From NCBI RefSeq assembly GCF_010550245.1, contig NZ_JAAGLU010000019.1:1-64000 (forward strand): a stretch of 64,000 bases of DNA, given 5' to 3'. This DNA comes from Streptomyces sp. SID12501. Lineage in GTDB: Bacteria; Actinomycetota; Actinomycetes; Streptomycetales; Streptomycetaceae. Made by a program: the position numbers and the translations under genes. The stretch's first letter is position 1. Each line of letters opens with the position of its first letter. The notes below the pieces were generated by a model. That model did not search any database, was not told the DNA's origin, and saw only the letters and a program-made list of their open reading frames with translations. Below are positions 1 to 64,000 of the stretch, piece by piece.

Positions 1-1059
1 GGCCGGCGAGCCGAAGGCTGCGAGCCGGTCGGCCAGCGCCGCCGCGTCCGCGACGAGCCGACCCGACGTCCGCCCGGTCGCGACCCGCGCCTCCAACAGC
101 ACCAGCCGGGCGTGCGCCTCCCACCAGCTGCGCCGCTGCCCGGCGAACAGACGTACGGCCACGGCCGCGCGGGCGATCGCGGTCTGCGGATCGTCCGCGA
201 GCCGGGCGGCCTTCGCGGCGGTCAGCAGCAGCTCCGCCTTGCGGGTGCTCTGCCCGCCGATGCCGTCGAGCACACCGAGCGCCGCATCGGCCTCCATGAC
301 CGCCTCGCGGGCCAGCCCGGCGGCCATCAGGACCTCGCAGCGACGGATGTAGAACATGAAGATCGGCGTGCCCAGCCGGGCGTACCGCTCGGCCGCCTCG
401 TCGAACAGGCGCAGCGCCGCGGGGATGTCGCCGGCCCGGTACGCGGCCAGCGCCCGGCTCTCGACGACGTCGGCCTTGTCGTGCTCCTGGCCGGTGGTGT
501 CCCACAGCTGTTCGGCGGCGGTGAAGTCGGCGTCGGCCCGCTCGGGGCGGCCGAGCGCCAGATGCACGGTGGCCCGCAGGGTCAGCGCCCGCGCCGTCCA
601 GATGGTGTCGTCCGCCTGCCGCAGCACGGGAATGGCCCGACGTACGTCGTCCAGCGCCTCGCGGTGATGCCCCAGCACCCACCACGCGTACGCCCGCCGG
701 TACAGCACGCGCGCGCGTGTATGGCCCGTACCCCGGTCGACGCCCTGCTCGAACGCCTCCAGGCCCTGCCGGGTACGGCCCGCGTGGACCAGCGCGACAC
801 CGAGCGTGCCGAGAACGTCCGCCTCGCGCTCCGCCGATCCGGCGTCCGCCGCGAGATCACGCGCGCGCCGCAGATGACGCAGGGCGACGCGCATGTCGCC
901 GAAGTCCCGCTGCCACATACCGATCACCTGATGGGCGACCGAGGCGTGAAACGGTGTCGGATCGCTGCCGAGGACGTTCTCCGCGCGCGCGAGGGCGTCC
1001 TTCGGGCGGGCGAACACCATCGGCAGTAGTTCGAGAACCGTGTCGCTTCCCGCTGTCAC
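1..1059 (-). CDS. TPR-repeat protein, probable N-terminal part of a CHAT-domain protease (partial)
   Basis: The reading frame is open from a GTG at 1059 to the window edge, giving 353 codons with no stop. The translation is alanine- and arginine-rich and made of repeated helical pairs of TPR type, for example stretches beginning ADVLGTLGVALVHAGR and ALTLRATVHLALGRPERA. No catalytic domain lies inside the window; the C-terminal part is missing. It is divergent from a subtilisin-sigma factor-acidic protein operon. From memory of actinobacterial genomes, TPR proteins in this position usually end in a CHAT (caspase-like) peptidase domain; that part is inference. The Shine-Dalgarno sequence before the GTG is weak, so the start may differ by a few codons. 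Confidence 0.7.
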   Translation of the reverse strand, partial: MTAGSDTVLELLPMVFARPKDALARAENVLGSDPTPFHASVAHQVIGMWQRDFGDMRVALRHLRRARDLAADAGSAEREADVLGTLGVALVHAGRTRQGLEAFEQGVDRGTGHTRARVLYRRAYAWWVLGHHREALDDVRRAIPVLRQADDTIWTARALTLRATVHLALGRPERADADFTAAEQLWDTTGQEHDKADVVESRALAAYRAGDIPAALRLFDEAAERYARLGTPIFMFYIRRCEVLMAAGLAREAVMEADAALGVLDGIGGQSTRKAELLLTAAKAARLADDPQTAIARAAVAVRLFAGQRRSWWEAHARLVLLEARVATGRTSGRLVADAAALADRLAAFGSPA

Positions 1060-1244
1060 CCAACGGATGGTAGTGCTCCGCGCCTCGCGTCATACAGGTT
1101 TGGCCATGGATAACTCGCTGTCCATCCCTGATCGATCCCTGTATCAACGAAATCGACGAACGTGTCGCGGCCCCTGTATCACGCGGCCGCACGGCGGCTC
1201 TCAATTACGGCAACAGGGGATCGGCTCAAGGGGGAGGACATTCC

Positions 1245-2687
1245 ATGGCACCTCAGCGTTTCCAGGAGCAGTTCGACCAGATCCAGCGCTCCATGCCCGG
1301 CGTCGAGCTGGCGATGGGGCCGGACGACTCAGCCGAGTTCATCTACGAGAAGGGCGTCGTCCTGGCCCGCGACGGCGAGGAGGCGCGGATCGTCGAGGAC
1401 GCCGTACGCGCGCACTTCACCGCGTCCGCCGGTCTGATCGCCGAAGAGGTGCGCCGGGCGAGCCCGGAGACCAACCGGTCGGGCATCACCCGGATCCAGG
1501 TCGGCGATCCGGCCCAGGGCGACAGGCGCGGCGACCGCGCGGTGGCGGGCGCGCTGCACGCGCTGAGGCAGACGGAGGGCAACGCGGGGCGCCGCCTGGT
1601 CAGCCGCAACCACGTGGTGCACATCGCCGGCGTCAACGCCTGCCCCGGCGACGAGCCCGTGCCCGTCCCGTACACCGCGGGGCCCAACCCGGCGGTGGCG
1701 GAGAGCGGCTACGACGCGGACAGCGCCGTCGGCGTCCTGGTCATCGACACCGGCCTGATGCACGACTACGCGTCCTACCCGGCGATGGCCCACGTCCAGG
1801 GCGACCCCCAGACGGACGAGTGCGACGCGAACGGAGTGCTCCAGCAGTACGCCGGGCACGGCACGTTCATCTCGGGGCTCGTCGCGGCCGTCGCCCCCAA
1901 CACGGACATCGTCTCCCGCAACACCCTCAACGACGCCGGCGCGATCCTGGAGTCCGAGTTCGGCGACAAGCTCTTCGAGGCCGTCGAACGCGACGGCTGG
2001 CCGGCCATCATCAGCCTCTCCGCGGGCACGTCGAACGGCAGTACGGAAGGCCTGCTCGGCCTCGCCGCGTTCATGGAGGCCCTGCGCGAGCAGCCGCGCA
2101 CCCTGCTGGTCGCCGCGGCAGGGAACAACGCCAGCGCCACCCCCTTCTGGCCCGCCGCCTACGCCGACAAGCCCGAGTACGCCCAGTCCGTGATCTCCGT
2201 CGGCGCCCTGCGCAGCGACGGCGAGTTCGGCGCCTGCTTCACCAACCACGGCGCTTGGGTGAAGGTCTACGCCCCCGGCGAGCGGCTCACCGGCGCGCTC
2301 ACCGGCTTCCAGGCGCCGGTGCCGTACATCTACCAGCACAGCACGTACGGCACCTGCCGCCACCACTTCACCTACGCCTGCACCTGCCAGGACCCCCAGC
2401 ACCTCGGCGTGCTCTCGGGGGACCACGAGACGACCTCGGGCACCCCGGACCAGGTGGTGTTCGAGGGGTTCGTACAGTGGAGCGGTACCTCGTTCGCCAC
2501 CCCGGTGGTCGCCGCGCTGATCGCCGCCCACATGACCGCGCACAAGGAGGCCGACCCGCGCGTCGCCCGGCAGCAACTCCTCGCGGCGAACACCGAGTTC
2601 GCGGAGGTCCGGGGCGCAGTGGTACCCGCGCTGATCCCGCCCACGTGGAGCCCGGTGCCGGTCGCGAGCATCCCGCCCGCCATATGA
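1245..2687 (+). CDS. S8 (subtilisin) family serine peptidase, no signal peptide
   Basis: A 480-aa peptidase with the full subtilisin triad: Asp168 in VIDTGL, His205 in GHGTFISG and Ser416 in SGTSFATP, plus the oxyanion Asn294 in AAGNN. The first 150 residues hold no signal peptide or membrane helix, so the enzyme probably acts in the cytoplasm, unlike most subtilisins. A Cys/His-rich insertion at about residues 370-392 (Cys371, 379, 381 with several His) could bind metal. A strong GGGGGAGG ribosome site precedes the ATG. It is the first gene of a short operon with a sigma factor and an acidic protein, divergent from the TPR protein. Its substrate is unknown; the genetic company points to regulated proteolysis rather than nutrition. 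Confidence 0.9.
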   Translation: MAPQRFQEQFDQIQRSMPGVELAMGPDDSAEFIYEKGVVLARDGEEARIVEDAVRAHFTASAGLIAEEVRRASPETNRSGITRIQVGDPAQGDRRGDRAVAGALHALRQTEGNAGRRLVSRNHVVHIAGVNACPGDEPVPVPYTAGPNPAVAESGYDADSAVGVLVIDTGLMHDYASYPAMAHVQGDPQTDECDANGVLQQYAGHGTFISGLVAAVAPNTDIVSRNTLNDAGAILESEFGDKLFEAVERDGWPAIISLSAGTSNGSTEGLLGLAAFMEALREQPRTLLVAAAGNNASATPFWPAAYADKPEYAQSVISVGALRSDGEFGACFTNHGAWVKVYAPGERLTGALTGFQAPVPYIYQHSTYGTCRHHFTYACTCQDPQHLGVLSGDHETTSGTPDQVVFEGFVQWSGTSFATPVVAALIAAHMTAHKEADPRVARQQLLAANTEFAEVRGAVVPALIPPTWSPVPVASIPPAI

Positions 2688-2728
2688 GGTCAACAGGCCT
2701 CCGTACAAGGACAAATCGAGTGAGGACC

Positions 2729-3373
2729 ATGCGCAGGACGAGTGGAGCACCCCCTTCCACGGCGTACGATGACTGGCCGTACACGAGGGGTGGGGACGTG
2801 GACCGAGCTGCGGTCGGCGCGTTGGTCCAGTCCGCCGTCGACGGTGACGCGGCGGGCTGGAAGGCGCTGGTGGAGGGGTTGAGCCCACTGGTGTGGTCGG
2901 TGGCGCGCGCCCACCGGCTGTCCGACGCGGACGCGCACGAGGTGTACTCGACCGTCTGGTTCCGCTTCGCCCAGCACCTGGGCCGTATCCGTGAACCGGA
3001 GAAGGCCGGTTCGTGGCTCGCGAGCACCGCACGGCACGAGTGCCTCAAGGTCATCAAGAGCAGCCACCGGATGACACCGACGGACGACGCCCAACTGCTC
3101 GACCGGATCAGCGACGACCGTACGCCCGAGCAGCGGGTGATCCAGTCCGAGGAGGCCTCCGCCGAGGCGGATCGCATCCGGCAGTTATGGCAGGAGTTCG
3201 AGGAACTCGGCGCCCGTTGCAGGCAGTTGCTGCGCATCCTGATGTCCACGCCGCCACCGAGCTACCAGGAGATCTCCGCCGGCCTCGGCATCGCGGTCGG
3301 CAGCATCGGCCCCCTGCGCCAGCGCTGCCTGCGCCGGCTGCGGGTACGGCTCGCCGCCCGGGGGGTGCTGTGA
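2729..3373 (+). CDS. ECF-like sigma-70 family sigma factor with a TTA codon
   Basis: A 214-aa protein with a sigma region 2 (about residues 30-105, with WKALVEGLSPLVWSVARAH and a region rich in Trp/Phe) and a region 4 helix-turn-helix at the end (YQEISAGLGIAVGSIGPLR). It should direct RNA polymerase to a small set of promoters. The gene lies 41 bp after the subtilisin gene and overlaps the next gene by GTGA. The start could instead be GTG 2798, which has a GAGGGG sequence before it and would give 191 aa. The in-frame TTA at 3185-3187 (Leu153) makes translation dependent on the bldA tRNA, which links expression to development. No obvious anti-sigma gene with a membrane segment is present nearby. 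Confidence 0.85.
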   Translation: MRRTSGAPPSTAYDDWPYTRGGDVDRAAVGALVQSAVDGDAAGWKALVEGLSPLVWSVARAHRLSDADAHEVYSTVWFRFAQHLGRIREPEKAGSWLASTARHECLKVIKSSHRMTPTDDAQLLDRISDDRTPEQRVIQSEEASAEADRIRQLWQEFEELGARCRQLLRILMSTPPPSYQEISAGLGIAVGSIGPLRQRCLRRLRVRLAARGVL

Positions 3374-3966
3374 ACGACGCGCACGACAACGACGGATTAC
3401 CCCACGACTCCGACGATATGGACGGCACGGCCGACATGAACGCCACCGACGATATGAACGGCTTCGACGCCGATGACGAACTGGACGGCGAGACTGACGA
3501 CTTGGGGGAGTTCGAGGGCGACGACTCGCTGGACAACGACCTCCTGGAAGAAACGCTGCGCCAGGCCGCCGCGATCATGGATCCGGTCCCGGCACAGCTC
3601 CAGCAGACCGCCGTGGAGGCCTACGCCCTGTACTCGCTCGACACCCGACTTGCCGAGCTGACCTTCGACTCGCTCGTCCACGGCATCCCCGTCAGAGGCG
3701 CTGAGGACCCACCCCGCATGCTGACCTTCCACACGGATGAACTGACGGTCGACATCGAGGTGACCGCGCACGGGCTGATGGGGCAGGTGCTGCCGCCGCA
3801 GGAGGTCAGGATCGAGGTGCTGAGCGGTCCGCAGCTCGCCTCACCGCCCACCCTCACCGCCGACGACATGGGCCGCTTCACCGGCGACCTGCACGTCACC
3901 GGCCCCTTCGCGCTCCGGCTGCGCACGGACGCGGAGGTCGTCATGACGGAGTGGCTGCGCGTCTGA
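3370..3966 (+). CDS. acidic protein coupled to the sigma factor
   Basis: A 198-aa soluble protein starting at a GTG that overlaps the sigma factor stop by four bases, so the two are translationally coupled. About 25 of the first 60 residues are Asp or Glu, with no Cys and no membrane helix; this looks like a disordered acidic arm. The remainder (from about residue 75) alternates short strands, such as LTFHTDELTVDIEVTAHG, and may be a small beta-sandwich. A TTA codon at 3397-3399 (Leu10) adds bldA dependence. I do not recognise a family with certainty. By position it could hold, modify or report on the sigma factor, or be the peptidase target; these are hypotheses only. Confidence 0.7.
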   Translation: MNDAHDNDGLPHDSDDMDGTADMNATDDMNGFDADDELDGETDDLGEFEGDDSLDNDLLEETLRQAAAIMDPVPAQLQQTAVEAYALYSLDTRLAELTFDSLVHGIPVRGAEDPPRMLTFHTDELTVDIEVTAHGLMGQVLPPQEVRIEVLSGPQLASPPTLTADDMGRFTGDLHVTGPFALRLRTDAEVVMTEWLRV

Positions 3967-3983
3967 CACGACGCACGACTGCC

Positions 3984-4012
3984 GGGGGCGGATCCGCTGC
4001 GGACCCGCCCCC
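3984..4012. terminator. bidirectional hairpin terminator
   Basis: A GC-rich inverted repeat (GGGGGCGG with CCGCCCCC, an A/C mismatch, then TCCG with CGGA around a 3-base loop) sits between two convergent genes, 18 bp after the acidic-protein stop and 12 bp after the transporter ATPase stop on the other strand. Confidence 0.6.
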
Positions 4013-4023
4013 GAACTCCGCCG

Positions 4024-5052
4024 TCAACCCACCGCGACCAGCGGGTAGTGGCAGGCGACCGCGCTCCCCGCTGCCGTCGTGACCAGCCGGGGCCGCTCCA
4101 CCGCGCACACCTCCCGCGCGTACGGACACCGCGTGTGGAAGGTGCAACCGGCCGGTTTTGCCACGGGGTTGGGCACGTCCCCGGTGAGGACGATCCGCTC
4201 CCGGCGCGGCGCGTCCGGGGCGCCGGTCCCGTCGTCGATCTCCGGCACCGCCGACATCAGCGCCTCGGTGTAGGGGTGCGCGGGAGCCCCGTACAGCGTC
4301 TCCGTGTCGGCGAGTTCGACGATCTCGCCGAGATACATGACCGCGATCCGGTCCGAGACGTGACGGACCACACCCAGGTCGTGCGCGATGAAGACGTACG
4401 TCAGCCCGAACTCGTCCTGGAGGTCGGCGAACAGGTTCAGCACCTGCGCCTGGATCGACACATCGAGCGCTGACACCGGTTCGTCCGCGACGATCAGCTT
4501 CGGAGAAGTTGCCAACGCCCGCGCGATACCGATGCGTTGACGCTGACCGCCGGAGAACTCGTGCGGATACCGGTCCAGATGGGCCGCCGCCAGCCCCACC
4601 ACGTCGAACAGTTCGGCCACCCGGCGCCGGACGGCGGCGCCATCCCCGTAACGGTGGATGAGCAGTGGCTCGGCGACGATGTCCCCGGCGCGACGGCGTG
4701 GGTTCAGGGAGGCCTGCGGGTCCTGGAAGACGAGCTGTATCCCCGGTCGTACGGGGCGCAGCCAGCGCGCGGACAGCTTGGTGATGTCCTGCCCGTCGAA
4801 CTCGACCCGCCCGCCGGTGATGTCGGTGAGCCGGACCAGACAGCGCCCGAGTGTCGACTTGCCGCAGCCGGACTCGCCGACGATGCCGAGGGTCTCACCC
4901 CCGCGCACCTCCAGCGAGACCCCGTCCACGGCCCGCAGCACCTTGCGGCGCCGGGTGAGGGAGTCGCCGCGCAGGGGGTAGTGCTTGGTGACGTCAGTGG
5001 CGCGCAGCAGCACGTCGGCGTCGCCGATTCCGGTCTGGGGGTCCGCTGTCAC
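4024..5052 (-). CDS. peptide ABC transporter ATP-binding protein (DppF/OppF type)
   Basis: A 342-aa ATPase that powers peptide import. It contains the Walker A motif GESGCGKS, the signature [14 protein letters not shown], the Walker B/DEPVSALD box and the C-terminal oligopeptide-transporter tail with the [10 protein letters not shown] cysteine motif. The GTG at 5052 overlaps the stop of the upstream ATPase gene by four bases and is a better start than the longer open frame to 5214. Last gene of a five-gene importer operon read leftward; it pairs with the other ATPase to form the heterodimeric motor. Confidence 0.92.
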
Positions 5053-6086
5053 GGCGCCGCCTTTCTGTCGTCCGCTGTCGAGTGCGCCGTACGGGCGGAC
5101 GCGCGCTCCCCGTCCGGCAGCCAGCAGGCGTCGAGGTGCCCCGACTCCCCCCGCAGCACCGGGCGTTCGTCGCACAGGTCGTGCCGCGCCGGGCAGCGCG
5201 GCGCGAACGCGCACCCCGCCGGCACACTGTCCGGCGACACGGGCACGCCCGCGATGGTGGGCAGCCGGCGCAGCCTCGGCCCGCCGACCCGGGGCACCGA
5301 GTCGAGCAGCCCCCAGGTGTACGGATGCCGGGGGCCGTGGAACACGGCCTGGCGCGGACCCTCCTCGGCCGCCCGCCCGCCGTACATGACCAGCACCCGG
5401 TCGGCGATCTCGGACACCACCCCCATGTCGTGCGTGATGAGCACCACCGCCGAACCGCGCGCGTTCAACTCCCGCATCAGGTCGAGGATCTGGGCCTGGA
5501 TCGTCACATCGAGCGCGGTCGTCGGCTCGTCGGCGATCAGCAGCGCCGGACCGCAGGCGAGGGCCATCGCGATGACCGCCCGCTGCCGCATACCGCCCGA
5601 GAACTCGTGCGGGTAGGCGTGGACCCGCGAACCGGCGTCCGGGATGCCCACGTCCGACAGCAGCCCGACCGCCCGGGCGAGAGCCTCCTTCCTGGACACC
5701 TTCTCGTGCGCCCGGATCTGCTCGGCGATCTGCCGGCCGACCGTGTAGACCGGCGTCAGCGCGGTCATCGGGTCCTGGAAGACCATCGAGATCTCCCGGC
5801 CGCGCACCGACCGCATCTCCTTGTCGGGGAGAGTCAGCAAGTCCCGCCCACGGAAGAGGACTTCGCCCGTGACGGTGACGTTGGGGCTGGTCAGCAGCCG
5901 CAGCACGGCCAGCATCGAGACGCTCTTGCCCGAGCCTGACTCGCCGACCACGCCCAGGATCTCGCCGGGGTCGACCGAGAAGGAGAGCCCGTCGACGACC
6001 GTCACCGTGCCGGTGCGCGTGCGGAAGGAGATCCGCAGATCCCGTACGTCCAGCAGGGGCTGCGGCGTCTGCAGTGGCTCAGGCAT
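5049..6086 (-). CDS. peptide ABC transporter ATP-binding protein (DppD/OppD type)
   Basis: A 345-aa ATPase with Walker A GESGSGKS, signature SGGMRQRAVIAMAL, Walker B with DEPTTALD, and the oligopeptide-transporter C-terminal tail with cysteines (CAFAPRCPARHDLC). It is the partner of the following ATPase and together they couple ATP hydrolysis to the two permeases. The ATG at 6086 lies inside the end of the permease gene, an 8-bp overlap, showing translational coupling within the operon. Confidence 0.92.
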   Translation of the reverse strand: MPEPLQTPQPLLDVRDLRISFRTRTGTVTVVDGLSFSVDPGEILGVVGESGSGKSVSMLAVLRLLTSPNVTVTGEVLFRGRDLLTLPDKEMRSVRGREISMVFQDPMTALTPVYTVGRQIAEQIRAHEKVSRKEALARAVGLLSDVGIPDAGSRVHAYPHEFSGGMRQRAVIAMALACGPALLIADEPTTALDVTIQAQILDLMRELNARGSAVVLITHDMGVVSEIADRVLVMYGGRAAEEGPRQAVFHGPRHPYTWGLLDSVPRVGGPRLRRLPTIAGVPVSPDSVPAGCAFAPRCPARHDLCDERPVLRGESGHLDACWLPDGERASARTAHSTADDRKAAP

Positions 6087-7047
6087 GGCGGGCCCTCGGA
6101 TCGAGTCGCGCGTACAGGATGTCGACCAGCGCGTTGGCGAGGACCACGAAGAACGCCGCGTACATGACCGTCCCCATGATCACGGGCAGGTCCAGGTTCT
6201 GCAGCGCGTCGAAGGTGAGCTTGCCGACGCCGGGCAGGCCGAAGACGACCTCGGTGAGCAGGGCCGCCCCGCCCACCAGCGCGCCGAAGTCCAGGCCGAA
6301 CAGCGACACGATCGGGATGAGCGAGCAGCGCAGCGCGTGCCGGACGAGGATCCGCCGCTCCGAGAGGCCTTTGGCCCGAGCGGTGCGTACGTAGTCCTCG
6401 CCGAGTGCGCTGACGATCTCGCCGCGCAGCAGCCGGGCGTAGATGCCGGCGTACAGCAGCGCCAGGGTCAGCCACGGGAAGAGCAGGTGCAGCGCCCACT
6501 GGCCGGGGTCCTTGCCCAGCTCCACGTACCCGGGCGGTGGCACCCAGGAGAACACCGAGTCGTGCAGACGTTTCTGGGTGAGGAGGTTGACGACCTCGCC
6601 GAGCCAGTAGGCGGGCAGTGAGACGCCGACGACGCCCACCAGCATGATCAGCGGGTCGGCGGCCGTGCCGCGCAGCGCGGCCGCCGCCGTGCCCATGAGG
6701 ATGCCGACCGTCATCCAGATGACCGCCGCGCCGATCACCAGCGACAGCGTCACCGGCATGGCCTGCACGATCTGCGGGATGACCTTCGAGCCGCGGTTGA
6801 CGAACGACTCCAGGTCCCGGTCGATCAACAGGTGCCGCATCATCAGCACATAGCGGACGGGCAGCGGCCGGTCGAGGCCGAAGGAGTGACGTACCTGGGC
6901 GAGGGTGGCCGGGTCGGCGTTGCGGCCCGCGATACGGGCGGCGGGGTCGACTCCCGGGGTGGCGAAGAAGATCAGGAACACCAGCACACTGATCGCGAAC
7001 ATCACCAGCAGGGCGGACAGGAAGCGCCGGAGCGCGAAGTACAGCAT
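6079..7047 (-). CDS. peptide ABC transporter permease (DppB/OppB type)
   Basis: A 322-aa inner-membrane permease. An N-terminal helix (residues about 5-29, VMFAISVLVFLIFFATPG) is typical of DppB proteins. The conserved ATPase-contact EAA-type loop with EDYVRTARAKGLSE and the final helices follow. Together with the DppC-type partner it forms the translocation channel. It is 4 bp from the upstream permease gene. Confidence 0.92.
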   Translation of the reverse strand: MLYFALRRFLSALLVMFAISVLVFLIFFATPGVDPAARIAGRNADPATLAQVRHSFGLDRPLPVRYVLMMRHLLIDRDLESFVNRGSKVIPQIVQAMPVTLSLVIGAAVIWMTVGILMGTAAAALRGTAADPLIMLVGVVGVSLPAYWLGEVVNLLTQKRLHDSVFSWVPPPGYVELGKDPGQWALHLLFPWLTLALLYAGIYARLLRGEIVSALGEDYVRTARAKGLSERRILVRHALRCSLIPIVSLFGLDFGALVGGAALLTEVVFGLPGVGKLTFDALQNLDLPVIMGTVMYAAFFVVLANALVDILYARLDPRARHA

Positions 7048-7051
7048 CGGA

Positions 7052-8083
7052 TCACACCCCTCCGCGCAGTCGGGCGTTCGGGTCGAGGGCGTCGCGAACC
7101 CCGTCGCCGAGGACGTTGAGGGCGGCTGTCGTCAGCGCGATGAGCAGCCCGGGGGCGATGGTCACGGTCGGGCGGGTGTACAGCAGTCCGAGGCCGTCCT
7201 CGATGATCGTGCCCCAACTGGCGTCGGGCGGCTGGACTCCGACGGACAGGAAGGACAGCGCCGACTCCGTGAGCATCGCCAGCGCGGTCATCAGCGGCAG
7301 GAACACGATCGCCGTGGGCAGCACGTTCGGCAGCACCTCCCGGCGCATCACCCGCAGGGCGGGCGCGCCCGACCCGATGGACGCCTGGATGAACTCCTTG
7401 TTCCGCAGCACCAGCACCTGCCCGCGCATCGGCCGGGCCACGTACGGGACATAGATCGCCGCGATGATCACGACCGGCAGCCACAGGCTCCCGGCCTCGA
7501 CGGTGACCGGTCCGAGGCTGAGCCCGTCGGTGAGCAGGACGACGGACAGACAGATGGCCAGCAGATACACCGGGAAGGCCCAGATGACGTCCAGGACACG
7601 GGAGATGACCGCGTCGACGACCCCGCCCGCGTACCCGGCGAGGACCCCGACGGCCGTACCGAGGACACAGCACAGCAGCGCCGCCGTGACCCCGATGAAC
7701 AGGCTGGTACGGCCGCCGTACAGCAGCCGGGCCATGACGTCCCGGCCCTGGTTGTCGGCGCCGAGGAAGTAGTGGCCGAAGTCCCAGGTGGGGCCGATGG
7801 GTGTGACGCCGAGGCCGAGCCCGGTGCTGCTCGGGGTGAGTACCGGCACGGTCTTCCCGTTCACGACGGTCGTCCCGGAGACATGGGACTGGAACGGGTC
7901 GGTGTGCGCGATGTGGTCGGCGTACAGCGGGGCGCACAGCGTCACCGCGACGACGGCGAGCAGAACGAGGGCCGCGGCCACCGCCGACCTGTTGCGCAAC
8001 AGGTCGGCGGCGGCGGTCCGCCAGGGGCCCGGCGAACGTCGCCGGGTCGTGGGGGATGCCAACTGGGTTGCTGCGCTGCTCAC
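7052..8083 (-). CDS. peptide ABC transporter permease (DppC/OppC type)
   Basis: A 343-aa permease with the short cytoplasmic N-terminus, a first helix at about residues 32-52 (AAALVLLAVVAVTLCAPLY), a periplasmic-side loop and the binding-protein-dependent permease core with five further helices (LGADNQGRDVMARLLYG is the family hallmark). The GTG at 8083 overlaps the stop of the solute-binding protein gene by four bases and is chosen over a longer frame to 8230 that would run through that gene. Confidence 0.92.
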   Translation of the reverse strand: MSSAATQLASPTTRRRSPGPWRTAAADLLRNRSAVAAALVLLAVVAVTLCAPLYADHIAHTDPFQSHVSGTTVVNGKTVPVLTPSSTGLGLGVTPIGPTWDFGHYFLGADNQGRDVMARLLYGGRTSLFIGVTAALLCCVLGTAVGVLAGYAGGVVDAVISRVLDVIWAFPVYLLAICLSVVLLTDGLSLGPVTVEAGSLWLPVVIIAAIYVPYVARPMRGQVLVLRNKEFIQASIGSGAPALRVMRREVLPNVLPTAIVFLPLMTALAMLTESALSFLSVGVQPPDASWGTIIEDGLGLLYTRPTVTIAPGLLIALTTAALNVLGDGVRDALDPNARLRGGV

Positions 8084-9807
8084 TTGACCCACAGCTGCCC
8101 GACGAGCATGTAGAACTGCTTGCTGAACCGGTAGTTGCCGACCCGCTTCGACGTGAAGTCGATGATCTTCGGGTTGATCACCGGGACCACCGGCGACTGC
8201 GCCATGATGTCCTGGTCGATCGTGCCCCACTGCTGGTCGGCGGCCTTCTGGTCGGTCTGCCCGGTCTTCAGCGCGGTCTGCATCCGGGCGTCGATCCCCT
8301 TGTCGCAGAACCCGGCGATGTTGATGCTGGAGTCACTGCCCGGGTGGAACGAGGCGCAGGACAGCAGCACGTTGAGGAAGTCGGAGGCGGCCGGATAGTC
8401 CTGGTACCAGGACGTCAGCGCCAACTGCACCTTGTTCTTGGTGTTCTGGATGTACGTGAACTGGATGTTCGCGGACAGCGGCTTGAGCGTCGCCTTGTAG
8501 CCGAGCTGGGTCAGCAGGCTCTGCAGGTACTGCCCGATCGACTTGTTGACCTCGTCGTCGCTGACAACGATGCCGACCTCCTGACCGGCCGTCCCCGACT
8601 CCTTGACCAGCGCCTTCGCCTTGGCGAGGTCCGGCGCCGACCAGGTTGTCCCGCCGCCCTTGGTGTACTGGCACTTGTCGACGTGCCCGGGGAAGCCCGG
8701 CGGCAGGATCGTGCACGCGGGCGAGGCGAGGTTCTTGCCGCCGTACAGCCCGACCACCGCGTCCCGGTCGACCGCCCAGTTGATGGCCTGGCGCGCCAAC
8801 TTGTTGTTGAACGGGGCAGAGTTGACGTTCAGAGTGACGTACCAGAACGCGGTCAGCGGATTGACGTGCGCCTGGGAGGCGTACTGCGTGCCGATCTCGT
8901 TCAGACGGTCGGCGGGCGGCGGGTCGAACATCCAGTCCGCCGAGCCGTTCTGGACGGCGGTCACCTCGGACTCGACGGTCTGCCCGAAGGTGTAGTCGAC
9001 GTTGTCGGCGTATGCCTGGGGCTGCGCCTCGCGCGACCACTCCTTGAAGTACGGGTTGCGCACCAGCTTCAGCGCCCGGTTCGGGTCGTACGAGGCCGCC
9101 ATGTACGGGCCGGTTGTGGGGAGCGGCTCGGTGCCCGCGTCCTTCGTCGGCGAGTCCTTCGGCACGATGCTGGCGTGCGGAACGGCCAGCTTGTACGGGA
9201 ACTCCGGGTCCGGCGCCGTCAGGTTGACGGTGACCGTGCCGGCCGCCGCGTCACCGACGACGCCCTTGGTGAGCGTGCAGGACGCCGGCGTCTTCAGGCA
9301 GGCGTCCGCGCCGACGATCCCGTTGTAGAAGGTGCCCGCGGTCGGGCTGGACACCTTGAAGATCCGCTGGAAGGACGCCACCACGTCGTCGGTGGTCACC
9401 GCCTTCCCGGTGGAGAACCTGATCCCCTTGCGGAGGGTGAAGGTGTACGTCTTCCCGCCGTTGCTGACCACCGGCATGGCCGCTGCCAGATCCGGGACCA
9501 CGGTGAACGACTGCTGGCCGTCGGTCTTCTTGAACGCCAGCAGACCGTCGTACATCGACTGGTACAACTGCCAGTACTGGAGCGTGTAGTTGACCTGCGG
9601 ATCGAAGGTCCCGGCGGCTGCGTGGGCGACCAGCTTCAGCGTGCCGCCCTTGTGCGCGGGCTGGAACGCGGCCGACTGGGTGCCGCCGCTGGCGGTGGAG
9701 GTCGGGTCGGACGAGCCGCCGTCGTCGGAGGACGAACAGGCGGTCGCGGTGAGGGCGAGGGCGGCGGTCACGGCGGCGAGGGCGGTGCGTCTGGTGATCC
9801 GGGTCAT
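8080..9807 (-). CDS. peptide-binding lipoprotein of the ABC importer (family 5 solute-binding protein)
   Basis: A 575-aa lipoprotein that captures peptides outside the cell and hands them to the permeases. The N-terminus has two arginines, a hydrophobic core and a lipobox LTATAC with Cys24, followed by a Ser/Asp/Gly-rich linker. The mature part has the family 5 hallmarks (GTLKLVAHAAAGTFDPQVNYT; GKTYTFTLRKGIRFSTGKAV). The start codon has a GGGAG ribosome site 7 bases upstream. It is the first transporter gene after the peptidase gene; six heptamer repeats lie in its leader. Confidence 0.93.
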   Translation of the reverse strand: MTRITRRTALAAVTAALALTATACSSSDDGGSSDPTSTASGGTQSAAFQPAHKGGTLKLVAHAAAGTFDPQVNYTLQYWQLYQSMYDGLLAFKKTDGQQSFTVVPDLAAAMPVVSNGGKTYTFTLRKGIRFSTGKAVTTDDVVASFQRIFKVSSPTAGTFYNGIVGADACLKTPASCTLTKGVVGDAAAGTVTVNLTAPDPEFPYKLAVPHASIVPKDSPTKDAGTEPLPTTGPYMAASYDPNRALKLVRNPYFKEWSREAQPQAYADNVDYTFGQTVESEVTAVQNGSADWMFDPPPADRLNEIGTQYASQAHVNPLTAFWYVTLNVNSAPFNNKLARQAINWAVDRDAVVGLYGGKNLASPACTILPPGFPGHVDKCQYTKGGGTTWSAPDLAKAKALVKESGTAGQEVGIVVSDDEVNKSIGQYLQSLLTQLGYKATLKPLSANIQFTYIQNTKNKVQLALTSWYQDYPAASDFLNVLLSCASFHPGSDSSINIAGFCDKGIDARMQTALKTGQTDQKAADQQWGTIDQDIMAQSPVVPVINPKIIDFTSKRVGNYRFSKQFYMLVGQLWVK

Positions 9808-9843
9808 CGGGGAACTCCCGTCGGTGGAGCGGGTGCTGAAGCT

Positions 9844-9885
9844 GCTGAGGGCTGAGGGCTGAGGGCTGAGGGCTGAGGGCTGAGG
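9844..9885. repeat. six tandem copies of the heptamer GCTGAGG
   Basis: Six perfect, uninterrupted copies of a 7-bp unit lie between the peptidase stop and the start of the binding-protein gene, 37 bp upstream of the latter. As the unit is not a multiple of three and lies in an untranslated leader, changes in copy number would alter leader length or secondary structure rather than reading frame. Confidence 0.9.
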
Positions 9886-9903
9886 GGGACTGGGGCCGGG
9901 GAC

Positions 9904-10800
9904 TCAGTCGGTGGAGTCGAGGAAGTCGCCGACGATCCGGAGGTACAGCTCCTCCTCCTCGACGTGCGGCATATGGCTGGAGTGCTCGAACATGTGCCAG
10001 CGCACATCGGGGATGAGGTCGGCGAAGGGCCGGAGTGTGTCGGGTGTCGCCTCGTCGTAGCGGCCGGACACCAGCAGGGTCGGCGCGTCGATCAAATGCA
10101 GCCGGTCGACGACCGACCACTCCTTCATGGTCCCGATGACATGGAACTCGTTCGGCCCGTTCATCGTGTGGTAGACGGTCGGGTCGGCCGCGATGTTGTC
10201 CCAGGTCGCCTGGACCTCGGCGGGCGCCGGGACCGTACGGCACACATGGCGCTCGTAGAAGACCTGCTCGGCGGCGTGGTAGTCGGGGTGGTCGGTGGTC
10301 CCGGCCGCCTCGTGGACGAGCAGGGTCTCCTGGACCTCGGGCGGGAGCGCGGAGCGGAGTTCGGCGGCGCCCGCCAGCCAGAGCTCCATGGAGGCGGGGG
10401 AGTTGGCGATGACCAGACCGCGCAGCCCGGCCGGACGGCGCACGGCGTGCTCGGCGGCGAGGATGCCGCCCCACGACTGGCCGAGCAGATGGTAGGCGTC
10501 GGCGATGTCCAACTTCCGTAGCAGGTTGTCGAGTTCGTCGAGGAAGAGCTGGACGGTCCAGAAGTCGGCGCCCTTGTCGGGCAGATGGGTGGACCGTCCG
10601 ATGCCGAGCTGGTCGTAGTGCACGACCGGGCGGCCCTGCTGGGCGATGCCGGTGATGCGCAGCGTGTAGTCGTGACCGGCACCGGGGCCGCCGTGCAGGA
10701 CCACCAGCGGTGTCCTGCCGGGTTCGCCGGTGATGCGGTACCAGGTGGACCAGCCGTTGAAGTCGATGGTCCCGGTGTGGTTCGGTTCGGGAATCGCCAC
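9904..10800 (-). CDS. proline iminopeptidase-like alpha/beta hydrolase
   Basis: A 298-aa cytoplasmic hydrolase that probably removes N-terminal proline from peptides. It has the oxyanion motif HGGPGAGHD, the nucleophile elbow GQSWGG with the catalytic Ser, and a C-terminal SSHMPHVEE with the likely catalytic His. I chose GTG 10800 because GGAGG stands seven bases upstream; a longer frame begins at 10830. It is the first gene of the leftward operon, followed by the peptide importer, so imported peptides and their degradation are probably co-expressed, under the divergent FadR/GntR regulator. Confidence 0.88.
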   Translation of the reverse strand: MAIPEPNHTGTIDFNGWSTWYRITGEPGRTPLVVLHGGPGAGHDYTLRITGIAQQGRPVVHYDQLGIGRSTHLPDKGADFWTVQLFLDELDNLLRKLDIADAYHLLGQSWGGILAAEHAVRRPAGLRGLVIANSPASMELWLAGAAELRSALPPEVQETLLVHEAAGTTDHPDYHAAEQVFYERHVCRTVPAPAEVQATWDNIAADPTVYHTMNGPNEFHVIGTMKEWSVVDRLHLIDAPTLLVSGRYDEATPDTLRPFADLIPDVRWHMFEHSSHMPHVEEEELYLRIVGDFLDSTD

Positions 10801-10902
10801 TGAGGAGCCTCCGAGGGCAGGCAGAATCAAGCCAGTCAGTGTCTGAAAAGGATTGGTGTCCGGGGATGGCTGACATACTCTTTGGGTAAATGCTCAGTCC
10901 AC

Positions 10903-10922
10903 AAGACCTTTTAAGACCTTTT
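10903..10922. promoter_or_regulatory. tandem 10-bp repeat AAGACCTTTT in the divergent promoter region
   Basis: Two perfect adjacent copies of AAGACCTTTT lie in the AT-rich gap between the peptidase operon and the regulator gene. One turn of DNA per copy and the position make it a candidate operator for the neighbouring FadR-type regulator. A weak promoter for the leftward operon (TTGTGG, 18 bp, GAGTAT on the minus strand) would lie immediately downstream. Binding is inferred, not shown. Confidence 0.4.
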
Positions 10923-11065
10923 AGCGGTGACCCGGCAGAAGTAACTGCGCGTTCACGCGCCCGGAACCCGCGACCGACCGGGGAGGACCGCTGACCGTCG
11001 CATCGGAGTCACCACAACCGCCTGCGCCGCCAGAACGATCAGGTGCCGGGGACGAGTTCTCGCGG

Positions 11066-11836
11066 GTGTTCGACCGTGTCCTGTCCGGCGGTGGCGCCCC
11101 CTCGCCCGAACTGCGCCCGGTGCGGGTGGCCTCGGCGGTCGACGAGGTCTCCGACCGGCTGCTCACCGCCATCGCCGTGGGCGACTTCCTGCCGGGGGAG
11201 CGGCTGCCGGTCGAGCGCGAGCTGATCACGCTGCTGGGGGTGAGCCGTCCCACGGTGCGTGAGGCGGTCGGCCGGCTCCAGGCGGTCGGCGTCATCGAGA
11301 TCCGCCGGGGCCGCAACGGCGGTGCCTACGTGCGCGACAGCTGGAGCGAGTCCTCCGGTGCCGCCGTCCGGCGCACTCTCGTGCCGCGCTGGGCGGAGTT
11401 CGAGCAACTCTTCGACCTGCGTGGGCTGGTGGAGGGAATGGTGGCGGCGACGGCGGCCCGGCGCCGACGCCCCGAGGACCTCGTACCCATGAGTGACGCC
11501 CTGACCGCCTATCTGTCCGCGCGCGACCCGCGCGAGGAACACGCCGCCGACAGCGCCTTCCACCGCAGCATCTGCGACGCCACGCACAACCCCCAGATCT
11601 CCATGCTCAGCCGCGACCTGCTGGCCCGGGCCAGCCTCGGCTTCCCGGTCGAACCCTGGGGCAAGGGAGAGCGCACCCACTTCCACAGGGGCGGCGAGGA
11701 CCACAAGGACCTCTACGAGGCGGTCGCGGCCGGTGAACCGGAGCGGGCGGAAGAGATCGCCCGCGAGCACTTCACGATCAGCGCGGACATGATCCGCGAC
11801 GTACTGGCCAGGGTCAGGAACGCCGGCCAGGCATGA
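11066..11836 (+). CDS. GntR-family (FadR subfamily) transcriptional regulator
   Basis: A 256-aa regulator with a winged helix at residues about 15-85 (PGERLPVERELITLLGVSRPTVREAVGRL is the recognition region) and an all-helical FCD ligand domain with the metal-binding histidine pattern (Asp/His in DSAFHRSICDATHNP and the later HFHRGGEDH). It probably controls the divergent peptidase and peptide importer operon in response to a small carboxylate or peptide product. The start is uncertain. GTG 11066 has no clear ribosome site, whereas an in-frame CTG at 10991 has GGGAGG five bases upstream and would add 25 residues. Confidence 0.88.
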   Translation: MFDRVLSGGGAPSPELRPVRVASAVDEVSDRLLTAIAVGDFLPGERLPVERELITLLGVSRPTVREAVGRLQAVGVIEIRRGRNGGAYVRDSWSESSGAAVRRTLVPRWAEFEQLFDLRGLVEGMVAATAARRRRPEDLVPMSDALTAYLSARDPREEHAADSAFHRSICDATHNPQISMLSRDLLARASLGFPVEPWGKGERTHFHRGGEDHKDLYEAVAAGEPERAEEIAREHFTISADMIRDVLARVRNAGQA

Positions 11837-11880
11837 CGATCGGCCCCCGGGACGCAGGTGCGCGTGCCGGGGGCCGATCG
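11837..11880. terminator. 14-bp perfect hairpin terminator after the regulator gene
   Basis: Arms 11837-11850 (CGATCGGCCCCCGG) and 11867-11880 are perfectly complementary around a 16-base loop. The hairpin begins directly after the stop codon and separates the regulator gene from the convergent isocitrate dehydrogenase gene. Confidence 0.75.
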
Positions 11881-11907
11881 GTGAGCCCTGTGAACTCGGG
11901 TGCGGAA

Positions 11908-11929
11908 CCGCGCCCCTGAAGGGGCGCGG
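11908..11929. repeat. intergenic hairpin of the dispersed Streptomyces repeat type
   Basis: Arms CCGCGCCCC and GGGGCGCGG pair around TGAA. The flanking sequence GGGGAACTGCGCGACAAGCC is, from memory, an abundant intergenic word in Streptomyces chromosomes. It may add to termination between the convergent genes. Confidence 0.6.
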
Positions 11930-12003
11930 GGAACTGCGCGACAAGCCCCCACCGGCCCGCAGCTGACGAACCGCCTACCCGAACCGCTTAGGCGCCGCAG
12001 GCA

Positions 12004-14390
<2,387 letters not shown>

Positions 14391-14423
14391 GCGGATTCAG
14401 GCAACCGACTCCGCCGATCTTGT

Positions 14424-14440
14424 GGTCTAGGGGGTAGACC
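14424..14440. promoter_or_regulatory. inverted repeat GGTCTA-N5-TAGACC upstream of the M1 peptidase gene
   Basis: A perfect 6-bp inverted repeat with a G5 spacer lies 58 bp before the peptidase start. The half-sites resemble the TGGTCTAGACCA core of DasR-type GntR operators, but the five-base insertion breaks that spacing, so a specific regulator cannot be named. Confidence 0.35.
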
Positions 14441-14497
14441 CGCACACCTGATCGACGGCCGGACCTGACCACCCGGGCGCCCGAGTGAAAGCGACCC

Positions 14498-16063
14498 ATG
14501 AGATATCGCACCAGACTGACGGCCCCTGCGGCAGCCCTGCTCGGTACGGCGGCGGCCACCACCCTGGCCCCCTCCGCCCACGCGGCGTCCGGGGGGACGT
14601 CCAGAACGGCCGGCGTGAAAGACGCCGCAGCCCCGGGCCCCGAGACCCTCGGTGACCCCGTCTACCCGAGTCTCGGCAACGACGGCTACCGCGTCGACGC
14701 CTACCACCTCGACCTCGCGTACGACGCCACGACCAAGCTGGTCGAGGGCGAGGCGACCCTGCGCATCCGCACCACCCAGGACCTGAGCCGCCTCTCCCTC
14801 GACGCCCTCGGCCTGGACATCCGCTCCGTCCGCGTCGGCGGCCGTGCGGCCACGTACGAGCAGGTCGACGAGAAACTGCGGATCACGCCCTCCCGGGCGC
14901 TGCCGGCGCAGACCCGGACGACCATCTGCGTCGAGTACGGCGCCGACCCGCGCCGCGCCCTGACCCACACCGCCTGGGTCCCCACCGTCGACGGCTTCGC
15001 GGTGTGCCCGCAGCCCAACTCCGCGCACACCGTCTTCCCGTGCAACGACCACCCGGTCGACAAGGCCGATTTCACGTTCCGGATCACCGTGCCGAGCAGC
15101 CTGCGCGGAGTCGCGAGCGGCATCCTCGTGCGCACGGAGACCCTGGACGGTGACCGGACCGCGTACTCCTACCGCTCGCGCTCGCCGATCGCCACCGAGC
15201 TCGTGCAGATAACCGTCGGCGACTACGTGGTGAAGGACCGGCAGGGCCCGAACGGGCTGCCGCTGCGGGACGTCGTCCCGGTCGCGCGCGCCGAGGCCCT
15301 CGAGCCGGCGCTGGCGCTCACCCCGGGCCTGGTGGCGTGGCTCGAACAGCGGCTCGGCGCCTACCCGTTCGAGACGTACGGCCTGCTGCCGTGCAACTCC
15401 GACGACCCGGCCGCCTTCGACTTCACCGGCCTGGAGACGCAGACCCTCACGCTCTACAAGCCGAACTACCTTCTCCAGGCGGAGAGGTTCATCGGCTCGC
15501 ACATGATGCACGAGCTGGTCCACTCCTACTTCGGCAACAGCGTCAGCCCCGGCACCTGGGCCGACCTGTGGCTCAACGAGGGGCACGCCGACTTCTACGG
15601 ACTGCTCTACCGCTACGAGCGCGGCTGGACCGACTCCCTCGGCCTGACCACCATGGAAGCGCGTATGAAGAACACGTACGCGCGCGGCGACCAGTGGCGC
15701 CGCACCTCCGGACCGGTCGCGGCCCCCAACGAGGCCAACCTGTTCGACAGCCAGCGCTATCTGGGCGGCGTCCTCGTCCTCTACGCGCTGCGCCAGTTCG
15801 TCGGCGAGGCCACCTTCAGCACGATCGAGCGCACCTTCCTCGACCGCTACCGCAACGCCTCGGCGACGACCGAGAACTACATCTCGGTCGCCTCCGAGAT
15901 CGCCGGCCAGGACCTCTCCGGCTTCCTGCGGGACTGGCTGTACGGCACGACGACACCGCGGATGCCCGGTCACCCGGACTGGACGGTCACCCCGGTGACC
16001 ACGTCACTGATCGCGCCGCAGAACCGCACGGCCGGCCATCACGACAACTCCGCGACCCTCTGA
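14498..16063 (+). CDS. secreted M1-family zinc metallopeptidase
   Basis: A 521-aa aminopeptidase-like enzyme. A signal peptide occupies residues 1-29 (cleavage near AHA/AS). The zinc site is HELVH (His338, Glu339, His342) with the third ligand Glu361 in NEGHAD, exactly 18 residues later as in M1 enzymes. The exopeptidase motif is FTGLETQTL rather than GAMEN, so exact specificity is open. The N-terminal beta-saddle domain precedes the catalytic domain. The protein is shorter than full aminopeptidase N (about 850 aa), as is common for secreted M1 enzymes in actinobacteria. It is a single gene, convergent with the MscS gene. Confidence 0.9.
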   Translation: MRYRTRLTAPAAALLGTAAATTLAPSAHAASGGTSRTAGVKDAAAPGPETLGDPVYPSLGNDGYRVDAYHLDLAYDATTKLVEGEATLRIRTTQDLSRLSLDALGLDIRSVRVGGRAATYEQVDEKLRITPSRALPAQTRTTICVEYGADPRRALTHTAWVPTVDGFAVCPQPNSAHTVFPCNDHPVDKADFTFRITVPSSLRGVASGILVRTETLDGDRTAYSYRSRSPIATELVQITVGDYVVKDRQGPNGLPLRDVVPVARAEALEPALALTPGLVAWLEQRLGAYPFETYGLLPCNSDDPAAFDFTGLETQTLTLYKPNYLLQAERFIGSHMMHELVHSYFGNSVSPGTWADLWLNEGHADFYGLLYRYERGWTDSLGLTTMEARMKNTYARGDQWRRTSGPVAAPNEANLFDSQRYLGGVLVLYALRQFVGEATFSTIERTFLDRYRNASATTENYISVASEIAGQDLSGFLRDWLYGTTTPRMPGHPDWTVTPVTTSLIAPQNRTAGHHDNSATL

Positions 16064-16086
16064 GCCTGTCCGCCGAGACGTGAGTC

Positions 16087-17238
16087 TCATCTGTCGGTCT
16101 TGTTGAGTTTGTCGAGTTCGCCGAGCAGGGTGGACGCCGGTCCGCCCTGCTCCGCGCCGAGCCCCAGGTCGGGTTCCGTGTGGCCGCCCCGCTGCTGCGG
16201 AATGACGACGGCGCCATGCTGCAGGGCGACCGTGCGTGCGGGCGCCGGGATGCTGATGCCCTCCGCCCGGTAGCGCCTGTGCAGGCGCTTGATGAACTCG
16301 TGCTTGATCCGGAACTGGTCGCTGAACTCGCCGACCCCCAGGATCACCGTGAAGCCGATCCGTGAGTCGCCGAAGGTGTGGAAGCGCACCAGCGCCTCGT
16401 GCTCCGGGACGGCGCCGGTGATCTCCGTCATCACCTCGGTCACGACCTCGCAGGTGACCCGCTCGACCTGCTCCAGGTCGCTGTCGTAGGCGACGCCGAC
16501 CTGGACCAGGATCGTCAGCATCTCCTCGGGGCGGTTGAAGTTGGTCATGTTGGTCCCGGCGAGCTGCCCGTTCGGGATGATGACCAGGTTGTTGGAGAGC
16601 TGGCGGACCGTCGTCTGCCGCCAGTTGATGTCGACGACGTACCCTTCCTCGCCGCTGCTCAGCTTGATGTAGTCACCGGGCTGGACGGTCTTCGAGGCGA
16701 GGATGTGGATACCCGCGAAGAGGTTGGCGAGGGTGTCCTGGAGGGCGAGCGCGACGGCCAGACCGCCGACGCCCAGGGCGGTGAGCATCGGCGCTATGGA
16801 GACGCCGAACGTCTGGAGCATGACGAGGAAGCCCAGGGCCAGGATGACGACCCTGATGATGTTGACGAAGATCGTCGCCGAGCCGGCGACCGCCGACCGG
16901 GACTGGGTGACGGCACTCATCAGCCGGCCGACCACTCTGGCCACCGTGAGCGTCGTGACGCCGATCAGGAGCACGGTCAGTGTCTGGTTGACGTTGTGCC
17001 CGACGGTTTTCGTCAGCGGCAGCGCCGCGGCGGCGACCGCCACGCCACCGGTGAACGCCGACCACGGCACCACCGTGCGCACCGCGTCCACGATGACGTC
17101 GTCCCCGCTCCAGCGGGTGCGGTCCGCGTGCCTGCCCAGCCAGCGCAGGAGCATACGCAGCAGGAAGGCCGCCAGCAGGCCCACGGCGAGGGCGATGCCC
17201 GCGACGACCAGATCGTCCACGGTGAGGTCTCGCTTCAT
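16087..17238 (-). CDS. small-conductance mechanosensitive channel (MscS family)
   Basis: A 383-aa membrane protein. Predicted helices lie near residues 10-31, 58-76, 84-106 and 123-180; the last includes the glycine/alanine pore helix (ALGVGGLAVALALQDTLANLFAG), which is the family hallmark. A beta domain (GDYIKL, VVDINWRQTTVR, IPNGQLA) and a C-terminal alpha/beta domain follow. It should release solutes on osmotic downshock. An excellent GGAGGTGAGCG ribosome site precedes the ATG. The tail after residue 345 is variable and polar. Confidence 0.92.
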   Translation of the reverse strand: MKRDLTVDDLVVAGIALAVGLLAAFLLRMLLRWLGRHADRTRWSGDDVIVDAVRTVVPWSAFTGGVAVAAAALPLTKTVGHNVNQTLTVLLIGVTTLTVARVVGRLMSAVTQSRSAVAGSATIFVNIIRVVILALGFLVMLQTFGVSIAPMLTALGVGGLAVALALQDTLANLFAGIHILASKTVQPGDYIKLSSGEEGYVVDINWRQTTVRQLSNNLVIIPNGQLAGTNMTNFNRPEEMLTILVQVGVAYDSDLEQVERVTCEVVTEVMTEITGAVPEHEALVRFHTFGDSRIGFTVILGVGEFSDQFRIKHEFIKRLHRRYRAEGISIPAPARTVALQHGAVVIPQQRGGHTEPDLGLGAEQGGPASTLLGELDKLNKTDR

Positions 17239-17447
17239 CGCTCACCTCCGAGGAGTGGTTCCGCGGCGCCCCGCGCCACCGACGGCCGGATGTGAAGTCT
17301 CGTCACTTGCCACCTGTTCGAATGTGCGAAAAGTCTTGGATACGCGATCAACGACCGGACGTCTGTACGACATCCGGCGACCGCTCATCCTGCCGCATCC
17401 GGCCGACCGATCGTCACCGAGCAGTGGCAAACCCGCCATTGAGCAGC

Positions 17448-18647
17448 TCAGACGGGGAGCGCATCGCAGACGTCCGCCGGGTGCACCTCCCACGCGGGGA
17501 AGGGGTCCTCGTACGCCGTGTGCGCCAAGTCCGCTGCGTATGTGGCCAGTTCCTCCTCCGTCAACAGGCAGCACGACAGCGCCAGTCGCAGCGACTGGCG
17601 GCGCAGATCGGTGCCGATGAACACCAACTCCTGTCCCTGTACAGGGGATTCGGTACCCATGGCATCACCCGAGGCGATCGGCTCGAAGCGGGCCACCGAG
17701 CCCGCCTGTGACCACAGGCCCGTGGTGCCGGGGCGGGAGGCGAGGGTGAAGAAGCCCTTGGAGCGCAGGACCTGGCCGAAGTGGCCCGCGTCGAGCGGAC
17801 CGGTGAGCAGGTCCCAGAGGCGGCCCGGATGGAAGGGGCGCGGGTCGCGCAGTACGAGCGAGGAGATGCCGTACTCCTCGGTCTCCGGCACGTGGTCCCC
17901 GTTCAACTCGGCCACCCAGCCCGGCGCCTGCTCGGCCTTCTCCAGGTCGAACAGACCCGTACCGAGGAGTTCGGCAGGGTCGATCGTGCCGTGGACGGTG
18001 CGGTGGACGCGGGCGGCCGGGTTGAGGCGCCGCAGGGTCGCCTCCAGACGGTCGGCCGTCTCCTCGGGGACCAGGTCCGTCTTGTTGAGGAGGATGACGT
18101 CGGCGAACTCGATCTGGTCGATGAGGAGATCGCTCACCGTGCGCTCGTCGCCCTCGACCGGGGTGATCCCGCGCTCCAGCAGGTCGTCGCCGCGGTCCAG
18201 CTCGGGCAGGAAGTTCACGGCGTCCGCGACCGTGACCATGGTGTCCAGGCGCGAGACGTCCAGCAGGCTCGCGCCGTCGTCGCGGGCGAAGGCGAAGGTG
18301 GCGGCGACGGGCATGGGTTCCGAGATCCCGGACGATTCGATGAGCAGGTAGTCGAATCGGCCCGCGCGGGCCAGTTTCTCGACCTCCTCCAGGAGGTCGT
18401 CCCGGAGGGTGCAGCAGATGCAGCCGTTGGTCATCTCGACCAGTCGTTCCTCCGTGCGGGAGAGGGCGCCGCCGTCCCGGACGAGGGACGCGTCGATGTT
18501 GATCTCGCTCATGTCGTTCACGATGACCGCGACCCGCAGGCCCTGACGGTTGCCGAGCACGTGGTTGAGCAGTGTCGTCTTTCCGGCGCCGAGGAAACCG
18601 GAGAGCACGGTCACGGGCAGGCGAGGGTCACTGGAAGTGGTGGACAT
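17448..18647 (-). CDS. CobW/COG0523-family GTPase, probable zinc metallochaperone
   Basis: A 399-aa G3E GTPase with the P-loop GFLGAGKTT (residues 17-25), the metal-binding CxCC motif (Cys76, Cys78, Cys79 in [12 protein letters not shown]), NKTD for guanine binding and the CobW C-terminal domain. The family moves zinc or cobalt to client proteins under metal shortage. The ATG at 18647 is chosen because a sigma-70-type promoter with a Zur-like box places the transcript start at or next to it, so the message is probably leaderless; the longer frame from 18683 would include the promoter. Confidence 0.9.
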
Positions 18648-18655
18648 GTCTCCGG

Positions 18656-18685
18656 ACGCTAGCTTATTGGAAACCATTTTCACAA
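18656..18685 (-). promoter_or_regulatory. Zur-like operator overlapping the promoter of the CobW GTPase gene
   Basis: On the minus strand, TTGTGA, an 18-bp spacer and TAGCGT form a promoter. The spacer holds TGAAAATGGTTTCCA (18668-18682), a 7-1-7 palindrome of the Fur/Zur type resembling the Streptomyces Zur consensus TGAAAATGATTTTCA. The -10 box ends eight bases before the ATG. Zinc repression of the metallochaperone gene is the expected logic but is inferred. Confidence 0.65.
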
Positions 18686-18717
18686 GCGACTGGCGAGATG
18701 CCGTCCCGAGACGACCG

Positions 18718-19680
18718 TCAGATCACCTTCAGCCGCACCAGCGCCCCCAGAGTCAACGCCCCCGGCAGCAGCGGCACCCAGACGGTGATGATCCGGAACG
18801 CCAGCACCACCGCCGTCGCGACGGCCACCGGCCCGCCCACCGCGACCAGAGCCACGATCAGCGCCGCCTCGACGGAGCCGATACCGCCGGGAGTGGGGAT
18901 CAGCGCGACGGCGACCGTCGCGGCGAGGTACGCGAGCGCCACGTGCCAGGCCGGCACCGGCAGTCCCAACGCCGTTGCCACCGCGGCCAGTCCGGCGGCC
19001 TGCAGTGCCGGGAACGCCAGCGAGCCGCCCCACAGCGCCAGTGCCCGGGATGGCCGCGTGTGCACGGAACGGGCCTCGCCGAGCGCCGTGCGGAGGAAGG
19101 AGAGGGCGGCCGTGCGCAGCCGCCGTACGCACACCAGCGCGCCGACCGCCGCCGACAGCACCACGCAGATGCCGACGAGCAACGGGCCGAGTGCCGTGCC
19201 GGGAACGAGACTTCCGAACCGCAGGGCGTGCGGGAACGCGATCAGCAGCGCGGCCAGCAGGCCCAGCCGGCCGACGACCTCCGCGAGCAGATACAGGGCG
19301 AGCGCCGCCGAGGAACGGGCCGGCGGCAGACCGCACACGGTCATGAACCGCAGATTGACCGCGCCCGCGCCGAGCCCCGTCGGCAACAGGTGGTTGGCCG
19401 AGCCGGCCGCGAACTGCGTGGCGAGCAGCCGCAGCCGAGGCAGCCGCTCGACGACGGCTCCCTGCCGGCTGACGGCGGCGGCCACCCAGGTCAGACAGGT
19501 CGCCCCGGCCGCCGCCAGCAGCCAGGGCCACTTGGCCGACGCCAGATACCCGAAGCCCTCGACGAGCACCTGCCGGTGGCGCACCGCGACCACGCCGACC
19601 AGGAGGAGCGGGAGCAGGCACAGGACCTGCCGCACCGGTATGCGTCGGCGCCGGGCCGGGGGAGAGAGAACCGCTGTCAC
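18718..19680 (-). CDS. UPF0104 / lysylphosphatidylglycerol synthase-type transmembrane protein
   Basis: A membrane protein of about 320 aa with seven or eight predicted helices and the family signatures ([17 protein letters not shown] and, near the C-terminus, [14 protein letters not shown]). It matches the flippase-like membrane half of MprF/AglD-type proteins but lacks the cytosolic aminoacyl-transferase domain. It probably acts in lipid or glycolipid handling, with substrate unknown. The GTG at 19680 is chosen because it precedes a basic stretch and the first helix; the frame is open to a GTG at 19734. Confidence 0.8.
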
Positions 19681-19803
19681 AACGGGACAGGTTCTCCGTA
19701 CCGCACCAACACCGGGTTGCGGGCGCACGGCCACCGGCCGACGCGCCGGGCAACGGCACGAGGAGACACAGGATCCCCCCTTCTGTCGTCCTTTCTGTCG
19801 TCG

Positions 19804-19834
19804 TTGACCTCAAGGCCGCTTGAGGTCGTACGGT
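19804..19834 (+). promoter_or_regulatory. SoxR-type promoter (19-bp spacer with CCTCAAG-N4-CTTGAGG)
   Basis: The -35 TTGACC and -10 TACGGT are separated by exactly 19 bp, the overlong spacer typical of MerR-family activators. The spacer contains the palindrome CCTCAAG-GCCG-CTTGAGG, the SoxR box form known from enteric bacteria and Streptomyces. The -10 ends seven bases before the ATG of the exporter gene, so the transcript should be leaderless. Redox-active compounds sensed by SoxR would induce the exporter. Confidence 0.85.
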
Positions 19835-19841
19835 CACAGCC

Positions 19842-21737
19842 ATGAGTATGGAGACCACCGCCTGGATGCAGTTGCACAGCGTCATGAACTCCCAGGAGGA
19901 CAAGCGCCCCTTCGCCCGCGCGACCCTGCGCCGCATCGCGGAGTTCGCACGTCCGCACCGCCGCCGCATCATCCGCTTCGTCGTCCTGAGCGTGCTCACC
20001 GCGCTGCTCGCCGTCGCCACCCCCGTCCTCGCGGGCCGCGTTGTCGACACGATCGTGTCGGGGGGCGACGAGAGCACTGTCATTCGGCTCGCGCTGCTCA
20101 TCGCGGTCATCGCGGTCGCCGAGGCGGTCCTCGGGATCCTCGGCCGCTGGCTCTCGTCGACGCTCGGGGAGGGGCTGATCCTCGATCTGAGGACGGCTGT
20201 GTTCGATCATGTGCAGCGCATGCCGGTCGCGTTCTTCACCCGCACCCGCACGGGAGCGCTGGTGTCCCGGCTCAACAACGACGTCATCGGCGCGCAGCGC
20301 GCGTTCAGCAACACCCTGTCCGGTGTGGTGAGCAACCTGGTCACCCTGGTGCTCACGCTCGCCGTGATGCTCACCCTGTCCTGGCAGATCACCCTGCTCG
20401 CCCTGATGCTGCTGCCGGTGTTCGTGATCCCCGCCCGGCGGATGGGCAGCCGCATGGCCAGGCTCCAGCGTGAGGCCGCCGACCTCAACGCGTCGATGGG
20501 CACCCGGATGACCGAGCGTTTCTCGGCCCCCGGCGCCACCCTCGTCAAGCTCTTCGGACGGCCCGACGAGGAGTCCGCCCAGTTCGCGGCCCGCGCCCGC
20601 CGGGTACGTGACATCGGCGTACGGACGGCCCTGGCGCAGTCGGTCTTCATCACCGCCCTCACCCTGGTGTCGGCCCTGGCGCTCGCCCTGGTGTACGGGC
20701 TCGGCGGCTGGTTCGCGCTGCGCGGCACCCTGGAACCGGGCGCGGTCGTCTCACTCGCCCTGCTCCTGACCCGCATGTACGCGCCGCTCACGTCGCTCGC
20801 GGGGGCGCGCGTCGAGGTGATGAGCGCCCTGGTGAGCTTCGAGCGCGTCTTCGAGGTGCTCGACCTGAAGCCCCTCATCGAGGAGAAACCGGATGCCCGC
20901 GAGGTCCCCGAGGGTCCGGTCGCGGTGGAGTTCGACAACGTCCGCTTCGCCTACCCCGCCGCCGACCGCGTCTCCCTCGCCTCCCTCGAGGAGGTGGCCG
21001 CCCTGGACACCAGGGGCGGCACGGAGGTCCTCCACGGAGTCAGCTTCCGTGCCGAACCCGGCCAGACGATCGCCCTGGTCGGTACCTCCGGCGCCGGAAA
21101 GTCGACCATCGGACAACTCCTGCCCCGCCTGTACGACACCGACGAGGGCGCCGTACGCATCGGTGGCGTCGACGTCCGTGATCTGAGCGCCGCCTCCCTG
21201 CGTGCGACCCTCGGCATGGTCACCCAGGACGGCCACCTCTTCCACGACTCCGTGCGTGCCAACCTGGTGCTGGCCCGCCCCACGGCGACGGACGACGAAC
21301 TGTGGGCGGCGCTGACCCGGGCCCGCCTCGACGACCTGGTCCGCTCCCTGCCCGACGGCCTGGAAACGGTGGTCGGTGAACGCGGCTACCGCCTCTCCGG
21401 CGGCGAACGACAGCGCATGACCATCGCCCGGCTGCTGCTGGCCCGCCAGCGCGTCGTCATCCTCGACGAGGCGACGGCGCACCTGGACAACACCTCGGAG
21501 GCGGCGGTCCAGGAGGCCCTGGCGGAGGCCCTCGCGGACCGCACGGCCGTGGTGATCGCCCACCGTCTGTCCACGATCCGGGCGGCCGACCTGATCCTCG
21601 TGATCGAGGCCGGACAGATCCAGGAACGCGGCACGCACGACGAACTGCTGGCCCTGGACGGGCGGTACGCGGAGCTGTACCGGACGCAGTTCGCGCACCG
21701 GCCCGGCGAGCGGGCAGAGGTGACGGAGGCCGTTTAG
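19842..21737 (+). CDS. ABC exporter, fused permease and ATPase, SoxR-controlled
   Basis: A 631-aa half-transporter expected to act as a dimer in the membrane. Six helices span residues about 40-330. The ATPase has Walker A GTSGAGKST (414-422), signature LSGGERQ (518-524) and Walker B with Asp542-Glu543 (VILDEAT), then the HRLSTIR switch. There is no ribosome site; the SoxR-type promoter fits translation from a leaderless ATG at 19842. The S. coelicolor SoxR regulon is known to include an ABC transporter (SCO7008, from memory), so this is a likely equivalent that expels redox-active pigments or antibiotics. The Asp/Glu-rich insertion just before the ATPase core (VSLASLEEVAALDTRGG) is a feature of this subgroup. 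Confidence 0.92.
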   Translation: MSMETTAWMQLHSVMNSQEDKRPFARATLRRIAEFARPHRRRIIRFVVLSVLTALLAVATPVLAGRVVDTIVSGGDESTVIRLALLIAVIAVAEAVLGILGRWLSSTLGEGLILDLRTAVFDHVQRMPVAFFTRTRTGALVSRLNNDVIGAQRAFSNTLSGVVSNLVTLVLTLAVMLTLSWQITLLALMLLPVFVIPARRMGSRMARLQREAADLNASMGTRMTERFSAPGATLVKLFGRPDEESAQFAARARRVRDIGVRTALAQSVFITALTLVSALALALVYGLGGWFALRGTLEPGAVVSLALLLTRMYAPLTSLAGARVEVMSALVSFERVFEVLDLKPLIEEKPDAREVPEGPVAVEFDNVRFAYPAADRVSLASLEEVAALDTRGGTEVLHGVSFRAEPGQTIALVGTSGAGKSTIGQLLPRLYDTDEGAVRIGGVDVRDLSAASLRATLGMVTQDGHLFHDSVRANLVLARPTATDDELWAALTRARLDDLVRSLPDGLETVVGERGYRLSGGERQRMTIARLLLARQRVVILDEATAHLDNTSEAAVQEALAEALADRTAVVIAHRLSTIRAADLILVIEAGQIQERGTHDELLALDGRYAELYRTQFAHRPGERAEVTEAV

Positions 21738-21861
21738 ACATGGGGGACGGCCCGCGAAAACGGCACGGACATACTGCGGTTCCTGTAGGTGCTCCTCCCG
21801 TTTCGGTAGGGCGGATCGCCACCAGGGGGACGACGACGGGGAGGCCCTCCCCGGGACAGCC

Positions 21862-22383
21862 TTGGCAGGTAACCCTGAACCGGCTCTCTTCGTGATCCCC
21901 TCCGGCGCCCGGAAACGGGCCATGGTCAGCGGATACGGAGCCTCGGCCGCCGCCCACCACGCCACGGCGCCCGACCCACTGAGCGCCGGTGCCGAACTCG
22001 CCGTCCGCAGCGCTCTGTCGGACGCCGGAGTCGCCGGCACGGACGTCACTCACGTCAACGCGCACCGCACCTCCACGCCGCTCAACGACGTGTCCGAGGC
22101 GCGCATGATCCGCAGGGTCGTCGGACAGCACCCGGCGGTAACATCCAGCAAGGGGGTGGTCGGTCACGCGCTCGGCGCCGCAGGCGTGATCGAGGCCGTG
22201 GCCACGGTGCTCACGATCGAGAACGGTTTCGTCCCGCCCACCGCGAAACCGGAGAACCTCGATCCGGAGGCCGACCTGGACGTGGTGGCCAAGGCGGGCC
22301 GCGAGCTGCCGGTCGAGGTCGCGGTCAGCGACTCCTTCGGGTTCGGCGGCCAGAACGCCGTACTCGTGTTCAGCAAGGCCTGA
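21862..22383 (+). pseudogene. C-terminal remnant of a beta-ketoacyl-ACP synthase (FabF type)
   Basis: About 160 residues match only the C-terminal half of a KAS II enzyme: GYGASAAAHHATAPDP, VNAHRTSTPLND (the normal motif is NAHGTSTP), SSKGVVGHALGAAG with the catalytic Lys and His, and SFGFGGQNA. The N-terminal half with the active-site Cys is absent from the sequence between this point and the exporter gene. Homology begins near 21904; the open frame starts at a TTG at 21862. The Gly to Arg change in NAHRTST supports decay. Confidence 0.8.
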
Positions 22384-22409
22384 CAGCGAGCGAACGGGAG
22401 TCGTGGGAC

Positions 22410-22892
22410 GTGTCCGAGGAACGCAGATGGCAGGTCGAGGAGAGCGTGCTGGTGCACGCCACTCCCGAGTGGACCTACCGCACGATCAGCGATGTACGGA
22501 AGATGGCCACGTTCTCCCCGGAGTGCATCGGGGTCTGGGTGCACGGCCGTGGTCCGGTCACCCGGGGCACCAGGTTCACCGGCTTCAACCGCAAGGGCCT
22601 CTGGCTCTGGTTCACCGACTGCCGTGTCGTCCGCGCCGAGGAGGGCCGCGACTTCGCCTTCCGCGTCACCAGCTTCGGCCTGCCGATCGCGCTCTGGGGA
22701 TACCGCTTCGCGGCCGAGGAGGACGGCACCCGGGTCACCGAGTACTGGGAGGACCTGCGTACGGGACGCAAGGGCCGGCCGGCCGAACTGCTCGGATTCT
22801 TCACGGGCACCAAGCCGGCGGTACGGCACAAGGCGAACACCGCGGGGATGCGGGCGACCCTGGGGCGCTTGAAGGCGGCGCTGGAGCAGTGA
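22410..22892 (+). CDS. SRPBCC (START-like) family protein
   Basis: A 160-aa protein of the polyketide cyclase/dehydrase superfamily: short N-terminal strand (VEESVLVHATPEWTYRTISD), a curved sheet with paired tryptophans (GLWLWFTDCRVV) and a long C-terminal helix. Such proteins bind hydrophobic ligands in a deep cavity. The closest annotation type is SRPBCC family protein of unknown ligand. It lies 26 bp after the ketoacyl synthase remnant and the pair may be what is left of a lipid or polyketide locus. A GTG start with a GGGAG further upstream is used. Confidence 0.8.
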   Translation: MSEERRWQVEESVLVHATPEWTYRTISDVRKMATFSPECIGVWVHGRGPVTRGTRFTGFNRKGLWLWFTDCRVVRAEEGRDFAFRVTSFGLPIALWGYRFAAEEDGTRVTEYWEDLRTGRKGRPAELLGFFTGTKPAVRHKANTAGMRATLGRLKAALEQ

Positions 22893-23719
22893 GGATGTAA
22901 AAAGTGGAGGGCAAAGGTGAAGGGGCAGGCCAGTTCCCCGCCGGAGGCGATCTGCGGCGAACTGGTCTACCCCTTCGTCGCTTTGCGGGCAGACGCCCCA
23001 GCGTTCGCACTACGGCAGCCGCCACCGCGTGCCCCGTCATTACCGGGTGCTCACCCGTCCACAACCTCCCGAGACAGAACACCTGGTACGCGGCGAGGTC
23101 AACATGTACGCAGCCGTGGCGCAGGACCACCGATTGCTGGGCCGCGGACACCTGGCTGGCCACTCGTCACTCCGGGCCGCCGCAAGTGAGAGGCGCGAGA
23201 TCTCCGTTGAAGTCGTGGGCATCCCCGAACTGTGCGGACCCTACGTGGGAGAGAGGAACGTCCCGACTCCCCCGGTGGATGGGGACAGCCGAACCGCCAG
23301 ATGGCGTCCCGCCGTGTGGTGTAGCCGATCAAGGCGCCGTAGTCCCCAGGTCGGGGACGGTGACTCCGCCAGACCGAGTGCTCAACTCGCCTCAGCAGGG
23401 CGCCTCGTTGACTGCGGCCTTTCCGGAGATCGTCAGGGGTCTCGTACCGGAACGCGTAACGCTTGACCCCCTACAACATGACGCGGGACACGACCCGACC
23501 CGCGCAGGGGCTCCGCTTTGGCTGCCTGCGCCGTCAAGGAGCGGCGTACCAGGCGTTGGAAGAAGGCCAGCTCACCGGGGTCTTTGGTGTCGTGCGCTGC
23601 ATGGTTGCCAATGTCCCCGGAACGCACATGGCCGAGCTGGCGGAGACGATGGGCGTTCTCGCGCTCGCTCTCCGGGCCACGGGCCGTACCACAGAGGCAA
23701 CGACCATGACTTCAGGAGG
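22893..23719. other. 827-bp stretch without a recognisable gene
   Basis: Several open frames cross on both strands, but none has a consistent third-position GC pattern over its length or a recognisable domain. A short stretch around 23460-23700 (+) has protein-like character (YQALEEGQLTGVFGVVRC; AELAETMGVLALALRATGR) and may be the end of a decayed regulator. No terminal inverted repeats, integrase or tRNA were seen. It marks the left border of the accessory island. Confidence 0.5.
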
Positions 23720-25705
23720 TCAGGTGGTCAGCCCGCCTGCCGCGATCCGGTCACTCATGTCGCTCACCAACCCTTTGCCCGAAGTGCCAGCCGCGCTGAG
23801 TAGTTCTTCGAAGGCCCGAAGACGACGGAACGTCTCGGCATACGCCGTCTGCTTCTCCAGGGGAAGCTGGAGCACCTGGAGACGCCGGATGTCGACCCTC
23901 GACGAACTGGAGGCGTGGGTGCCTGCCTGGCGCCCGTTGGCCGGCGCGTAAAGGCAACCGGCGAGGAAGTGGGCGTCCAGCTTCTCCGCGTCCACCCGCA
24001 GGATGTACAGCTGAGGACCCACGGCCATCGGCGGGCCTTCGTGTACCCACGCCTTGAAGGCTCGAGCCACTCCGGCGACCACGATGTCGCCCTCCTCGGC
24101 GACGGCCGGGGCCGAGCCGGTATGGACAGCCCCACTGGGGACACCGTCGTGCAGAAGGTCGGCGATGCTGAGGAGCGGAACGATGGCTCCGCGAGCCGTT
24201 GCGGCCGACTCCGGCGGCTGCTGGCCGGCGCGCAGTGTCAGTGCCCCGGCTTTGGCGAGGTCTCCTACCGTCGTCGTGGTCTGTGGCGTCCCGGCTTCGA
24301 AGTCGAGTGCGGACAGCTGCCGCGCATGATCGGCCAGGTCGGTCAGCAACGACCCGAACTCGTCCCACTTGCCGGCGAGTTCCTTACGGGACGGTTCGGC
24401 CGTCGCCGCGGTGTAGCGCCCCGGAGTGACGTCCACCTCGTCGTCGAGAAGGTCGAGCAGGGGGACGTGGACGGAGCCCTGTGGCGGCTCCTGGTCCACC
24501 TGGTCGAGGGTCGACATCGCGGTGAGGACGAACGAACCGAGGCTGTCCCAGTCGGGGCTCGGCTCGCGCGTTCCCGGCCTCGCGAAACGTGTGGCGTCCA
24601 CCAAGAGGGCGTTCTGGCTCGGGGGAGCGGCCGCAGGATCGTCCGACGCCGCGCGGAGGATCCACAACTGCAGTGACACGCTGTGCGGTTGTGCGCTGCC
24701 AGGGGGCAGGGAGACGACCGCGCGGAGCGCTCCGGTGCGCAGCAGCGAGCCGCGGATCCGGCGGCCCGCCTTGCGTGACGCGACGGCCGGTGGAAGAACG
24801 ATCACGGCGGCCCCACCCGGCTTGAGGTGGGAGAGCAGGTGCTGTACCCAGGCCAGTTCGGGCTCGGTGCGAGGAGGCAGGCCGTGTGTCCACCGCTGAT
24901 CAGTGGCGAGCTCCTCGTAGCCCCAGTCGCGTTCGTTGAAGGGGGGGTTGCAGAGTGCGATGTCAGCTTTCGCTCCGGCAAAGGGGTCGTCTCGTAGTGT
25001 GTCGGCGGTGGCGATGCGCGTCCGGATGTCGCGGCCCTCCCCGAGGAACTCGAGCCGGCCGGCCGCCAGCGCGGCCAGCGCCGGGTCCCTTTCACACGCG
25101 AGTACCTCAAGCCCCGGGCTGTCGTACTCCTGTACGGCGGCGGCGGCCAGGTGCCCGGTCCCGCAGGCCGGATCGAGGAAGGTCAGTCCATCCTGCGCCG
25201 GACCGAGGCGGACGGCGTCGGCGATCCGGGCCATCAGCGCGGCGAGTTGCGGCGGCGTGGTACTGAGCTGCCGGACATGGGTTTCCAGCCACCGTTGCAG
25301 CAGGAACTCGAAAGTCTCGCGCGGCCCCTCTTCCCGTCCCACCTTCGCCGCCTGGGCCACCAGGTCACGGGCTTGCGCGGAGAGCTCGGGACGGGCGATC
25401 CGTGCCTTGGAGGAACGCATCCGGCGGGCCGCCTCGGCGATGGCCAGCCCCGACTCGTTCCGGCTGCCGAGTGTCTCGAAGCGCGGCCAGAGGAGTTCCC
25501 TGCCGCCGATGTCCCCAAGCTTGCCGTTGTCCCGTAGCCACTGCTCGACCTCCGCCAGCGAGAACTGCGGACTGACGTCGGTGCCCCCGATCCGGGTGGG
25601 AAAGGAGTCGTGGCGGCGGCGCCAGTTGCTCACAGCCGCTCGCCCGACACCGGCGATCCGGGCGATCTCGGCCAGGCTGACGGGGACGGCGTCATGGGCA
25701 CTCAT
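23720..25705 (-). CDS. N6-adenine DNA methylase with an N-terminal helix-turn-helix
   Basis: A 661-aa class I SAM-dependent methylase. Residues 8-32 form a helix-turn-helix (LAEIARIAGVGRAAVSNWRR) that precedes the catalytic core: motif I LDPACGTG (Asp178) binds SAM and motif IV NPPF (253-256) marks adenine N6 methylation. The C-terminal 250 residues hold a type I HsdS-like half specificity domain followed by helices (VDIRRLQVLQLPLEKQ is typical of that fold). It could be a stand-alone modification enzyme or the methylase of a defence module. It is divergent from two kinase genes, and the shared spacer carries the TGTGAACWRAG element. Confidence 0.88.
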   Translation of the reverse strand: MSAHDAVPVSLAEIARIAGVGRAAVSNWRRRHDSFPTRIGGTDVSPQFSLAEVEQWLRDNGKLGDIGGRELLWPRFETLGSRNESGLAIAEAARRMRSSKARIARPELSAQARDLVAQAAKVGREEGPRETFEFLLQRWLETHVRQLSTTPPQLAALMARIADAVRLGPAQDGLTFLDPACGTGHLAAAAVQEYDSPGLEVLACERDPALAALAAGRLEFLGEGRDIRTRIATADTLRDDPFAGAKADIALCNPPFNERDWGYEELATDQRWTHGLPPRTEPELAWVQHLLSHLKPGGAAVIVLPPAVASRKAGRRIRGSLLRTGALRAVVSLPPGSAQPHSVSLQLWILRAASDDPAAAPPSQNALLVDATRFARPGTREPSPDWDSLGSFVLTAMSTLDQVDQEPPQGSVHVPLLDLLDDEVDVTPGRYTAATAEPSRKELAGKWDEFGSLLTDLADHARQLSALDFEAGTPQTTTTVGDLAKAGALTLRAGQQPPESAATARGAIVPLLSIADLLHDGVPSGAVHTGSAPAVAEEGDIVVAGVARAFKAWVHEGPPMAVGPQLYILRVDAEKLDAHFLAGCLYAPANGRQAGTHASSSSRVDIRRLQVLQLPLEKQTAYAETFRRLRAFEELLSAAGTSGKGLVSDMSDRIAAGGLTT

Positions 25706-25783
25706 GGTTCAGTCTCCGAGGTACTTGGCGGCTGGGCCGGTCGGCGTTCCCAGCGGTCGTTCAGGATGGAAGGCTACTACCCT

Positions 25784-25800
25784 CATTGACTTTGTTCACA
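25784..25800 (-). promoter_or_regulatory. TGTGAACAAAGTCAATG element in the methylase/kinase spacer
   Basis: Read on the minus strand, this 17-mer matches the 58000-58016 element (TGTGAACTAAGTCAATG) at 16 of 17 positions. It lies 79 bp upstream of the methylase start and 49 bp upstream of the kinase start, so it could control both. CTGTGA, 16 bp and TAGTAG could form a minus-strand promoter around it. Confidence 0.55.
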
Positions 25801-25848
25801 GCATGTACGTTCCATCTTGCTGTGCGGGGAATGCGGAGGTCGGTAAAC

Positions 25849-26790
25849 ATGTGGAGTCTGTCGCCGGGAACGGTGATCCATGACCGCTATCGGCTGGAGT
25901 CCGTGCTGGGCCGCGGAGTGATGGGGCAGGTGTGGCAGGGTCGCGACCTGCCTCTTGACCGGCCCGTCGCGGTGAAGACCGTCGCCACGGAACTGCTTGC
26001 CGTGGCGAGTAGCCGCGACGCCGCACTCGCACGGTTCGGCAGGGAGACGCGGGCGGCCGCGCGCCTCGACCATGCGAACGTCGCCACGGTCTTCGACGCG
26101 TCGATGACGGACGACACGTGCTGTCTGGTGATGGAACTGATCGACGGCACCACGCTCGAGTACCTCTTCGACCAGCAGGAGGACGGTCGGTTCGACGTCC
26201 GCGTCGCGGTCGCCGTCGCCGCCCAGCTGTGCGCGGGGCTGTCCGCGGTCCACGCGGCCGACCTGGTACATCGCGACCTCAAGACGCAGAACGTCATGGT
26301 CCGCCGCGACGGCGTCGTGAAGATCCTCGACTTCGGCCTGGTCAAGCTGCTTGGCGACACCGACCCGCGGCTGACGAGGACCGGCGAGGGGGTCGGCAAT
26401 CTCGTCTGCGCCTCTCCCGAACTGCTGGCCGGCCGGGACCGGCTCGACGGCCGCAGCGACCTGTACGCCGTGGGCTGCCTCCTGCACCACATGCTCACCG
26501 GGCAGACGCCCTTCCCCACGGATCAGCCGGCGCTCCTGGCCTCCCACCATCTCGCCTCGCCCGCGCCCCTCGTCGCCGACGCGGGGATACGGGTCCCCGG
26601 GGATCTCCAGGACCTGATCACGGCACTTCTGGCCAAGCGGCCGGACGACCGTCCCGCGTCGGCGGCCGAGGTCTACGCCGGCCTTGCGCCCCACCTGCCG
26701 GCGCCGGACCCCGTTCTGGCCGTCAGACGGACTCCGCCCGAGGATCCGCGCCGCCCTTTCCTGGTTCCCCAGGGCCCGATGCCCCTGTGA
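25849..26790 (+). CDS. Hanks-type serine/threonine protein kinase
   Basis: A 313-aa soluble kinase. It has the glycine loop GRGVMG, Lys43 in VAVKTV, the catalytic loop HRDLKTQN (Asp143), DFGLV (Asp161) and CASPELLAG in place of the usual APE motif. There is no transmembrane segment, PASTA or other sensor domain, and the C-terminal tail is only about 35 residues. The ATG at 25849 has GGAGG ten bases upstream; an ATG at 25831 in the same frame is less likely. It is followed after 181 bp by a second kinase and precedes the DrmD-like helicase, so a regulatory or effector role in the defence island is possible. Confidence 0.88.
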   Translation: MWSLSPGTVIHDRYRLESVLGRGVMGQVWQGRDLPLDRPVAVKTVATELLAVASSRDAALARFGRETRAAARLDHANVATVFDASMTDDTCCLVMELIDGTTLEYLFDQQEDGRFDVRVAVAVAAQLCAGLSAVHAADLVHRDLKTQNVMVRRDGVVKILDFGLVKLLGDTDPRLTRTGEGVGNLVCASPELLAGRDRLDGRSDLYAVGCLLHHMLTGQTPFPTDQPALLASHHLASPAPLVADAGIRVPGDLQDLITALLAKRPDDRPASAAEVYAGLAPHLPAPDPVLAVRRTPPEDPRRPFLVPQGPMPL

Positions 26791-26971
26791 ACGCCAGGGG
26801 GACAGCGTTCCGGGGAGGGCTCCGATCGTGGTGGCCCGCGCTTTCCCGGCCACACACGGCACGGGAGTGTCGCGACCACTGACAGAATGTTTCCGTCGGC
26901 CGGGAGCCGTGACGCTCCCGTTCGCGGGAGGCGGCAGGCGCGGCAGGCGCCGGGACTGAGGGCGGGGCGCG

Positions 26972-28234
26972 ATGCGGCGGAGCCTTGGACGGTACGAGCT
27001 GACGCACGAGCTGGGCCGGGGCGGGATGGGCGTCGTCTGGGCGGCCCACGACCCCGACCATGGTCGCGAGGTCGCCGTCAAGCTCCTCGCGACGCGCGGA
27101 CACGGTGTCGATCTCAGCATGCTGGAGCGCCGGTTCCTGCGCGAGATCCGCCTGACCGGCCGTCTGCGGCACCCGGGCGTCCCCGCCGTCCACGATCACG
27201 GCAACCATGAGGGCGAGCTGTATCTGGTCATGGATCTCGTCCCGGGCCGCGCCCTGGACGCCGTCCTCAAGAACGACGGCCCGCTGGGCGTCGAGCAGGC
27301 GGCGGACGTGGCCCGCCGCGTGTCCGAGGTGCTCTCCTACGCCCACGGCCAGGGGGTCGTGCATCGCGACCTGAAGCCGTCCAACCTGATGCTGACCCCC
27401 GCCGGGGAGGTCAAGGTCCTGGACTTCGGTGTGGCCGCGGCTCTGGAGCCCCAGCCGGGGGAAACCCGTTTCACCGCTGCCAACGCCACTCCTGGCACGG
27501 TGGTCTATATGGCGCCCGAACAGGCAGTCGGCCGGACCGTGCCCGCGAGCGACCTCTATTCGCTGGGCTGCGTCCTGTACGAACTGCTCACCGGCGCGCC
27601 TCCGTTCACGGACCCCAGCCCGTTCATGCTGTACCACCGGCACGCCAACGACCCCGTCCCGCCGCTCGCGGACCGCCGCCCCGGCGTACCGGACGGCCTG
27701 CGCGCGCTGGTCGAGCGACTGCTGGAGAAAAAGCCCGAGGACCGGCCGGCCTCCGCCGATGAGGTGGCCGCCCTGCTCGGCGCCTGGGCGCCCCGACCGG
27801 CTCCCGCCACCGGGACCACGCCCGCTCACCCGCGTCTGGCCGAGCTGGCAGCCCTGCGCCGGGCGGGGCGGCCGGCCCATGCCCTGGAGGAGTACCACGA
27901 GCTGATGGCCGCTCCCGGCCTCGACCGCGCAGGCATGCTTGCCGCCCGAGCGGGAGCCGCCCTGTGCGCGGGGACGCTCGGCCGCACCCGCGAAGCCCTG
28001 GACGAGCTGAAGTCCGTCCTCGCCGAACAGCGCAGCCTGCTCGGGCCGGGCCACCCCGCCGTGCTGGACACCCGCTACGAGATAGCCGTCCTGCTGATCC
28101 GCACCGGGGAGCGGCATGCCGCCGAGGAGTTGCTGCGCCGCCTCGCGGACGAGGAGGACACGGTTCTGCCCGAGTCGGACGCCGAGTACGGGCGAAGCCG
28201 GAAGCTGCTGGAACGGCTGCGCCGCATGGGCTGA
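26972..28234 (+). CDS. Hanks-type serine/threonine protein kinase with C-terminal TPR-like helices
   Basis: A 420-aa kinase with GRGGMG, Lys37 in VAVKLL, HRDLKPSN (Asp133), DFGVA (Asp151), GTVVYMAPEQ and the usual large lobe to about residue 275. The remaining 145 residues are helical and TPR-like (ALRRAGRPAHALEEYHELM; GRTREALDELKSVL; GERHAAEELLRRLADEE), suggesting a protein-interaction tail. No membrane helix is present. It resembles stand-alone cytosolic kinases seen in Streptomyces defence islands but has no firm family name. A DrmD-like helicase gene starts 164 bp downstream in the same direction. Confidence 0.88.
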   Translation: MRRSLGRYELTHELGRGGMGVVWAAHDPDHGREVAVKLLATRGHGVDLSMLERRFLREIRLTGRLRHPGVPAVHDHGNHEGELYLVMDLVPGRALDAVLKNDGPLGVEQAADVARRVSEVLSYAHGQGVVHRDLKPSNLMLTPAGEVKVLDFGVAAALEPQPGETRFTAANATPGTVVYMAPEQAVGRTVPASDLYSLGCVLYELLTGAPPFTDPSPFMLYHRHANDPVPPLADRRPGVPDGLRALVERLLEKKPEDRPASADEVAALLGAWAPRPAPATGTTPAHPRLAELAALRRAGRPAHALEEYHELMAAPGLDRAGMLAARAGAALCAGTLGRTREALDELKSVLAEQRSLLGPGHPAVLDTRYEIAVLLIRTGERHAAEELLRRLADEEDTVLPESDAEYGRSRKLLERLRRMG

Positions 28235-28281
28235 GGACCACCGGTGATCCGAACCCGAACCGCCGACCGCTGGTTTGTAAT

Positions 28282-28292
28282 CTCTGTTCACA
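28282..28292 (-). promoter_or_regulatory. TGTGAACAGAG element upstream of the DrmD-like gene
   Basis: The complement reads CTCTGTTCACA on the plus strand, 106 bp before the helicase start. It matches the TGTGAACWRAG consensus found at four other intergenic sites in the window. TAACCT fifteen bases after TTCACA on the plus strand is a possible but short-spaced promoter. Confidence 0.45.
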
Positions 28293-28398
28293 GGCAATCG
28301 CCCGTGCTAACCTGCCGTCACGTCGTTCCGGAGGGGAGACAGGACACGGGACACTGTCTACGGACGACGGCAGGTGAACACCGAGGGGAACAGCGCCC

Positions 28399-31300
28399 AT
28401 GACGCCAGCAGCTCAGCGCGAGACCGAGCGGACGGGGGCGCAGCCGCTCCCCGAAGAGGGGAATCTGGTCGAGGTACGCGGCCAGTCATGGGTGGTCGCC
28501 CGCGTCGAGCCGTCTCCGGCCGCGTCCGACGGCGAGGAGAACCGGCGCCCCGCGACCCTGGTCCACCTCCAGTCCGTCGCCGACGGCCGCTTCGGCGACA
28601 CCCTCTCCGTGATTTGGGAGGTCGAGCCCGCCCGCCGCGTCCTGCCCGCCGGATCCCTGCCCGACGCCTCCACGGGCTCCTACGACTCCCCGAACCGCCT
28701 CGCCGCGTTCCTCGACGCCGTCCGCTGGTCCGCCGTCGCCTCCGCCGACGGCAAAACCCTCCAGGCCCCGTTCCGCTCCGGCGTCGCCGTCGAGCCGTAC
28801 CAACTGGAGCCGGTCTCCCGGGCGGTCGGCGCGCCCCGCGTCAACCTCCTCCTCGCCGACGACGTCGGCCTCGGCAAGACCATCGAGGCCGGCCTTGTCG
28901 TGCAGGAACTCATGCTGCGTGGCCGGGCCCGCCGCACCATGGTCGTCTGCCCGGCAGGCCTCACCCTCAAGTGGCGTGACGAGATGGCCGAGAAGTTCGG
29001 CCTGGAGTTCACCATCGTCGACTCCGAGCACTGCGCCCGCCTGCGCCGCACCCACGGCACTGCCGCCAACCCCTTCCGCGTTCACCCGCTGACCATCGTC
29101 TCCCTGCCCTGGCTTCGCGGCCACAAGGCCCAGCGCCTCCTCGACGAGGTCATCGGCGCCCCCGAGGAGAGCTCCGACGGCGAGCACAAGCGCTTCTTCG
29201 ACCTGCTCGTCCTCGACGAGGCGCACCACGTCGCCCCCGCCGCGCCCAAGCAGGTGTACGCCGTCGACTCCCAGCAGACCAAGCTGATCCGGCGCATGGT
29301 CCCGCACTTCGAGCACCGCCTGTTCCTCTCCGCCACCCCGCACAACGGCTACCCCGAGTCGTACACGGCGCTCCTGGAACTCCTCGACCCCCAACGCTTC
29401 ATTCGCGGGCCTCAGGGTCCTGACAAGGAAGCCCTCAAGGACACCGTCGTACGACGCCTGAAGTCGACGATCACCAACACGGACGGCACGCCCCGCTTCC
29501 GCACCCGGAAGACCCTCGAACTCTCCGTCGACTACACCCCGCAGGAACGCGAGATCCACCAACTGCTCGGCTCTTTCGCCGAGTTGCGGCGGGGGAAGCT
29601 GACCCCGAAGGCCCGGGGCGGCCGTCGCGCCGCCGACCTGGTGACCCTGTTGCTGAAGAAGCGGCTGTTCTCCTCCCCGGCGGCCTTCCTCCACACCGTC
29701 CAGGTCTATCTCTCCCATCTGGAGGACACCGGCCCCGCGCGCGGCCGTACGGCCGCCGCCGAAGTCCCCGAGTGGCTTGAGGAGTTCGCCGACCTTGTCG
29801 CCGATCTCGACGACACGGGTCTGGTCGACGCCGAGGACGACGCCCTGACCCGCTCCACCTCGCTCACCCCGGCGGAGGACGGCCAGGAACTGGACCTGCT
29901 CCAGGAGATGGAACGCTGGGCCCTCACCCACGAGGCCGCGCCCGACTCCAAGGCCGAGGCGCTGATCGCCCAACTCAAGGCCGTCTGCCGCCCCGACGGC
30001 AAGAAGTGGACCAACGAACGGGTCGTGGTCTTCACCGAGTACCGCGACACCCAGAAGTGGCTCCACGACCTCCTCCAGCAGGAGGAACTCACCGACGGGG
30101 GCCGCGTCGAGCGCCTGCACGGCGGCCTGACGGCCGAGGAGCGCGAGCGCATCCGTCTCGGCTTCCAGACCGAGCCGTCCCGCGCGGAGGGCAGGGTCCG
30201 CATCCTCCTGGCCACCGACGCCGCCGGCGAGGGCATCGACCTCCAGAACCACTGTCACCGCCTGATCAACTACGACATCCCCTTCAACCCCAACAAGCTC
30301 GAACAGCGCATCGGCCGTATCGACCGCTGGGGCCAGAAGCACGACCCGGAGATCACCCACTTCATCGGCTCCGGCTGGCAGCAGGCCCAGGCCGGCTCCT
30401 ACGAGGCCGACCTGGAGTTCCTCTCCCGGGTCGCCAAGAAGGTCGCGCGCATGGAACACGACCTCGGCTCCGTCAACGCCGTCCTGGCCGACGCCGTACA
30501 GCGCCGGATGACCGGCGACACGGCGCCGGTCGACATCGAGAACGCCAAGCCCAGGCCGATCAAGGGCCGCCGTACGGGCGGCGAGGTCGCCCCGGAGCAG
30601 AACGTCACCGCGCAGACGAAGCGGCTCGCCGACCAGTACGACGAGACGGTCAGCGCGCTCGGCCTCACCCCGGGCAACGTCAAGCGCGTCGTCGACACCG
30701 CGCTGGCACTCGACAACCAGCCCCCGCTGCTGCCGTCCACACTGCGGGCGGAGGACTTCGAGCCGGGCGACCTCTTCGACGTGCAGCCCCTGTCCGGCAG
30801 TTGGGAGCGGGCCACCCGCGGCCTCGCCCACAAGCTCCGCGAGGGCGAGCAGCGCCCGCTCACCTTCTCCCCGGCGGTGGCCGCGCAGGGCAGGGACGAC
30901 GTGGTCCTCGCCCACCTCAAGCACCCGCTCGTCGCGCTCTCCACACGCCTGCTGACCGCGGCCGTCTGGAACGCCGACGTGATCGACCTCAACCGCGTCA
31001 CCGCCGTCGTCACCGACGACCCGGCCGTGACAGCGACCCTCGTCTCCGCGTACGCGCGATACGTCCTCGTCGGCGCCGACGGCACCCGCCTGCACGAGGA
31101 AGTGCTGTACGCGGGCGGCTGGTTCGGCGAAACCGGCCGCTTCCGCCGCTGGGAGTCGGTCAACGAACAGGGCAGGGTCCTCTCCGGGGCACTCACCGAG
31201 GGCATCGAGGCGGCCCCGCACCTGCGCAGGGAACTCACTGAGGCCTGGCCGAGGCTCCGCGACCCCCTCTACCAGTCCGTGAAGGCCCGCGCCGGCGAAC

Positions 31301-31644
31301 TCGGCCGCCAGCTGGAGAGCAGGCTCGCCGACCGCCGGGCGGAGGAGGAGCGCCGCATCACCGGGACCCTCGACCGCTTCGAGGCCATACTGCGGGCCAA
31401 GCTCAAGGAGGAGGGCGAGGGAGAGGGCGAACAGCTCGCGCTCCTGTCCACCCATGAACTGACCGGCCACGAGCGCCGCCAGTTCGAGGACGACCGCCGC
31501 CGCTGGCAGGAACGCCTCGAAGGCCTCCCCGCCGAACGGATGCGAGAACTCGCCGCCATCGCCGCCCGCTACCGCGAGCCCCGCTCCCACCTCTTCCCCG
31601 CCGCAGTCGTCTTCGTGATCCCCGCAAAGGAAGCCCGCCGATGA
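28399..31644 (+). CDS. drmD: SNF2-type helicase of the DISARM DrmD family
   Basis: A 1081-aa SF2 helicase. The first RecA lobe has the Walker A motif DDVGLGKT (about 154-161), DEAHH (273-277) and SATPHNG (about 311); the second lobe has the arginine-finger motif QRIGRIDRWGQ (about 636). An N-terminal beta domain of about 100 residues and a long C-terminal region (650-1081) ending in helices follow the DrmD layout. In class 1 DISARM, DrmD works with a methylase and DrmABC to block phage DNA; drmA, drmB and drmC are not in this window. The gene overlaps the next methylase start by ATGA, so the two are coupled. The assignment to DrmD rests on domain order and partner, not on a search. Confidence 0.8.
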   Translation: MTPAAQRETERTGAQPLPEEGNLVEVRGQSWVVARVEPSPAASDGEENRRPATLVHLQSVADGRFGDTLSVIWEVEPARRVLPAGSLPDASTGSYDSPNRLAAFLDAVRWSAVASADGKTLQAPFRSGVAVEPYQLEPVSRAVGAPRVNLLLADDVGLGKTIEAGLVVQELMLRGRARRTMVVCPAGLTLKWRDEMAEKFGLEFTIVDSEHCARLRRTHGTAANPFRVHPLTIVSLPWLRGHKAQRLLDEVIGAPEESSDGEHKRFFDLLVLDEAHHVAPAAPKQVYAVDSQQTKLIRRMVPHFEHRLFLSATPHNGYPESYTALLELLDPQRFIRGPQGPDKEALKDTVVRRLKSTITNTDGTPRFRTRKTLELSVDYTPQEREIHQLLGSFAELRRGKLTPKARGGRRAADLVTLLLKKRLFSSPAAFLHTVQVYLSHLEDTGPARGRTAAAEVPEWLEEFADLVADLDDTGLVDAEDDALTRSTSLTPAEDGQELDLLQEMERWALTHEAAPDSKAEALIAQLKAVCRPDGKKWTNERVVVFTEYRDTQKWLHDLLQQEELTDGGRVERLHGGLTAEERERIRLGFQTEPSRAEGRVRILLATDAAGEGIDLQNHCHRLINYDIPFNPNKLEQRIGRIDRWGQKHDPEITHFIGSGWQQAQAGSYEADLEFLSRVAKKVARMEHDLGSVNAVLADAVQRRMTGDTAPVDIENAKPRPIKGRRTGGEVAPEQNVTAQTKRLADQYDETVSALGLTPGNVKRVVDTALALDNQPPLLPSTLRAEDFEPGDLFDVQPLSGSWERATRGLAHKLREGEQRPLTFSPAVAAQGRDDVVLAHLKHPLVALSTRLLTAAVWNADVIDLNRVTAVVTDDPAVTATLVSAYARYVLVGADGTRLHEEVLYAGGWFGETGRFRRWESVNEQGRVLSGALTEGIEAAPHLRRELTEAWPRLRDPLYQSVKARAGELGRQLESRLADRRAEEERRITGTLDRFEAILRAKLKEEGEGEGEQLALLSTHELTGHERRQFEDDRRRWQERLEGLPAERMRELAAIAARYREPRSHLFPAAVVFVIPAKEARR

Positions 31645-34600
31645 GCCCCCGCCGCCCCATGAGCGCCGGAGTAGCCGCCGCCAAGGCCCAGGCCGTCGAC
31701 GGCCGTCGGCAGCACCAGGAGTGGCTCGACCTCACCGAGGTCTCCGGCCCCTTCCTGACCATGCCCGTCCTGCTGCGCGCCTGGCCCCAGCTCGACGCCC
31801 TGGAGAAGGACGAGCGCGCCCGCCTCCGCGCCCGCCACGCCGACTGGCAGACGGACACCACGGCGGGCCGCGACGAGTGGGTGGCCTACGTCCTCGGCCG
31901 CCTCCTCGGCTGGGACGACGCGTTGACGTTCCGCCAGGGCGACTCCGAGCACCACGGTCTGGACCGCCTCACCCTGCGCGTCGCGGAGCACAACACCGAG
32001 GTGCGCCCCGACTTCGCGCTCATCGAACCGGGCACGGACCTCGCGGTCGAACCGGACGCGGAGTCCGCCACCAAGCGCGTACGCCTGCTCGGAATGACGG
32101 TCCCGGCCGGTACGGCGCCCACTTCCCGCGTAGGCGGTGGCGGCGACTGGTCCGCAGCGCCCGCCGACCGTCTGGCCCGCCTCCTGCGCCACCACGGCGT
32201 ACCGCTCGGCCTGGTCACCGACGGCCGCTGGTGGTGCCTGGTCTGGGCCCCACTCGGCGGCGTCACGACGACAGCCGTCGTCGACTCCATCGGCTGGAAC
32301 GAACGGGCCGAACGCAACGTAGTCCGCGCGTTCGTATCGCTCCTGCGCCGCCGCCGCTTCTTCGAGTACGACGACGCCGAGACGCTGGTCGGCCTGCTGA
32401 AGGCGAGCCTCGCGGCGGGCGAGGACGTCACCGAGGCACTGGGCGTCCAGGTCCGCCAGGCCGTCGAACTCCTCGTGGACGCCATCGGGCGCGCGGACGT
32501 ACGGGCGGTCGAGCGCGGGGCACCCGGCCTGCACGCGTCGGGCGTGAGCGCGGGCGAGGTCTACCGCGGCGCGGTCGCGGTCATGATGCGAGTCGTCTTC
32601 CTGCTGTTCGCGGAGGAACGGGGCCTGCTCCCGGCGGACAACGAGGTGTACGCCCGCTCCTACTCCGCCCGCTTCCTGCGCGACGAGTTGAAGGCTCGGG
32701 CCGACGAGGAGGGCGAGACGTCACTGGAGCACACGACGTCCGCGTGGCACCGCCTCATCGCCCTCTTCCACGCCGTGCACGGGGGAGTGGACCACCCGGG
32801 CTCGGGCTTCCACCTCCCCGCGTACGACGGCTCGATCTTCGACCCCGACAAGTACCCGTGGCTGGAGCGCACCACCCCGCTCCTGCCCATCGACGACCGC
32901 ACGGTCCTGCACATGCTCCAGGCGGTCCAGGAGGTCCGCGTCGGCAGGGGCAAGGACCGCGAGGTCCGCACGCTCAGTTTCCGCGCGCTGGACGTCGAGC
33001 AGATCGGTTACGTGTACGAGGGCCTGCTGTCATTCGACGGGCGCAGGGCAACTGAGCACATGGCTGGCCTGATCGGCCCCGAGGGCCTGGAACACGAGGT
33101 CGGCCTACGGGAGTTGGAGACGCTGGCGGCGAAGGCCGGCGGCTCCCTGAAGACGCTCGCCGCATCCATCCACGAGAAGTGGAAGGACCCCAAGCCCCCG
33201 GCAACGACAGGCCAGTTGGAAAAGAAGCTCGCTCCGCTCGGCACAGAGGACGCGACGGAGGCACGCCGCCGGCTGAACGCGGTCACAAAGGACCCGGCCC
33301 TGACGGAGCGGCTGCTGCCCTTCGTCGGCATCCTCCGCGACGACCTGCGCGGCCTGCCGACGGTCATCCCGAACGGCGCGCTGTACGTCACGGAGTCGTC
33401 CCTGAGGAAGAACACGGGCACGCACTACACGCCCCGCTTCCTCGCGGAGGAGGTCGTACTGCACGCGTTGGAGCCGCTGGTGTACGAGCCCGGCCCGCTC
33501 CAGACAGCGGACACGGGGGAGTGGCGCCTGAAGTCGGCGGACCAGATCCTCGACCTCAAGGTCGCGGACATCGCGATGGGCTCGGCGGCGTTCCTGGTCG
33601 CGGCCTGCCGTTACCTGGGCGACCGCCTCATCGAGGCCTGGGAGTCCGAGGGCCGCGCGGACGCGATGGCGTACCGGGCGGGCCGTGCCGTGGACGCGGT
33701 GACGGCGGTGGACGCGGAGCAGGATCCGGTGGTCGTCGAGGCGCGACGCCAGATCATCGAGCACTGCCTGTACGGCGTCGACATCAACCCGATGGCCGTG
33801 GAGATGGCCAAGCTGTCGCTGTGGTTGGTCTCCATGGACCCCGGGCGGCCGTTCACGTTCCTGGACGACAGGTTGGTGGCGGGGGACTCGCTGCTGGGCG
33901 TGCACAACATGGAGCAGATTCAGTCCGTCCACATGAAGCCGGGGCAGCAGGCCGACGTCCTGGCCGAGCAGGCACGGGAGTTGGTGGACCAGCTGACGCG
34001 GGAGCGGTTGGCCATCACGGCCATCAAGGGGGTTGACCTGCCCGCGCTCCAGGAGAAGCGGGAGCGGCTGGAGGAGGTCAACCGCCATTCGCGGCGACTG
34101 CGGCTGGTGGGGGACCTGATCGCGGGGGCGGCGATTGCCACTTGTGCTTCGGGGCGGGTGCCTTGGTACGAGGAGGAGGGCGGGGATCGGGTTCGGGATC
34201 TGTTCCCTCGGGCTGCGTGGATCGTGCAGCGGATCATGGAGGACGGGGTCGAGGATGACTCCGAGGTGGTGCGGGAGGCTCGGGCTACGGCGGAGGAGTG
34301 GCTGGGGGCGGAGCTGCCGGAGGGGGCGTTGGAACGGCGGCCGGTGCATTGGCCACTCGTCTTCCCTGAGGTGTCCACGCTGGGCGGTGGGTTCGACGCC
34401 ATTATTGGCAATCCGCCGTTCCTGGGGGGAACCAAGATTAGCGGCTCCTTGGGTAAGACATATCAACAGTATCTCGGTGAATATCTAGCAGCAAAGCCAG
34501 GCGACAGGGCTGACCTCGTAGCGTATTTTGTACTGCGGACCTCGAATCTTCTCAACGTTGGCGGACAGGCGGGGGTTATCGGCACAAACACGCTTGCGCA

Positions 34601-35969
34601 GGGAGATACGCGTGAGATTGGGTTCGATCGACTTGTTCACGAGGGCGTCGAGATCCGGAGGGCCAAGAAGAACAAGTACTGGCCTACGAAATCTGCATCC
34701 CTGAAGTATTGTGCCACCTGGTTCACTAATGCGCCGGTCGCTGCCAATGCGGCGCATTTCATTGATGATCGCCAGGTGCCCTTGGGTATCTCCTCGTCCC
34801 TTGACCCGATCTCCAGAGTAGGCCGTTGGACCGAGTCGCTCTCAGGCAATAGAGATCGCTCGTACAGCGGGGCATACGTCCTTGGGATGGGATTCACGCT
34901 GTCGCAAGAGGAAGCGATGGAATGGATCTCGGATGACCCCAGGTACTCTGAAGTTCTTTTCCCCTATCTAAATGGAAAGGATGTCAATTCGAGCCCGACT
35001 TTTACCTCCGGGCGCTGGGTAATTAATTTCCATGAATGGTCGGAGAAGATGGCCATGAGTTACCCCAAGGCATATGACAGGATTCGCAGTGAAGTTCTCC
35101 CGGAGAGGGCGAATAAGGATCCGAAATCCTATCCCGGCCTGATGGATCGATGGTGGATCTACTGGCGTCCGCGGGGTGAATTGAATGCAGCTCTTGCAGG
35201 CAAGGAAACGTGTGTCGTCCTTTCCCGCTCTAGTGATCTGGCAATGGCCGCCATGGTTCCTACCGGTCAGGTGTATTCAGAAAAGACCGTGGTATTCCCG
35301 TCCGGTGACTACGGGTTGCTCGCCCTGTTGTGTAGCGGTATTCACTATTGGTGGGCGATTGATCATGGGCTGGCGCAGCCCAAGGTCCCTAACTATAGCC
35401 CCACGGACATTTTTGAAAGCCTTGTCCGCCCGTCCGTTTCTGTCGTACATGCGGAACTTGGCGCCAAGCTCGATGCTGCGCGCAGTAATGTGATGAAGGC
35501 GCGGAATATCGGACTGTCCGACGTTTACGGTCTGATTCATGACGAATCTTGCCAGTCGGCAGATATTATTTCCCTGCGTCATCTCCAGGAAGGAATTGAT
35601 CGGTCGTTCATCGAGATGTATGGGTGGCGTGACCTGTTGGGAGAGGGTGCGCATATCGAGTCATCCGATCTGGATCATGAAGCCTTTCGACTCGATTACG
35701 GCTTCCACGAGACTGACCTAGGCACCCGCTACACCATCGGCCTCCTCGCCCGAACCGAGATTATTGACCGCCTCCGTCAGCTGAATCACCAGGCATACGC
35801 TGACGAGGTTCACCTCGGTCTGCACAAGGGTGTGACGGAGAAGAAAGCGAGGGATAAGCACCCCGACCTGCCCGCGCCGTCGCCCGAGGCCATCCGGAAG
35901 CGCAAGGAGCAGCTTGCCGCGCGAGGTGGGTCGGATTTCGGTGAGGGCGCTGAGGGCGCCCTGTTCTGA
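31641..35969 (+). CDS. large adenine DNA methylase (Eco57I/DrmMI-like) coupled to the helicase
   Basis: A 1442-aa methylase that overlaps drmD by four bases. A variable N-terminal domain (1-420) is followed by a helical block, the GTHYTPRFLAEEVV sequence, a SAM motif DIAMGSA (643-649, where DPAxGSG is usual) and the catalytic NPPF (924-927). The specificity part follows (about 930-1350), then a short closing domain. No nuclease motif was seen. It most likely marks host DNA for the DrmD system, as DrmMI does in class 1 DISARM, or is an Eco57I-type modification enzyme. Everything after the NPPF codons up to about 35700 is far lower in GC than the rest of the gene. Confidence 0.85.
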   Translation: MSPRRPMSAGVAAAKAQAVDGRRQHQEWLDLTEVSGPFLTMPVLLRAWPQLDALEKDERARLRARHADWQTDTTAGRDEWVAYVLGRLLGWDDALTFRQGDSEHHGLDRLTLRVAEHNTEVRPDFALIEPGTDLAVEPDAESATKRVRLLGMTVPAGTAPTSRVGGGGDWSAAPADRLARLLRHHGVPLGLVTDGRWWCLVWAPLGGVTTTAVVDSIGWNERAERNVVRAFVSLLRRRRFFEYDDAETLVGLLKASLAAGEDVTEALGVQVRQAVELLVDAIGRADVRAVERGAPGLHASGVSAGEVYRGAVAVMMRVVFLLFAEERGLLPADNEVYARSYSARFLRDELKARADEEGETSLEHTTSAWHRLIALFHAVHGGVDHPGSGFHLPAYDGSIFDPDKYPWLERTTPLLPIDDRTVLHMLQAVQEVRVGRGKDREVRTLSFRALDVEQIGYVYEGLLSFDGRRATEHMAGLIGPEGLEHEVGLRELETLAAKAGGSLKTLAASIHEKWKDPKPPATTGQLEKKLAPLGTEDATEARRRLNAVTKDPALTERLLPFVGILRDDLRGLPTVIPNGALYVTESSLRKNTGTHYTPRFLAEEVVLHALEPLVYEPGPLQTADTGEWRLKSADQILDLKVADIAMGSAAFLVAACRYLGDRLIEAWESEGRADAMAYRAGRAVDAVTAVDAEQDPVVVEARRQIIEHCLYGVDINPMAVEMAKLSLWLVSMDPGRPFTFLDDRLVAGDSLLGVHNMEQIQSVHMKPGQQADVLAEQARELVDQLTRERLAITAIKGVDLPALQEKRERLEEVNRHSRRLRLVGDLIAGAAIATCASGRVPWYEEEGGDRVRDLFPRAAWIVQRIMEDGVEDDSEVVREARATAEEWLGAELPEGALERRPVHWPLVFPEVSTLGGGFDAIIGNPPFLGGTKISGSLGKTYQQYLGEYLAAKPGDRADLVAYFVLRTSNLLNVGGQAGVIGTNTLAQGDTREIGFDRLVHEGVEIRRAKKNKYWPTKSASLKYCATWFTNAPVAANAAHFIDDRQVPLGISSSLDPISRVGRWTESLSGNRDRSYSGAYVLGMGFTLSQEEAMEWISDDPRYSEVLFPYLNGKDVNSSPTFTSGRWVINFHEWSEKMAMSYPKAYDRIRSEVLPERANKDPKSYPGLMDRWWIYWRPRGELNAALAGKETCVVLSRSSDLAMAAMVPTGQVYSEKTVVFPSGDYGLLALLCSGIHYWWAIDHGLAQPKVPNYSPTDIFESLVRPSVSVVHAELGAKLDAARSNVMKARNIGLSDVYGLIHDESCQSADIISLRHLQEGIDRSFIEMYGWRDLLGEGAHIESSDLDHEAFRLDYGFHETDLGTRYTIGLLARTEIIDRLRQLNHQAYADEVHLGLHKGVTEKKARDKHPDLPAPSPEAIRKRKEQLAARGGSDFGEGAEGALF
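34400..35700. other. low-GC segment covering the specificity region of the methylase
   Basis: Sampled 60-base lines here contain about 47-53% G+C (34981, 35401), against about 73% at 33481 in the same gene. Codons ending in A or T are common from the NPPF motif onward and stop being common where the C-terminal domain begins. The reading frame is intact throughout, as expected for a swapped target-recognition domain. Confidence 0.8.
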
Positions 35970-35981
35970 GCCAACAGCATG

Positions 35982-36030
35982 ACAACGGGCTCGCTCACGT
36001 CATTCCAAGTGACGTGAGCGAGCCCGTTGT
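35982..36030. terminator. 21-bp perfect hairpin, bidirectional terminator
   Basis: Arms 35982-36002 and 36010-36030 are perfectly complementary around the 7-base loop TTCCAAG. It lies between the convergent stops of the methylase gene and the DUF397 gene and marks the end of the drmD unit. Confidence 0.85.
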
Positions 36031-36054
36031 TACGCTCAGAAGCCTCGCTCGGCT

Positions 36055-36261
36055 CTACTCCACCGTGAGCGCCACGAACGCCGCCCACTCGCCCCGGTCG
36101 ACCCGCAGTGCCGGCCCGCCATCCACGGCCTTCGAGTCCCGCACGTACATGGCGTCCAGGCCGACGGCCACCTCTACACAGTCGCCGCCGTCCGATCCGC
36201 TATAGCTGCTCTTGAACCAGCGCAGCTCGCTCACGTTCTCGGATACCTGCTCCACGCTCAT
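36055..36261 (-). CDS. DUF397 family protein
   Basis: A 68-aa protein with the DUF397 signature: ELRWFKSSYSGSDGGDCVEVAV, followed by MYVRDSKAVDGGPALRV and a C-terminal helix. The ATG at 36261 overlaps the stop of the XRE regulator by ATGA. In Streptomyces such genes almost always pair with an XRE-DUF5753 gene (WhiJ/BldB-like systems) and are thought to antagonise or modulate it. Confidence 0.92.
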   Translation of the reverse strand: MSVEQVSENVSELRWFKSSYSGSDGGDCVEVAVGLDAMYVRDSKAVDGGPALRVDRGEWAAFVALTVE

Positions 36262-37124
36262 GTCTCTCCAACCATCCGTTCGATGAGCCGTGAAGACTCT
36301 TCGACGTTCAAGGCCTGCGATCGCAGCTTGCCATATCGCAAGGCGAAGGCACTGACGTCGGTGGGCTCTGAGACGACGCACCCGACGCCTTGGGACTCGA
36401 AGTACCCGAGTTGATTGTGCTCCTGTGTCTCCACCACCACGAACGGACCGTTCTTGCCCGGGTGGAAGCCCCGTCGAGCGGGCATGATCTGGACCTCCAC
36501 GTTACGCAACGCGCTTACTTCCAGCAGTCGTTGCCACTGTGCGCGCATCACCTCCAGGCCAGCCACCGGATCGCGCAACGCCTCCTCGCTGATGATGAAG
36601 GACAACTCGACGAGCGGCACGCGCGTCAGTAGCCTCTGCCGACTCAGCCGCGCTTCCGTGTGCTGGTCGATGATTTCCTCGCTCAGTGGCGGACAGTGCC
36701 CGGCGAACACTGCCCGGGCATACCCCTCCGTCTGCAACAGCCCCGGCACCAGCAGCGGATCGTACGAGAACCGGCTCACGACCTCCGCCTCGATCAGCGC
36801 GAAGTTCCGGAAGAACCTCGGCAACTTCGCCCGATCCACCTCCCCCTGCAACGCCTCCAGAACCCCGCCCGCCTCCAACACCCGTTCCGCCGCCACCGTG
36901 AACGCCGCCTTCGCCGGCCGTCGGCCCTGCTCGACCGAGGCGACCTGCTCCAGTGAGTAGCCGATCGCGTCCCCGAACTGCTGCTGGTTCAACCCGGCCC
37001 GCTTGCGCAGGTACTGCAACAGCACCCCGTACGCCGACCACACGCCCGGCAGATCGGGCCCCTCGTCCTTGGTCTTCGCGCCCCGACCCGTCCTCGTGTC
37101 CCGTACGTCCCGTACCGTCCTCAC
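36258..37124 (-). CDS. XRE helix-turn-helix regulator with DUF5753 domain
   Basis: A 288-aa regulator. The HTH is at about residues 30-85 (LRKRAGLNQQQFGDAIGYSLEQVASVEQG) and the DUF5753 domain follows (EAEVVSRFSYDPLLVPGLLQTEGYARAVF; FHPGKNGPFVVVE). It forms a coupled pair with the DUF397 gene and is divergent from an anti-sigma-like ATPase gene, the standard Streptomyces arrangement. These regulators influence development and antibiotic production. GTG 37124 is used; the frame stays open to 37256 and other starts are possible. It is the only dedicated DNA-binding regulator in the defence island and a candidate for binding the TGTGAACWRAG sites, without direct evidence. Confidence 0.88.
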   Translation of the reverse strand: MRTVRDVRDTRTGRGAKTKDEGPDLPGVWSAYGVLLQYLRKRAGLNQQQFGDAIGYSLEQVASVEQGRRPAKAAFTVAAERVLEAGGVLEALQGEVDRAKLPRFFRNFALIEAEVVSRFSYDPLLVPGLLQTEGYARAVFAGHCPPLSEEIIDQHTEARLSRQRLLTRVPLVELSFIISEEALRDPVAGLEVMRAQWQRLLEVSALRNVEVQIMPARRGFHPGKNGPFVVVETQEHNQLGYFESQGVGCVVSEPTDVSAFALRYGKLRSQALNVEESSRLIERMVGET

Positions 37125-37351
37125 AGCCCCACGCCCTTCCCATCGCGCTCCACGCCCCGCACTCGGCCGCGCTCGCCACCGGTTCATGTCCAACGCGACG
37201 TGCGGGAACCGGGACACGCGCCGGACCCGTACAACGCCCGTACAAGCCCCGTACAATCAAGCCCACAGCCGGTCGCCCACCCCGTACGACGAGGGCGACG
37301 TACGGCCGTCGTACCTGGTCAGTGGGCCATGCACCCCGCCACGCTGACACC

Positions 37352-37813
37352 GTGACCCACCATCAGCTCACCGACGAGGCGAAGCCGCCTCTCACTCCCG
37401 TCCGCCAACTCACCCTGCGCTTCAGCAGTACGAGACGCGGCGCGCGCCTCGCCCGCCAACTCGCCGTCCAGCAGTTCACCGAGTGGACAGGCATCCCGTA
37501 CGACTCCGACCCCGCCCGAGCCGTCGCCCTCGTCACCGCCGAGCTGGCGTCGAACGCGTTCCGCCACGGCAGCCTCCCCGGCAGGGACTTCCGGCTGAGG
37601 TTGCTCCTCCTGCCCGACCGATTCCGCGTAGACGTGACCGACACCCGCCCCGAACGCCTCCCACCGCCCGTGACGCCACAGCCCGCCGACGAGACCTCGG
37701 GCCGCGGACTGCTCCTCGTCCAGGCCTATGCCGACCGTTGGGGATGCACGGGCCGTGACGCGTACACGAAGACGGTCTGGGCGGAGGTGCCGCTGCGCAC
37801 CACGGGCGCGTGA
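37352..37813 (+). CDS. HATPase-domain anti-sigma-factor-like regulatory protein
   Basis: A 153-aa protein with a single GHKL ATPase domain of the RsbW/SpoIIAB type: N box ELASNAFRHG, a shortened middle with DVTDTRPERLP, and the G box SGRGLLLVQAYADRWG. It has no membrane or kinase-dimerisation part, so it acts as a soluble anti-sigma or partner-switching kinase. Divergent from the XRE/DUF397 pair, with which it is usually associated. Confidence 0.88.
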   Translation: MTHHQLTDEAKPPLTPVRQLTLRFSSTRRGARLARQLAVQQFTEWTGIPYDSDPARAVALVTAELASNAFRHGSLPGRDFRLRLLLLPDRFRVDVTDTRPERLPPPVTPQPADETSGRGLLLVQAYADRWGCTGRDAYTKTVWAEVPLRTTGA

Positions 37814-37875
37814 CGCTCAACCCTCGTCAGGTCCAAGCCTGTTGGAAGTCGCCGCAACGCCGACGAAGGAGACGG

Positions 37876-38244
37876 TCAGTGATCGGCGTAGTACTCCGCC
37901 AGCTTCTCGATCTCCCGGGTCCACAGCAGAATGTTGTCCCCCGGCCGCTTGTACGGTGCGCGCCGGGCCAGCTTGAAGAAGCCGCCGGACGGCCAGCCGC
38001 TGTCCTTCAGCACCACGAGTGCCGACAGCAGGGGCAGTGATCCGTCCGGGCTTTCCCGGACCGAGGCGTCTTCCAACAGGTAGGGCATGGGGCCTTCGTG
38101 GGCGGGAACGTGATGACCGAGCCGTGCCAGTTCGCTGCTCAGATCGCCGTACTGAATAGGCGCCGCGCCCTGGCGTGCCCGTGAACGCAGAATCTCGATC
38201 AAGGCGTCCAGAGCCTGCTCGTACTCCAGCGTGCCCTTCTGCAT
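37876..38244 (-). CDS. conserved hypothetical protein, 122 aa
   Basis: A small soluble protein with a helical N-terminus (YEQALDALIEILRSRARQG), a winged-helix-like middle (IQYGDLSSELARLGHHVPAHEG) and the PYLLEDASVRE, DNILLWTREIEKLAEYY segments. No family recognised with certainty. A decayed second copy of most of this gene lies at 47530-47822. It is divergent from the CoiA-like gene, and the spacer carries one TGTGAACWRAG element. Confidence 0.7.
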   Translation of the reverse strand: MQKGTLEYEQALDALIEILRSRARQGAAPIQYGDLSSELARLGHHVPAHEGPMPYLLEDASVRESPDGSLPLLSALVVLKDSGWPSGGFFKLARRAPYKRPGDNILLWTREIEKLAEYYADH

Positions 38245-38336
38245 GTGCCCTCCCGGCCTCGAAATCCGACGACGGCTGAACCTATGCCACCGGCCACCCG
38301 ACCGTGGCGCGAATGCTCGAAGTGGTCGCGCACCTC

Positions 38337-38365
38337 TTGTGAACTGAGTACATGGATTACATACT
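38337..38365 (+). promoter_or_regulatory. promoter with an embedded TGTGAACTGAG element before the CoiA-like gene
   Basis: TTGTGA, 17 bp and CATACT form a plausible sigma-70 promoter whose -35 overlaps TGTGAACTGAG (38338-38348). The start codon of the CoiA-like gene is 55 bp after the -10. The element matches those at 25784, 28282, 58000 and 58156. Confidence 0.5.
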
Positions 38366-38420
38366 GATGGCGATCAACCGTTGCCCGCCCTCCCGGCAGG
38401 TGCGTGGTCGGGGGGAATTC

Positions 38421-40067
38421 ATGAACGGTGCGGACGGCAGACTCGTGCAGACCGCGGTGATCGGGAGCCGGAACTCCGGACGGGCGATCATCCTGCCGAC
38501 GGACGCGGACGAACTGACCCGTTGGCGACGGCGCCACCCCGCCTACACCTACTGGTGCGGCACCCAGCTCGGCGGTTGCGGCAACGAGTTGTCGGACCGT
38601 CTGTACCGCGACAAGGTCTGCCACTTCGCTCACCGAGCCCACACCTCCTGCCATCGCACGGCCACCGGCGCGACCAGCGCGGACCACCTCTTCATCAAGG
38701 AGGACCTCGCCGCATGGGCCGGACGCAACAGGCTGAAGGGGCGGGCCACTTCACGCGACCTCGGATCCGGCCCCGGAGACGCCGTCGACTTCCGGGTGGG
38801 CGCGGCCAGACAGCATGTGCGTTTCCAGTTCAGCAGGCTCGCGCACGCCGAATGGCACCAGGCCCGCCAGAGGCTCTCCGGTGAATCGGCCACCCTCGAC
38901 TGGGTCTTCGGTCCGGGCGCGGCCCAGCCGGAGACCATGGAGGAGCTGTACGACGAGTACGGATACCTGTTGCGCTTCCGCTTCGAGACGCACGGTGCGG
39001 TACGGCGTATCCGTCTCAGGGCTGAGGACCCCCGACGCAGCACCGACTGGGTGCCCCTCGACGACTGCGCGATGACCCCGGCCGGGCTCCGGGTCCCGGG
39101 AGTGGAGCCGCGCCGGCGTTCGGGCACCGGCCCGGCCGCCGAGGCGGGAGCCGGGCGCGGGGCAGCGCCGGTGCGGAGGTCCCGTGAGGAGCAGGTGCTC
39201 GCGTTGAGGGAGGCGCTGGTGAGCGCCGCGAGGTTCCGGACCCGGCCCACCTGGGAGGCGTTGGCGCGAACCGCCGGAGACGACCTGCTCGGGCTGTCCG
39301 TCCCAAACCGTTTCGGTTTGTTGCTCGCCGTGGAGCAGAGCGGTGGCGGTGAGGGGAGCCCGCTGCTGTCGGCGCTGATCAGGACCGGGGAGGGCGACCC
39401 GCCCTCTTACGTGGGGAGTGTGGTCACCGCTGTCGGTTGTGGGGCTCCCGCGACGGCGGCGGTACTCAAGCGATGGTGTCAGCGCGAGGCGGACCGGGCG
39501 TTCGCCGTGCACGGAGTGCAGTCCCGCACGGCTCCGCCGCGGCTGCCGCTCACCGTGGATGGTCAGATCGACGCCCAGCAGAGTGCGGAGCCTGCTCAGC
39601 GCGAGACCATCGTCCACGTCAAGGGTGGCCTGGTTCGACAGTCCGCGACGCGGCCGAAGCCGAACCCGGAGGGCCTCGCCGGTGTTCCTCTGCTCCGTGA
39701 CACGGAGATTCGGCACTCTCTGCGCAGCGCACGGCAGAGACGCGGACCCAGGCCCAGGTATGCCGCGGCTCTCATGACGCGGGCGGAGGAGGCACTGACG
39801 AGGTTGCCGGAGCCGCAACGAACCGAGCTGGTCGCGGAGATGGCGACCACCCGCCGCTGGCTGGACAGCCGACCGGACACACCGGGGCGGACGCCGAGGC
39901 AGAGCCGACGCGCCAAGAGGGCGGCGGACGCGCAGCAGACCGCGTCCGCGAAGCAGTCGGCGCGAGCGAAGAAGACGAAGCAGGGGAAGAAGGCGAAGAA
40001 TCCGTTGGACGGTGCGCGCCCCCTGCCCGGAGTCGGCGACACTCAACCGACGAAGAGGCCGAAGTGA
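38421..40067 (+). CDS. CoiA-like (competence/nuclease-type) protein
   Basis: A 548-aa protein. The N-terminal part has a CoiA-style metal site: WCGTQLGGCGNEL, then CHFAHRAHTSC, with the HFAH pattern that defines CoiA relatives. A short alpha/beta domain follows with acidic strand DAVDFRV and VRFQFSR, consistent with a PD-(D/E)xK-like nuclease fold. The C-terminal 200 residues are helical and end in a Lys/Ala-rich basic tail. In Streptomyces these proteins are not linked to natural competence and their role is unknown. GGGGG five bases before the ATG at 38421 selects this start over ATG 38352, which overlaps the promoter. Confidence 0.75.
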   Translation: MNGADGRLVQTAVIGSRNSGRAIILPTDADELTRWRRRHPAYTYWCGTQLGGCGNELSDRLYRDKVCHFAHRAHTSCHRTATGATSADHLFIKEDLAAWAGRNRLKGRATSRDLGSGPGDAVDFRVGAARQHVRFQFSRLAHAEWHQARQRLSGESATLDWVFGPGAAQPETMEELYDEYGYLLRFRFETHGAVRRIRLRAEDPRRSTDWVPLDDCAMTPAGLRVPGVEPRRRSGTGPAAEAGAGRGAAPVRRSREEQVLALREALVSAARFRTRPTWEALARTAGDDLLGLSVPNRFGLLLAVEQSGGGEGSPLLSALIRTGEGDPPSYVGSVVTAVGCGAPATAAVLKRWCQREADRAFAVHGVQSRTAPPRLPLTVDGQIDAQQSAEPAQRETIVHVKGGLVRQSATRPKPNPEGLAGVPLLRDTEIRHSLRSARQRRGPRPRYAAALMTRAEEALTRLPEPQRTELVAEMATTRRWLDSRPDTPGRTPRQSRRAKRAADAQQTASAKQSARAKKTKQGKKAKNPLDGARPLPGVGDTQPTKRPK

Positions 40068-40182
40068 GCGTTGTTCCCGCCGCCACGAGTGCAGTCCTCC
40101 GCGTCCGTGCACGCGGAGTGCGGTGCCACTTCGAGTAACCAAGCAACCAGCCAAGCCTGTTCATCGTGTATGGAGTTGCCCC

Positions 40183-41265
40183 ATGTCCCGATTCCGCCGC
40201 GCCGTCGGCACCGCCCTGCTCGTCGCCGCCGCTCTCGCCGCCGGCGGCTGCGGGAGTGACACCGAACCCTCCGCCGCGGACACCACCTCCACCGTCCCGG
40301 AGGACGTGACCGGGATGGAGTCGACCGCACCGGCCGACGAGGCGGACACGCACCCCGAGCCGGCGGAGGCGGCGACCGGGGACGACACCTCGATCGAGGA
40401 CTTCCTCGCCGCCGCCGGTATCGACGACACGCTGGTCAACCAGCTCGGCGAGATCGGTGACGCCAACAACTACGGCCTCGGCGAGGGCATCGAAACCAGC
40501 CTGGAGGACCGCCGTGGACTCGCGACCGTTCAGGTCACAACCTGCCGCAACGTGACGGTCGGATACCGGACATGGGAAGGCGTTCAGTATTCGGACGAGG
40601 CGAACGGTGCGACCGAGGACCAGGCCGCCGCGATGGCCGACTTCCTGCGGACGGAGTTCTGCCCGCATATCGCACCGTTGAAGGGAGCCCCTCTTCCCGA
40701 GCAGACCCTCGGCGGACCGTCTGAGGACGACCTCGGCGGCCGGGGCCTCGCCTCGCCGCTGACCTGGTGGGACGCACGCTATCCGCGTGTCTCGTGGTCC
40801 AAGGCGTGCGCGGCACAGACGGGAATGCCCATCGGCGACCCCGTGGCCTACCGCCTGGCGAAGGACGAGGTCGCCTGCGCCACCGTCCCGTCCGCCACAT
40901 CCCTGGAGGAACACCTCATCAGCGTGGACGTCGTCTTCTCGTCCCTGGTCGACGAGGACCGGGCGCGGAAGGCGGCGCTCGCCCTGCTGCCGTCCGACGC
41001 GTCGGCGACGGAGCCGACGGAGGGCACCAATCCCGACTGGTCGTACATGGAAGGCGGCTGCCTGAACACCAACTTCAGTACGGCGACGATGGAAGGACTG
41101 ATGGACGGGCTGGAGAAGGACGCCGAGCCCTCGGCGTCCGCCCTCTACTACTCCGACAGAGCGACCGAGGACGGAGCCATGGGTGACTACACCGGCGAGG
41201 TCAAGCAGATCTCGCTCTCCACGGGCGCCAACGAACCCGGCGTGACAGGTGACTTGACCTGCTGA
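40183..41265 (+). CDS. secreted lipoprotein of unknown function
   Basis: A 360-aa lipoprotein: two arginines, a hydrophobic stretch and lipobox AAGGC (Cys23), then an Asp/Thr/Glu-rich linker. The mature part has six cysteines at separate places (TTCRNV, EFCPH, SKACAAQ, EVACATV, GGCLNTN, DLTC), consistent with disulfides outside the membrane. No enzyme motif was recognised. GGAG lies eight bases before the ATG. Confidence 0.75.
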   Translation: MSRFRRAVGTALLVAAALAAGGCGSDTEPSAADTTSTVPEDVTGMESTAPADEADTHPEPAEAATGDDTSIEDFLAAAGIDDTLVNQLGEIGDANNYGLGEGIETSLEDRRGLATVQVTTCRNVTVGYRTWEGVQYSDEANGATEDQAAAMADFLRTEFCPHIAPLKGAPLPEQTLGGPSEDDLGGRGLASPLTWWDARYPRVSWSKACAAQTGMPIGDPVAYRLAKDEVACATVPSATSLEEHLISVDVVFSSLVDEDRARKAALALLPSDASATEPTEGTNPDWSYMEGGCLNTNFSTATMEGLMDGLEKDAEPSASALYYSDRATEDGAMGDYTGEVKQISLSTGANEPGVTGDLTC

Positions 41266-41322
41266 CACCCGGCGCCTCGCAATCCCCTCGCGATCTCCAC
41301 CCGCGCCCCCTACCCTGACGAC

Positions 41323-41670
41323 ATGGCCCATGGAAAGACTTCCTACGTCTGCCTGCCTTGCCGGGCTTCGTACAAGCAGCCCTACGACAGGGACAGGGAG
41401 CGGATCTGCCCCCGCTGCACGCAGCCGCTGATCCACGTGGGCTCAGCCTTCGCCGCACCCCGCCGCCGGGACACCGCAGCTTGGCGGACGCTGACCGTGC
41501 TGCTGCACGCCGGCATCCGCTTCAACAAGAGCTGCTGCGGTGGGCCCGGTTACCGCCCCCGGACCCTGAGGGAGGTCCGCGAACGGATGACGTACGCCCG
41601 GCGCAGCGGCGAGCCCTTCGCCAAGTCACTCGTACGGTATGCGGTGCCCTTTTCCCCACCGCGCAGTTGA
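41323..41670 (+). CDS. small zinc-ribbon protein, probably leaderless
   Basis: A 115-aa protein with two CxxC knuckles (VCLPCRASYKQ and ICPRCTQPL) forming a zinc ribbon, and a basic C-terminal half (FNKSCCGGPGYRPRTLREVRERM). Databases often call this family deoxyxylulose-5-phosphate synthase, which is not supported by the sequence. The -10 TACCCT ends six bases before the ATG and no ribosome site exists, so the message is probably leaderless. A truncated copy, with the same upstream sequence, lies at 47438. Confidence 0.75.
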   Translation: MAHGKTSYVCLPCRASYKQPYDRDRERICPRCTQPLIHVGSAFAAPRRRDTAAWRTLTVLLHAGIRFNKSCCGGPGYRPRTLREVRERMTYARRSGEPFAKSLVRYAVPFSPPRS

Positions 41671-41932
41671 GGCGGGCCGCAGACGAGGGCCAACCCGGCC
41701 CATACGGAGGCCAGTTCCCCAACCGGATCGGCATCGAGAGCGAGAAGGCGCCCTCCTCGTTGGGCCGGCGGATCGCGAGCGGCGCCGTGGGCACGCCCAA
41801 CTCAAGGGTCAGCTCGTCCCGGGCTCCGGCGACTGGCGCGTACAGCAGGACCTGTCGATGGACAGTCGCGTTGTTCTGGCCGCCTTCACCGTCGGCACAG
41901 TCGTCGCGCACGGCACGGGTCATACTGGAGGC

Positions 41933-42352
41933 ATGCTCGTTCCCAGCGGTCAGCTCTCGCCGCTCCAACAACACCTGTTGCAGGAACTGGATCTGTGTGA
42001 CCTTCCGGCTCCCGAACGGGCACCGGAGTCCTACCTGGCTCGTGACCTCGACACGGACGAGATCCGGGACGCCTTGCCCACCCTGTTGTGGGCCGGACTG
42101 GTGGAGCGGTGCGATGGCGACCTGGGCAGCCTCGCACTCACCCCGCTCGGAGCGGCGACCCTGCGTGCGGCGGAGTGCGACGAGTTGGCGACTCGCCTGA
42201 GCGCGGTGGCGTCGTTCGCCGACACCGTGGCCATGGGCGCGGCGCCCCGCCCCGCCGGGCTTGCCCTGAGGCGACTGGCGGACGGGACATGGACCCTGGA
42301 ACAGGCGAAGTCCTACGTTCGCACGGGTGAGACGGGCGCCGACCGCTCATGA
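41933..42352 (+). CDS. small hypothetical protein with winged-helix character
   Basis: A 139-aa protein. The helical start (LSPLQQHLLQELDLCD), a turn, and then LPTLLWAGLVERCDGDLGSLALTPLG resemble a small winged-helix or HTH module. No family name can be given. The frame is open from further upstream (ATG 41858 adds 25 residues), so the start is uncertain; GGAGG is only one base before ATG 41933. The stop overlaps the 3' end of the convergent nuclease-methylase gene by six bases. Confidence 0.5.
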   Translation: MLVPSGQLSPLQQHLLQELDLCDLPAPERAPESYLARDLDTDEIRDALPTLLWAGLVERCDGDLGSLALTPLGAATLRAAECDELATRLSAVASFADTVAMGAAPRPAGLALRRLADGTWTLEQAKSYVRTGETGADRS

Positions 42353-45300
42353 CTCGTCCGACTGGCCGAAGTCCAGGACGACGCGGCGCCGTGCGCGAGT
42401 TGCCCCCGGCTGCGGCGGGAGTACGCCCGCCGATGTGAGGTCGGTGACGGTGACGACCGGCGAACCCACGATCTTCGTGGTGAGCGCCTGCTGTGCGGGT
42501 GCGAGTTCGACAAGCCGCCGCAGGACGGACAGCAGGTCGATCAGCTCCTCCGTCCACTTGCTCGGCCAGGACGTGACGTGGAGGTCGTCGAGCGGGCTGG
42601 TCTTCCGGCTGGTGGGGGAGGCCTTCCGGTAACCGAACCATTTCTTGACGACGTTCATCCCGCCGACTTCGTAGTTCCAGACCTCGGGCGGGACACCGGT
42701 GAAGGCCCCCGGACCCACACTCAGGGTTCCGGTCTCCGCGTCGTAGTCGAGCGTGTCGGGCACGGTGGTGCCGATCCCGGTCTTGTATCTCACCTGCCGT
42801 GGGTCTCCCGCCGGGAAGGTGACACTCGGTTGGCCCGGCTCCTGCCCGGCCGGAGGGGCGCCGGCGTCGCCGTAGGCCGCCGCCCAAAGGAACTCACGGC
42901 CGACACGGACCGCCTCGCTCCACAGAACCGGGTCACGGGTGAGAGGTAACCGGACGCCAGGGGTGAGCAGTTCCTCGGCGAAGTGTTCCGTGAAGGCACT
43001 GTGTCCGGCGACGGCCACGGCGTAGGCACTGAGGTCGTGCACGGTCAGCTCGGCCAGGCCGAGGGCACCGGCCAGGTACCGGAGCAGTCCGGTGGGTACA
43101 TTGGCGCTGCCGTCGGGATGGAGAACGGGGTGCACCCGCCCGCCCCGGCCGTTGAAGTGATGGGTGTCCGGTAACAGCGCGGTCGCCACCAGCGCGGGAC
43201 CGCTGCCAATCTCATGGCTGCTCTGCTGATTGAGGAACACCTGCCCCGGCTGTAACGACTCCCACAGGTCGGGCCGAGGGAAGTCGAGTGCCCGGTTGTC
43301 GGCGATGAGCCACTGACGGTCGAAACTGCGCATGGCGATGCGCAGGAGACGTGGCTGCGTGCTTTTCTCCTCTTCCATGCTTCGGTCGGGGTGGGGGAAG
43401 CCTGGTAGAACTGCCGGCCGTGTGCTGAGCTGGCGGTCTCGTGTCTCCTTGAACAGGACGGATTTGACCTCGGGATCCGCCTCTGCGCTGACACGCGTCC
43501 AGCGACGAGCGAGAACTGTTGCCGAGGGCGAGACAACCCATGATCGGTTTGCCTTGCTGCCGGGGCTGCCCCATGGGAAGAGCGCGTCCAGCGCTGGGTA
43601 TTCTTCCCAACCCGATGACGAAACCGGAGTGAACGGCCGCGCCCCTCGCGCATGCGCGTCCCGCCAGCCCCCGTCATCCAGACTCACTGCCCGGAGTTGG
43701 GTGAACTTCTCCGCCCGCCTTCCCTGAAGAGCCCGGTAGTGGACGCGCGCCGGGCGGGCCGGGTCGTGATCCGCCCGCCGCACGAACACGCAGATCGACA
43801 ACGGCTGGGCGACATGGGGGAACACACGGGTGGCCACGTCCGACCGCTGCCCCTCCGGCGACAGATTGATGATCCACCCCTCGTCGCACGTCCTGCGCAG
43901 ATAGTCGCGCATGCCCCGCCCGGCGGGACCGGTGGCGAACGCCGACGGGGTGATGAAGCAGACGACGCCGTGCCGGTCGTCCCCGTGGGCGTCGAAGACC
44001 TTCCACGTGGCCCAGCGCCAGAAGTAGACGTACAGGTTCTTCAGCGCGTGCTCGTAACGGCCGTTGCCCGGATACCGGAAGTCGTCCAGGGGAGGACGGC
44101 CCTGACCTTTCACCCGCTTCTCGATCCAACCGCCGCGGTTCTCCGCCTTGTCGTCGTACGGCGGATTGGAGATGACCACGGTGACGGGGACGTTGGCCTT
44201 GACATGGTTGGCGCGGGCGCGTGACACGGATAGGGCCGCGTACGTCGAGGCGAGCTGCTCCTCCTGGACGTAGGGGTCGTCCAGGGTGTCTGTGACGTGG
44301 AGGTTGAGTCCGCCCGGAGGGAGTGGGGCGCCGTGCTTCTTCAGCAGGTCGGCCGCGCGGAGTTCCGCGACGGCGAACGGGCCCATCTGGAGCTCGAAGC
44401 CGTACAGCCGCTTGGCCAGCCGGCCGATCGCGTCGGGTGCCATGGCGTCGCCGTGCCGCTCGGCCGCCTGGCGCGCCACCCGCTCGATGACGGTGTGCAG
44501 GTAAGTTCCGGTGCCCATCGCGGGGTCGACGATGTGCACGCTCTCGTCGCCGTAGCCGCGCGGCTTGCCCAGGCGGGTGCGCAGCACCTCCTCGGCGAGC
44601 CGGACCATCTCCTCGACGACCTGGTGAGGGGTGTAGTACGAGCCGCTGCGCTGGCGGAGGCGGTCGTCGTAGACGGAGAGGAACGACTCATAGAGGTGGA
44701 GGTAGGCGTCCCGGTTGCCCTGCCGGATGGTCTCCCAGTCGACGGCCGCGACGGTACGTGCGAGGAGGTTCAACGTCACTTCGAACCGCTCGTTGACGTT
44801 GTCGGTGAGCAGTTGGAGGGCTTTGCCCATTAGAGCGTGGCCCGCGTGGAGGCGGCGGCCGATCTCGTGGAAGCTCGTGTCGGTGACCGGAATGCCTTCA
44901 GTGCGGGCGAGGAGCAGCGCGAAGGTGACGGTCTGGGCGTAACCGTCGGCGAAGGTCGCGTCGTCGGCGGTGGGGAAGAGGTACCGGCGCCAGTCGCTTC
45001 TGAGGCCGGTGAACGGGCGGTCGGCGGGTGAGTCGACTGCGTCCAGCCCGGCCTCGGCGCGGAGTTGTTCCCGTACGGCCTCGCGAAGCAGGCGGCACAG
45101 TGGAGCGATGTGCTGGACGAGTACCGAGACCCGACGGATCTCCGGCGGCTTCCAGCAGAGCACGGCCTGCGCCAGTGCGTCGAAGGCGCCGAGGTCGACG
45201 GCAGCCAGCTTCTCCCCGGCGCTCTTCAATGCCCCCGACAGCACTACCTCCTCACCGATCTGCACGCCGTACTGGAAGACACGCCAGTGGTTGCCGTTGG

Positions 45301-45649
45301 TGTAGAGCAGGTTGGGGAGGTCGCGCAGGCGTTCCCATTGTTTCTTGTCGTGACCGGTGAAGGAGTCCGGATCGATGCTCTTGCCGGGCCGCTTCACCTC
45401 GATGTAGCCGGTCACGTCCTTGTCGACGCGTACGGCGTAGTCCGGTCGTACTCCCAGGTGCGGGATACGGGTCTCCGGGTACCAGCCGATGTCGGGGCGG
45501 GAATGGTGCGCGGCGATCGTGCGGAACAGTTGCTCCAGAGGGCTGCGGATGGACGCCTCGCGGTCACCTGGGCCCAACAGGTTCCGCTTGCATTCGGCGC
45601 CGAAGACGGAAACAGCTTCCTGGAGCCACTGAAGACGTGCGTCAGCCAT
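42347..45649 (-). CDS. type ISP-like restriction-modification protein lacking a helicase domain
   Basis: A 1100-aa single-chain enzyme. An N-terminal PD-(D/E)xK-type domain (Asp70, Glu84 and Lys86 in RPDYAVRVD...YIEVKRPGK) precedes a helical block, a methylase core (SSYYTPHQVVEEMV-like segment; DPAMGTGT at 374; NPPY at 495-498) and a C-terminal specificity domain of the LlaBIII type (EYPALDALFPW to the conserved WNYEVGG...KKWFGYRK). Classical type ISP enzymes are about 1500-1600 aa and carry an SF2 helicase between nuclease and methylase; none is present here, so it is closer to a type IIG layout. Three in-frame TTA codons (Leu799, 826, 901) predict bldA dependence or foreign origin. Confidence 0.85.
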   Translation of the reverse strand: MADARLQWLQEAVSVFGAECKRNLLGPGDREASIRSPLEQLFRTIAAHHSRPDIGWYPETRIPHLGVRPDYAVRVDKDVTGYIEVKRPGKSIDPDSFTGHDKKQWERLRDLPNLLYTNGNHWRVFQYGVQIGEEVVLSGALKSAGEKLAAVDLGAFDALAQAVLCWKPPEIRRVSVLVQHIAPLCRLLREAVREQLRAEAGLDAVDSPADRPFTGLRSDWRRYLFPTADDATFADGYAQTVTFALLLARTEGIPVTDTSFHEIGRRLHAGHALMGKALQLLTDNVNERFEVTLNLLARTVAAVDWETIRQGNRDAYLHLYESFLSVYDDRLRQRSGSYYTPHQVVEEMVRLAEEVLRTRLGKPRGYGDESVHIVDPAMGTGTYLHTVIERVARQAAERHGDAMAPDAIGRLAKRLYGFELQMGPFAVAELRAADLLKKHGAPLPPGGLNLHVTDTLDDPYVQEEQLASTYAALSVSRARANHVKANVPVTVVISNPPYDDKAENRGGWIEKRVKGQGRPPLDDFRYPGNGRYEHALKNLYVYFWRWATWKVFDAHGDDRHGVVCFITPSAFATGPAGRGMRDYLRRTCDEGWIINLSPEGQRSDVATRVFPHVAQPLSICVFVRRADHDPARPARVHYRALQGRRAEKFTQLRAVSLDDGGWRDAHARGARPFTPVSSSGWEEYPALDALFPWGSPGSKANRSWVVSPSATVLARRWTRVSAEADPEVKSVLFKETRDRQLSTRPAVLPGFPHPDRSMEEEKSTQPRLLRIAMRSFDRQWLIADNRALDFPRPDLWESLQPGQVFLNQQSSHEIGSGPALVATALLPDTHHFNGRGGRVHPVLHPDGSANVPTGLLRYLAGALGLAELTVHDLSAYAVAVAGHSAFTEHFAEELLTPGVRLPLTRDPVLWSEAVRVGREFLWAAAYGDAGAPPAGQEPGQPSVTFPAGDPRQVRYKTGIGTTVPDTLDYDAETGTLSVGPGAFTGVPPEVWNYEVGGMNVVKKWFGYRKASPTSRKTSPLDDLHVTSWPSKWTEELIDLLSVLRRLVELAPAQQALTTKIVGSPVVTVTDLTSAGVLPPQPGATRARRRVVLDFGQSDES

Positions 45650-45842
45650 GGATCGTCCCCCACCCCCTCGGTCCTGATGGGGATACAGGACCGGTCCCTC
45701 TGGTGGAGTATGCAACTACTTGGGTCAAATTGGCAGAGGGCGTCGGGAGTTCAGATGAGGTGACGGTACGCCTCGCAGACTTACGGGACGTAGCGGGTCC
45801 GCCTCTGCCCGCGAGCGGTGGGACGAACGAGTGCGAGCGCGC

Positions 45843-47147
45843 CTATGCCTGTGCGGGCAGTGCGGGGAACACGACCACCGAGCCGTCCTTGTCGCGGGCA
45901 ATCTCAATCGCCACGTCTGTCGCAGGGTTGTTGACCATGACGCCGTCACCCAGCCTGTGAATCCGGTGTGCCACGCGCATCAGGCGATCGACTTCACCGG
46001 TCGTGAAGACGGGCCGCAAACCGTTCGGGCGTGCCAGCTCCAGCACCGACAGGCGCACCAGGACACCGGCGATGCCCGACTCCAGTTTGTCGAGGCGCTG
46101 CTGGTCGGACTTGAGCGCGCGGGCGAAGTTCTCGAACAGGTTGTCAGGGTCGCTCTGGGCATGCTCGACGGCCTGCAGGACGACGACCCGCCGCTTCAAC
46201 GCAAGGGCCAGGGCGGCGAGTTCGAGGTGGGCGCGGAACCTGCCGCCGTGGTCGTCGACGCCGGGGAACGCCTTGGTCAGCGTGTCGATCTCGACCGCCT
46301 TGTCGTCGGGCAGCTTGTCGAGTGCGCTCTGCCACCGGGCAAGGCGGCGGTCAGCGGCGCCCAGCGCCGTGTTGATGGCATGTACTGCCGAGTCCAGTCC
46401 CAGCGAAAACCCGAGCTTGCCCTGGTCGAGCAGAATGGCGGTGGCTTTGTCGATGGCATCGCGGCAACCGTCGAGTTCGCTGTGCTCGTCATCGAGCTTC
46501 TGTTCGTGCAGTTGCTCCAGCAGTTCTGTGATGTGTTCGATGGCCTGCTGGCGCTTGGAGTCGGCGTTCGCGCTCACCCCCACCGCGACGGCCATGAGCA
46601 CGAGCGGCGCGGCCACGGTGAGCGCCGCGCTGCCGGCGACCGCGACGCTGGCTGTCGCACCGGCTCCGCCTGCTGCTGCCGCTTTACCGACCGGCACGAA
46701 CTTCGCCTGGGCGGTGATGCCCCTTGAGTTCACGAGCGCACCGTAAATGCCACCGCCCGCCCCCTTCGCCGCCATCGGGCGAACGATGCCCTGACCGAAC
46801 TGGGCGGCGACCTTCGCCGGAACCACCATGCGATACAGGCCTTCACCGGCAGCGGTCGCCGTAGCCGCCACAGGGGAACTTCGCGCTGACTGCGTGATGA
46901 GCTGCGACAGGTGCTGTGCCAGGGGACTCACGGCATCGAGCGGGATACCTCGGCTGCGGTCGAGCTCGTCGGGTAGCGGATGTACCTCAAGTGTGGCGAT
47001 CGGTGCGTCGGCCAGGCAGGCCAGCACACCGCGCAGTTCAGCCAGGCGCTCAGCCGTCATCGGCTCGTCTCCGCCAAGTGCGGGCACCCGGACGTCACCG
47101 GTCGCCAGCGTCCACACCGGAACGGTTGTCTTGCGGTAGTCAATCAT
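45843..47147 (-). CDS. membrane-associated protein with central hydrophobic segment and coiled coil, unknown
   Basis: A 434-aa protein. The first 130 residues are soluble. A glycine/alanine-rich and then strongly hydrophobic segment follows (residues about 165-205: VAVAGSAALTVAAPLVLMAVAVG), then a long amphipathic helical region (HITELLEQLHEQKLDDEHSELD and on) and a C-terminal helical part. The layout is hydrophobic hairpin plus coiled coil, as in pore-forming or membrane-scaffold proteins, but I do not recognise a family. GGGGAGACG before ATG 47147 supports the start. It lies upstream of, and in the same direction as, the type ISP-like gene (193-bp gap). Confidence 0.65.
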   Translation of the reverse strand: MIDYRKTTVPVWTLATGDVRVPALGGDEPMTAERLAELRGVLACLADAPIATLEVHPLPDELDRSRGIPLDAVSPLAQHLSQLITQSARSSPVAATATAAGEGLYRMVVPAKVAAQFGQGIVRPMAAKGAGGGIYGALVNSRGITAQAKFVPVGKAAAAGGAGATASVAVAGSAALTVAAPLVLMAVAVGVSANADSKRQQAIEHITELLEQLHEQKLDDEHSELDGCRDAIDKATAILLDQGKLGFSLGLDSAVHAINTALGAADRRLARWQSALDKLPDDKAVEIDTLTKAFPGVDDHGGRFRAHLELAALALALKRRVVVLQAVEHAQSDPDNLFENFARALKSDQQRLDKLESGIAGVLVRLSVLELARPNGLRPVFTTGEVDRLMRVAHRIHRLGDGVMVNNPATDVAIEIARDKDGSVVVFPALPAQA

Positions 47148-47437
47148 CGTCTCCCCGTCTCCCCTTGCTCTCCAACACGGCAGCCTATGGCCGACGTACG
47201 ACAAGAACGGCATGACTAGATCAAGAACGTCACGAAACGGGAGCGTCCGGAAGACGAAGGGTAGTGAGTGGGACCGGTGGCTCATGGTCTGGGCTGACGA
47301 GAAGCACCTCGTTGGGCACGCGCACGCGTGTCCCACGCGGATGGCGCTGAACGGATACGCCGGCCTACAGGGGGTGTCGTCCGCACCCGACCCGGAACCC
47401 CTTCGAACTCCGCCCGGGCGACGCCTACCCTGGCGAC

Positions 47438-47533
47438 ATGGCACCCGCGAAGACGTCGTACGTCTGCCTGCCCTGCCGGGCCTCGTACAAGCAGCCCTAC
47501 GACAGGGACAGGCAGCAGCGGGTTCGCAGCTGA
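47438..47533 (+). pseudogene. truncated copy of the zinc-ribbon gene at 41323
   Basis: Thirty-one codons closely match the start of the 41323 gene (TSYVCLPCRASYKQPYDRDR) and then run into unrelated sequence and a stop. The upstream words TACCCTGGCGACATGGC also match, including the leaderless -10. The second CxxC knuckle is missing. Confidence 0.8.
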
Positions 47534-47822
47534 ATGTTGTCGCCCGGCCGCTTGTACGGTGTGCGCCGGGCCTGTTTGAAGAAGCCGCCGGACGGCCGGC
47601 CGCTGTCCTTCAGCACTACGAGTGCCGACAGCAGGGGTAGTGATCCGTCCGGGTTTTCTCGGACCGAGGCGTCTTCCAACAGGTAGGGCATGGGGCCCTC
47701 GTGGGCGGGGACGTGATGACCGAGCAGTGCCAGTTCGCTGCTCAGATCGCCGTACTGAATGGGCGCCGCGCCCTGGCATGCCCGTGCACGCAGAATTCTC
47801 GATCACGGCGTCCGGAGCCTGC
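47530..47822 (-). pseudogene. decayed copy of the 122-aa hypothetical gene at 37876
   Basis: The sequence follows 37927-38222 closely (PYLLEDASVREN, DGSLPLLSALVVLKDSG), but both gene ends are missing. It is joined directly to the truncated zinc-ribbon copy at GACAGGCAGCAG. One extra T near 47797 (AGAATTCTCG against AGAATCTCG) shifts the frame. Confidence 0.8.
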
Positions 47823-48070
47823 CTCGGCGCTGAAGCGCGCGTTGGCAAACGAGCGATTCGCGTTGAAGGGCTGACGACTTCCTGCTCGGGACTTCATGGT
47901 CGCCAGATCCGCGACAGATTATTACGTAAAGTGACGGACGCTGTCGCATATTTTCGAACGAACTGGACTTGGAGCCCTTCCTGCTTGGCGGAAACCCCAT
48001 TGGTGTCCTCACGTGCCCTACAGATAGCGTTGGTTCGCTTGAGTTACCCCCACCTCACCAGGAGTCCAGA
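47823..48070. other. promoter-containing spacer before the lipoprotein gene
   Basis: No gene recognised. The spacer has an AT-rich patch (ATTATTACGTAAAG at 47919-47932). TTGGTG with a TAGCGT 19 bp later (near 48000-48025) is a weak promoter candidate for the rightward cassette. Confidence 0.35.
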
Positions 48071-48718
48071 GTGAACCGCCCCGCCCGGCTGGTGACAGCC
48101 GTGCTCACCGCATCCGCGGCTCTGCTGCTGACCGCCTGCGGCTCCGGAGGGGGCGACGATGCGTCCTCGGACAAGATCAATGGGGCGGACGTCGGCGCTG
48201 GGAATGCGTCGGCGAGCCCCTCCGCGTCGGCCTCGCAGGACGGAGTCAAGCGCCCCGAGATCACGCTTCCCAGTGAGTTCCAGGCGAACTTCGAGAGCTG
48301 GACGAACAGCGACGTGAAGCTCCAGACGATCCTGGACGACGGCAAGCAGCAGCTCCTCGGTTCCTACTCCGCGATCATCGAAGCCGATCCGGAATCGGAC
48401 GCCATGACCTTCTACAACACGGGCACCGCCCTGACCACTGGCAAGGAATGGGTCAACGGGTTCGTGACGAAGGACATCACCCTGGTCGGCAAGACCCGGG
48501 CGTACAACCCGCAGACACGCATCAGCGCGGACGGCTCAGGAACCCTTTTCTACTGCGTGGACGAGAGCACGGCTTCCACGAAGAACCGCAAGACCGGTGA
48601 GATCACCGAAACCCCGGCCGACACGGCTCAGGTCCTGTATCAGACCAAGCTCAGCAAGAACGACGACGGTGTGTGGCAGACCACCTCGGTCAGCACTACG
48701 CAGGGCGGCTGCAAGTGA
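48071..48718 (+). CDS. secreted lipoprotein, first gene of the WXG-type cassette
   Basis: A 215-aa lipoprotein: LLLTAC lipobox (Cys23), a Gly/Ser/Asp linker, then a compact domain (FQANFESWTNSDVKLQTIL; DAMTFYNTGTALTTGKEWV) with one later Cys pair (FYCVDES, GGCK). AGGAG six bases before the GTG gives a firm start. The stop overlaps the next gene by GTGA. Similar lipoproteins accompany small WXG-type genes in Streptomyces; role unknown. Confidence 0.8.
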   Translation: MNRPARLVTAVLTASAALLLTACGSGGGDDASSDKINGADVGAGNASASPSASASQDGVKRPEITLPSEFQANFESWTNSDVKLQTILDDGKQQLLGSYSAIIEADPESDAMTFYNTGTALTTGKEWVNGFVTKDITLVGKTRAYNPQTRISADGSGTLFYCVDESTASTKNRKTGEITETPADTAQVLYQTKLSKNDDGVWQTTSVSTTQGGCK

Positions 48719-49785
48719 GAACAGGTGCTCGCTCCGTTCTCGGACTGACGGCAGCAGCGTTGGTCGTCACCGTTCTCACTCCCTCTTCGGCCCTGGCGAT
48801 CGGCGGGGACGACGGCTGGAACCCGTCCAAGCCGAGCGGCTCCCAGGGTGGGGGCACCTCCGGTCGGCAGCTCACGGCCAAGGTCAGCCAGTCCAGCATT
48901 GTCATCACGCGGTCGGGCGGAAGTGGAACCGCGAAGTCCTCCGCCGGGACCCTCGCCTCCGTCGACCCCAACTGGGAGCCTCCGGCCTGCTGGTACGAGC
49001 CCGTTCTGACGCCTGCGCAACTCAAGGCCGGAGTGGAGGAGTTGGAGGGCACCGACATGCTCGCCCCCGTCAATTCGCACCTCTTCTGGGCCCACGAGCT
49101 GCTCGTCAACTACTACGACAAGGGCCAGGAGGGCGGCTACAAGGACTACAACCTCGGCAAGGACGGGATGTTCTGGCGCGACGTGGTCCGTGCCGGGCAC
49201 GAGGACGACCTCGCCGCGTGGGACTGCAGCGAGATCATGTTCTGGCAGGGTGCCGGCACCGTCCCTGACGATCCCAACGCGCCCACACCGAAAGTCCTGG
49301 CCGCGTACGCCTACGACAGGATCGAGGTCCCGCAGACCGAGATCGAGGTGAAGCCTGCGGCCAACTCCACGGTGAATCTGCCCACTTGGGTGTGGCTGGA
49401 CAAGGGCACCTTCAATGAGGTCAAGGTCCGCGCCACGCTGCCGAACACCGGTCTGTGGGCGGAGACGACGGCCAAACCGGTGGCCCTGCACCTGGAGCCC
49501 GGCACGGTAGACGCCGAGACTTACCCGGCCTCCGGCGACTGCGAGATCAACGACGACGGCTCGATCGGCACCCCGTACACCGAAGGCGACGCGAGCAAGA
49601 CCCCGCCGCCCTGCGGCATCACGTATCTACGCGCGAGCAGCGGTCAGCCGTATGAGCTGAAGGCGTCGATCACCTGGGCGATCTCGTGGGAGGGCTCCGG
49701 CGGTGCGCAGGGCGACCTGCCGGACGGCACCTTCGAGACCACCCAGGACATGACCGTTCAGGAGATCCAGTCCGTCAACCGCTGA
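48715..49785 (+). CDS. secreted protein of unknown function
   Basis: A 356-aa exported protein with a signal peptide at residues 1-28 (ALVVTVLTPSSALA). The mature part has paired cysteines (PACWYEP, WDCSEIMF, GDCEIN, PPCGITYL) and Trp-rich beta segments (LPTWVWLDKGTFNEVKVRATL). No enzyme signature. It starts within the stop of the lipoprotein gene and lies 26 bp before the WXG-size gene, so it belongs to the same unit. Confidence 0.8.
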   Translation: MRTGARSVLGLTAAALVVTVLTPSSALAIGGDDGWNPSKPSGSQGGGTSGRQLTAKVSQSSIVITRSGGSGTAKSSAGTLASVDPNWEPPACWYEPVLTPAQLKAGVEELEGTDMLAPVNSHLFWAHELLVNYYDKGQEGGYKDYNLGKDGMFWRDVVRAGHEDDLAAWDCSEIMFWQGAGTVPDDPNAPTPKVLAAYAYDRIEVPQTEIEVKPAANSTVNLPTWVWLDKGTFNEVKVRATLPNTGLWAETTAKPVALHLEPGTVDAETYPASGDCEINDDGSIGTPYTEGDASKTPPPCGITYLRASSGQPYELKASITWAISWEGSGGAQGDLPDGTFETTQDMTVQEIQSVNR

Positions 49786-49811
49786 CAGTCGACACGTGAA
49801 GGGCCAGAGAC

Positions 49812-50108
49812 ATGTCGAAGGGATCCGATCTCCAGGTCGACTACGACCTGCTGTCGACGAGTGCCAGGCAACTCGCCCAGATCCGCCGCGAGTTCAAGGG
49901 CTTGGAGGACTGGAAGCAGGACATCGAGTCGCTGCTCGGCGACAGCCGTGTCCAGGCCGCCATGGGCGACTTCGTGGACAACTGGGACAAGAACCGGGGG
50001 CGCCTGGTCAAGGAGATCGAGGAGGTTGGGAAGCAGGTCAAGACGACCAGCGACGCCTTCAAGGGACTCGACGACCAGCTGGCCAACGCCAACAAGGGGA
50101 AGAAGTAG
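49812..50108 (+). CDS. WXG100-size helical-hairpin protein
   Basis: A 98-aa protein of ESAT-6/WXG100 length with two helices: residues about 12-42 and 50-92, joined by a loop after Trp34 (GLEDWKQDIESLLGD). The exact WxG turn is not present, and Asn-Trp at residues 57-58 is in the second helix. Such proteins are dimeric partners or chaperones for type VII secretion substrates. It immediately precedes a membrane-spanning T7SS substrate-like gene. Confidence 0.65.
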   Translation: MSKGSDLQVDYDLLSTSARQLAQIRREFKGLEDWKQDIESLLGDSRVQAAMGDFVDNWDKNRGRLVKEIEEVGKQVKTTSDAFKGLDDQLANANKGKK

Positions 50109-50155
50109 CGCCTTGGGCGCAGACGGACCGACGGCTCTTCGCAGGGGGAACATCC

Positions 50156-51439
50156 ATGGCTCGGCCGGCTGACTGGGCGCCGCTCACAGAGACCGACCCC
50201 GTTCCGGGGGATCCGGACGGGATCCGGCGCGAGGTCACGCACATGAAGAGGATCGCCGAGAAGCTGCGTACGCAGGCCGCCGCCATGCAGGCGATCGCCG
50301 AGTGCGACGGTCTGAAGGGCGAGTACGCCGACAAGCTGGGCGACAACGCGCGCGGGCTCGGCCGGAGGCTGGACCTTGCTGAGGACCGCTACCGCAAGGT
50401 GAAGGGGCACCTCAACGGCTGGGCAGACGACATGGAGGACGCCCAGAAGAGGGCGGGCCATGCCCTCGACGATGCCAAGGACGCCCAGCGGACCATCGAC
50501 CAGCACAAGCCGGACAGTGCCAGTAAGGGCTCGGACAAGGACACCGGCAAGGACAAGCCGGACGAGGACCCCGCAGTGAAGCGGGCCCGGGAAGATCTTG
50601 AGGCCGCCCGCACGAAGCTGCAGTCGGCTGTCACCTTCTACGGTGAGCGCGCGGACCACTACGCCGGCAAGATCCGGTCGTCGATCGACGACGACATGGA
50701 GGACAGCTGGTGGAACGACTTCAAGGCGTGGGTGGGCGACGCTGACTGGTTGGGGACACTGGCCGAAGTCCTGAGCAACATCACCACCCTGCTCACCTTC
50801 GCTGCGATCTTCTTCCCCGCCCTCGGCGTGCTGGCCGCAATCCTCACCGGAATCGTCTTCGGTATCCACCTCCTCATGGCCCTGACCGGCAACGGCTCGT
50901 GGTTCGATGTGGTCACCGACATCGCGGCATTCAAGATGGCCAAGAACGGCGTCAAGGCGGCCAAGGCGGTCAAGGCACTGCAGAAGGAAGGGCGAGGCAT
51001 CTCGAAGGACCTCGCGGAGCAGCAGGCGAAGCGAGTGGCCAGAATGAACCGTGCCGCCGGCGGACGAGGCGGCAGTGGACGCCTGGGCCGACTCCGCAGA
51101 ACCGCGGACAACCAGCAGGGTCGAGCGGCGGGCGTGAAGACCCGGGACGAGGCAATGCCGGCGGCGACGCGGAAGGAGACCTACAAGGCCCTCGGGGACA
51201 AGCGCATGGCGGAGCAGGTGAAGGACGTCGAGCGCATGAGCGGCAGGTATCCGGACAGTCTGCGACTGAGTGAAATCGCCTCGGAAGCAGCCCGTCAGAA
51301 GGGCGTATCCCAAGCCTACTGGGGGACGAGTACAGTACTCGACCTCGGCGGACGGGCCGGAGACGCATGGTCCCCTACCTATGTGAATGCCAAGGGAGAC
51401 ATGACAGCGCCAACAGCAGGGTTCGGGTCGCAATGGTGA
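50156..51439 (+). CDS. putative type VII-secreted or T7SS-associated membrane protein
   Basis: A 427-aa protein. The N-terminal 120 residues are helical with the pattern of T7SS substrates of Streptomyces (WAPLTETDPVPGDPDGI start). A charged linker, a further helix, then a hydrophobic stretch (about 195-245, ITTLLTFAAIFFPALGVLAAILTGIVFG) and a basic, glycine-rich C-terminal region end in a tail rich in Gly, Ser and Thr. No toxin motif was recognised in the last 100 residues. GGGGGA lies before ATG 50156. Its stop overlaps the next gene. Confidence 0.7.
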   Translation: MARPADWAPLTETDPVPGDPDGIRREVTHMKRIAEKLRTQAAAMQAIAECDGLKGEYADKLGDNARGLGRRLDLAEDRYRKVKGHLNGWADDMEDAQKRAGHALDDAKDAQRTIDQHKPDSASKGSDKDTGKDKPDEDPAVKRAREDLEAARTKLQSAVTFYGERADHYAGKIRSSIDDDMEDSWWNDFKAWVGDADWLGTLAEVLSNITTLLTFAAIFFPALGVLAAILTGIVFGIHLLMALTGNGSWFDVVTDIAAFKMAKNGVKAAKAVKALQKEGRGISKDLAEQQAKRVARMNRAAGGRGGSGRLGRLRRTADNQQGRAAGVKTRDEAMPAATRKETYKALGDKRMAEQVKDVERMSGRYPDSLRLSEIASEAARQKGVSQAYWGTSTVLDLGGRAGDAWSPTYVNAKGDMTAPTAGFGSQW

Positions 51440-52008
51440 GGCCCGAACCGGAGAAGCGGAGAACCGGCCTCACGGAGAGTGCTCGAACCCGGCAGGCTCG
51501 CCAGGCTCAGGAGCGCGTCCGTGCCGCAGCGGATCAGGACCTTCACGCGTCCGCGCGGACTCCTCGTCCAGCGGGAGACCATGCCGGAACCGATGCCGTC
51601 GGCTCCGGAACACCTGCGTCCGGGCCAGGAGACGAGAGGTTCCTCAAGTGGGCGGCCCAAGTGCGCTACGTGCTGCTCGCCATCGCCCTCGTCATGCTGC
51701 TGTGGTTCATCGTCGCGATGCAGAACCACAGGACATGGGGACTGGAACTGCCCATGCCCACCTGGGCGTTGGACATCGCCGCGCTCAGCCCTCTGCTGGT
51801 GCTGATCCAGTTCCGGAGCCCGGAGACCAGGAGGAAGAGCGACACCCTGGAATTCGACCTGCGGGTCATCAGCGGTCTCTACTTCCTCATGGCTCTCCTA
51901 GGAGCCGCACTCGGCGGATACTGGCAGCTGTGGCCCGGGGTCGCGATCAGCGCCGCGGTGCACGTGGGCATCTGGTACACGAACAGGCGGACACGCAGTC
52001 ATGGCTGA
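51433..52008 (+). CDS. small membrane protein of the WXG-type cassette
   Basis: A 191-aa protein with a basic, Ala/Arg-rich cytoplasmic N-terminus (about 75 residues) and four predicted helices (YVLLAIALVMLLWFIVAM; ALDIAALSPLLVLIQF; VISGLYFLMALLGAALGG; VAISAAVHVGIWY). The start may be ATG 51433 or GTG 51436; the latter gives the usual GTGA overlap. Function unknown. Confidence 0.75.
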   Translation: MVRPEPEKRRTGLTESARTRQARQAQERVRAAADQDLHASARTPRPAGDHAGTDAVGSGTPASGPGDERFLKWAAQVRYVLLAIALVMLLWFIVAMQNHRTWGLELPMPTWALDIAALSPLLVLIQFRSPETRRKSDTLEFDLRVISGLYFLMALLGAALGGYWQLWPGVAISAAVHVGIWYTNRRTRSHG

Positions 52009-52678
52009 TCCCGTGACCGAACCTGCCTCGCCACCTACTGGCTACGGGTTTCTCCTGCCCGAGGACTGGGTGCAGATCCCACTCCGGCAGGCAGACGCGG
52101 AGGTCGCCGTACGTTCCCTCGTCGCCTCCGCCTTTGCACGCGTGCCGGCGGACGTGCCGCGCGACAAGCTGACGCCTCTGCGGCTGGAGCTGGAGCGCAG
52201 ACTGCGGGCCGCCGTTGCCGAGGCGCGCAGGGCCGATGCGCTGGAGATGTATCTGCCGGTGAAGCTGACGGGCGCCGTGAACCTCGGGGCGTCGTTCACC
52301 GTCTCCAACGCGCGTCTTCCCACGCGCTCCGGGCCTGACGGAGCTTCGAGTGAGGTGTCCGACCCTGCGGAGATCGCCGTGCAACTGCTCTCCGCCGACG
52401 GCACGGGGAGTGCCTCGGAGATGGACCTGAGCAGCGGCGAGGTCGACGGAGCCCTTGCGGTTCGCCGAGAGCGTGTCGTGCCTGCGGCCCCGGAGCGCGG
52501 TGCGGAGCTTGGCAGCCGAAGGGTGGAGTATCTCGTGGCGATACCCGGTGACCCCGGCCAGTGGCTCGTGGCCGCTTTCTCCACGATCGGCGCCGGGAAC
52601 CCCCGAGACGACCTGGCTGATGCGATGGTCGAGTGGTTCGACGCGCTGATGACGACCTTCCGGTGGAGCTGGACATGA
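52001..52678 (+). CDS. hypothetical protein of the WXG-type cassette (225 aa)
   Basis: A soluble protein starting with the Trp motif GYGFLLPEDWVQIPL, a helical middle and a beta-rich second half that ends FDALMTTFRW. The end overlaps the next gene by ATGA and the start lies inside the previous one. The mixed fold resembles proteins that accompany T7SS substrates, perhaps as chaperones or immunity factors; this is inference. Confidence 0.75.
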   Translation: MADPVTEPASPPTGYGFLLPEDWVQIPLRQADAEVAVRSLVASAFARVPADVPRDKLTPLRLELERRLRAAVAEARRADALEMYLPVKLTGAVNLGASFTVSNARLPTRSGPDGASSEVSDPAEIAVQLLSADGTGSASEMDLSSGEVDGALAVRRERVVPAAPERGAELGSRRVEYLVAIPGDPGQWLVAAFSTIGAGNPRDDLADAMVEWFDALMTTFRWSWT

Positions 52679-53331
52679 CTGAGCCCCTGGTCGAGCTGGA
52701 GCACGAGTTCAGCCTCGACATCGACTACGACCCGAGTCGGTGGCTGGAGCTTCCTCCGCGCTGGGACACCGAGGAGTGGCAGGACATCGACGCCTGGGCG
52801 CGTACGTGCGCCGAGCTGCTCTGGCGGTCGTACGGGCAGGATCCAGGCGAGTCAGGTATCTCCTTCCTCGCGGGTGTGCTGCGGCGCTTCGCGGAAGCCT
52901 TCGCGCCGGAGCCCTTCGATACGCGGGTACTGCTGCGCATGTGGGAACCGGCGACCATGCCTCTCCAGGTCTTCAGCATGGTCAAGCCCGCGCAAGGTGA
53001 CCGCGAGGAGACGCTGCGCTTCCTCGTCGGAGCCGAGGACCTAGACGCTGTCGAGCCCCCGGTCGTCGAGTCCTTCCACACAGAACTCGGGGAGGGGCTG
53101 CGGACATTCCGCTATCTCAGGCAGGACGACACCCCCGAAGTGATCGCCGCACTCCGCTACGCCTGGCGCGACGAGGAAGTCGGCGCCGACGTGGTCCTGT
53201 GGACCGCCACCGACGACACCGCACGGGTCATCCGGGCCGCCCAGGACATCGAAGAGCTGGCGCACAAAGTGAGCGTGGCGGTCTGGAACCTCGAACCGGA
53301 CGACGAGGAATCGCCGGATACGAAGTCGTAG
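52675..53331 (+). CDS. hypothetical protein of the WXG-type cassette (218 aa)
   Basis: An acidic, Trp-rich soluble protein (RWLELPPRWDTEEWQDIDAWA) with a central alpha/beta part. It starts at an ATG overlapping the previous stop by four bases. Its size and position parallel the preceding 225-aa gene (LVELEHEFSLDI start, predicted beta-rich C-terminus), and the two may act together. No family recognised. Confidence 0.75.
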   Translation: MTEPLVELEHEFSLDIDYDPSRWLELPPRWDTEEWQDIDAWARTCAELLWRSYGQDPGESGISFLAGVLRRFAEAFAPEPFDTRVLLRMWEPATMPLQVFSMVKPAQGDREETLRFLVGAEDLDAVEPPVVESFHTELGEGLRTFRYLRQDDTPEVIAALRYAWRDEEVGADVVLWTATDDTARVIRAAQDIEELAHKVSVAVWNLEPDDEESPDTKS

Positions 53332-53460
53332 AGGCACCCGTGGAGCTCTCTCGGGCTTCCGTGGAGAGGGAGCAGCTCGCCCGCGCTCCAGCGATGAATT
53401 CAGTCGACATGGGCATGGCTGGGTTGGGCTCCGCCGGTGTCGACACCGAACCGTTTTGAG

Positions 53461-53847
53461 ATGACCTTCGACGGCTGGGCCTACGCCGTCGCCGTGGACG
53501 GACGAGATGTGAGTGACCAGGTCGCCGCCGTCGATGTGCGTGCCGACCCGCATGAACTGCCACGCGTCGTGCTGCACCTCTGGCCGCCTGGGACCTGGCC
53601 GACTGAACTGGACGTGCTGGCACGGGTGGAGGTCGGTGTGCCCGCCGAGCCGGGCGCGGCTGTTGCCGCGTTCCTCGACGCGTTGGACCCGCTGGAGGTG
53701 GAGCGTGCCGCGCTCACGCGGGCGGACCTGGAGAATGTACCGGGTGGTGGGACGGCCGCAGTGCTGCGGCAGTTGGCGGAGTGCGCCCGTGGCGGGACGC
53801 TGGTGGACGTATGGACGATGTGCTCGACGAGGACACGGGCGAGCTGA
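53461..53847 (+). CDS. hypothetical protein (128 aa)
   Basis: A short acidic protein with a Trp-containing beta N-terminus (FDGWAYAVAVDGRDV; RVVLHLWPPGTWPTELDVL) and a helical end. The frame shows Streptomyces-like third-position bias throughout. The start may instead be GTG 53437, since the ribosome site at ATG 53461 is poor. The last ten residues read through the start of the next, truncated frame. Confidence 0.6.
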   Translation: MTFDGWAYAVAVDGRDVSDQVAAVDVRADPHELPRVVLHLWPPGTWPTELDVLARVEVGVPAEPGAAVAAFLDALDPLEVERAALTRADLENVPGGGTAAVLRQLAECARGGTLVDVWTMCSTRTRAS

Positions 53848-54078
53848 AGGCTGCCGAGGTGGACAGCGCTCTCGCATGGGCGGGGCCCGGTGCCATCGCG
53901 CCCCTCGGACAGCCCGCGATCACAGCCCCGCTGGACGGTTCGGTTGCCGTGCTTCCGGCAGCCACCGCGTATCAGGCCCTTCTGCCCCTCGACGCTCCGG
54001 AGACGCGAAACGATGACGTGATCGCGGTCCGCAGTTCGACCCGGGATGCCCAGCTCGTCGGGCGTCGCTTCCGTCATG
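53811..54078 (+). pseudogene. 5' part of a gene truncated by the nuclease gene
   Basis: From ATG 53811 about 89 codons have normal Streptomyces bias (DEDTGELKAAEVDSALAW; AVLPAATAYQALLPLDAPE). The frame then enters the region antisense to the GmrSD-like gene and meets no stop until 56774, so the natural end has been lost. It overlaps the preceding gene by 37 bases in another frame. No family was recognised; it is probably the last gene of the WXG-type cassette. Confidence 0.5.
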
Positions 54079-54188
54079 GTCCTTCCTCCAAACTGCTTCG
54101 TTGGCAGGGTCGACCCGGCACAGGTACTGTCTCTCTCGGTTGTCGTCCTGCGACAGCCAGTCGATGTGGAGCAGAACGCGACACGCGT

Positions 54189-56735
54189 TCAGTCCCGCCG
54201 TGCCAGATCCAGCGCCGCCACCCCGACGAACCAGTCCAGCACTTCGCAGATCTCGTCACTGTGCTCCGCGAAGACCGTGACCGGGAAGGACGGGCGCAGC
54301 TCCAGCTTCGCCTCGGGCAGATCGATGCCGTCGATCTTGTTCAGGCGGTTCAGGAGTTCCCGGCGCTGCTCCGTGTCGTCGAAGGGACTGCGGGTCTTCA
54401 GGTACTGGAAGACCACCTCGACCGTTCCGCTGACGGGGTAGATCCCGACCGGCCACATCAGATGCGGCCGACGGCTGGCCCCGAGGTCCAGCGTGGGGAA
54501 GCAACTCGTCTCCTCGTACCGGCCGTATGTCACGTGGCCGCCCTGGCGGCGCCAGAAATCGAGGACCGCCACGACTCCGGAGTACGCGTCAGGCCAGTTC
54601 TCCTGCAGCTGCGCACGGAACCGCTCGGCCGCCTCTGCATCCTCCCTCTGGGGGAGCAGGTCGTGCACGGCGGGCTGTGCCACGTCTCTGCCCAGCAGGG
54701 TGGCCAGCTCGGCGGCGGACAGGCGCTGGGGAGGGTGGGCCCGCCCGAGGGAGTCGAAGCGCACTCCCTCGCTCGTCAGCAGCTCCTGCGGCGGCGGCCG
54801 GTCACTGCCGTCCGCCCAGCGGAACTGCGGGGAGATCCTGCCCTCCACGGTGAGCACCCGGTAAGCGCCGATCACGCTCGTGTTGGCGCTCAGGTAAGCC
54901 CCGACAGGCACCGGGTGGCTGCCGATCAGTTCGGCGACATCGCCGTACGTCGTCCAGGTGCCGCTCGGCATTGCCACCAGGGCGGCACGCAGCTCGACCC
55001 AGCCCGGCGATTCCTCACCGGCCGGCTTGACCCCGCCGATCGGACAGGGCCACAGTTCCACGGCGCGGTCGGCCAGGCGGTCGGCGCGTTCCAGGATCTG
55101 TGCCTTGCCCCAGCGCTGTGCCGAGGAGATCTCGAGGTTCATGCGCAGGGCGCTGGAGTCGAGGATCTGCTGTTTGCGCTCGAAGGGGTGATTGGAAAGC
55201 TTGGCGTTGTCGCCGGTCAGCGTCAGGTTGCCGAGCGTGTGCACCAGCAGGTCGTGCAGCTCCTGCGGAGTCTGGTTCGGCTCCGTCTCCTCGGCGAGCA
55301 GGTCGAACCACGCGGGAGCGGGGCGTTGCGGCAGGACGTGCTCCACGCTGAGCGACGCCTTGGCGAAGTCCACAGGCTCGGAGGCGCGGTAGCTCTCCTC
55401 CAGGCGGCGCAGGATGTAACTGCGCTGTGGGGGGCGCCCGGACCAGTAGAACGGTTTGGTGCGGACCGCCTCGCGCAGTTCTTCGTCGCTCGGCCAACGC
55501 CGGCGTCGGCCGGACAGAAACCGCCTCACCGCCTCGGCGGCAGATCGGTCTGTCTCGAGCTCCTTCGGCGCTTCCATGAAGATACGGTTGAGGTTGGTGG
55601 TCGGTGTCTGACAGATCAGGCGTCGCACCAGATAGGACTCGACGTAACCCAGTGCCTGGGCCGCGTCGTCCGGCGTCGTCCTGCCAGTGTCGAGAAGGTC
55701 CAGCAGGTGCAGCGTGAGCGGGTAGTGGGTCTGGCCACCCCAGGCGGTCAGACGTTCCAGGACCGTTCGAAGGGCGGGGGACGACTCACGCGCGGGGTCG
55801 ATGATCCGCAGGAATCGGCTGGCTCGCTGGGCGAGTTGCTCGATCTCGCGCTGCAGCGCGTCCTCGTCGCCGGCCAGCGAATGGAGCCGCTTCTGCTGCT
55901 CGCGGTAGATCTCACTCTGCTTGGTCTTGTAGTGGCCGCGTACCACCAGGTCGAGCCAGACCAGGAGTTCGAGGTTCTTCGGACCGAGACTCTGCTGCAT
56001 GGGCAGCCACAGTTCCTGGTAGATCCGCTCGCCTCGTTTGGGCAGCAGCATGAACAAGTAGTTGCGCAACAGGTCGCTCTGGCTGAGCCCGACACCTGTG
56101 TTGTTGATCGACTCGAAGATCCGGTACACGTTGTCGCCCGGCTCGGCGGTGATCTCCACGATGGAGAGCAGGTCCTTGAGTACGGTCTCGACCGTGGCGG
56201 CCCACTTTTCGTCGCCCGCCTCGTGGCGCTGGGCGAGCGCACCGCGGAAGAACCGGTAGGCAGCCCCGATGTTGTCGCTTCCCCCGGCGTCCGCCCGGGA
56301 CTGCACACAGGCGGTGTACGCGTTTCGGTCCGCCTGCGTGGGCAGCAACCGATAGTGGTCCGCGCCTTCGTGGAACTCGTTGACCAGTATCTGGCGGTGC
56401 ACGCGGTCCACCCCGCGCGCGTCACCCGTCTCTTTCAGGTGGTCGCGCAGGGCAGTGAAGGCCAGCATCAGCGTGGTCAACCGCTGCTGCCCGTCGACCA
56501 CCAGCCATTTCTGCACCCCGCCGGCCTGGATCTGACCGGGTGCGAGCACCACGGACCCGAGGAAGTGCGGCGAGGTCGGCTCGCCGGCCAGGTGCTGGTC
56601 GACAAGTTCCCCTATGTCCTCCCACAGTCGCCGAAGCTGGTCCCCGCCCCAGCTGTAAGTACGCTGATAGAGCGGCACCTGGAACTGCTTCTCCCCTTGG
56701 ACGAGCTTGAGGAAGGTGATCTCCTGGGCGCGCAT
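54189..56735 (-). CDS. GmrSD-type modified-DNA nuclease fused to an alkyltransferase-like domain
   Basis: An 848-aa protein. Residues 1-300 are a DUF262/ParB-like domain (VPLYQRTYSWG; DGQQRLTTL at 81-89) that hydrolyses nucleotides in GmrS. About 300-560 is the DUF1524 HNH nuclease half (SVEHVLPQ at about 463-470; LGNLTLTGDNAKLSN). Residues about 585-680 resemble the DNA-binding fold of O6-alkylguanine transferase or ATL proteins (GTWTTYGDVAELIG; YLSANT), without the PCHR cysteine. A final domain follows (YGRYEETSCFPTLDLG). Such single-chain GmrSD proteins cut modified phage DNA; the ATL-like module could add lesion or modification recognition. AGGGAAAGGA before the ATG supports the start. 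Confidence 0.8.
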   Translation of the reverse strand: MRAQEITFLKLVQGEKQFQVPLYQRTYSWGGDQLRRLWEDIGELVDQHLAGEPTSPHFLGSVVLAPGQIQAGGVQKWLVVDGQQRLTTLMLAFTALRDHLKETGDARGVDRVHRQILVNEFHEGADHYRLLPTQADRNAYTACVQSRADAGGSDNIGAAYRFFRGALAQRHEAGDEKWAATVETVLKDLLSIVEITAEPGDNVYRIFESINNTGVGLSQSDLLRNYLFMLLPKRGERIYQELWLPMQQSLGPKNLELLVWLDLVVRGHYKTKQSEIYREQQKRLHSLAGDEDALQREIEQLAQRASRFLRIIDPARESSPALRTVLERLTAWGGQTHYPLTLHLLDLLDTGRTTPDDAAQALGYVESYLVRRLICQTPTTNLNRIFMEAPKELETDRSAAEAVRRFLSGRRRRWPSDEELREAVRTKPFYWSGRPPQRSYILRRLEESYRASEPVDFAKASLSVEHVLPQRPAPAWFDLLAEETEPNQTPQELHDLLVHTLGNLTLTGDNAKLSNHPFERKQQILDSSALRMNLEISSAQRWGKAQILERADRLADRAVELWPCPIGGVKPAGEESPGWVELRAALVAMPSGTWTTYGDVAELIGSHPVPVGAYLSANTSVIGAYRVLTVEGRISPQFRWADGSDRPPPQELLTSEGVRFDSLGRAHPPQRLSAAELATLLGRDVAQPAVHDLLPQREDAEAAERFRAQLQENWPDAYSGVVAVLDFWRRQGGHVTYGRYEETSCFPTLDLGASRRPHLMWPVGIYPVSGTVEVVFQYLKTRSPFDDTEQRRELLNRLNKIDGIDLPEAKLELRPSFPVTVFAEHSDEICEVLDWFVGVAALDLARRD

Positions 56736-56989
56736 GCGCTTCCTTTCCCTACGGCATCCGTGACGGGTGCATAGGCCGAGCCCGTTCAGGTCCGATGCCT
56801 CGCGGCCCAGGGGCAGTTGCCCGCTGAATCTATGCCTTTTCAGACGTTGCTGTCCGCCGATGCCAAGGACGAACGGCTTGAGATGGAGAGGACGACATGT
56901 GCAGCACAGACGTGCCGAGGAAAGAGCTGACAGTTCATTCGGCGCGGCGCATCTGGAGTCGTCCTGAACCATCCATCCGAAAACCGACG

Positions 56990-57694
56990 TTACGGAGTCG
57001 AATCCCCGGAGTCAGGGCCGAGGGGCATCTCGTCCCCACCCTCATCGCCGGCCCAGCTCGGCGGGGGCTCTCCGAAGATGTTCCGTGCGGATTTGATCGT
57101 CAGTCGCCCGAAGACATGGTTGCCGCCGGCGCCGAACGCGGCACCGATACCAAGCGGCACCTGTTTGCTCAGCACCAGGACCCCTTGCTTGGTCCCGTAC
57201 TTGGTGATGAACCGCGGACCCAGCACCTTGTTGGCCCGGTTGATCGCCGCCATGGGGATCGCACTGACGATGCGCCGTGCCCAATAGGGGCCAGTGCGCC
57301 CGACGGCTTTGTCCAGAGCCTTCACCGCTCCGTCGCCGAGGAGGACGGTCAGGACAAGGAGCTTGCGTCGCTCGATGTCCTCAGGATGCAGGCCATGAAC
57401 CTCGGCCAGCGACAGCGTGTAGAGCACTGACGCTTCCGTGAAGAGCATGACGTCAGCCAGAGCCGTCGGGATCCCCGCGCCGGGCACGATCCCTGCCGCA
57501 CCGGATGCTCCTCCGGATGCGGTGATGCCGGTGAGGAAGTAACGATCCAGCCGCCGGATCAGCTCCTGTGGAGTGTCCTCGGGGTGGACTCGCCGCAGGC
57601 GCTCGACGTTCTTCCTCGCCAGCGGCTGCTGGGCGACCAACGCCTTCTCGAGACCCTGCTGGATCACGTTCTTAGCGTCATCGGCCTTGCTCAT
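56990..57694 (-). CDS. EcsC-like protein
   Basis: A 234-aa protein with a glycine-rich hydrophobic segment (TGITASGGASGAAGIVPGAG), the family-typical YTLSLAEVHGLHPEDIERRK and a second hydrophobic stretch near the C-terminus (LGIGAAFGAGGNHVFG). This matches the EcsC family, a poorly understood peripheral or membrane-associated group. The ATG at 57694 begins MSKADDAKNV, and the longer frame to 57949 is promoter sequence. It is divergent from the helicase-nuclease gene across a 581-bp spacer. Confidence 0.7.
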   Translation of the reverse strand: MSKADDAKNVIQQGLEKALVAQQPLARKNVERLRRVHPEDTPQELIRRLDRYFLTGITASGGASGAAGIVPGAGIPTALADVMLFTEASVLYTLSLAEVHGLHPEDIERRKLLVLTVLLGDGAVKALDKAVGRTGPYWARRIVSAIPMAAINRANKVLGPRFITKYGTKQGVLVLSKQVPLGIGAAFGAGGNHVFGRLTIKSARNIFGEPPPSWAGDEGGDEMPLGPDSGDSTP

Positions 57695-57999
57695 CGGGGT
57701 TCTGGTCCTCTCGGATAGCGGGTGCATCGAGGGCGTTGGGATATGGCCAAGTCTGGTGTTGCTTTGACGGTGCGGGTGGGTGAGTCGATCTTGGAATAAG
57801 AATCCGCCGCCTCCTCGACCAGGCGATGGGGCAGCGTGAGGATCCATCAGTGGCTGCACCGCGCTCTTGTCGAGCGGCCGGTTACTGGTGTTGTGGGTGC
57901 GTCGCTGAGCCGTCAACCGGGTTGAAACGTCGACCACTTGCATGTGCATGGCGCCTTCGCTTGCCTCTCGGCCAGCATCGAGTACACCTTGGCGTGCAA

Positions 58000-58166
58000 T
58001 GTGAACTAAGTCAATGTTGCGGGAGGGGGGGTGCCTCGAAGGTGTTACCGGTGTCGTCGGCGTCGTCGGTGATCACTCGTTGGTGGTGATCTGTGCCGGA
58101 TGAACGCCAATGGCCGGTTGGGTGTCCAAGTTTGCTGATACGCTCGTGATGTGTGCTCAGTTCACA
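58000..58166. promoter_or_regulatory. pair of inverted TGTGAACWRAG elements in the EcsC/helicase spacer
   Basis: TGTGAACTAAGTCAATG (58000-58016, plus strand) and, 140 bp away in opposite orientation, TGTGAACTGAG (58156-58166, minus strand) lie in the 581-bp gap 57695-58275. The first matches the methylase/kinase element at 25784 at 16 of 17 bases. The half TGTGAAC resembles half of a Rex operator, but the matching TTCACA half is absent at the right spacing. Nothing else was recognised in the gap. Confidence 0.5.
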
Positions 58167-58275
58167 CTAAAGTCCGTGCGCCGGGGGGCGCCTTGCTATC
58201 GGGCTCGTTGTGGTCGGGGCGAGATGACCGGACGGGTCACCGGATGGCCCTCAGGAGCAGTGGTGGGGTGGGCGT

Positions 58276-61200
58276 GTGAGTCAGGATGAGCGTGGGCTGA
58301 GCGGTGGTCTGCGGCCGGTCGGTTTCGTCTATCAGTACGACGACGGCCTGTATGTGCGGGTGGGCGACGTCGTGCCGTACGCGCTGACAGACACCGAGGG
58401 CAGTCACGGTTACCGGCAGGGTGACGACATGGTGCGGTGCACCCTGTCCCTGAGCAACGGCACCGGGCGGCCACTCGACCTCGGCGGTGTCACCCTGCTG
58501 GTCCGGGGAGGGCTGTACGGCAAGACGGCCCGTCAGGTGCGGGACCACCGCGGCGACTTGCTCGACGATGAGCTTGAGGGCACCCTGCGTGCGGGGCGCA
58601 GGGTCTCCGTCACGTGGGCCTACAGCATTCCCGCCGGTACCGCCGGTGACCTGGACATCGAGGTCCGCTTCCCGGCGCGTGACCGGGGGAGCGTCACGTT
58701 CAGCACGGCGCCCGCAGCCGCCACGGTGGTCGGCGAGCGCCCTGTACCGATGGCGTTCGACCAGTCCGTACTGTTCGGTGAGCGGCAGCAGTCGTTGTTC
58801 GCGGAGCCGGATGACGCCTCGGAGCCCGTGACCAGGGCCGTGCGCCCGGCCCCGACCAGGGGTGACCGGCGCGCCACCGCACCGGCCGGGCTCGATGTCG
58901 TCCCGGCCCAGCCGACCGGCCCCGCGCCTCGGACCACCCGATCACTGGTCGCGGAGGTCTCCGCCAACGGTTTGGATGCCGCTCGCGTCCGGCAGATCTT
59001 CCGGTTTCTCGCCGAGGCCGAGGAGTCGAAGACGCGCCCGGTGCGCACGCTGGACGGGGCGGCCGGCGCGGTGTGGTTCGACGAGTTACCGGACGACGAC
59101 GGCGTGGAGGTGATGATCGACGGCGCTCTCGCGGGGGACGACCCGGCGTGGCTGACCGTCGCCCGCCCCGAACGTGAGGACGCGCCACACCCCAAGGCTC
59201 TGCTCGCGCCCTGGGTGGACGAGACCCGTATCCGTGACTTCAAGGAGCCTCGCGCCCCGCACCTGCGCCGGCGTATCGAACCCGATTTCCCCGACTGGTC
59301 CCGGGGTATCCCGCTCGACAAGACCTATCACGAGCTGGACGAACACCCTCAGCGGGAGAGGATCGAGAAGCTGTACGCCGCCTGGGAGCAGGAATGGCTC
59401 GCCTGGGCGGAGCGGCGCCGCGCGATCGACCCACTGGTCAGGTTGTACGACCGGCTGCACAAGATGCACGAGGACGCCGCGGGCCTCGGTGAGGCGTACG
59501 AACTCGTGCTCGGGCTGGGCCGGCTCACCTGGCAGACGACCTCCGGGCAGCGGGTTGAGCGGCACCTCGTCACGCACCGCGCCACCATCCAGCTCGACCC
59601 GTCCACCGGCACGCTCACCGCTGCCCCCGACCCCACCGGCGTGGGCCTGGAACTCGAAGAGGGCATGCTCGAAGGGGCTCAGCATGTGCCGGGCGCCGTG
59701 CGCGAGACGATCGTCGAGGTACTGGAAGGCGCCTTGGACGTGACCGACCCCGAACACCTCGGCGCCGTTCACACCGCCCTGCGCAGCTGGGTCAACGCCG
59801 CCCACAGCGCCGGAAGTTACGCGCCGACCGTCGAGCGCGCCAAGCCGCGCAGCCTCGAGGTCCCGCAGGTGGGACTCACCCCAGCACTCGTCCTGCGTGA
59901 GCGCAGCCGCCGCTCCACCATGGACGCGCTCAAGGCCATCGCACGCCAGATCGACGCGGGCACGCCGCCCACCGCACTGCTCGGCTACATCGCGGGCCGT
60001 GACGGCGCGCTGACCGCGGCGGACCTCGCGGCGGCGGAGGACGACGGAACCGCGCAGGGCGGTGACGAGATGTACTTCGCACTGCCCGCCAACGAGGAGC
60101 AGCGCACGATCGCCGAACGCCTGCGCGCCAACCGGCTCGTCGTCGTCCAGGGACCGCCCGGTACCGGCAAGACGCACACCATCGCCAACCTGGTCACCGA
60201 CCTGCTCGCCCAGGGCAAGCGAGTCCTCATCACCAGCCACACTCCGCGCGCCCTGCGCGTGCTGCGGGACAAGCTGCCGGAGTCCATCCGCGACCTGTGC
60301 GTGAGCCGCACCGAGGACGGTGCGGCCGCCCAGCGGGAGCTGGAGGCGTCCGTGCAGCGGATTCTCGGCGAGTACGCGGGCTACGACGAGAAGGCCTCCC
60401 GCACGGGCATCAGAACCCTTCAGACGCGCCTCGCGCAGGCCCGTACCGCTCAGCAGGCCATGCTGCGCGACCTCGCCTTACTGCGCGAACAGGAGACCCA
60501 CCGCTTCGAGGCGGAGATCGGCGACTACCGCGGCAGCCTGCAGGAGATCGCCGAGCGCCTCACCGCGGAGGCGGGACGGTACGACTGGCTGGGCCCGGTC
60601 CCACAGGAACAGCCCGCCCTGAGCGCGGACGAGGCACTGCGCCTGCTGCACACCACCCGCGCGTACACCCCGCACCACCAGGCCCTCGCGGCCGAGGTGC
60701 CGGGCCCCTCCGAACTGCCGGGCCCCGGCGACTTCGAGGAGGCCATACGGATCGTACGGTCGGCCGAGGAGGCGCACGTGGCCGCGCGCCAGGACCCGCT
60801 GTGCGCGGAGTACGACACGGCGGTGAGGAGCCTCGGTGAAGGTGAACAGCAGCGGCTGTCCTCGGCGCTCGACGCCTTCTCCACCACCCGCGCCCGTGCC
60901 GGGGCTCTCGCCGCCGCGGCCGGTGACTGGGCCGCAACGCTCCTGAGACAGGTGACCGAGGGACAGGACTGGCAGGCACGCAGCCGGCGGGCCGCCGTCG
61001 CCGAGACCCTGGCGGCCGTCGACAGCTCGCTCGCCGTCCTGGGCACCGCCATGGTCAGCGGCCTGGAGCAGTACGACCCGGCTACGGCGCTCGCGCAGGT
61101 CACCGCACTGCACGACGGTCTCGGTCAGGGACAGAAGCTGCGCGGCGCCCTCGGTATGCGCTCCAAACTGGCGAAGACGGTCGGCGCGTTCGCGGAGAAC

Positions 61201-64000
61201 GTACGGGTCGACGGCCGGGCGCCGGAGGACGTTCCGACGTCAGCCGTCGTTCTGGCCCGCGTTCAGCTGGAACTGCGCCTGGCCCAGGTGGAGTCCGAGT
61301 GGGGCACGTCCCTCGTCGCCTGGCAGGGACACGGACCGCGCCTCGCGCGGCTGCGACAGGACGCGGAGGTGCTGGACGCGCTGCTCGCTGTCGTCGGCGC
61401 CCGCACCGACGTCCTGACCGCCGCGGCCACTTCCCCGGCCCTCGCGGTCGCGCCCTGGCACGATCCGTCCGTAGAGAACGCCGTGCGTACCCTGGTGCGC
61501 GCGTCGACCACCCTGCGCGCGGCCGAACAGTCGCGAAAGGTCATCGCGGACGCCGAAGAACTGCTGCGGACCTGGGGCGACCGGCCCGGTGTGTCGCCCG
61601 CCGTGGTGCGCGCACTCGGTACCGTCCGCGACCGTGACCCTGTCGGCTACCGCGTGTTCAGCGACGAGATGACCGAGGTGCGCGAGGCCGCCCGGCTGCG
61701 GGCCGAACAGGACGCGGCGCTCGCTCGCGTCCGCGAGGAGTTCCCGGCCTTGGCCGACCGGATCACCGCCACACATGAGGACAGCGCCTGGGGCACTCGG
61801 CTGCCCTCGCTCGCCGAGGCCTGGGCCTGGTCCGCGTGGCGCGACCGCATGGAGCGGCTGACCGACCCCGAGGCCGAGCGTGCCTTGCGCCGACGGCTGA
61901 CGGAGGCCGACGACGAGGCCCGCATCATGCTCGCTCGACTCGCCGCCGCCCGCGCCTGGCACCGCTGCCTCGGCCTGCTCACCGGCGATCAGTCCCGGGC
62001 ACTCAGCGCCTACCAGCAGGCCGCACGCCGCATCAAGGGGAAGTACCAGCACCGCTACCGACGCGACGCACAGGCCGCCCTGCGCAAGGCGCAGACGGCG
62101 GTGCCGGCCTGGATCATGCCCCTCCACCAGGTCGCCGAGACCGTACCCATGGACCGACCGGGTCTGTTCGACGTCGTCATCGTCGACGAGGCCAGCCAAT
62201 CCGGCCTCGAGGCCATGCTGCTGAGCTGGCTCGCCGACCGGATGGTCGTCGTCGGCGACAGCAAGCAGGTCAGTCCGTCCAACGTCGGCCTCAAGCAGGA
62301 CGAGTACTTTCACCTCAGGGATCGTCTGCTCACCTCGCTCGAACCGGACGTCCGCAGCCTGTTCGGCCCAGAGTCCAGCTTCTTCGACCTCACGGAAGCG
62401 CTCTCGGCGGGCCGCGGAACACTCATGCTCAAGGAGCACTTCCGGTGCATGCCGGAGATCATCTCCTTCTCCAACGACCTCTGCTACAACCGTGCTCTGC
62501 TGCCCCTGCGACAGTACGGCGCCGACCGGCTGCCCCCGGTCCGCACGGTGTACGTCGAGACCGGCGAAGCCGTCGGAGCCAACACCCGGCTGACCAACGC
62601 CGCCGAGGCCGAGGCCCTCGTCGAGACGATCGTGCGCTGCTGTGCCGACCCTGCCTATGACGGGAAGACCATGGGGGTCGTCAGCCTCCGGGCGAGCAAG
62701 GGACACCTGACGGAGCTGGAGAACCTGCTCGCCGAGCGCCTCGACTACGAGCAGCGCGAGGAGCGGCGTATCCGGGTCGGGGACGCCGAGGACTTCCAGG
62801 GCGACGAGCGGCACATCATGTTCATCTCGTTCGTCAACTCGGCGACCACGGCCGCCGGAGCGGTACCGGGCGGCTTCAACGGCAAGACCTACGAGCAGCG
62901 CATCAATGTGGCGGCCTCACGTGCCCAGGACCAGGTGTGGGTGTTCCACAGCGCGCGGGCCGAACAGTTCCACGAGAACGACCTGCGTCGGCGGTGGCTC
63001 GATCACCTCACCCGTCCCGCGGAGGAGGATGTCGTCGCGGTCCAGGGCGAGGTTCTGCCCGACGTCCGGCACGAAGTGTTCGACAGCCTGTTCCAGCAGC
63101 AGGTGTACCTGCAACTGACGGCACGGGGCCACCGGGTCCGTCCGGGATACAAGGTGGGCCGCCACACGATCGACCTCGTCGTGGAGGGCGGAACGCGCAG
63201 ACTCGCGGTCGCCTGCGACGGTGACGCTTTCGCCGAGGGCGAGGATGCCTCCACCGCGGCCGCCAGACAGCGTGACCTGGAACGCGTCGACTGGACGTTC
63301 GTCCGGATCCGGGGAAGTCGCTTCCACCTGGACCGCGAGCAGGCGCTGGCCCCGCTGTGGGCCGAGCTGGAACGGCTGGGCATCGAACCGGTCGGGCCGG
63401 AGCCGGAGGACTCCGGTGCCGCCGACGGTGCTGCCGTCGACGGCGCGGAGCCGAACGGTCGGGCGGCGACCAGCGCTGAGGTGGCGGCCGACGGCGATGC
63501 AGTCGTGACGGGGCACGTGACCGAGACCGGCGATGTGGCCTGGGCAGGGGCAGGTGACGCTGCCGTGGCCGATGATCGCGGGCCGTTCGAGTCGCGGGCC
63601 GCATCGGGCCATGAGGAGGGGAGCCGAGGCACGGCGCGAGCGCAAGCGCCGACCGCAACTGCGGCTGCTCTGGGGGCTGTGCCCGTGCCCAGAGCCACGG
63701 ACCCGCGCGAGTCCCTGAGTGATCCGGCCCGACAGGCGACGCCTGCTCCGACCTGGCTACGTGCCATGACCGCGGACAGCGAGGCCGTTCCTACGCGGGC
63801 AGCTGGGGTGACGCCCCCTGAGGCAGCAGCCACCGCTCGGGAGACTACGGGCCCGGCCCGCTCGGCAGGGCACGTCGTACCTTCCGAGGGCTCGATGCGG
63901 TCGGCGATGCCCAACCCGACCGCGCCGGGTTCTCTGCCGGTCCGGGAGATTCCCGCCGCGGCCTTCCAGCGACTGGTGCGCGAAGTGCAGCAGTTGCAGG
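58276..64000 (+). CDS. giant SF1 helicase with C-terminal MTES_1575-type nuclease domain (partial)
   Basis: The frame is open from GTG 58276 to the window edge (over 1900 codons). Residues 1-150 are a beta-sandwich-like domain. A UPF1/DNA2-like helicase follows: GPPGTGKT at 626-633, a roughly 600-residue helical insertion, DEASQSG at 1304, GDSKQ, and the C-terminal lobe with GDAEDFQGDE and NVAASRAQ. Residues about 1595-1690 form a PD-(D/E)xK domain of the DUF559/MTES_1575 kind (HTIDLVVEGG, LAVACDGD). A low-complexity Ala/Glu/Gly linker follows. Large helicase-nuclease fusions of this type are common in defence islands. Two TTA codons (Leu271, Leu735) predict bldA control. The start lacks a strong ribosome site. 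Confidence 0.85.
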   Translation, partial: MSQDERGLSGGLRPVGFVYQYDDGLYVRVGDVVPYALTDTEGSHGYRQGDDMVRCTLSLSNGTGRPLDLGGVTLLVRGGLYGKTARQVRDHRGDLLDDELEGTLRAGRRVSVTWAYSIPAGTAGDLDIEVRFPARDRGSVTFSTAPAAATVVGERPVPMAFDQSVLFGERQQSLFAEPDDASEPVTRAVRPAPTRGDRRATAPAGLDVVPAQPTGPAPRTTRSLVAEVSANGLDAARVRQIFRFLAEAEESKTRPVRTLDGAAGAVWFDELPDDDGVEVMIDGALAGDDPAWLTVARPEREDAPHPKALLAPWVDETRIRDFKEPRAPHLRRRIEPDFPDWSRGIPLDKTYHELDEHPQRERIEKLYAAWEQEWLAWAERRRAIDPLVRLYDRLHKMHEDAAGLGEAYELVLGLGRLTWQTTSGQRVERHLVTHRATIQLDPSTGTLTAAPDPTGVGLELEEGMLEGAQHVPGAVRETIVEVLEGALDVTDPEHLGAVHTALRSWVNAAHSAGSYAPTVERAKPRSLEVPQVGLTPALVLRERSRRSTMDALKAIARQIDAGTPPTALLGYIAGRDGALTAADLAAAEDDGTAQGGDEMYFALPANEEQRTIAERLRANRLVVVQGPPGTGKTHTIANLVTDLLAQGKRVLITSHTPRALRVLRDKLPESIRDLCVSRTEDGAAAQRELEASVQRILGEYAGYDEKASRTGIRTLQTRLAQARTAQQAMLRDLALLREQETHRFEAEIGDYRGSLQEIAERLTAEAGRYDWLGPVPQEQPALSADEALRLLHTTRAYTPHHQALAAEVPGPSELPGPGDFEEAIRIVRSAEEAHVAARQDPLCAEYDTAVRSLGEGEQQRLSSALDAFSTTRARAGALAAAAGDWAATLLRQVTEGQDWQARSRRAAVAETLAAVDSSLAVLGTAMVSGLEQYDPATALAQVTALHDGLGQGQKLRGALGMRSKLAKTVGAFAENVRVDGRAPEDVPTSAVVLARVQLELRLAQVESEWGTSLVAWQGHGPRLARLRQDAEVLDALLAVVGARTDVLTAAATSPALAVAPWHDPSVENAVRTLVRASTTLRAAEQSRKVIADAEELLRTWGDRPGVSPAVVRALGTVRDRDPVGYRVFSDEMTEVREAARLRAEQDAALARVREEFPALADRITATHEDSAWGTRLPSLAEAWAWSAWRDRMERLTDPEAERALRRRLTEADDEARIMLARLAAARAWHRCLGLLTGDQSRALSAYQQAARRIKGKYQHRYRRDAQAALRKAQTAVPAWIMPLHQVAETVPMDRPGLFDVVIVDEASQSGLEAMLLSWLADRMVVVGDSKQVSPSNVGLKQDEYFHLRDRLLTSLEPDVRSLFGPESSFFDLTEALSAGRGTLMLKEHFRCMPEIISFSNDLCYNRALLPLRQYGADRLPPVRTVYVETGEAVGANTRLTNAAEAEALVETIVRCCADPAYDGKTMGVVSLRASKGHLTELENLLAERLDYEQREERRIRVGDAEDFQGDERHIMFISFVNSATTAAGAVPGGFNGKTYEQRINVAASRAQDQVWVFHSARAEQFHENDLRRRWLDHLTRPAEEDVVAVQGEVLPDVRHEVFDSLFQQQVYLQLTARGHRVRPGYKVGRHTIDLVVEGGTRRLAVACDGDAFAEGEDASTAAARQRDLERVDWTFVRIRGSRFHLDREQALAPLWAELERLGIEPVGPEPEDSGAADGAAVDGAEPNGRAATSAEVAADGDAVVTGHVTETGDVAWAGAGDAAVADDRGPFESRAASGHEEGSRGTARAQAPTATAAALGAVPVPRATDPRESLSDPARQATPAPTWLRAMTADSEAVPTRAAGVTPPEAAATARETTGPARSAGHVVPSEGSMRSAMPNPTAPGSLPVREIPAAAFQRLVREVQQLQ

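Follow-up and report, generated by a model that had tools for sequence, protein, structure and literature searches.

The window, a stretch of 64,000 nucleotides from contig NZ_JAAGLU010000019.1 of Streptomyces sp. SID12501, opens with a gene for a TPR protein that is divergent from genes for a subtilisin, a sigma factor and an acidic protein. Do these four genes form one device, and if so, might proteolysis gate the sigma factor, as a first-pass annotation had proposed by analogy with Craspase? What that annotation observed stood throughout, and its interpretation stood in part: the CHAT protease, the conserved unit and the ECF sigma factor were borne out, and the key role assigned to an acidic arm was not.

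Identity of the four genes

The leftmost gene (1..1059, minus strand) is cut by the start of the contig, leaving the N-terminal 353 aa, in which a TPR domain is found (8.7e-15, Pfam/NCBIfam). A CHAT domain had been predicted beyond the edge, and the missing half was recovered from C799, a second contig of this genome, where it sits at the end (G000:C799:319180-320700, locus L139). The part in the window covers positions 3-350 of a TPR-CHAT profile and the part on C799 positions 361-865; full-length homologues are 831-868 aa long. PF12770 (CHAT) matches the C799 half at E = 1.6e-25 and the homologue at locus L002 at E = 7.5e-26, and the His and Cys residues (His741 and Cys781 in L002 numbering) are invariant in 37/37 aligned homologues. 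Judged by its sequence, the truncated protein belongs to the caspase-like proteases of TPR-CHAT type. Adjoining the start of the gene is a block (1065..1075, minus strand) conserved in an intergenic alignment of 20 loci, L054 being the deviating one. It contains TACCAT, similar to a -10 element on the minus strand, and to the eye it may be the CHAT promoter.

On the other side of the intergenic region, the first gene (1245..2687, plus strand) encodes a subtilisin-like S8 serine protease of 480 aa (Peptidase_S8, 1.5e-19, Pfam/NCBIfam), whose catalytic triad, noted at the outset, is D168/H205/S416 in window numbering and is kept in 37/37 aligned homologues. Its first 60 residues contain no hydrophobic segment (the highest 19-residue Kyte-Doolittle mean is 0.34), so the label "cytoplasmic" given to it is reasonable. 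Both proteases of the cassette appear to act intracellularly.

The next gene (2729..3373, plus strand, with an alternative GTG start at 2720) encodes a sigma factor of 214 aa, matched in Pfam/NCBIfam by Sigma70_r2 (2.6e-9) and the sigma70-ECF model TIGR02937 (3.8e-17). The homologue at L078 matches Sigma70_r4 at 3.3e-5, just under that model's cut-off, and the structural model of the homologue at L075 matches two-domain ECF structures. The cassette sigma factor has regions 2 and 4 and no region 3, and is thus of ECF type. It probably belongs to group ECF54, judging by gene context: the passages on ECF54 in PMC8999054 describe sigma factors adjoining CHAT, subtilase and "carboxypeptidase" proteins, the same grouping of genes as in the cassette, and propose control by proteolysis without an anti-sigma factor.

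The GTG start of the last gene (3370..3966, plus strand) overlaps the sigma stop codon. Its product, the acidic partner protein of 198 aa, has no Pfam or NCBIfam match up to E = 1. Its parts are an acidic tail, a two-helix segment and a CarboxypepD_reg-like beta-sandwich, the structure having been predicted for the L075 homologue. The acidic N-terminus (first 60 residues, 3370..3549, plus strand) is as first described, with 25 D/E and 0 K/R. It is, however, a variable extension confined to the Streptomyces lineage, and what is conserved across genera is instead the helical segment and the beta-sandwich. Rfam gave no match within the window.

Conservation of the cassette

The four proteins belong to broad families, and Streptomyces genomes are rich in ECF sigma factors and subtilisins, as would suit a chance neighbourhood without joint function. 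The distribution of the genes makes such an origin scarcely credible. The four-gene order is kept in 12/12 named Streptomyces loci, and among 246 genomes of the class, 84 carry both the CHAT and the acidic-protein families, 3 CHAT only, 1 the acidic protein only and 158 neither (Fisher 4e-61, uncorrected for ancestry). Of the outcomes named at the start as contrary to the idea, two, the absence of a CHAT domain upstream and the loss of the gene order elsewhere, were looked for and not seen. In two of the three CHAT-only genomes, G033 and G054, our own profile finds a sigma-partner pair beside CHAT.

Across genera the arrangements are reshuffled yet retained, and two pairs recur. Family f17 separates them: in its 17 genomes, the CHAT and subtilisin genes lie apart from the sigma and partner genes, and both pairs are retained: CHAT is on a different contig from the sigma-partner pair or megabases away on the same one (G051, G107, G117 and G153), with S8 beside it in 16/17 genomes and the 17th cut by a contig end. 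The sigma gene lies directly upstream of the partner gene, on the same strand, in 60/62 loci (not all independent, as some genomes contribute two or three), a near-constant neighbour, and does so again in 8/9 additional loci from a search of the phylum. The partner is without an adjacent sigma gene at L064, L148 and L092; at the first two it is paired with S8 instead, and in genome G080 the sigma gene is unlinked from an S8-partner operon. Perhaps the sigma-partner linkage comes from operon inheritance rather than from contact.

The bond between S8 and CHAT is looser. S8 adjoins CHAT in 54/64 CHAT loci; of the ten where it was not seen, contig ends truncate 3 and L144 stops shortly after the sigma gene, leaving 6-7 with enough sequence and no S8 beside CHAT. 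Seven loci (L084, L085, L086, L144, L153, L154 and L161) have CHAT and the sigma-partner pair with no S8 in sight. A search for S8 elsewhere in nine f15 genomes, run without a positive control, gave 0 matches. The second protease stands as a member of the cassette and falls as a universal neighbour of CHAT. Clustering of ORFs for a fifth conserved neighbour gave, among the groups listed, only lineage-specific or antisense-looking frames.

The partner as a candidate anti-sigma factor

The best explanation of the locus, to which we give slightly less than an even chance, is a cytoplasmic, stand-alone sigma switch gated by proteases. The partner, best explained as a candidate soluble anti-sigma factor, would hold the sigma factor through its helical segment until the TPR part of TPR-CHAT senses a signal and CHAT cuts the partner. 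S8 might assist, either by completing the breakdown of the partner or by activating CHAT or being activated by it. The role of the partner as a brake is a proposal of this analysis.

It departs from the view published for ECF54. Section 3.3 of PMC8999054 states that view, with no anti-sigma factor, and mentions there that ClpXP controls AntA (ECF282). On that view the proteases would degrade the sigma factor itself in the off state and the carboxypeptidase-domain protein would be one more component of peptidase type. For this cassette such a scheme seems unlikely. The partner family matches only PF13620 (CarboxypepD_reg; 20/37 members with E no higher than 1, the lowest being 1.5e-5, and the window partner not among the 20), a domain that the Pfam description calls regulatory, not a peptidase. 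Moreover, the sigma and partner genes stay together where CHAT and S8 are elsewhere, as expected of a sigma factor and its anti-sigma factor. We read the published "carboxypeptidase" as this partner, apparently related to a non-catalytic domain. The cassette would then differ from the system sketched in the review in having a sigma-coupled candidate anti-sigma factor, and a candidate promoter is added below.

Among solved structures, the partner profile matched a single esterase (E 0.64) and nothing better. The best fold neighbours of the partner model are common beta-sandwiches (CrdA, Z 9.0; SiiE, 8.6; fibronectin type III, 8.3); no anti-sigma factors are among the best 50 neighbours, a list that covers residues 97-184 only. 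The L075 sigma factor and partner were also modelled as one chain (mean pLDDT 85.5, pTM 0.64, with no inter-domain error map). Taken as a single body, the sigma part of this fused model superposes on three ECF factors whose structures were determined together with anti-sigma factors: 4cxf CnrH-CnrY (Z 13.5, 3.1 A over 144), 5wur SigW-RsiW (Z 13.4, 4.0 A over 156) and 5uxx RpoE-NepR (Z 12.3, 3.6 A over 152). Sigma factors from transcription complexes, with both domains aligned, are 26-29 A from it. The compact arrangement comes from a fused model with no sigma-alone control, SigG1 (7qh5), not listed as anti-sigma-bound, also fits both domains (3.8 A over 132), and the anti-sigma-bound 1or7, 6in7, 6dxo and 2z2s fit over one domain only. 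The helices of the partner score about equally in the fused chain (blocks 88/93/94/88/75) and alone (92/89/90/78/69), and AlphaFold of the partner alone showed no clear drop in confidence there.

The partner might instead be a co-activator, chaperone or adaptor, perhaps delivering the sigma factor to the proteases, with proteolysis ending the response. The linkage of sigma and partner genes fits this too, and the pairing of the partner with S8 at L064 and L148 suits a protease adaptor; against it is the compact arrangement of the sigma factor, uncontrolled as that is. We consider the idea improbable, to about the same degree as the degradation of the sigma factor itself.

A putative promoter motif at the cassette

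If the partner is a brake, what would the released sigma factor transcribe? A motif of fixed spacing, TGTATCA-N16/17-CTC, lies upstream of genes of the cassette in eleven genera, Streptomyces and ten more; Streptomyces has it also before the adjacent LuxR/LAL regulator. In the window, a putative promoter of the S8-sigma-acidic operon, CTGTATCA-N16-CTC, occupies 1174..1200 (plus strand), with an additional TGTATCA at 1140-1146. TGTATCA occurs 26 times in 73 non-Streptomyces loci, followed by CTC at offset 16 in 16 cases and at offset 17 in 6, no other offset exceeding 2. Twelve matches fall in the 350 bases that precede cassette domains versus 11 in the 15-fold longer remainder (Fisher 3.4e-9), two of the twelve (L077 and L087) facing away from the cassette gene. 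In G080 the motif precedes both the unlinked sigma gene and the S8-partner operon. In genus g32 of f17 no motif common to the two unlinked pairs was found and no such motif near either; the single strict site in each of G107 and G117 lies elsewhere.

Released sigma factor would transcribe its own S8-sigma-partner operon from TGTATCA-N16-CTC, amplifying the signal, and in Streptomyces would also transcribe the neighbouring LuxR/LAL-type regulator, broadening the response. With less assurance than the switch as such, we tentatively extend the proposal to a CRISPR-free device of caspase-like protease, anti-sigma factor and ECF factor across Actinobacteria. The partner, a helical arm joined to a CarboxypepD_reg-like sandwich, would represent a previously unrecognised class of soluble anti-sigma factor, destroyed by the signal-sensing TPR-CHAT protease, and the freed sigma factor would read the motif at its own operon and at the LAL regulator as a second tier.

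A wide regulon in Streptomyces finds no support. The strict pattern CTGTATCA-N16-STC has 28 sites in 11 Streptomyces genomes with the cassette (19 lie at the cassette itself) and 6 in the 13 that lack it, versus 24 and 30 for the reversed control; outside the cassette, strict sites are no commoner than the control pattern. The source genome has 7 sites of TGTATCA-N15..17-STC (control, 13), two CTC and one GTC at the cassette, and the CTC form is found only at two cassette-linked places. Sites of TGTATCA-N15..17-CTC number 34 in ten cassette Streptomyces (control, 37), 18 in 13 Streptomyces without the cassette (44), 13 in four f17 genomes (22) and 36 in ten genomes from other genera that lack the cassette (40). 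An excess is found only in the 11 cassette genomes from other families outside f17 (38 versus 14), so no regulon is drawn; the genes behind further sites in four such genomes are mixed.

So narrow a set of sites in the source genome might suggest that transcription is secondary. SAVED-CHAT activates PCaspase, and CHAT might similarly activate S8 as the main effector, acting on many proteins, with the sigma factor and partner providing feedback on their own operon. CHAT and S8 do form a second stable pair (54/64 loci), also where the sigma-partner pair is elsewhere, but the seven CHAT loci that keep the sigma-partner pair with no S8 in sight count against this idea, which we hold to be quite unlikely. 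The sigma switch remains the preferred reading.

Relation to known systems

A close parallel is the Craspase of type III-E CRISPR (Csx29, a TPR-CHAT protease, with Csx30 and CASP-sigma), in which, according to PMC10028731, a two-domain inhibitor restrains an ECF sigma factor whose motifs lie in its own locus. The cassette would resemble it in the TPR-CHAT protease, the ECF sigma factor, the proposed two-domain inhibitor and the motifs in its own locus. In the PDB, the CHAT profile also matches 8d9f/8d9g (3.5e-5), chains labelled "CHAT domain protein" that we take to be Csx29. The partner would resemble Csx30 in its proposed role. The cassette differs in having an additional S8, and no CRISPR-like array was found in window positions 1-20000, L002 (20.6 kb) or L139 (14.7 kb); the cassette was considered for Craspase and not classed as such.

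Two other systems offer parts of the same logic. In CalpL/CalpT/CalpS, as PMC11417357 describes, a protease cuts the anti-sigma factor that controls an ECF-type sigma factor; CalpL, however, is a Lon-SAVED protease activated by cA4, unlike the CHAT and S8 proteases of the cassette. The neighbourhoods treated in the EACC2/caspase section of PMC8195603 bring together a caspase domain, a TPR protein and an ECF sigma factor, but are built on EACC2 and TRADD-N domains, for which no Pfam match was reported in the cassette proteins.

To our knowledge, CHAT proteases are widespread and few have a known substrate. The cassette offers a candidate substrate (the partner), a candidate output (the sigma factor) and a possible 27 bp reporter, all in culturable soil bacteria, among them S. 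coeruleorubidus ATCC 13740 (locus L009). If the proposal is right, the logic of Craspase, in which proteolysis releases a sigma factor, also occurs outside CRISPR, and type III-E CRISPR would have put an RNA guide on a type of switch that bacteria use without it. For ECF54-type systems, a brake protein would replace the view that there is no anti-sigma factor.

The literature searched yielded no paper with the motif or with the partner as an anti-sigma factor, and the parts of PMC7730460 that were covered contain nothing on the cassette. The TGTATCA motif may already be in print: the re-classification of ECF sigma factors reportedly lists predicted promoter motifs for each group. Against the defence models of PADLOC, S8 had weak subtilase/IetS matches and the LAL regulator had HTH matches; CHAT, sigma factor and partner had none. 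A search of plasmids gave one partial match, to a 1.16-Mb Streptomyces chartreusis record.

Cassette layout and conservation

The divergent four-gene cassette occupies positions 1-3966, right at the beginning of contig C243. The TPR gene, on the minus strand from 1059 to <1, is open at the contig start, and on the plus strand follow the genes for an S8 subtilisin (1245-2687), an ECF sigma factor (2729-3373, alternative start 2720) and an acidic partner protein (3370-3966, its start sitting on the sigma stop codon). Just past the cassette, 4024-9807 (minus strand) appears by eye to be a dipeptide/oligopeptide ABC transporter operon.

A CHAT domain had been supposed to lie beyond the window start, and there it was found. 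The second half of the gene in this genome (G000) forms the final stretch of contig C799 (319180-320700 of 320702), covering CHAT profile positions 361-865, while the window piece covers 3-350; its translation has the His and Cys motifs and matches PF12770 at 1.6e-25. Of ten Streptomyces loci in which the TPR-CHAT gene was followed, eight encode a protein of 831-868 amino acids, with PF12770 over the C-terminus (7.5e-26 in locus L002). The frame is broken in the other two (L011 and L013), perhaps through errors in draft sequence. In 37 aligned homologues, His741 and Cys781 of CHAT and Asp168, His205 and Ser416 of S8 are invariant.

The four-gene order, which the first-pass annotation expected to recur elsewhere, does so. 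Scanning the acidic protein against one genome per species gave 12 loci, all Streptomyces and all with the four genes in identical order (two TPR genes leave their contigs, and L011 and L013 matched in pieces, in L013 also for S8, sigma and partner). A profile search of 246 genomes of the class, with all 44 places outside G000 taken and 40 stretches added to trace CHAT, unlinked cases and exceptions, yielded 84 loci in 18 arrangements. The sigma gene lies immediately 5' of the partner in 60 of 62 partner-bearing loci (exceptions L064 and L148), and S8 is present in 54 of 64 CHAT-bearing loci; the ten without it are three contig-end pieces and seven loci of family f15, one of which, L144, itself stops just beyond the sigma gene. 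A search of the phylum matched the partner profile in 54/396 genomes (33/245 genera); eight of nine further loci, all but L092, carry the sigma-partner pair.

Co-inheritance of unlinked pairs

With cut-offs of E <= 1e-60 for CHAT (set by us to stay within the subfamily) and E <= 1e-3 for the partner, CHAT was found in 87 of the same 246 genomes, the partner in 85 and both in 84; among the Streptomyces genomes, both are present in 11 and both absent in 13. CHAT occurs without partner in G033, G054 and G071, and partner without CHAT in G073. By our own profile, a sigma-partner pair adjoins CHAT in G033 and G054; in G071, a genome that is 91% complete, there is a partial sigma match (1.6e-58). 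Since the Fisher value for co-occurrence (4e-61) ignores shared ancestry, unlinked cases weigh more. In all 17 genomes of family f17, CHAT stands apart from the sigma-partner pair and both are kept, with S8 adjoining CHAT in 16 (the 17th is cut by a contig end). Because all 17 belong to a single family, the two pairs may have separated only once. In G080, the sigma gene (C4:348948-349493) is on a different contig from the partner, which lies in an S8-partner operon (C1, L064). Further S8 matches adjoin CHAT in tandem in f17 (L126, L131, L132, L134, L135 and L137).

The partner protein

The acidic arm, a plausible protease target in the first-pass annotation, is a trait of the Streptomyces lineage; the core conserved across the family is a helical segment (DPVP...DAELAEL..DS) plus a sandwich ending T.W. 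AlphaFold gives a homologue from L075 two helices and seven strands, and fold comparison places its sandwich in a common fold type. With E allowed up to 1, 20 of 37 partner members match CarboxypepD_reg, the best at 1.5e-5; the protein from the window is not one of the 20. These matches link the cassette to the context of sigma group ECF54 in PMC8999054, excerpts of which list carboxypeptidase-domain proteins and call an anti-sigma factor absent. We read those proteins as this partner.

Sigma and partner genes share one frame in eight loci, and therefore the L075 pair could be folded as a single chain by reading through the sigma stop (mean pLDDT 85.5, pTM 0.64). The modelled sigma domains are arranged as in ECF factors bound to CnrY, RsiW and NepR (3.1-4.0 Å), as against 26-29 Å for sigma factors in transcription complexes. 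Against this, SigG1, a sigma factor not listed as bound to an anti-sigma factor, fits across both domains too, and other anti-sigma complexes fit across one only. As the partner helices also have nearly equal confidence in the fused chain and folded alone, the likeness to anti-sigma-bound ECF factors is suggestive only.

A shared motif, probably a promoter

Alignment of the CHAT-S8 intergenic region showed conserved blocks, and TGTATCA-N16-(C/G)TC lies 5' of S8 in 23/23 Streptomyces loci having that region (in one, G stands in place of the leading C; two have GTC). A second copy precedes a LuxR/LAL-type regulator, directed towards CHAT, in 18 of 24 Streptomyces loci, ending 8-9 nt 5' of the start codon in those inspected; of the other six, L001, L003, L006 and L012 stop short of the place and L047 and L052 show no LAL gene there. 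G000 has the exact form twice, at these two places. Its LAL gene (L139:11312-13159, contig C799, plus strand; GerE, weak AAA_16) is convergent with CHAT, with TGTATCA-N16-CTC 8 nt 5' of the start. Most Streptomyces loci have a LAL homologue, and a distant one in L055 is likewise behind the motif. Divergent from the LAL gene in L139 is an Astacin/matrixin-like zinc metallopeptidase (10130-11236, minus strand), which adds a third protease to the Streptomyces island and whose N-terminus has no hydrophobic stretch.

In non-Streptomyces loci the heptamer TGTATCA is rare (26 in ~1 Mb), and CTC follows at a distance of 16 or 17 nt in 22 of the 26. When the heptamer was scrambled in four ways and the tail kept, each version occurred there 1-3 times and never upstream of cassette genes. 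The motif is directed at a cassette gene in 13 loci from ten genera (L054, L059, L064, L067, L071, L073, L074, L143, L152, L155, L159, L160 and L162) and away from one in L077 and L087. The longest sigma frame begins 9 nt past CTC in L143, L159 and L162. In G080, the motif precedes both the unlinked sigma gene (by ~280 nt; by eye, a small ORF seems to lie between them) and the S8-partner operon. Searching the surroundings of the pairs in genus g32 of f17 found it near neither. From its distribution at cassette genes and in G080, the motif very likely serves the system as a promoter across many lineages, g32 excepted, and we infer that the cassette's sigma factor reads it. In L059 (~8507, minus strand) it lies between sigma and partner, 5' of the partner gene alone.

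A possible switch

The gene grouping itself has been described before. Neither the reading of the partner as an anti-sigma factor, nor the joint inheritance of pairs that lie apart, nor the promoter, nor the link to LAL turned up in the literature searched, which did not include the two primary ECF papers. The most economical reading is a self-amplifying switch, in which the partner would restrain the sigma factor as its anti-sigma factor, CHAT would be the protease, with S8 auxiliary, and the sigma output would amplify its own system; in Streptomyces, the LAL regulator might add a second tier. By analogy with Craspase and CalpL/T/S, as described in excerpts of PMC10028731 and PMC11417357, the switch may have a role in defence. 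CHAT, sigma and partner have no match among PADLOC models, array-like repeats are absent from the three stretches scanned (window 1-20000, L002 and L139), and a plasmid search gave one partial match; nothing in these or in the next genes of the window points to a phage link.

Elsewhere in non-Streptomyces genomes, strict motif sites (L176-L188) lie 5' of varied genes, including, as named by eye, a SpoOM-like one and several for membrane or secreted proteins. These may be members of a regulon.
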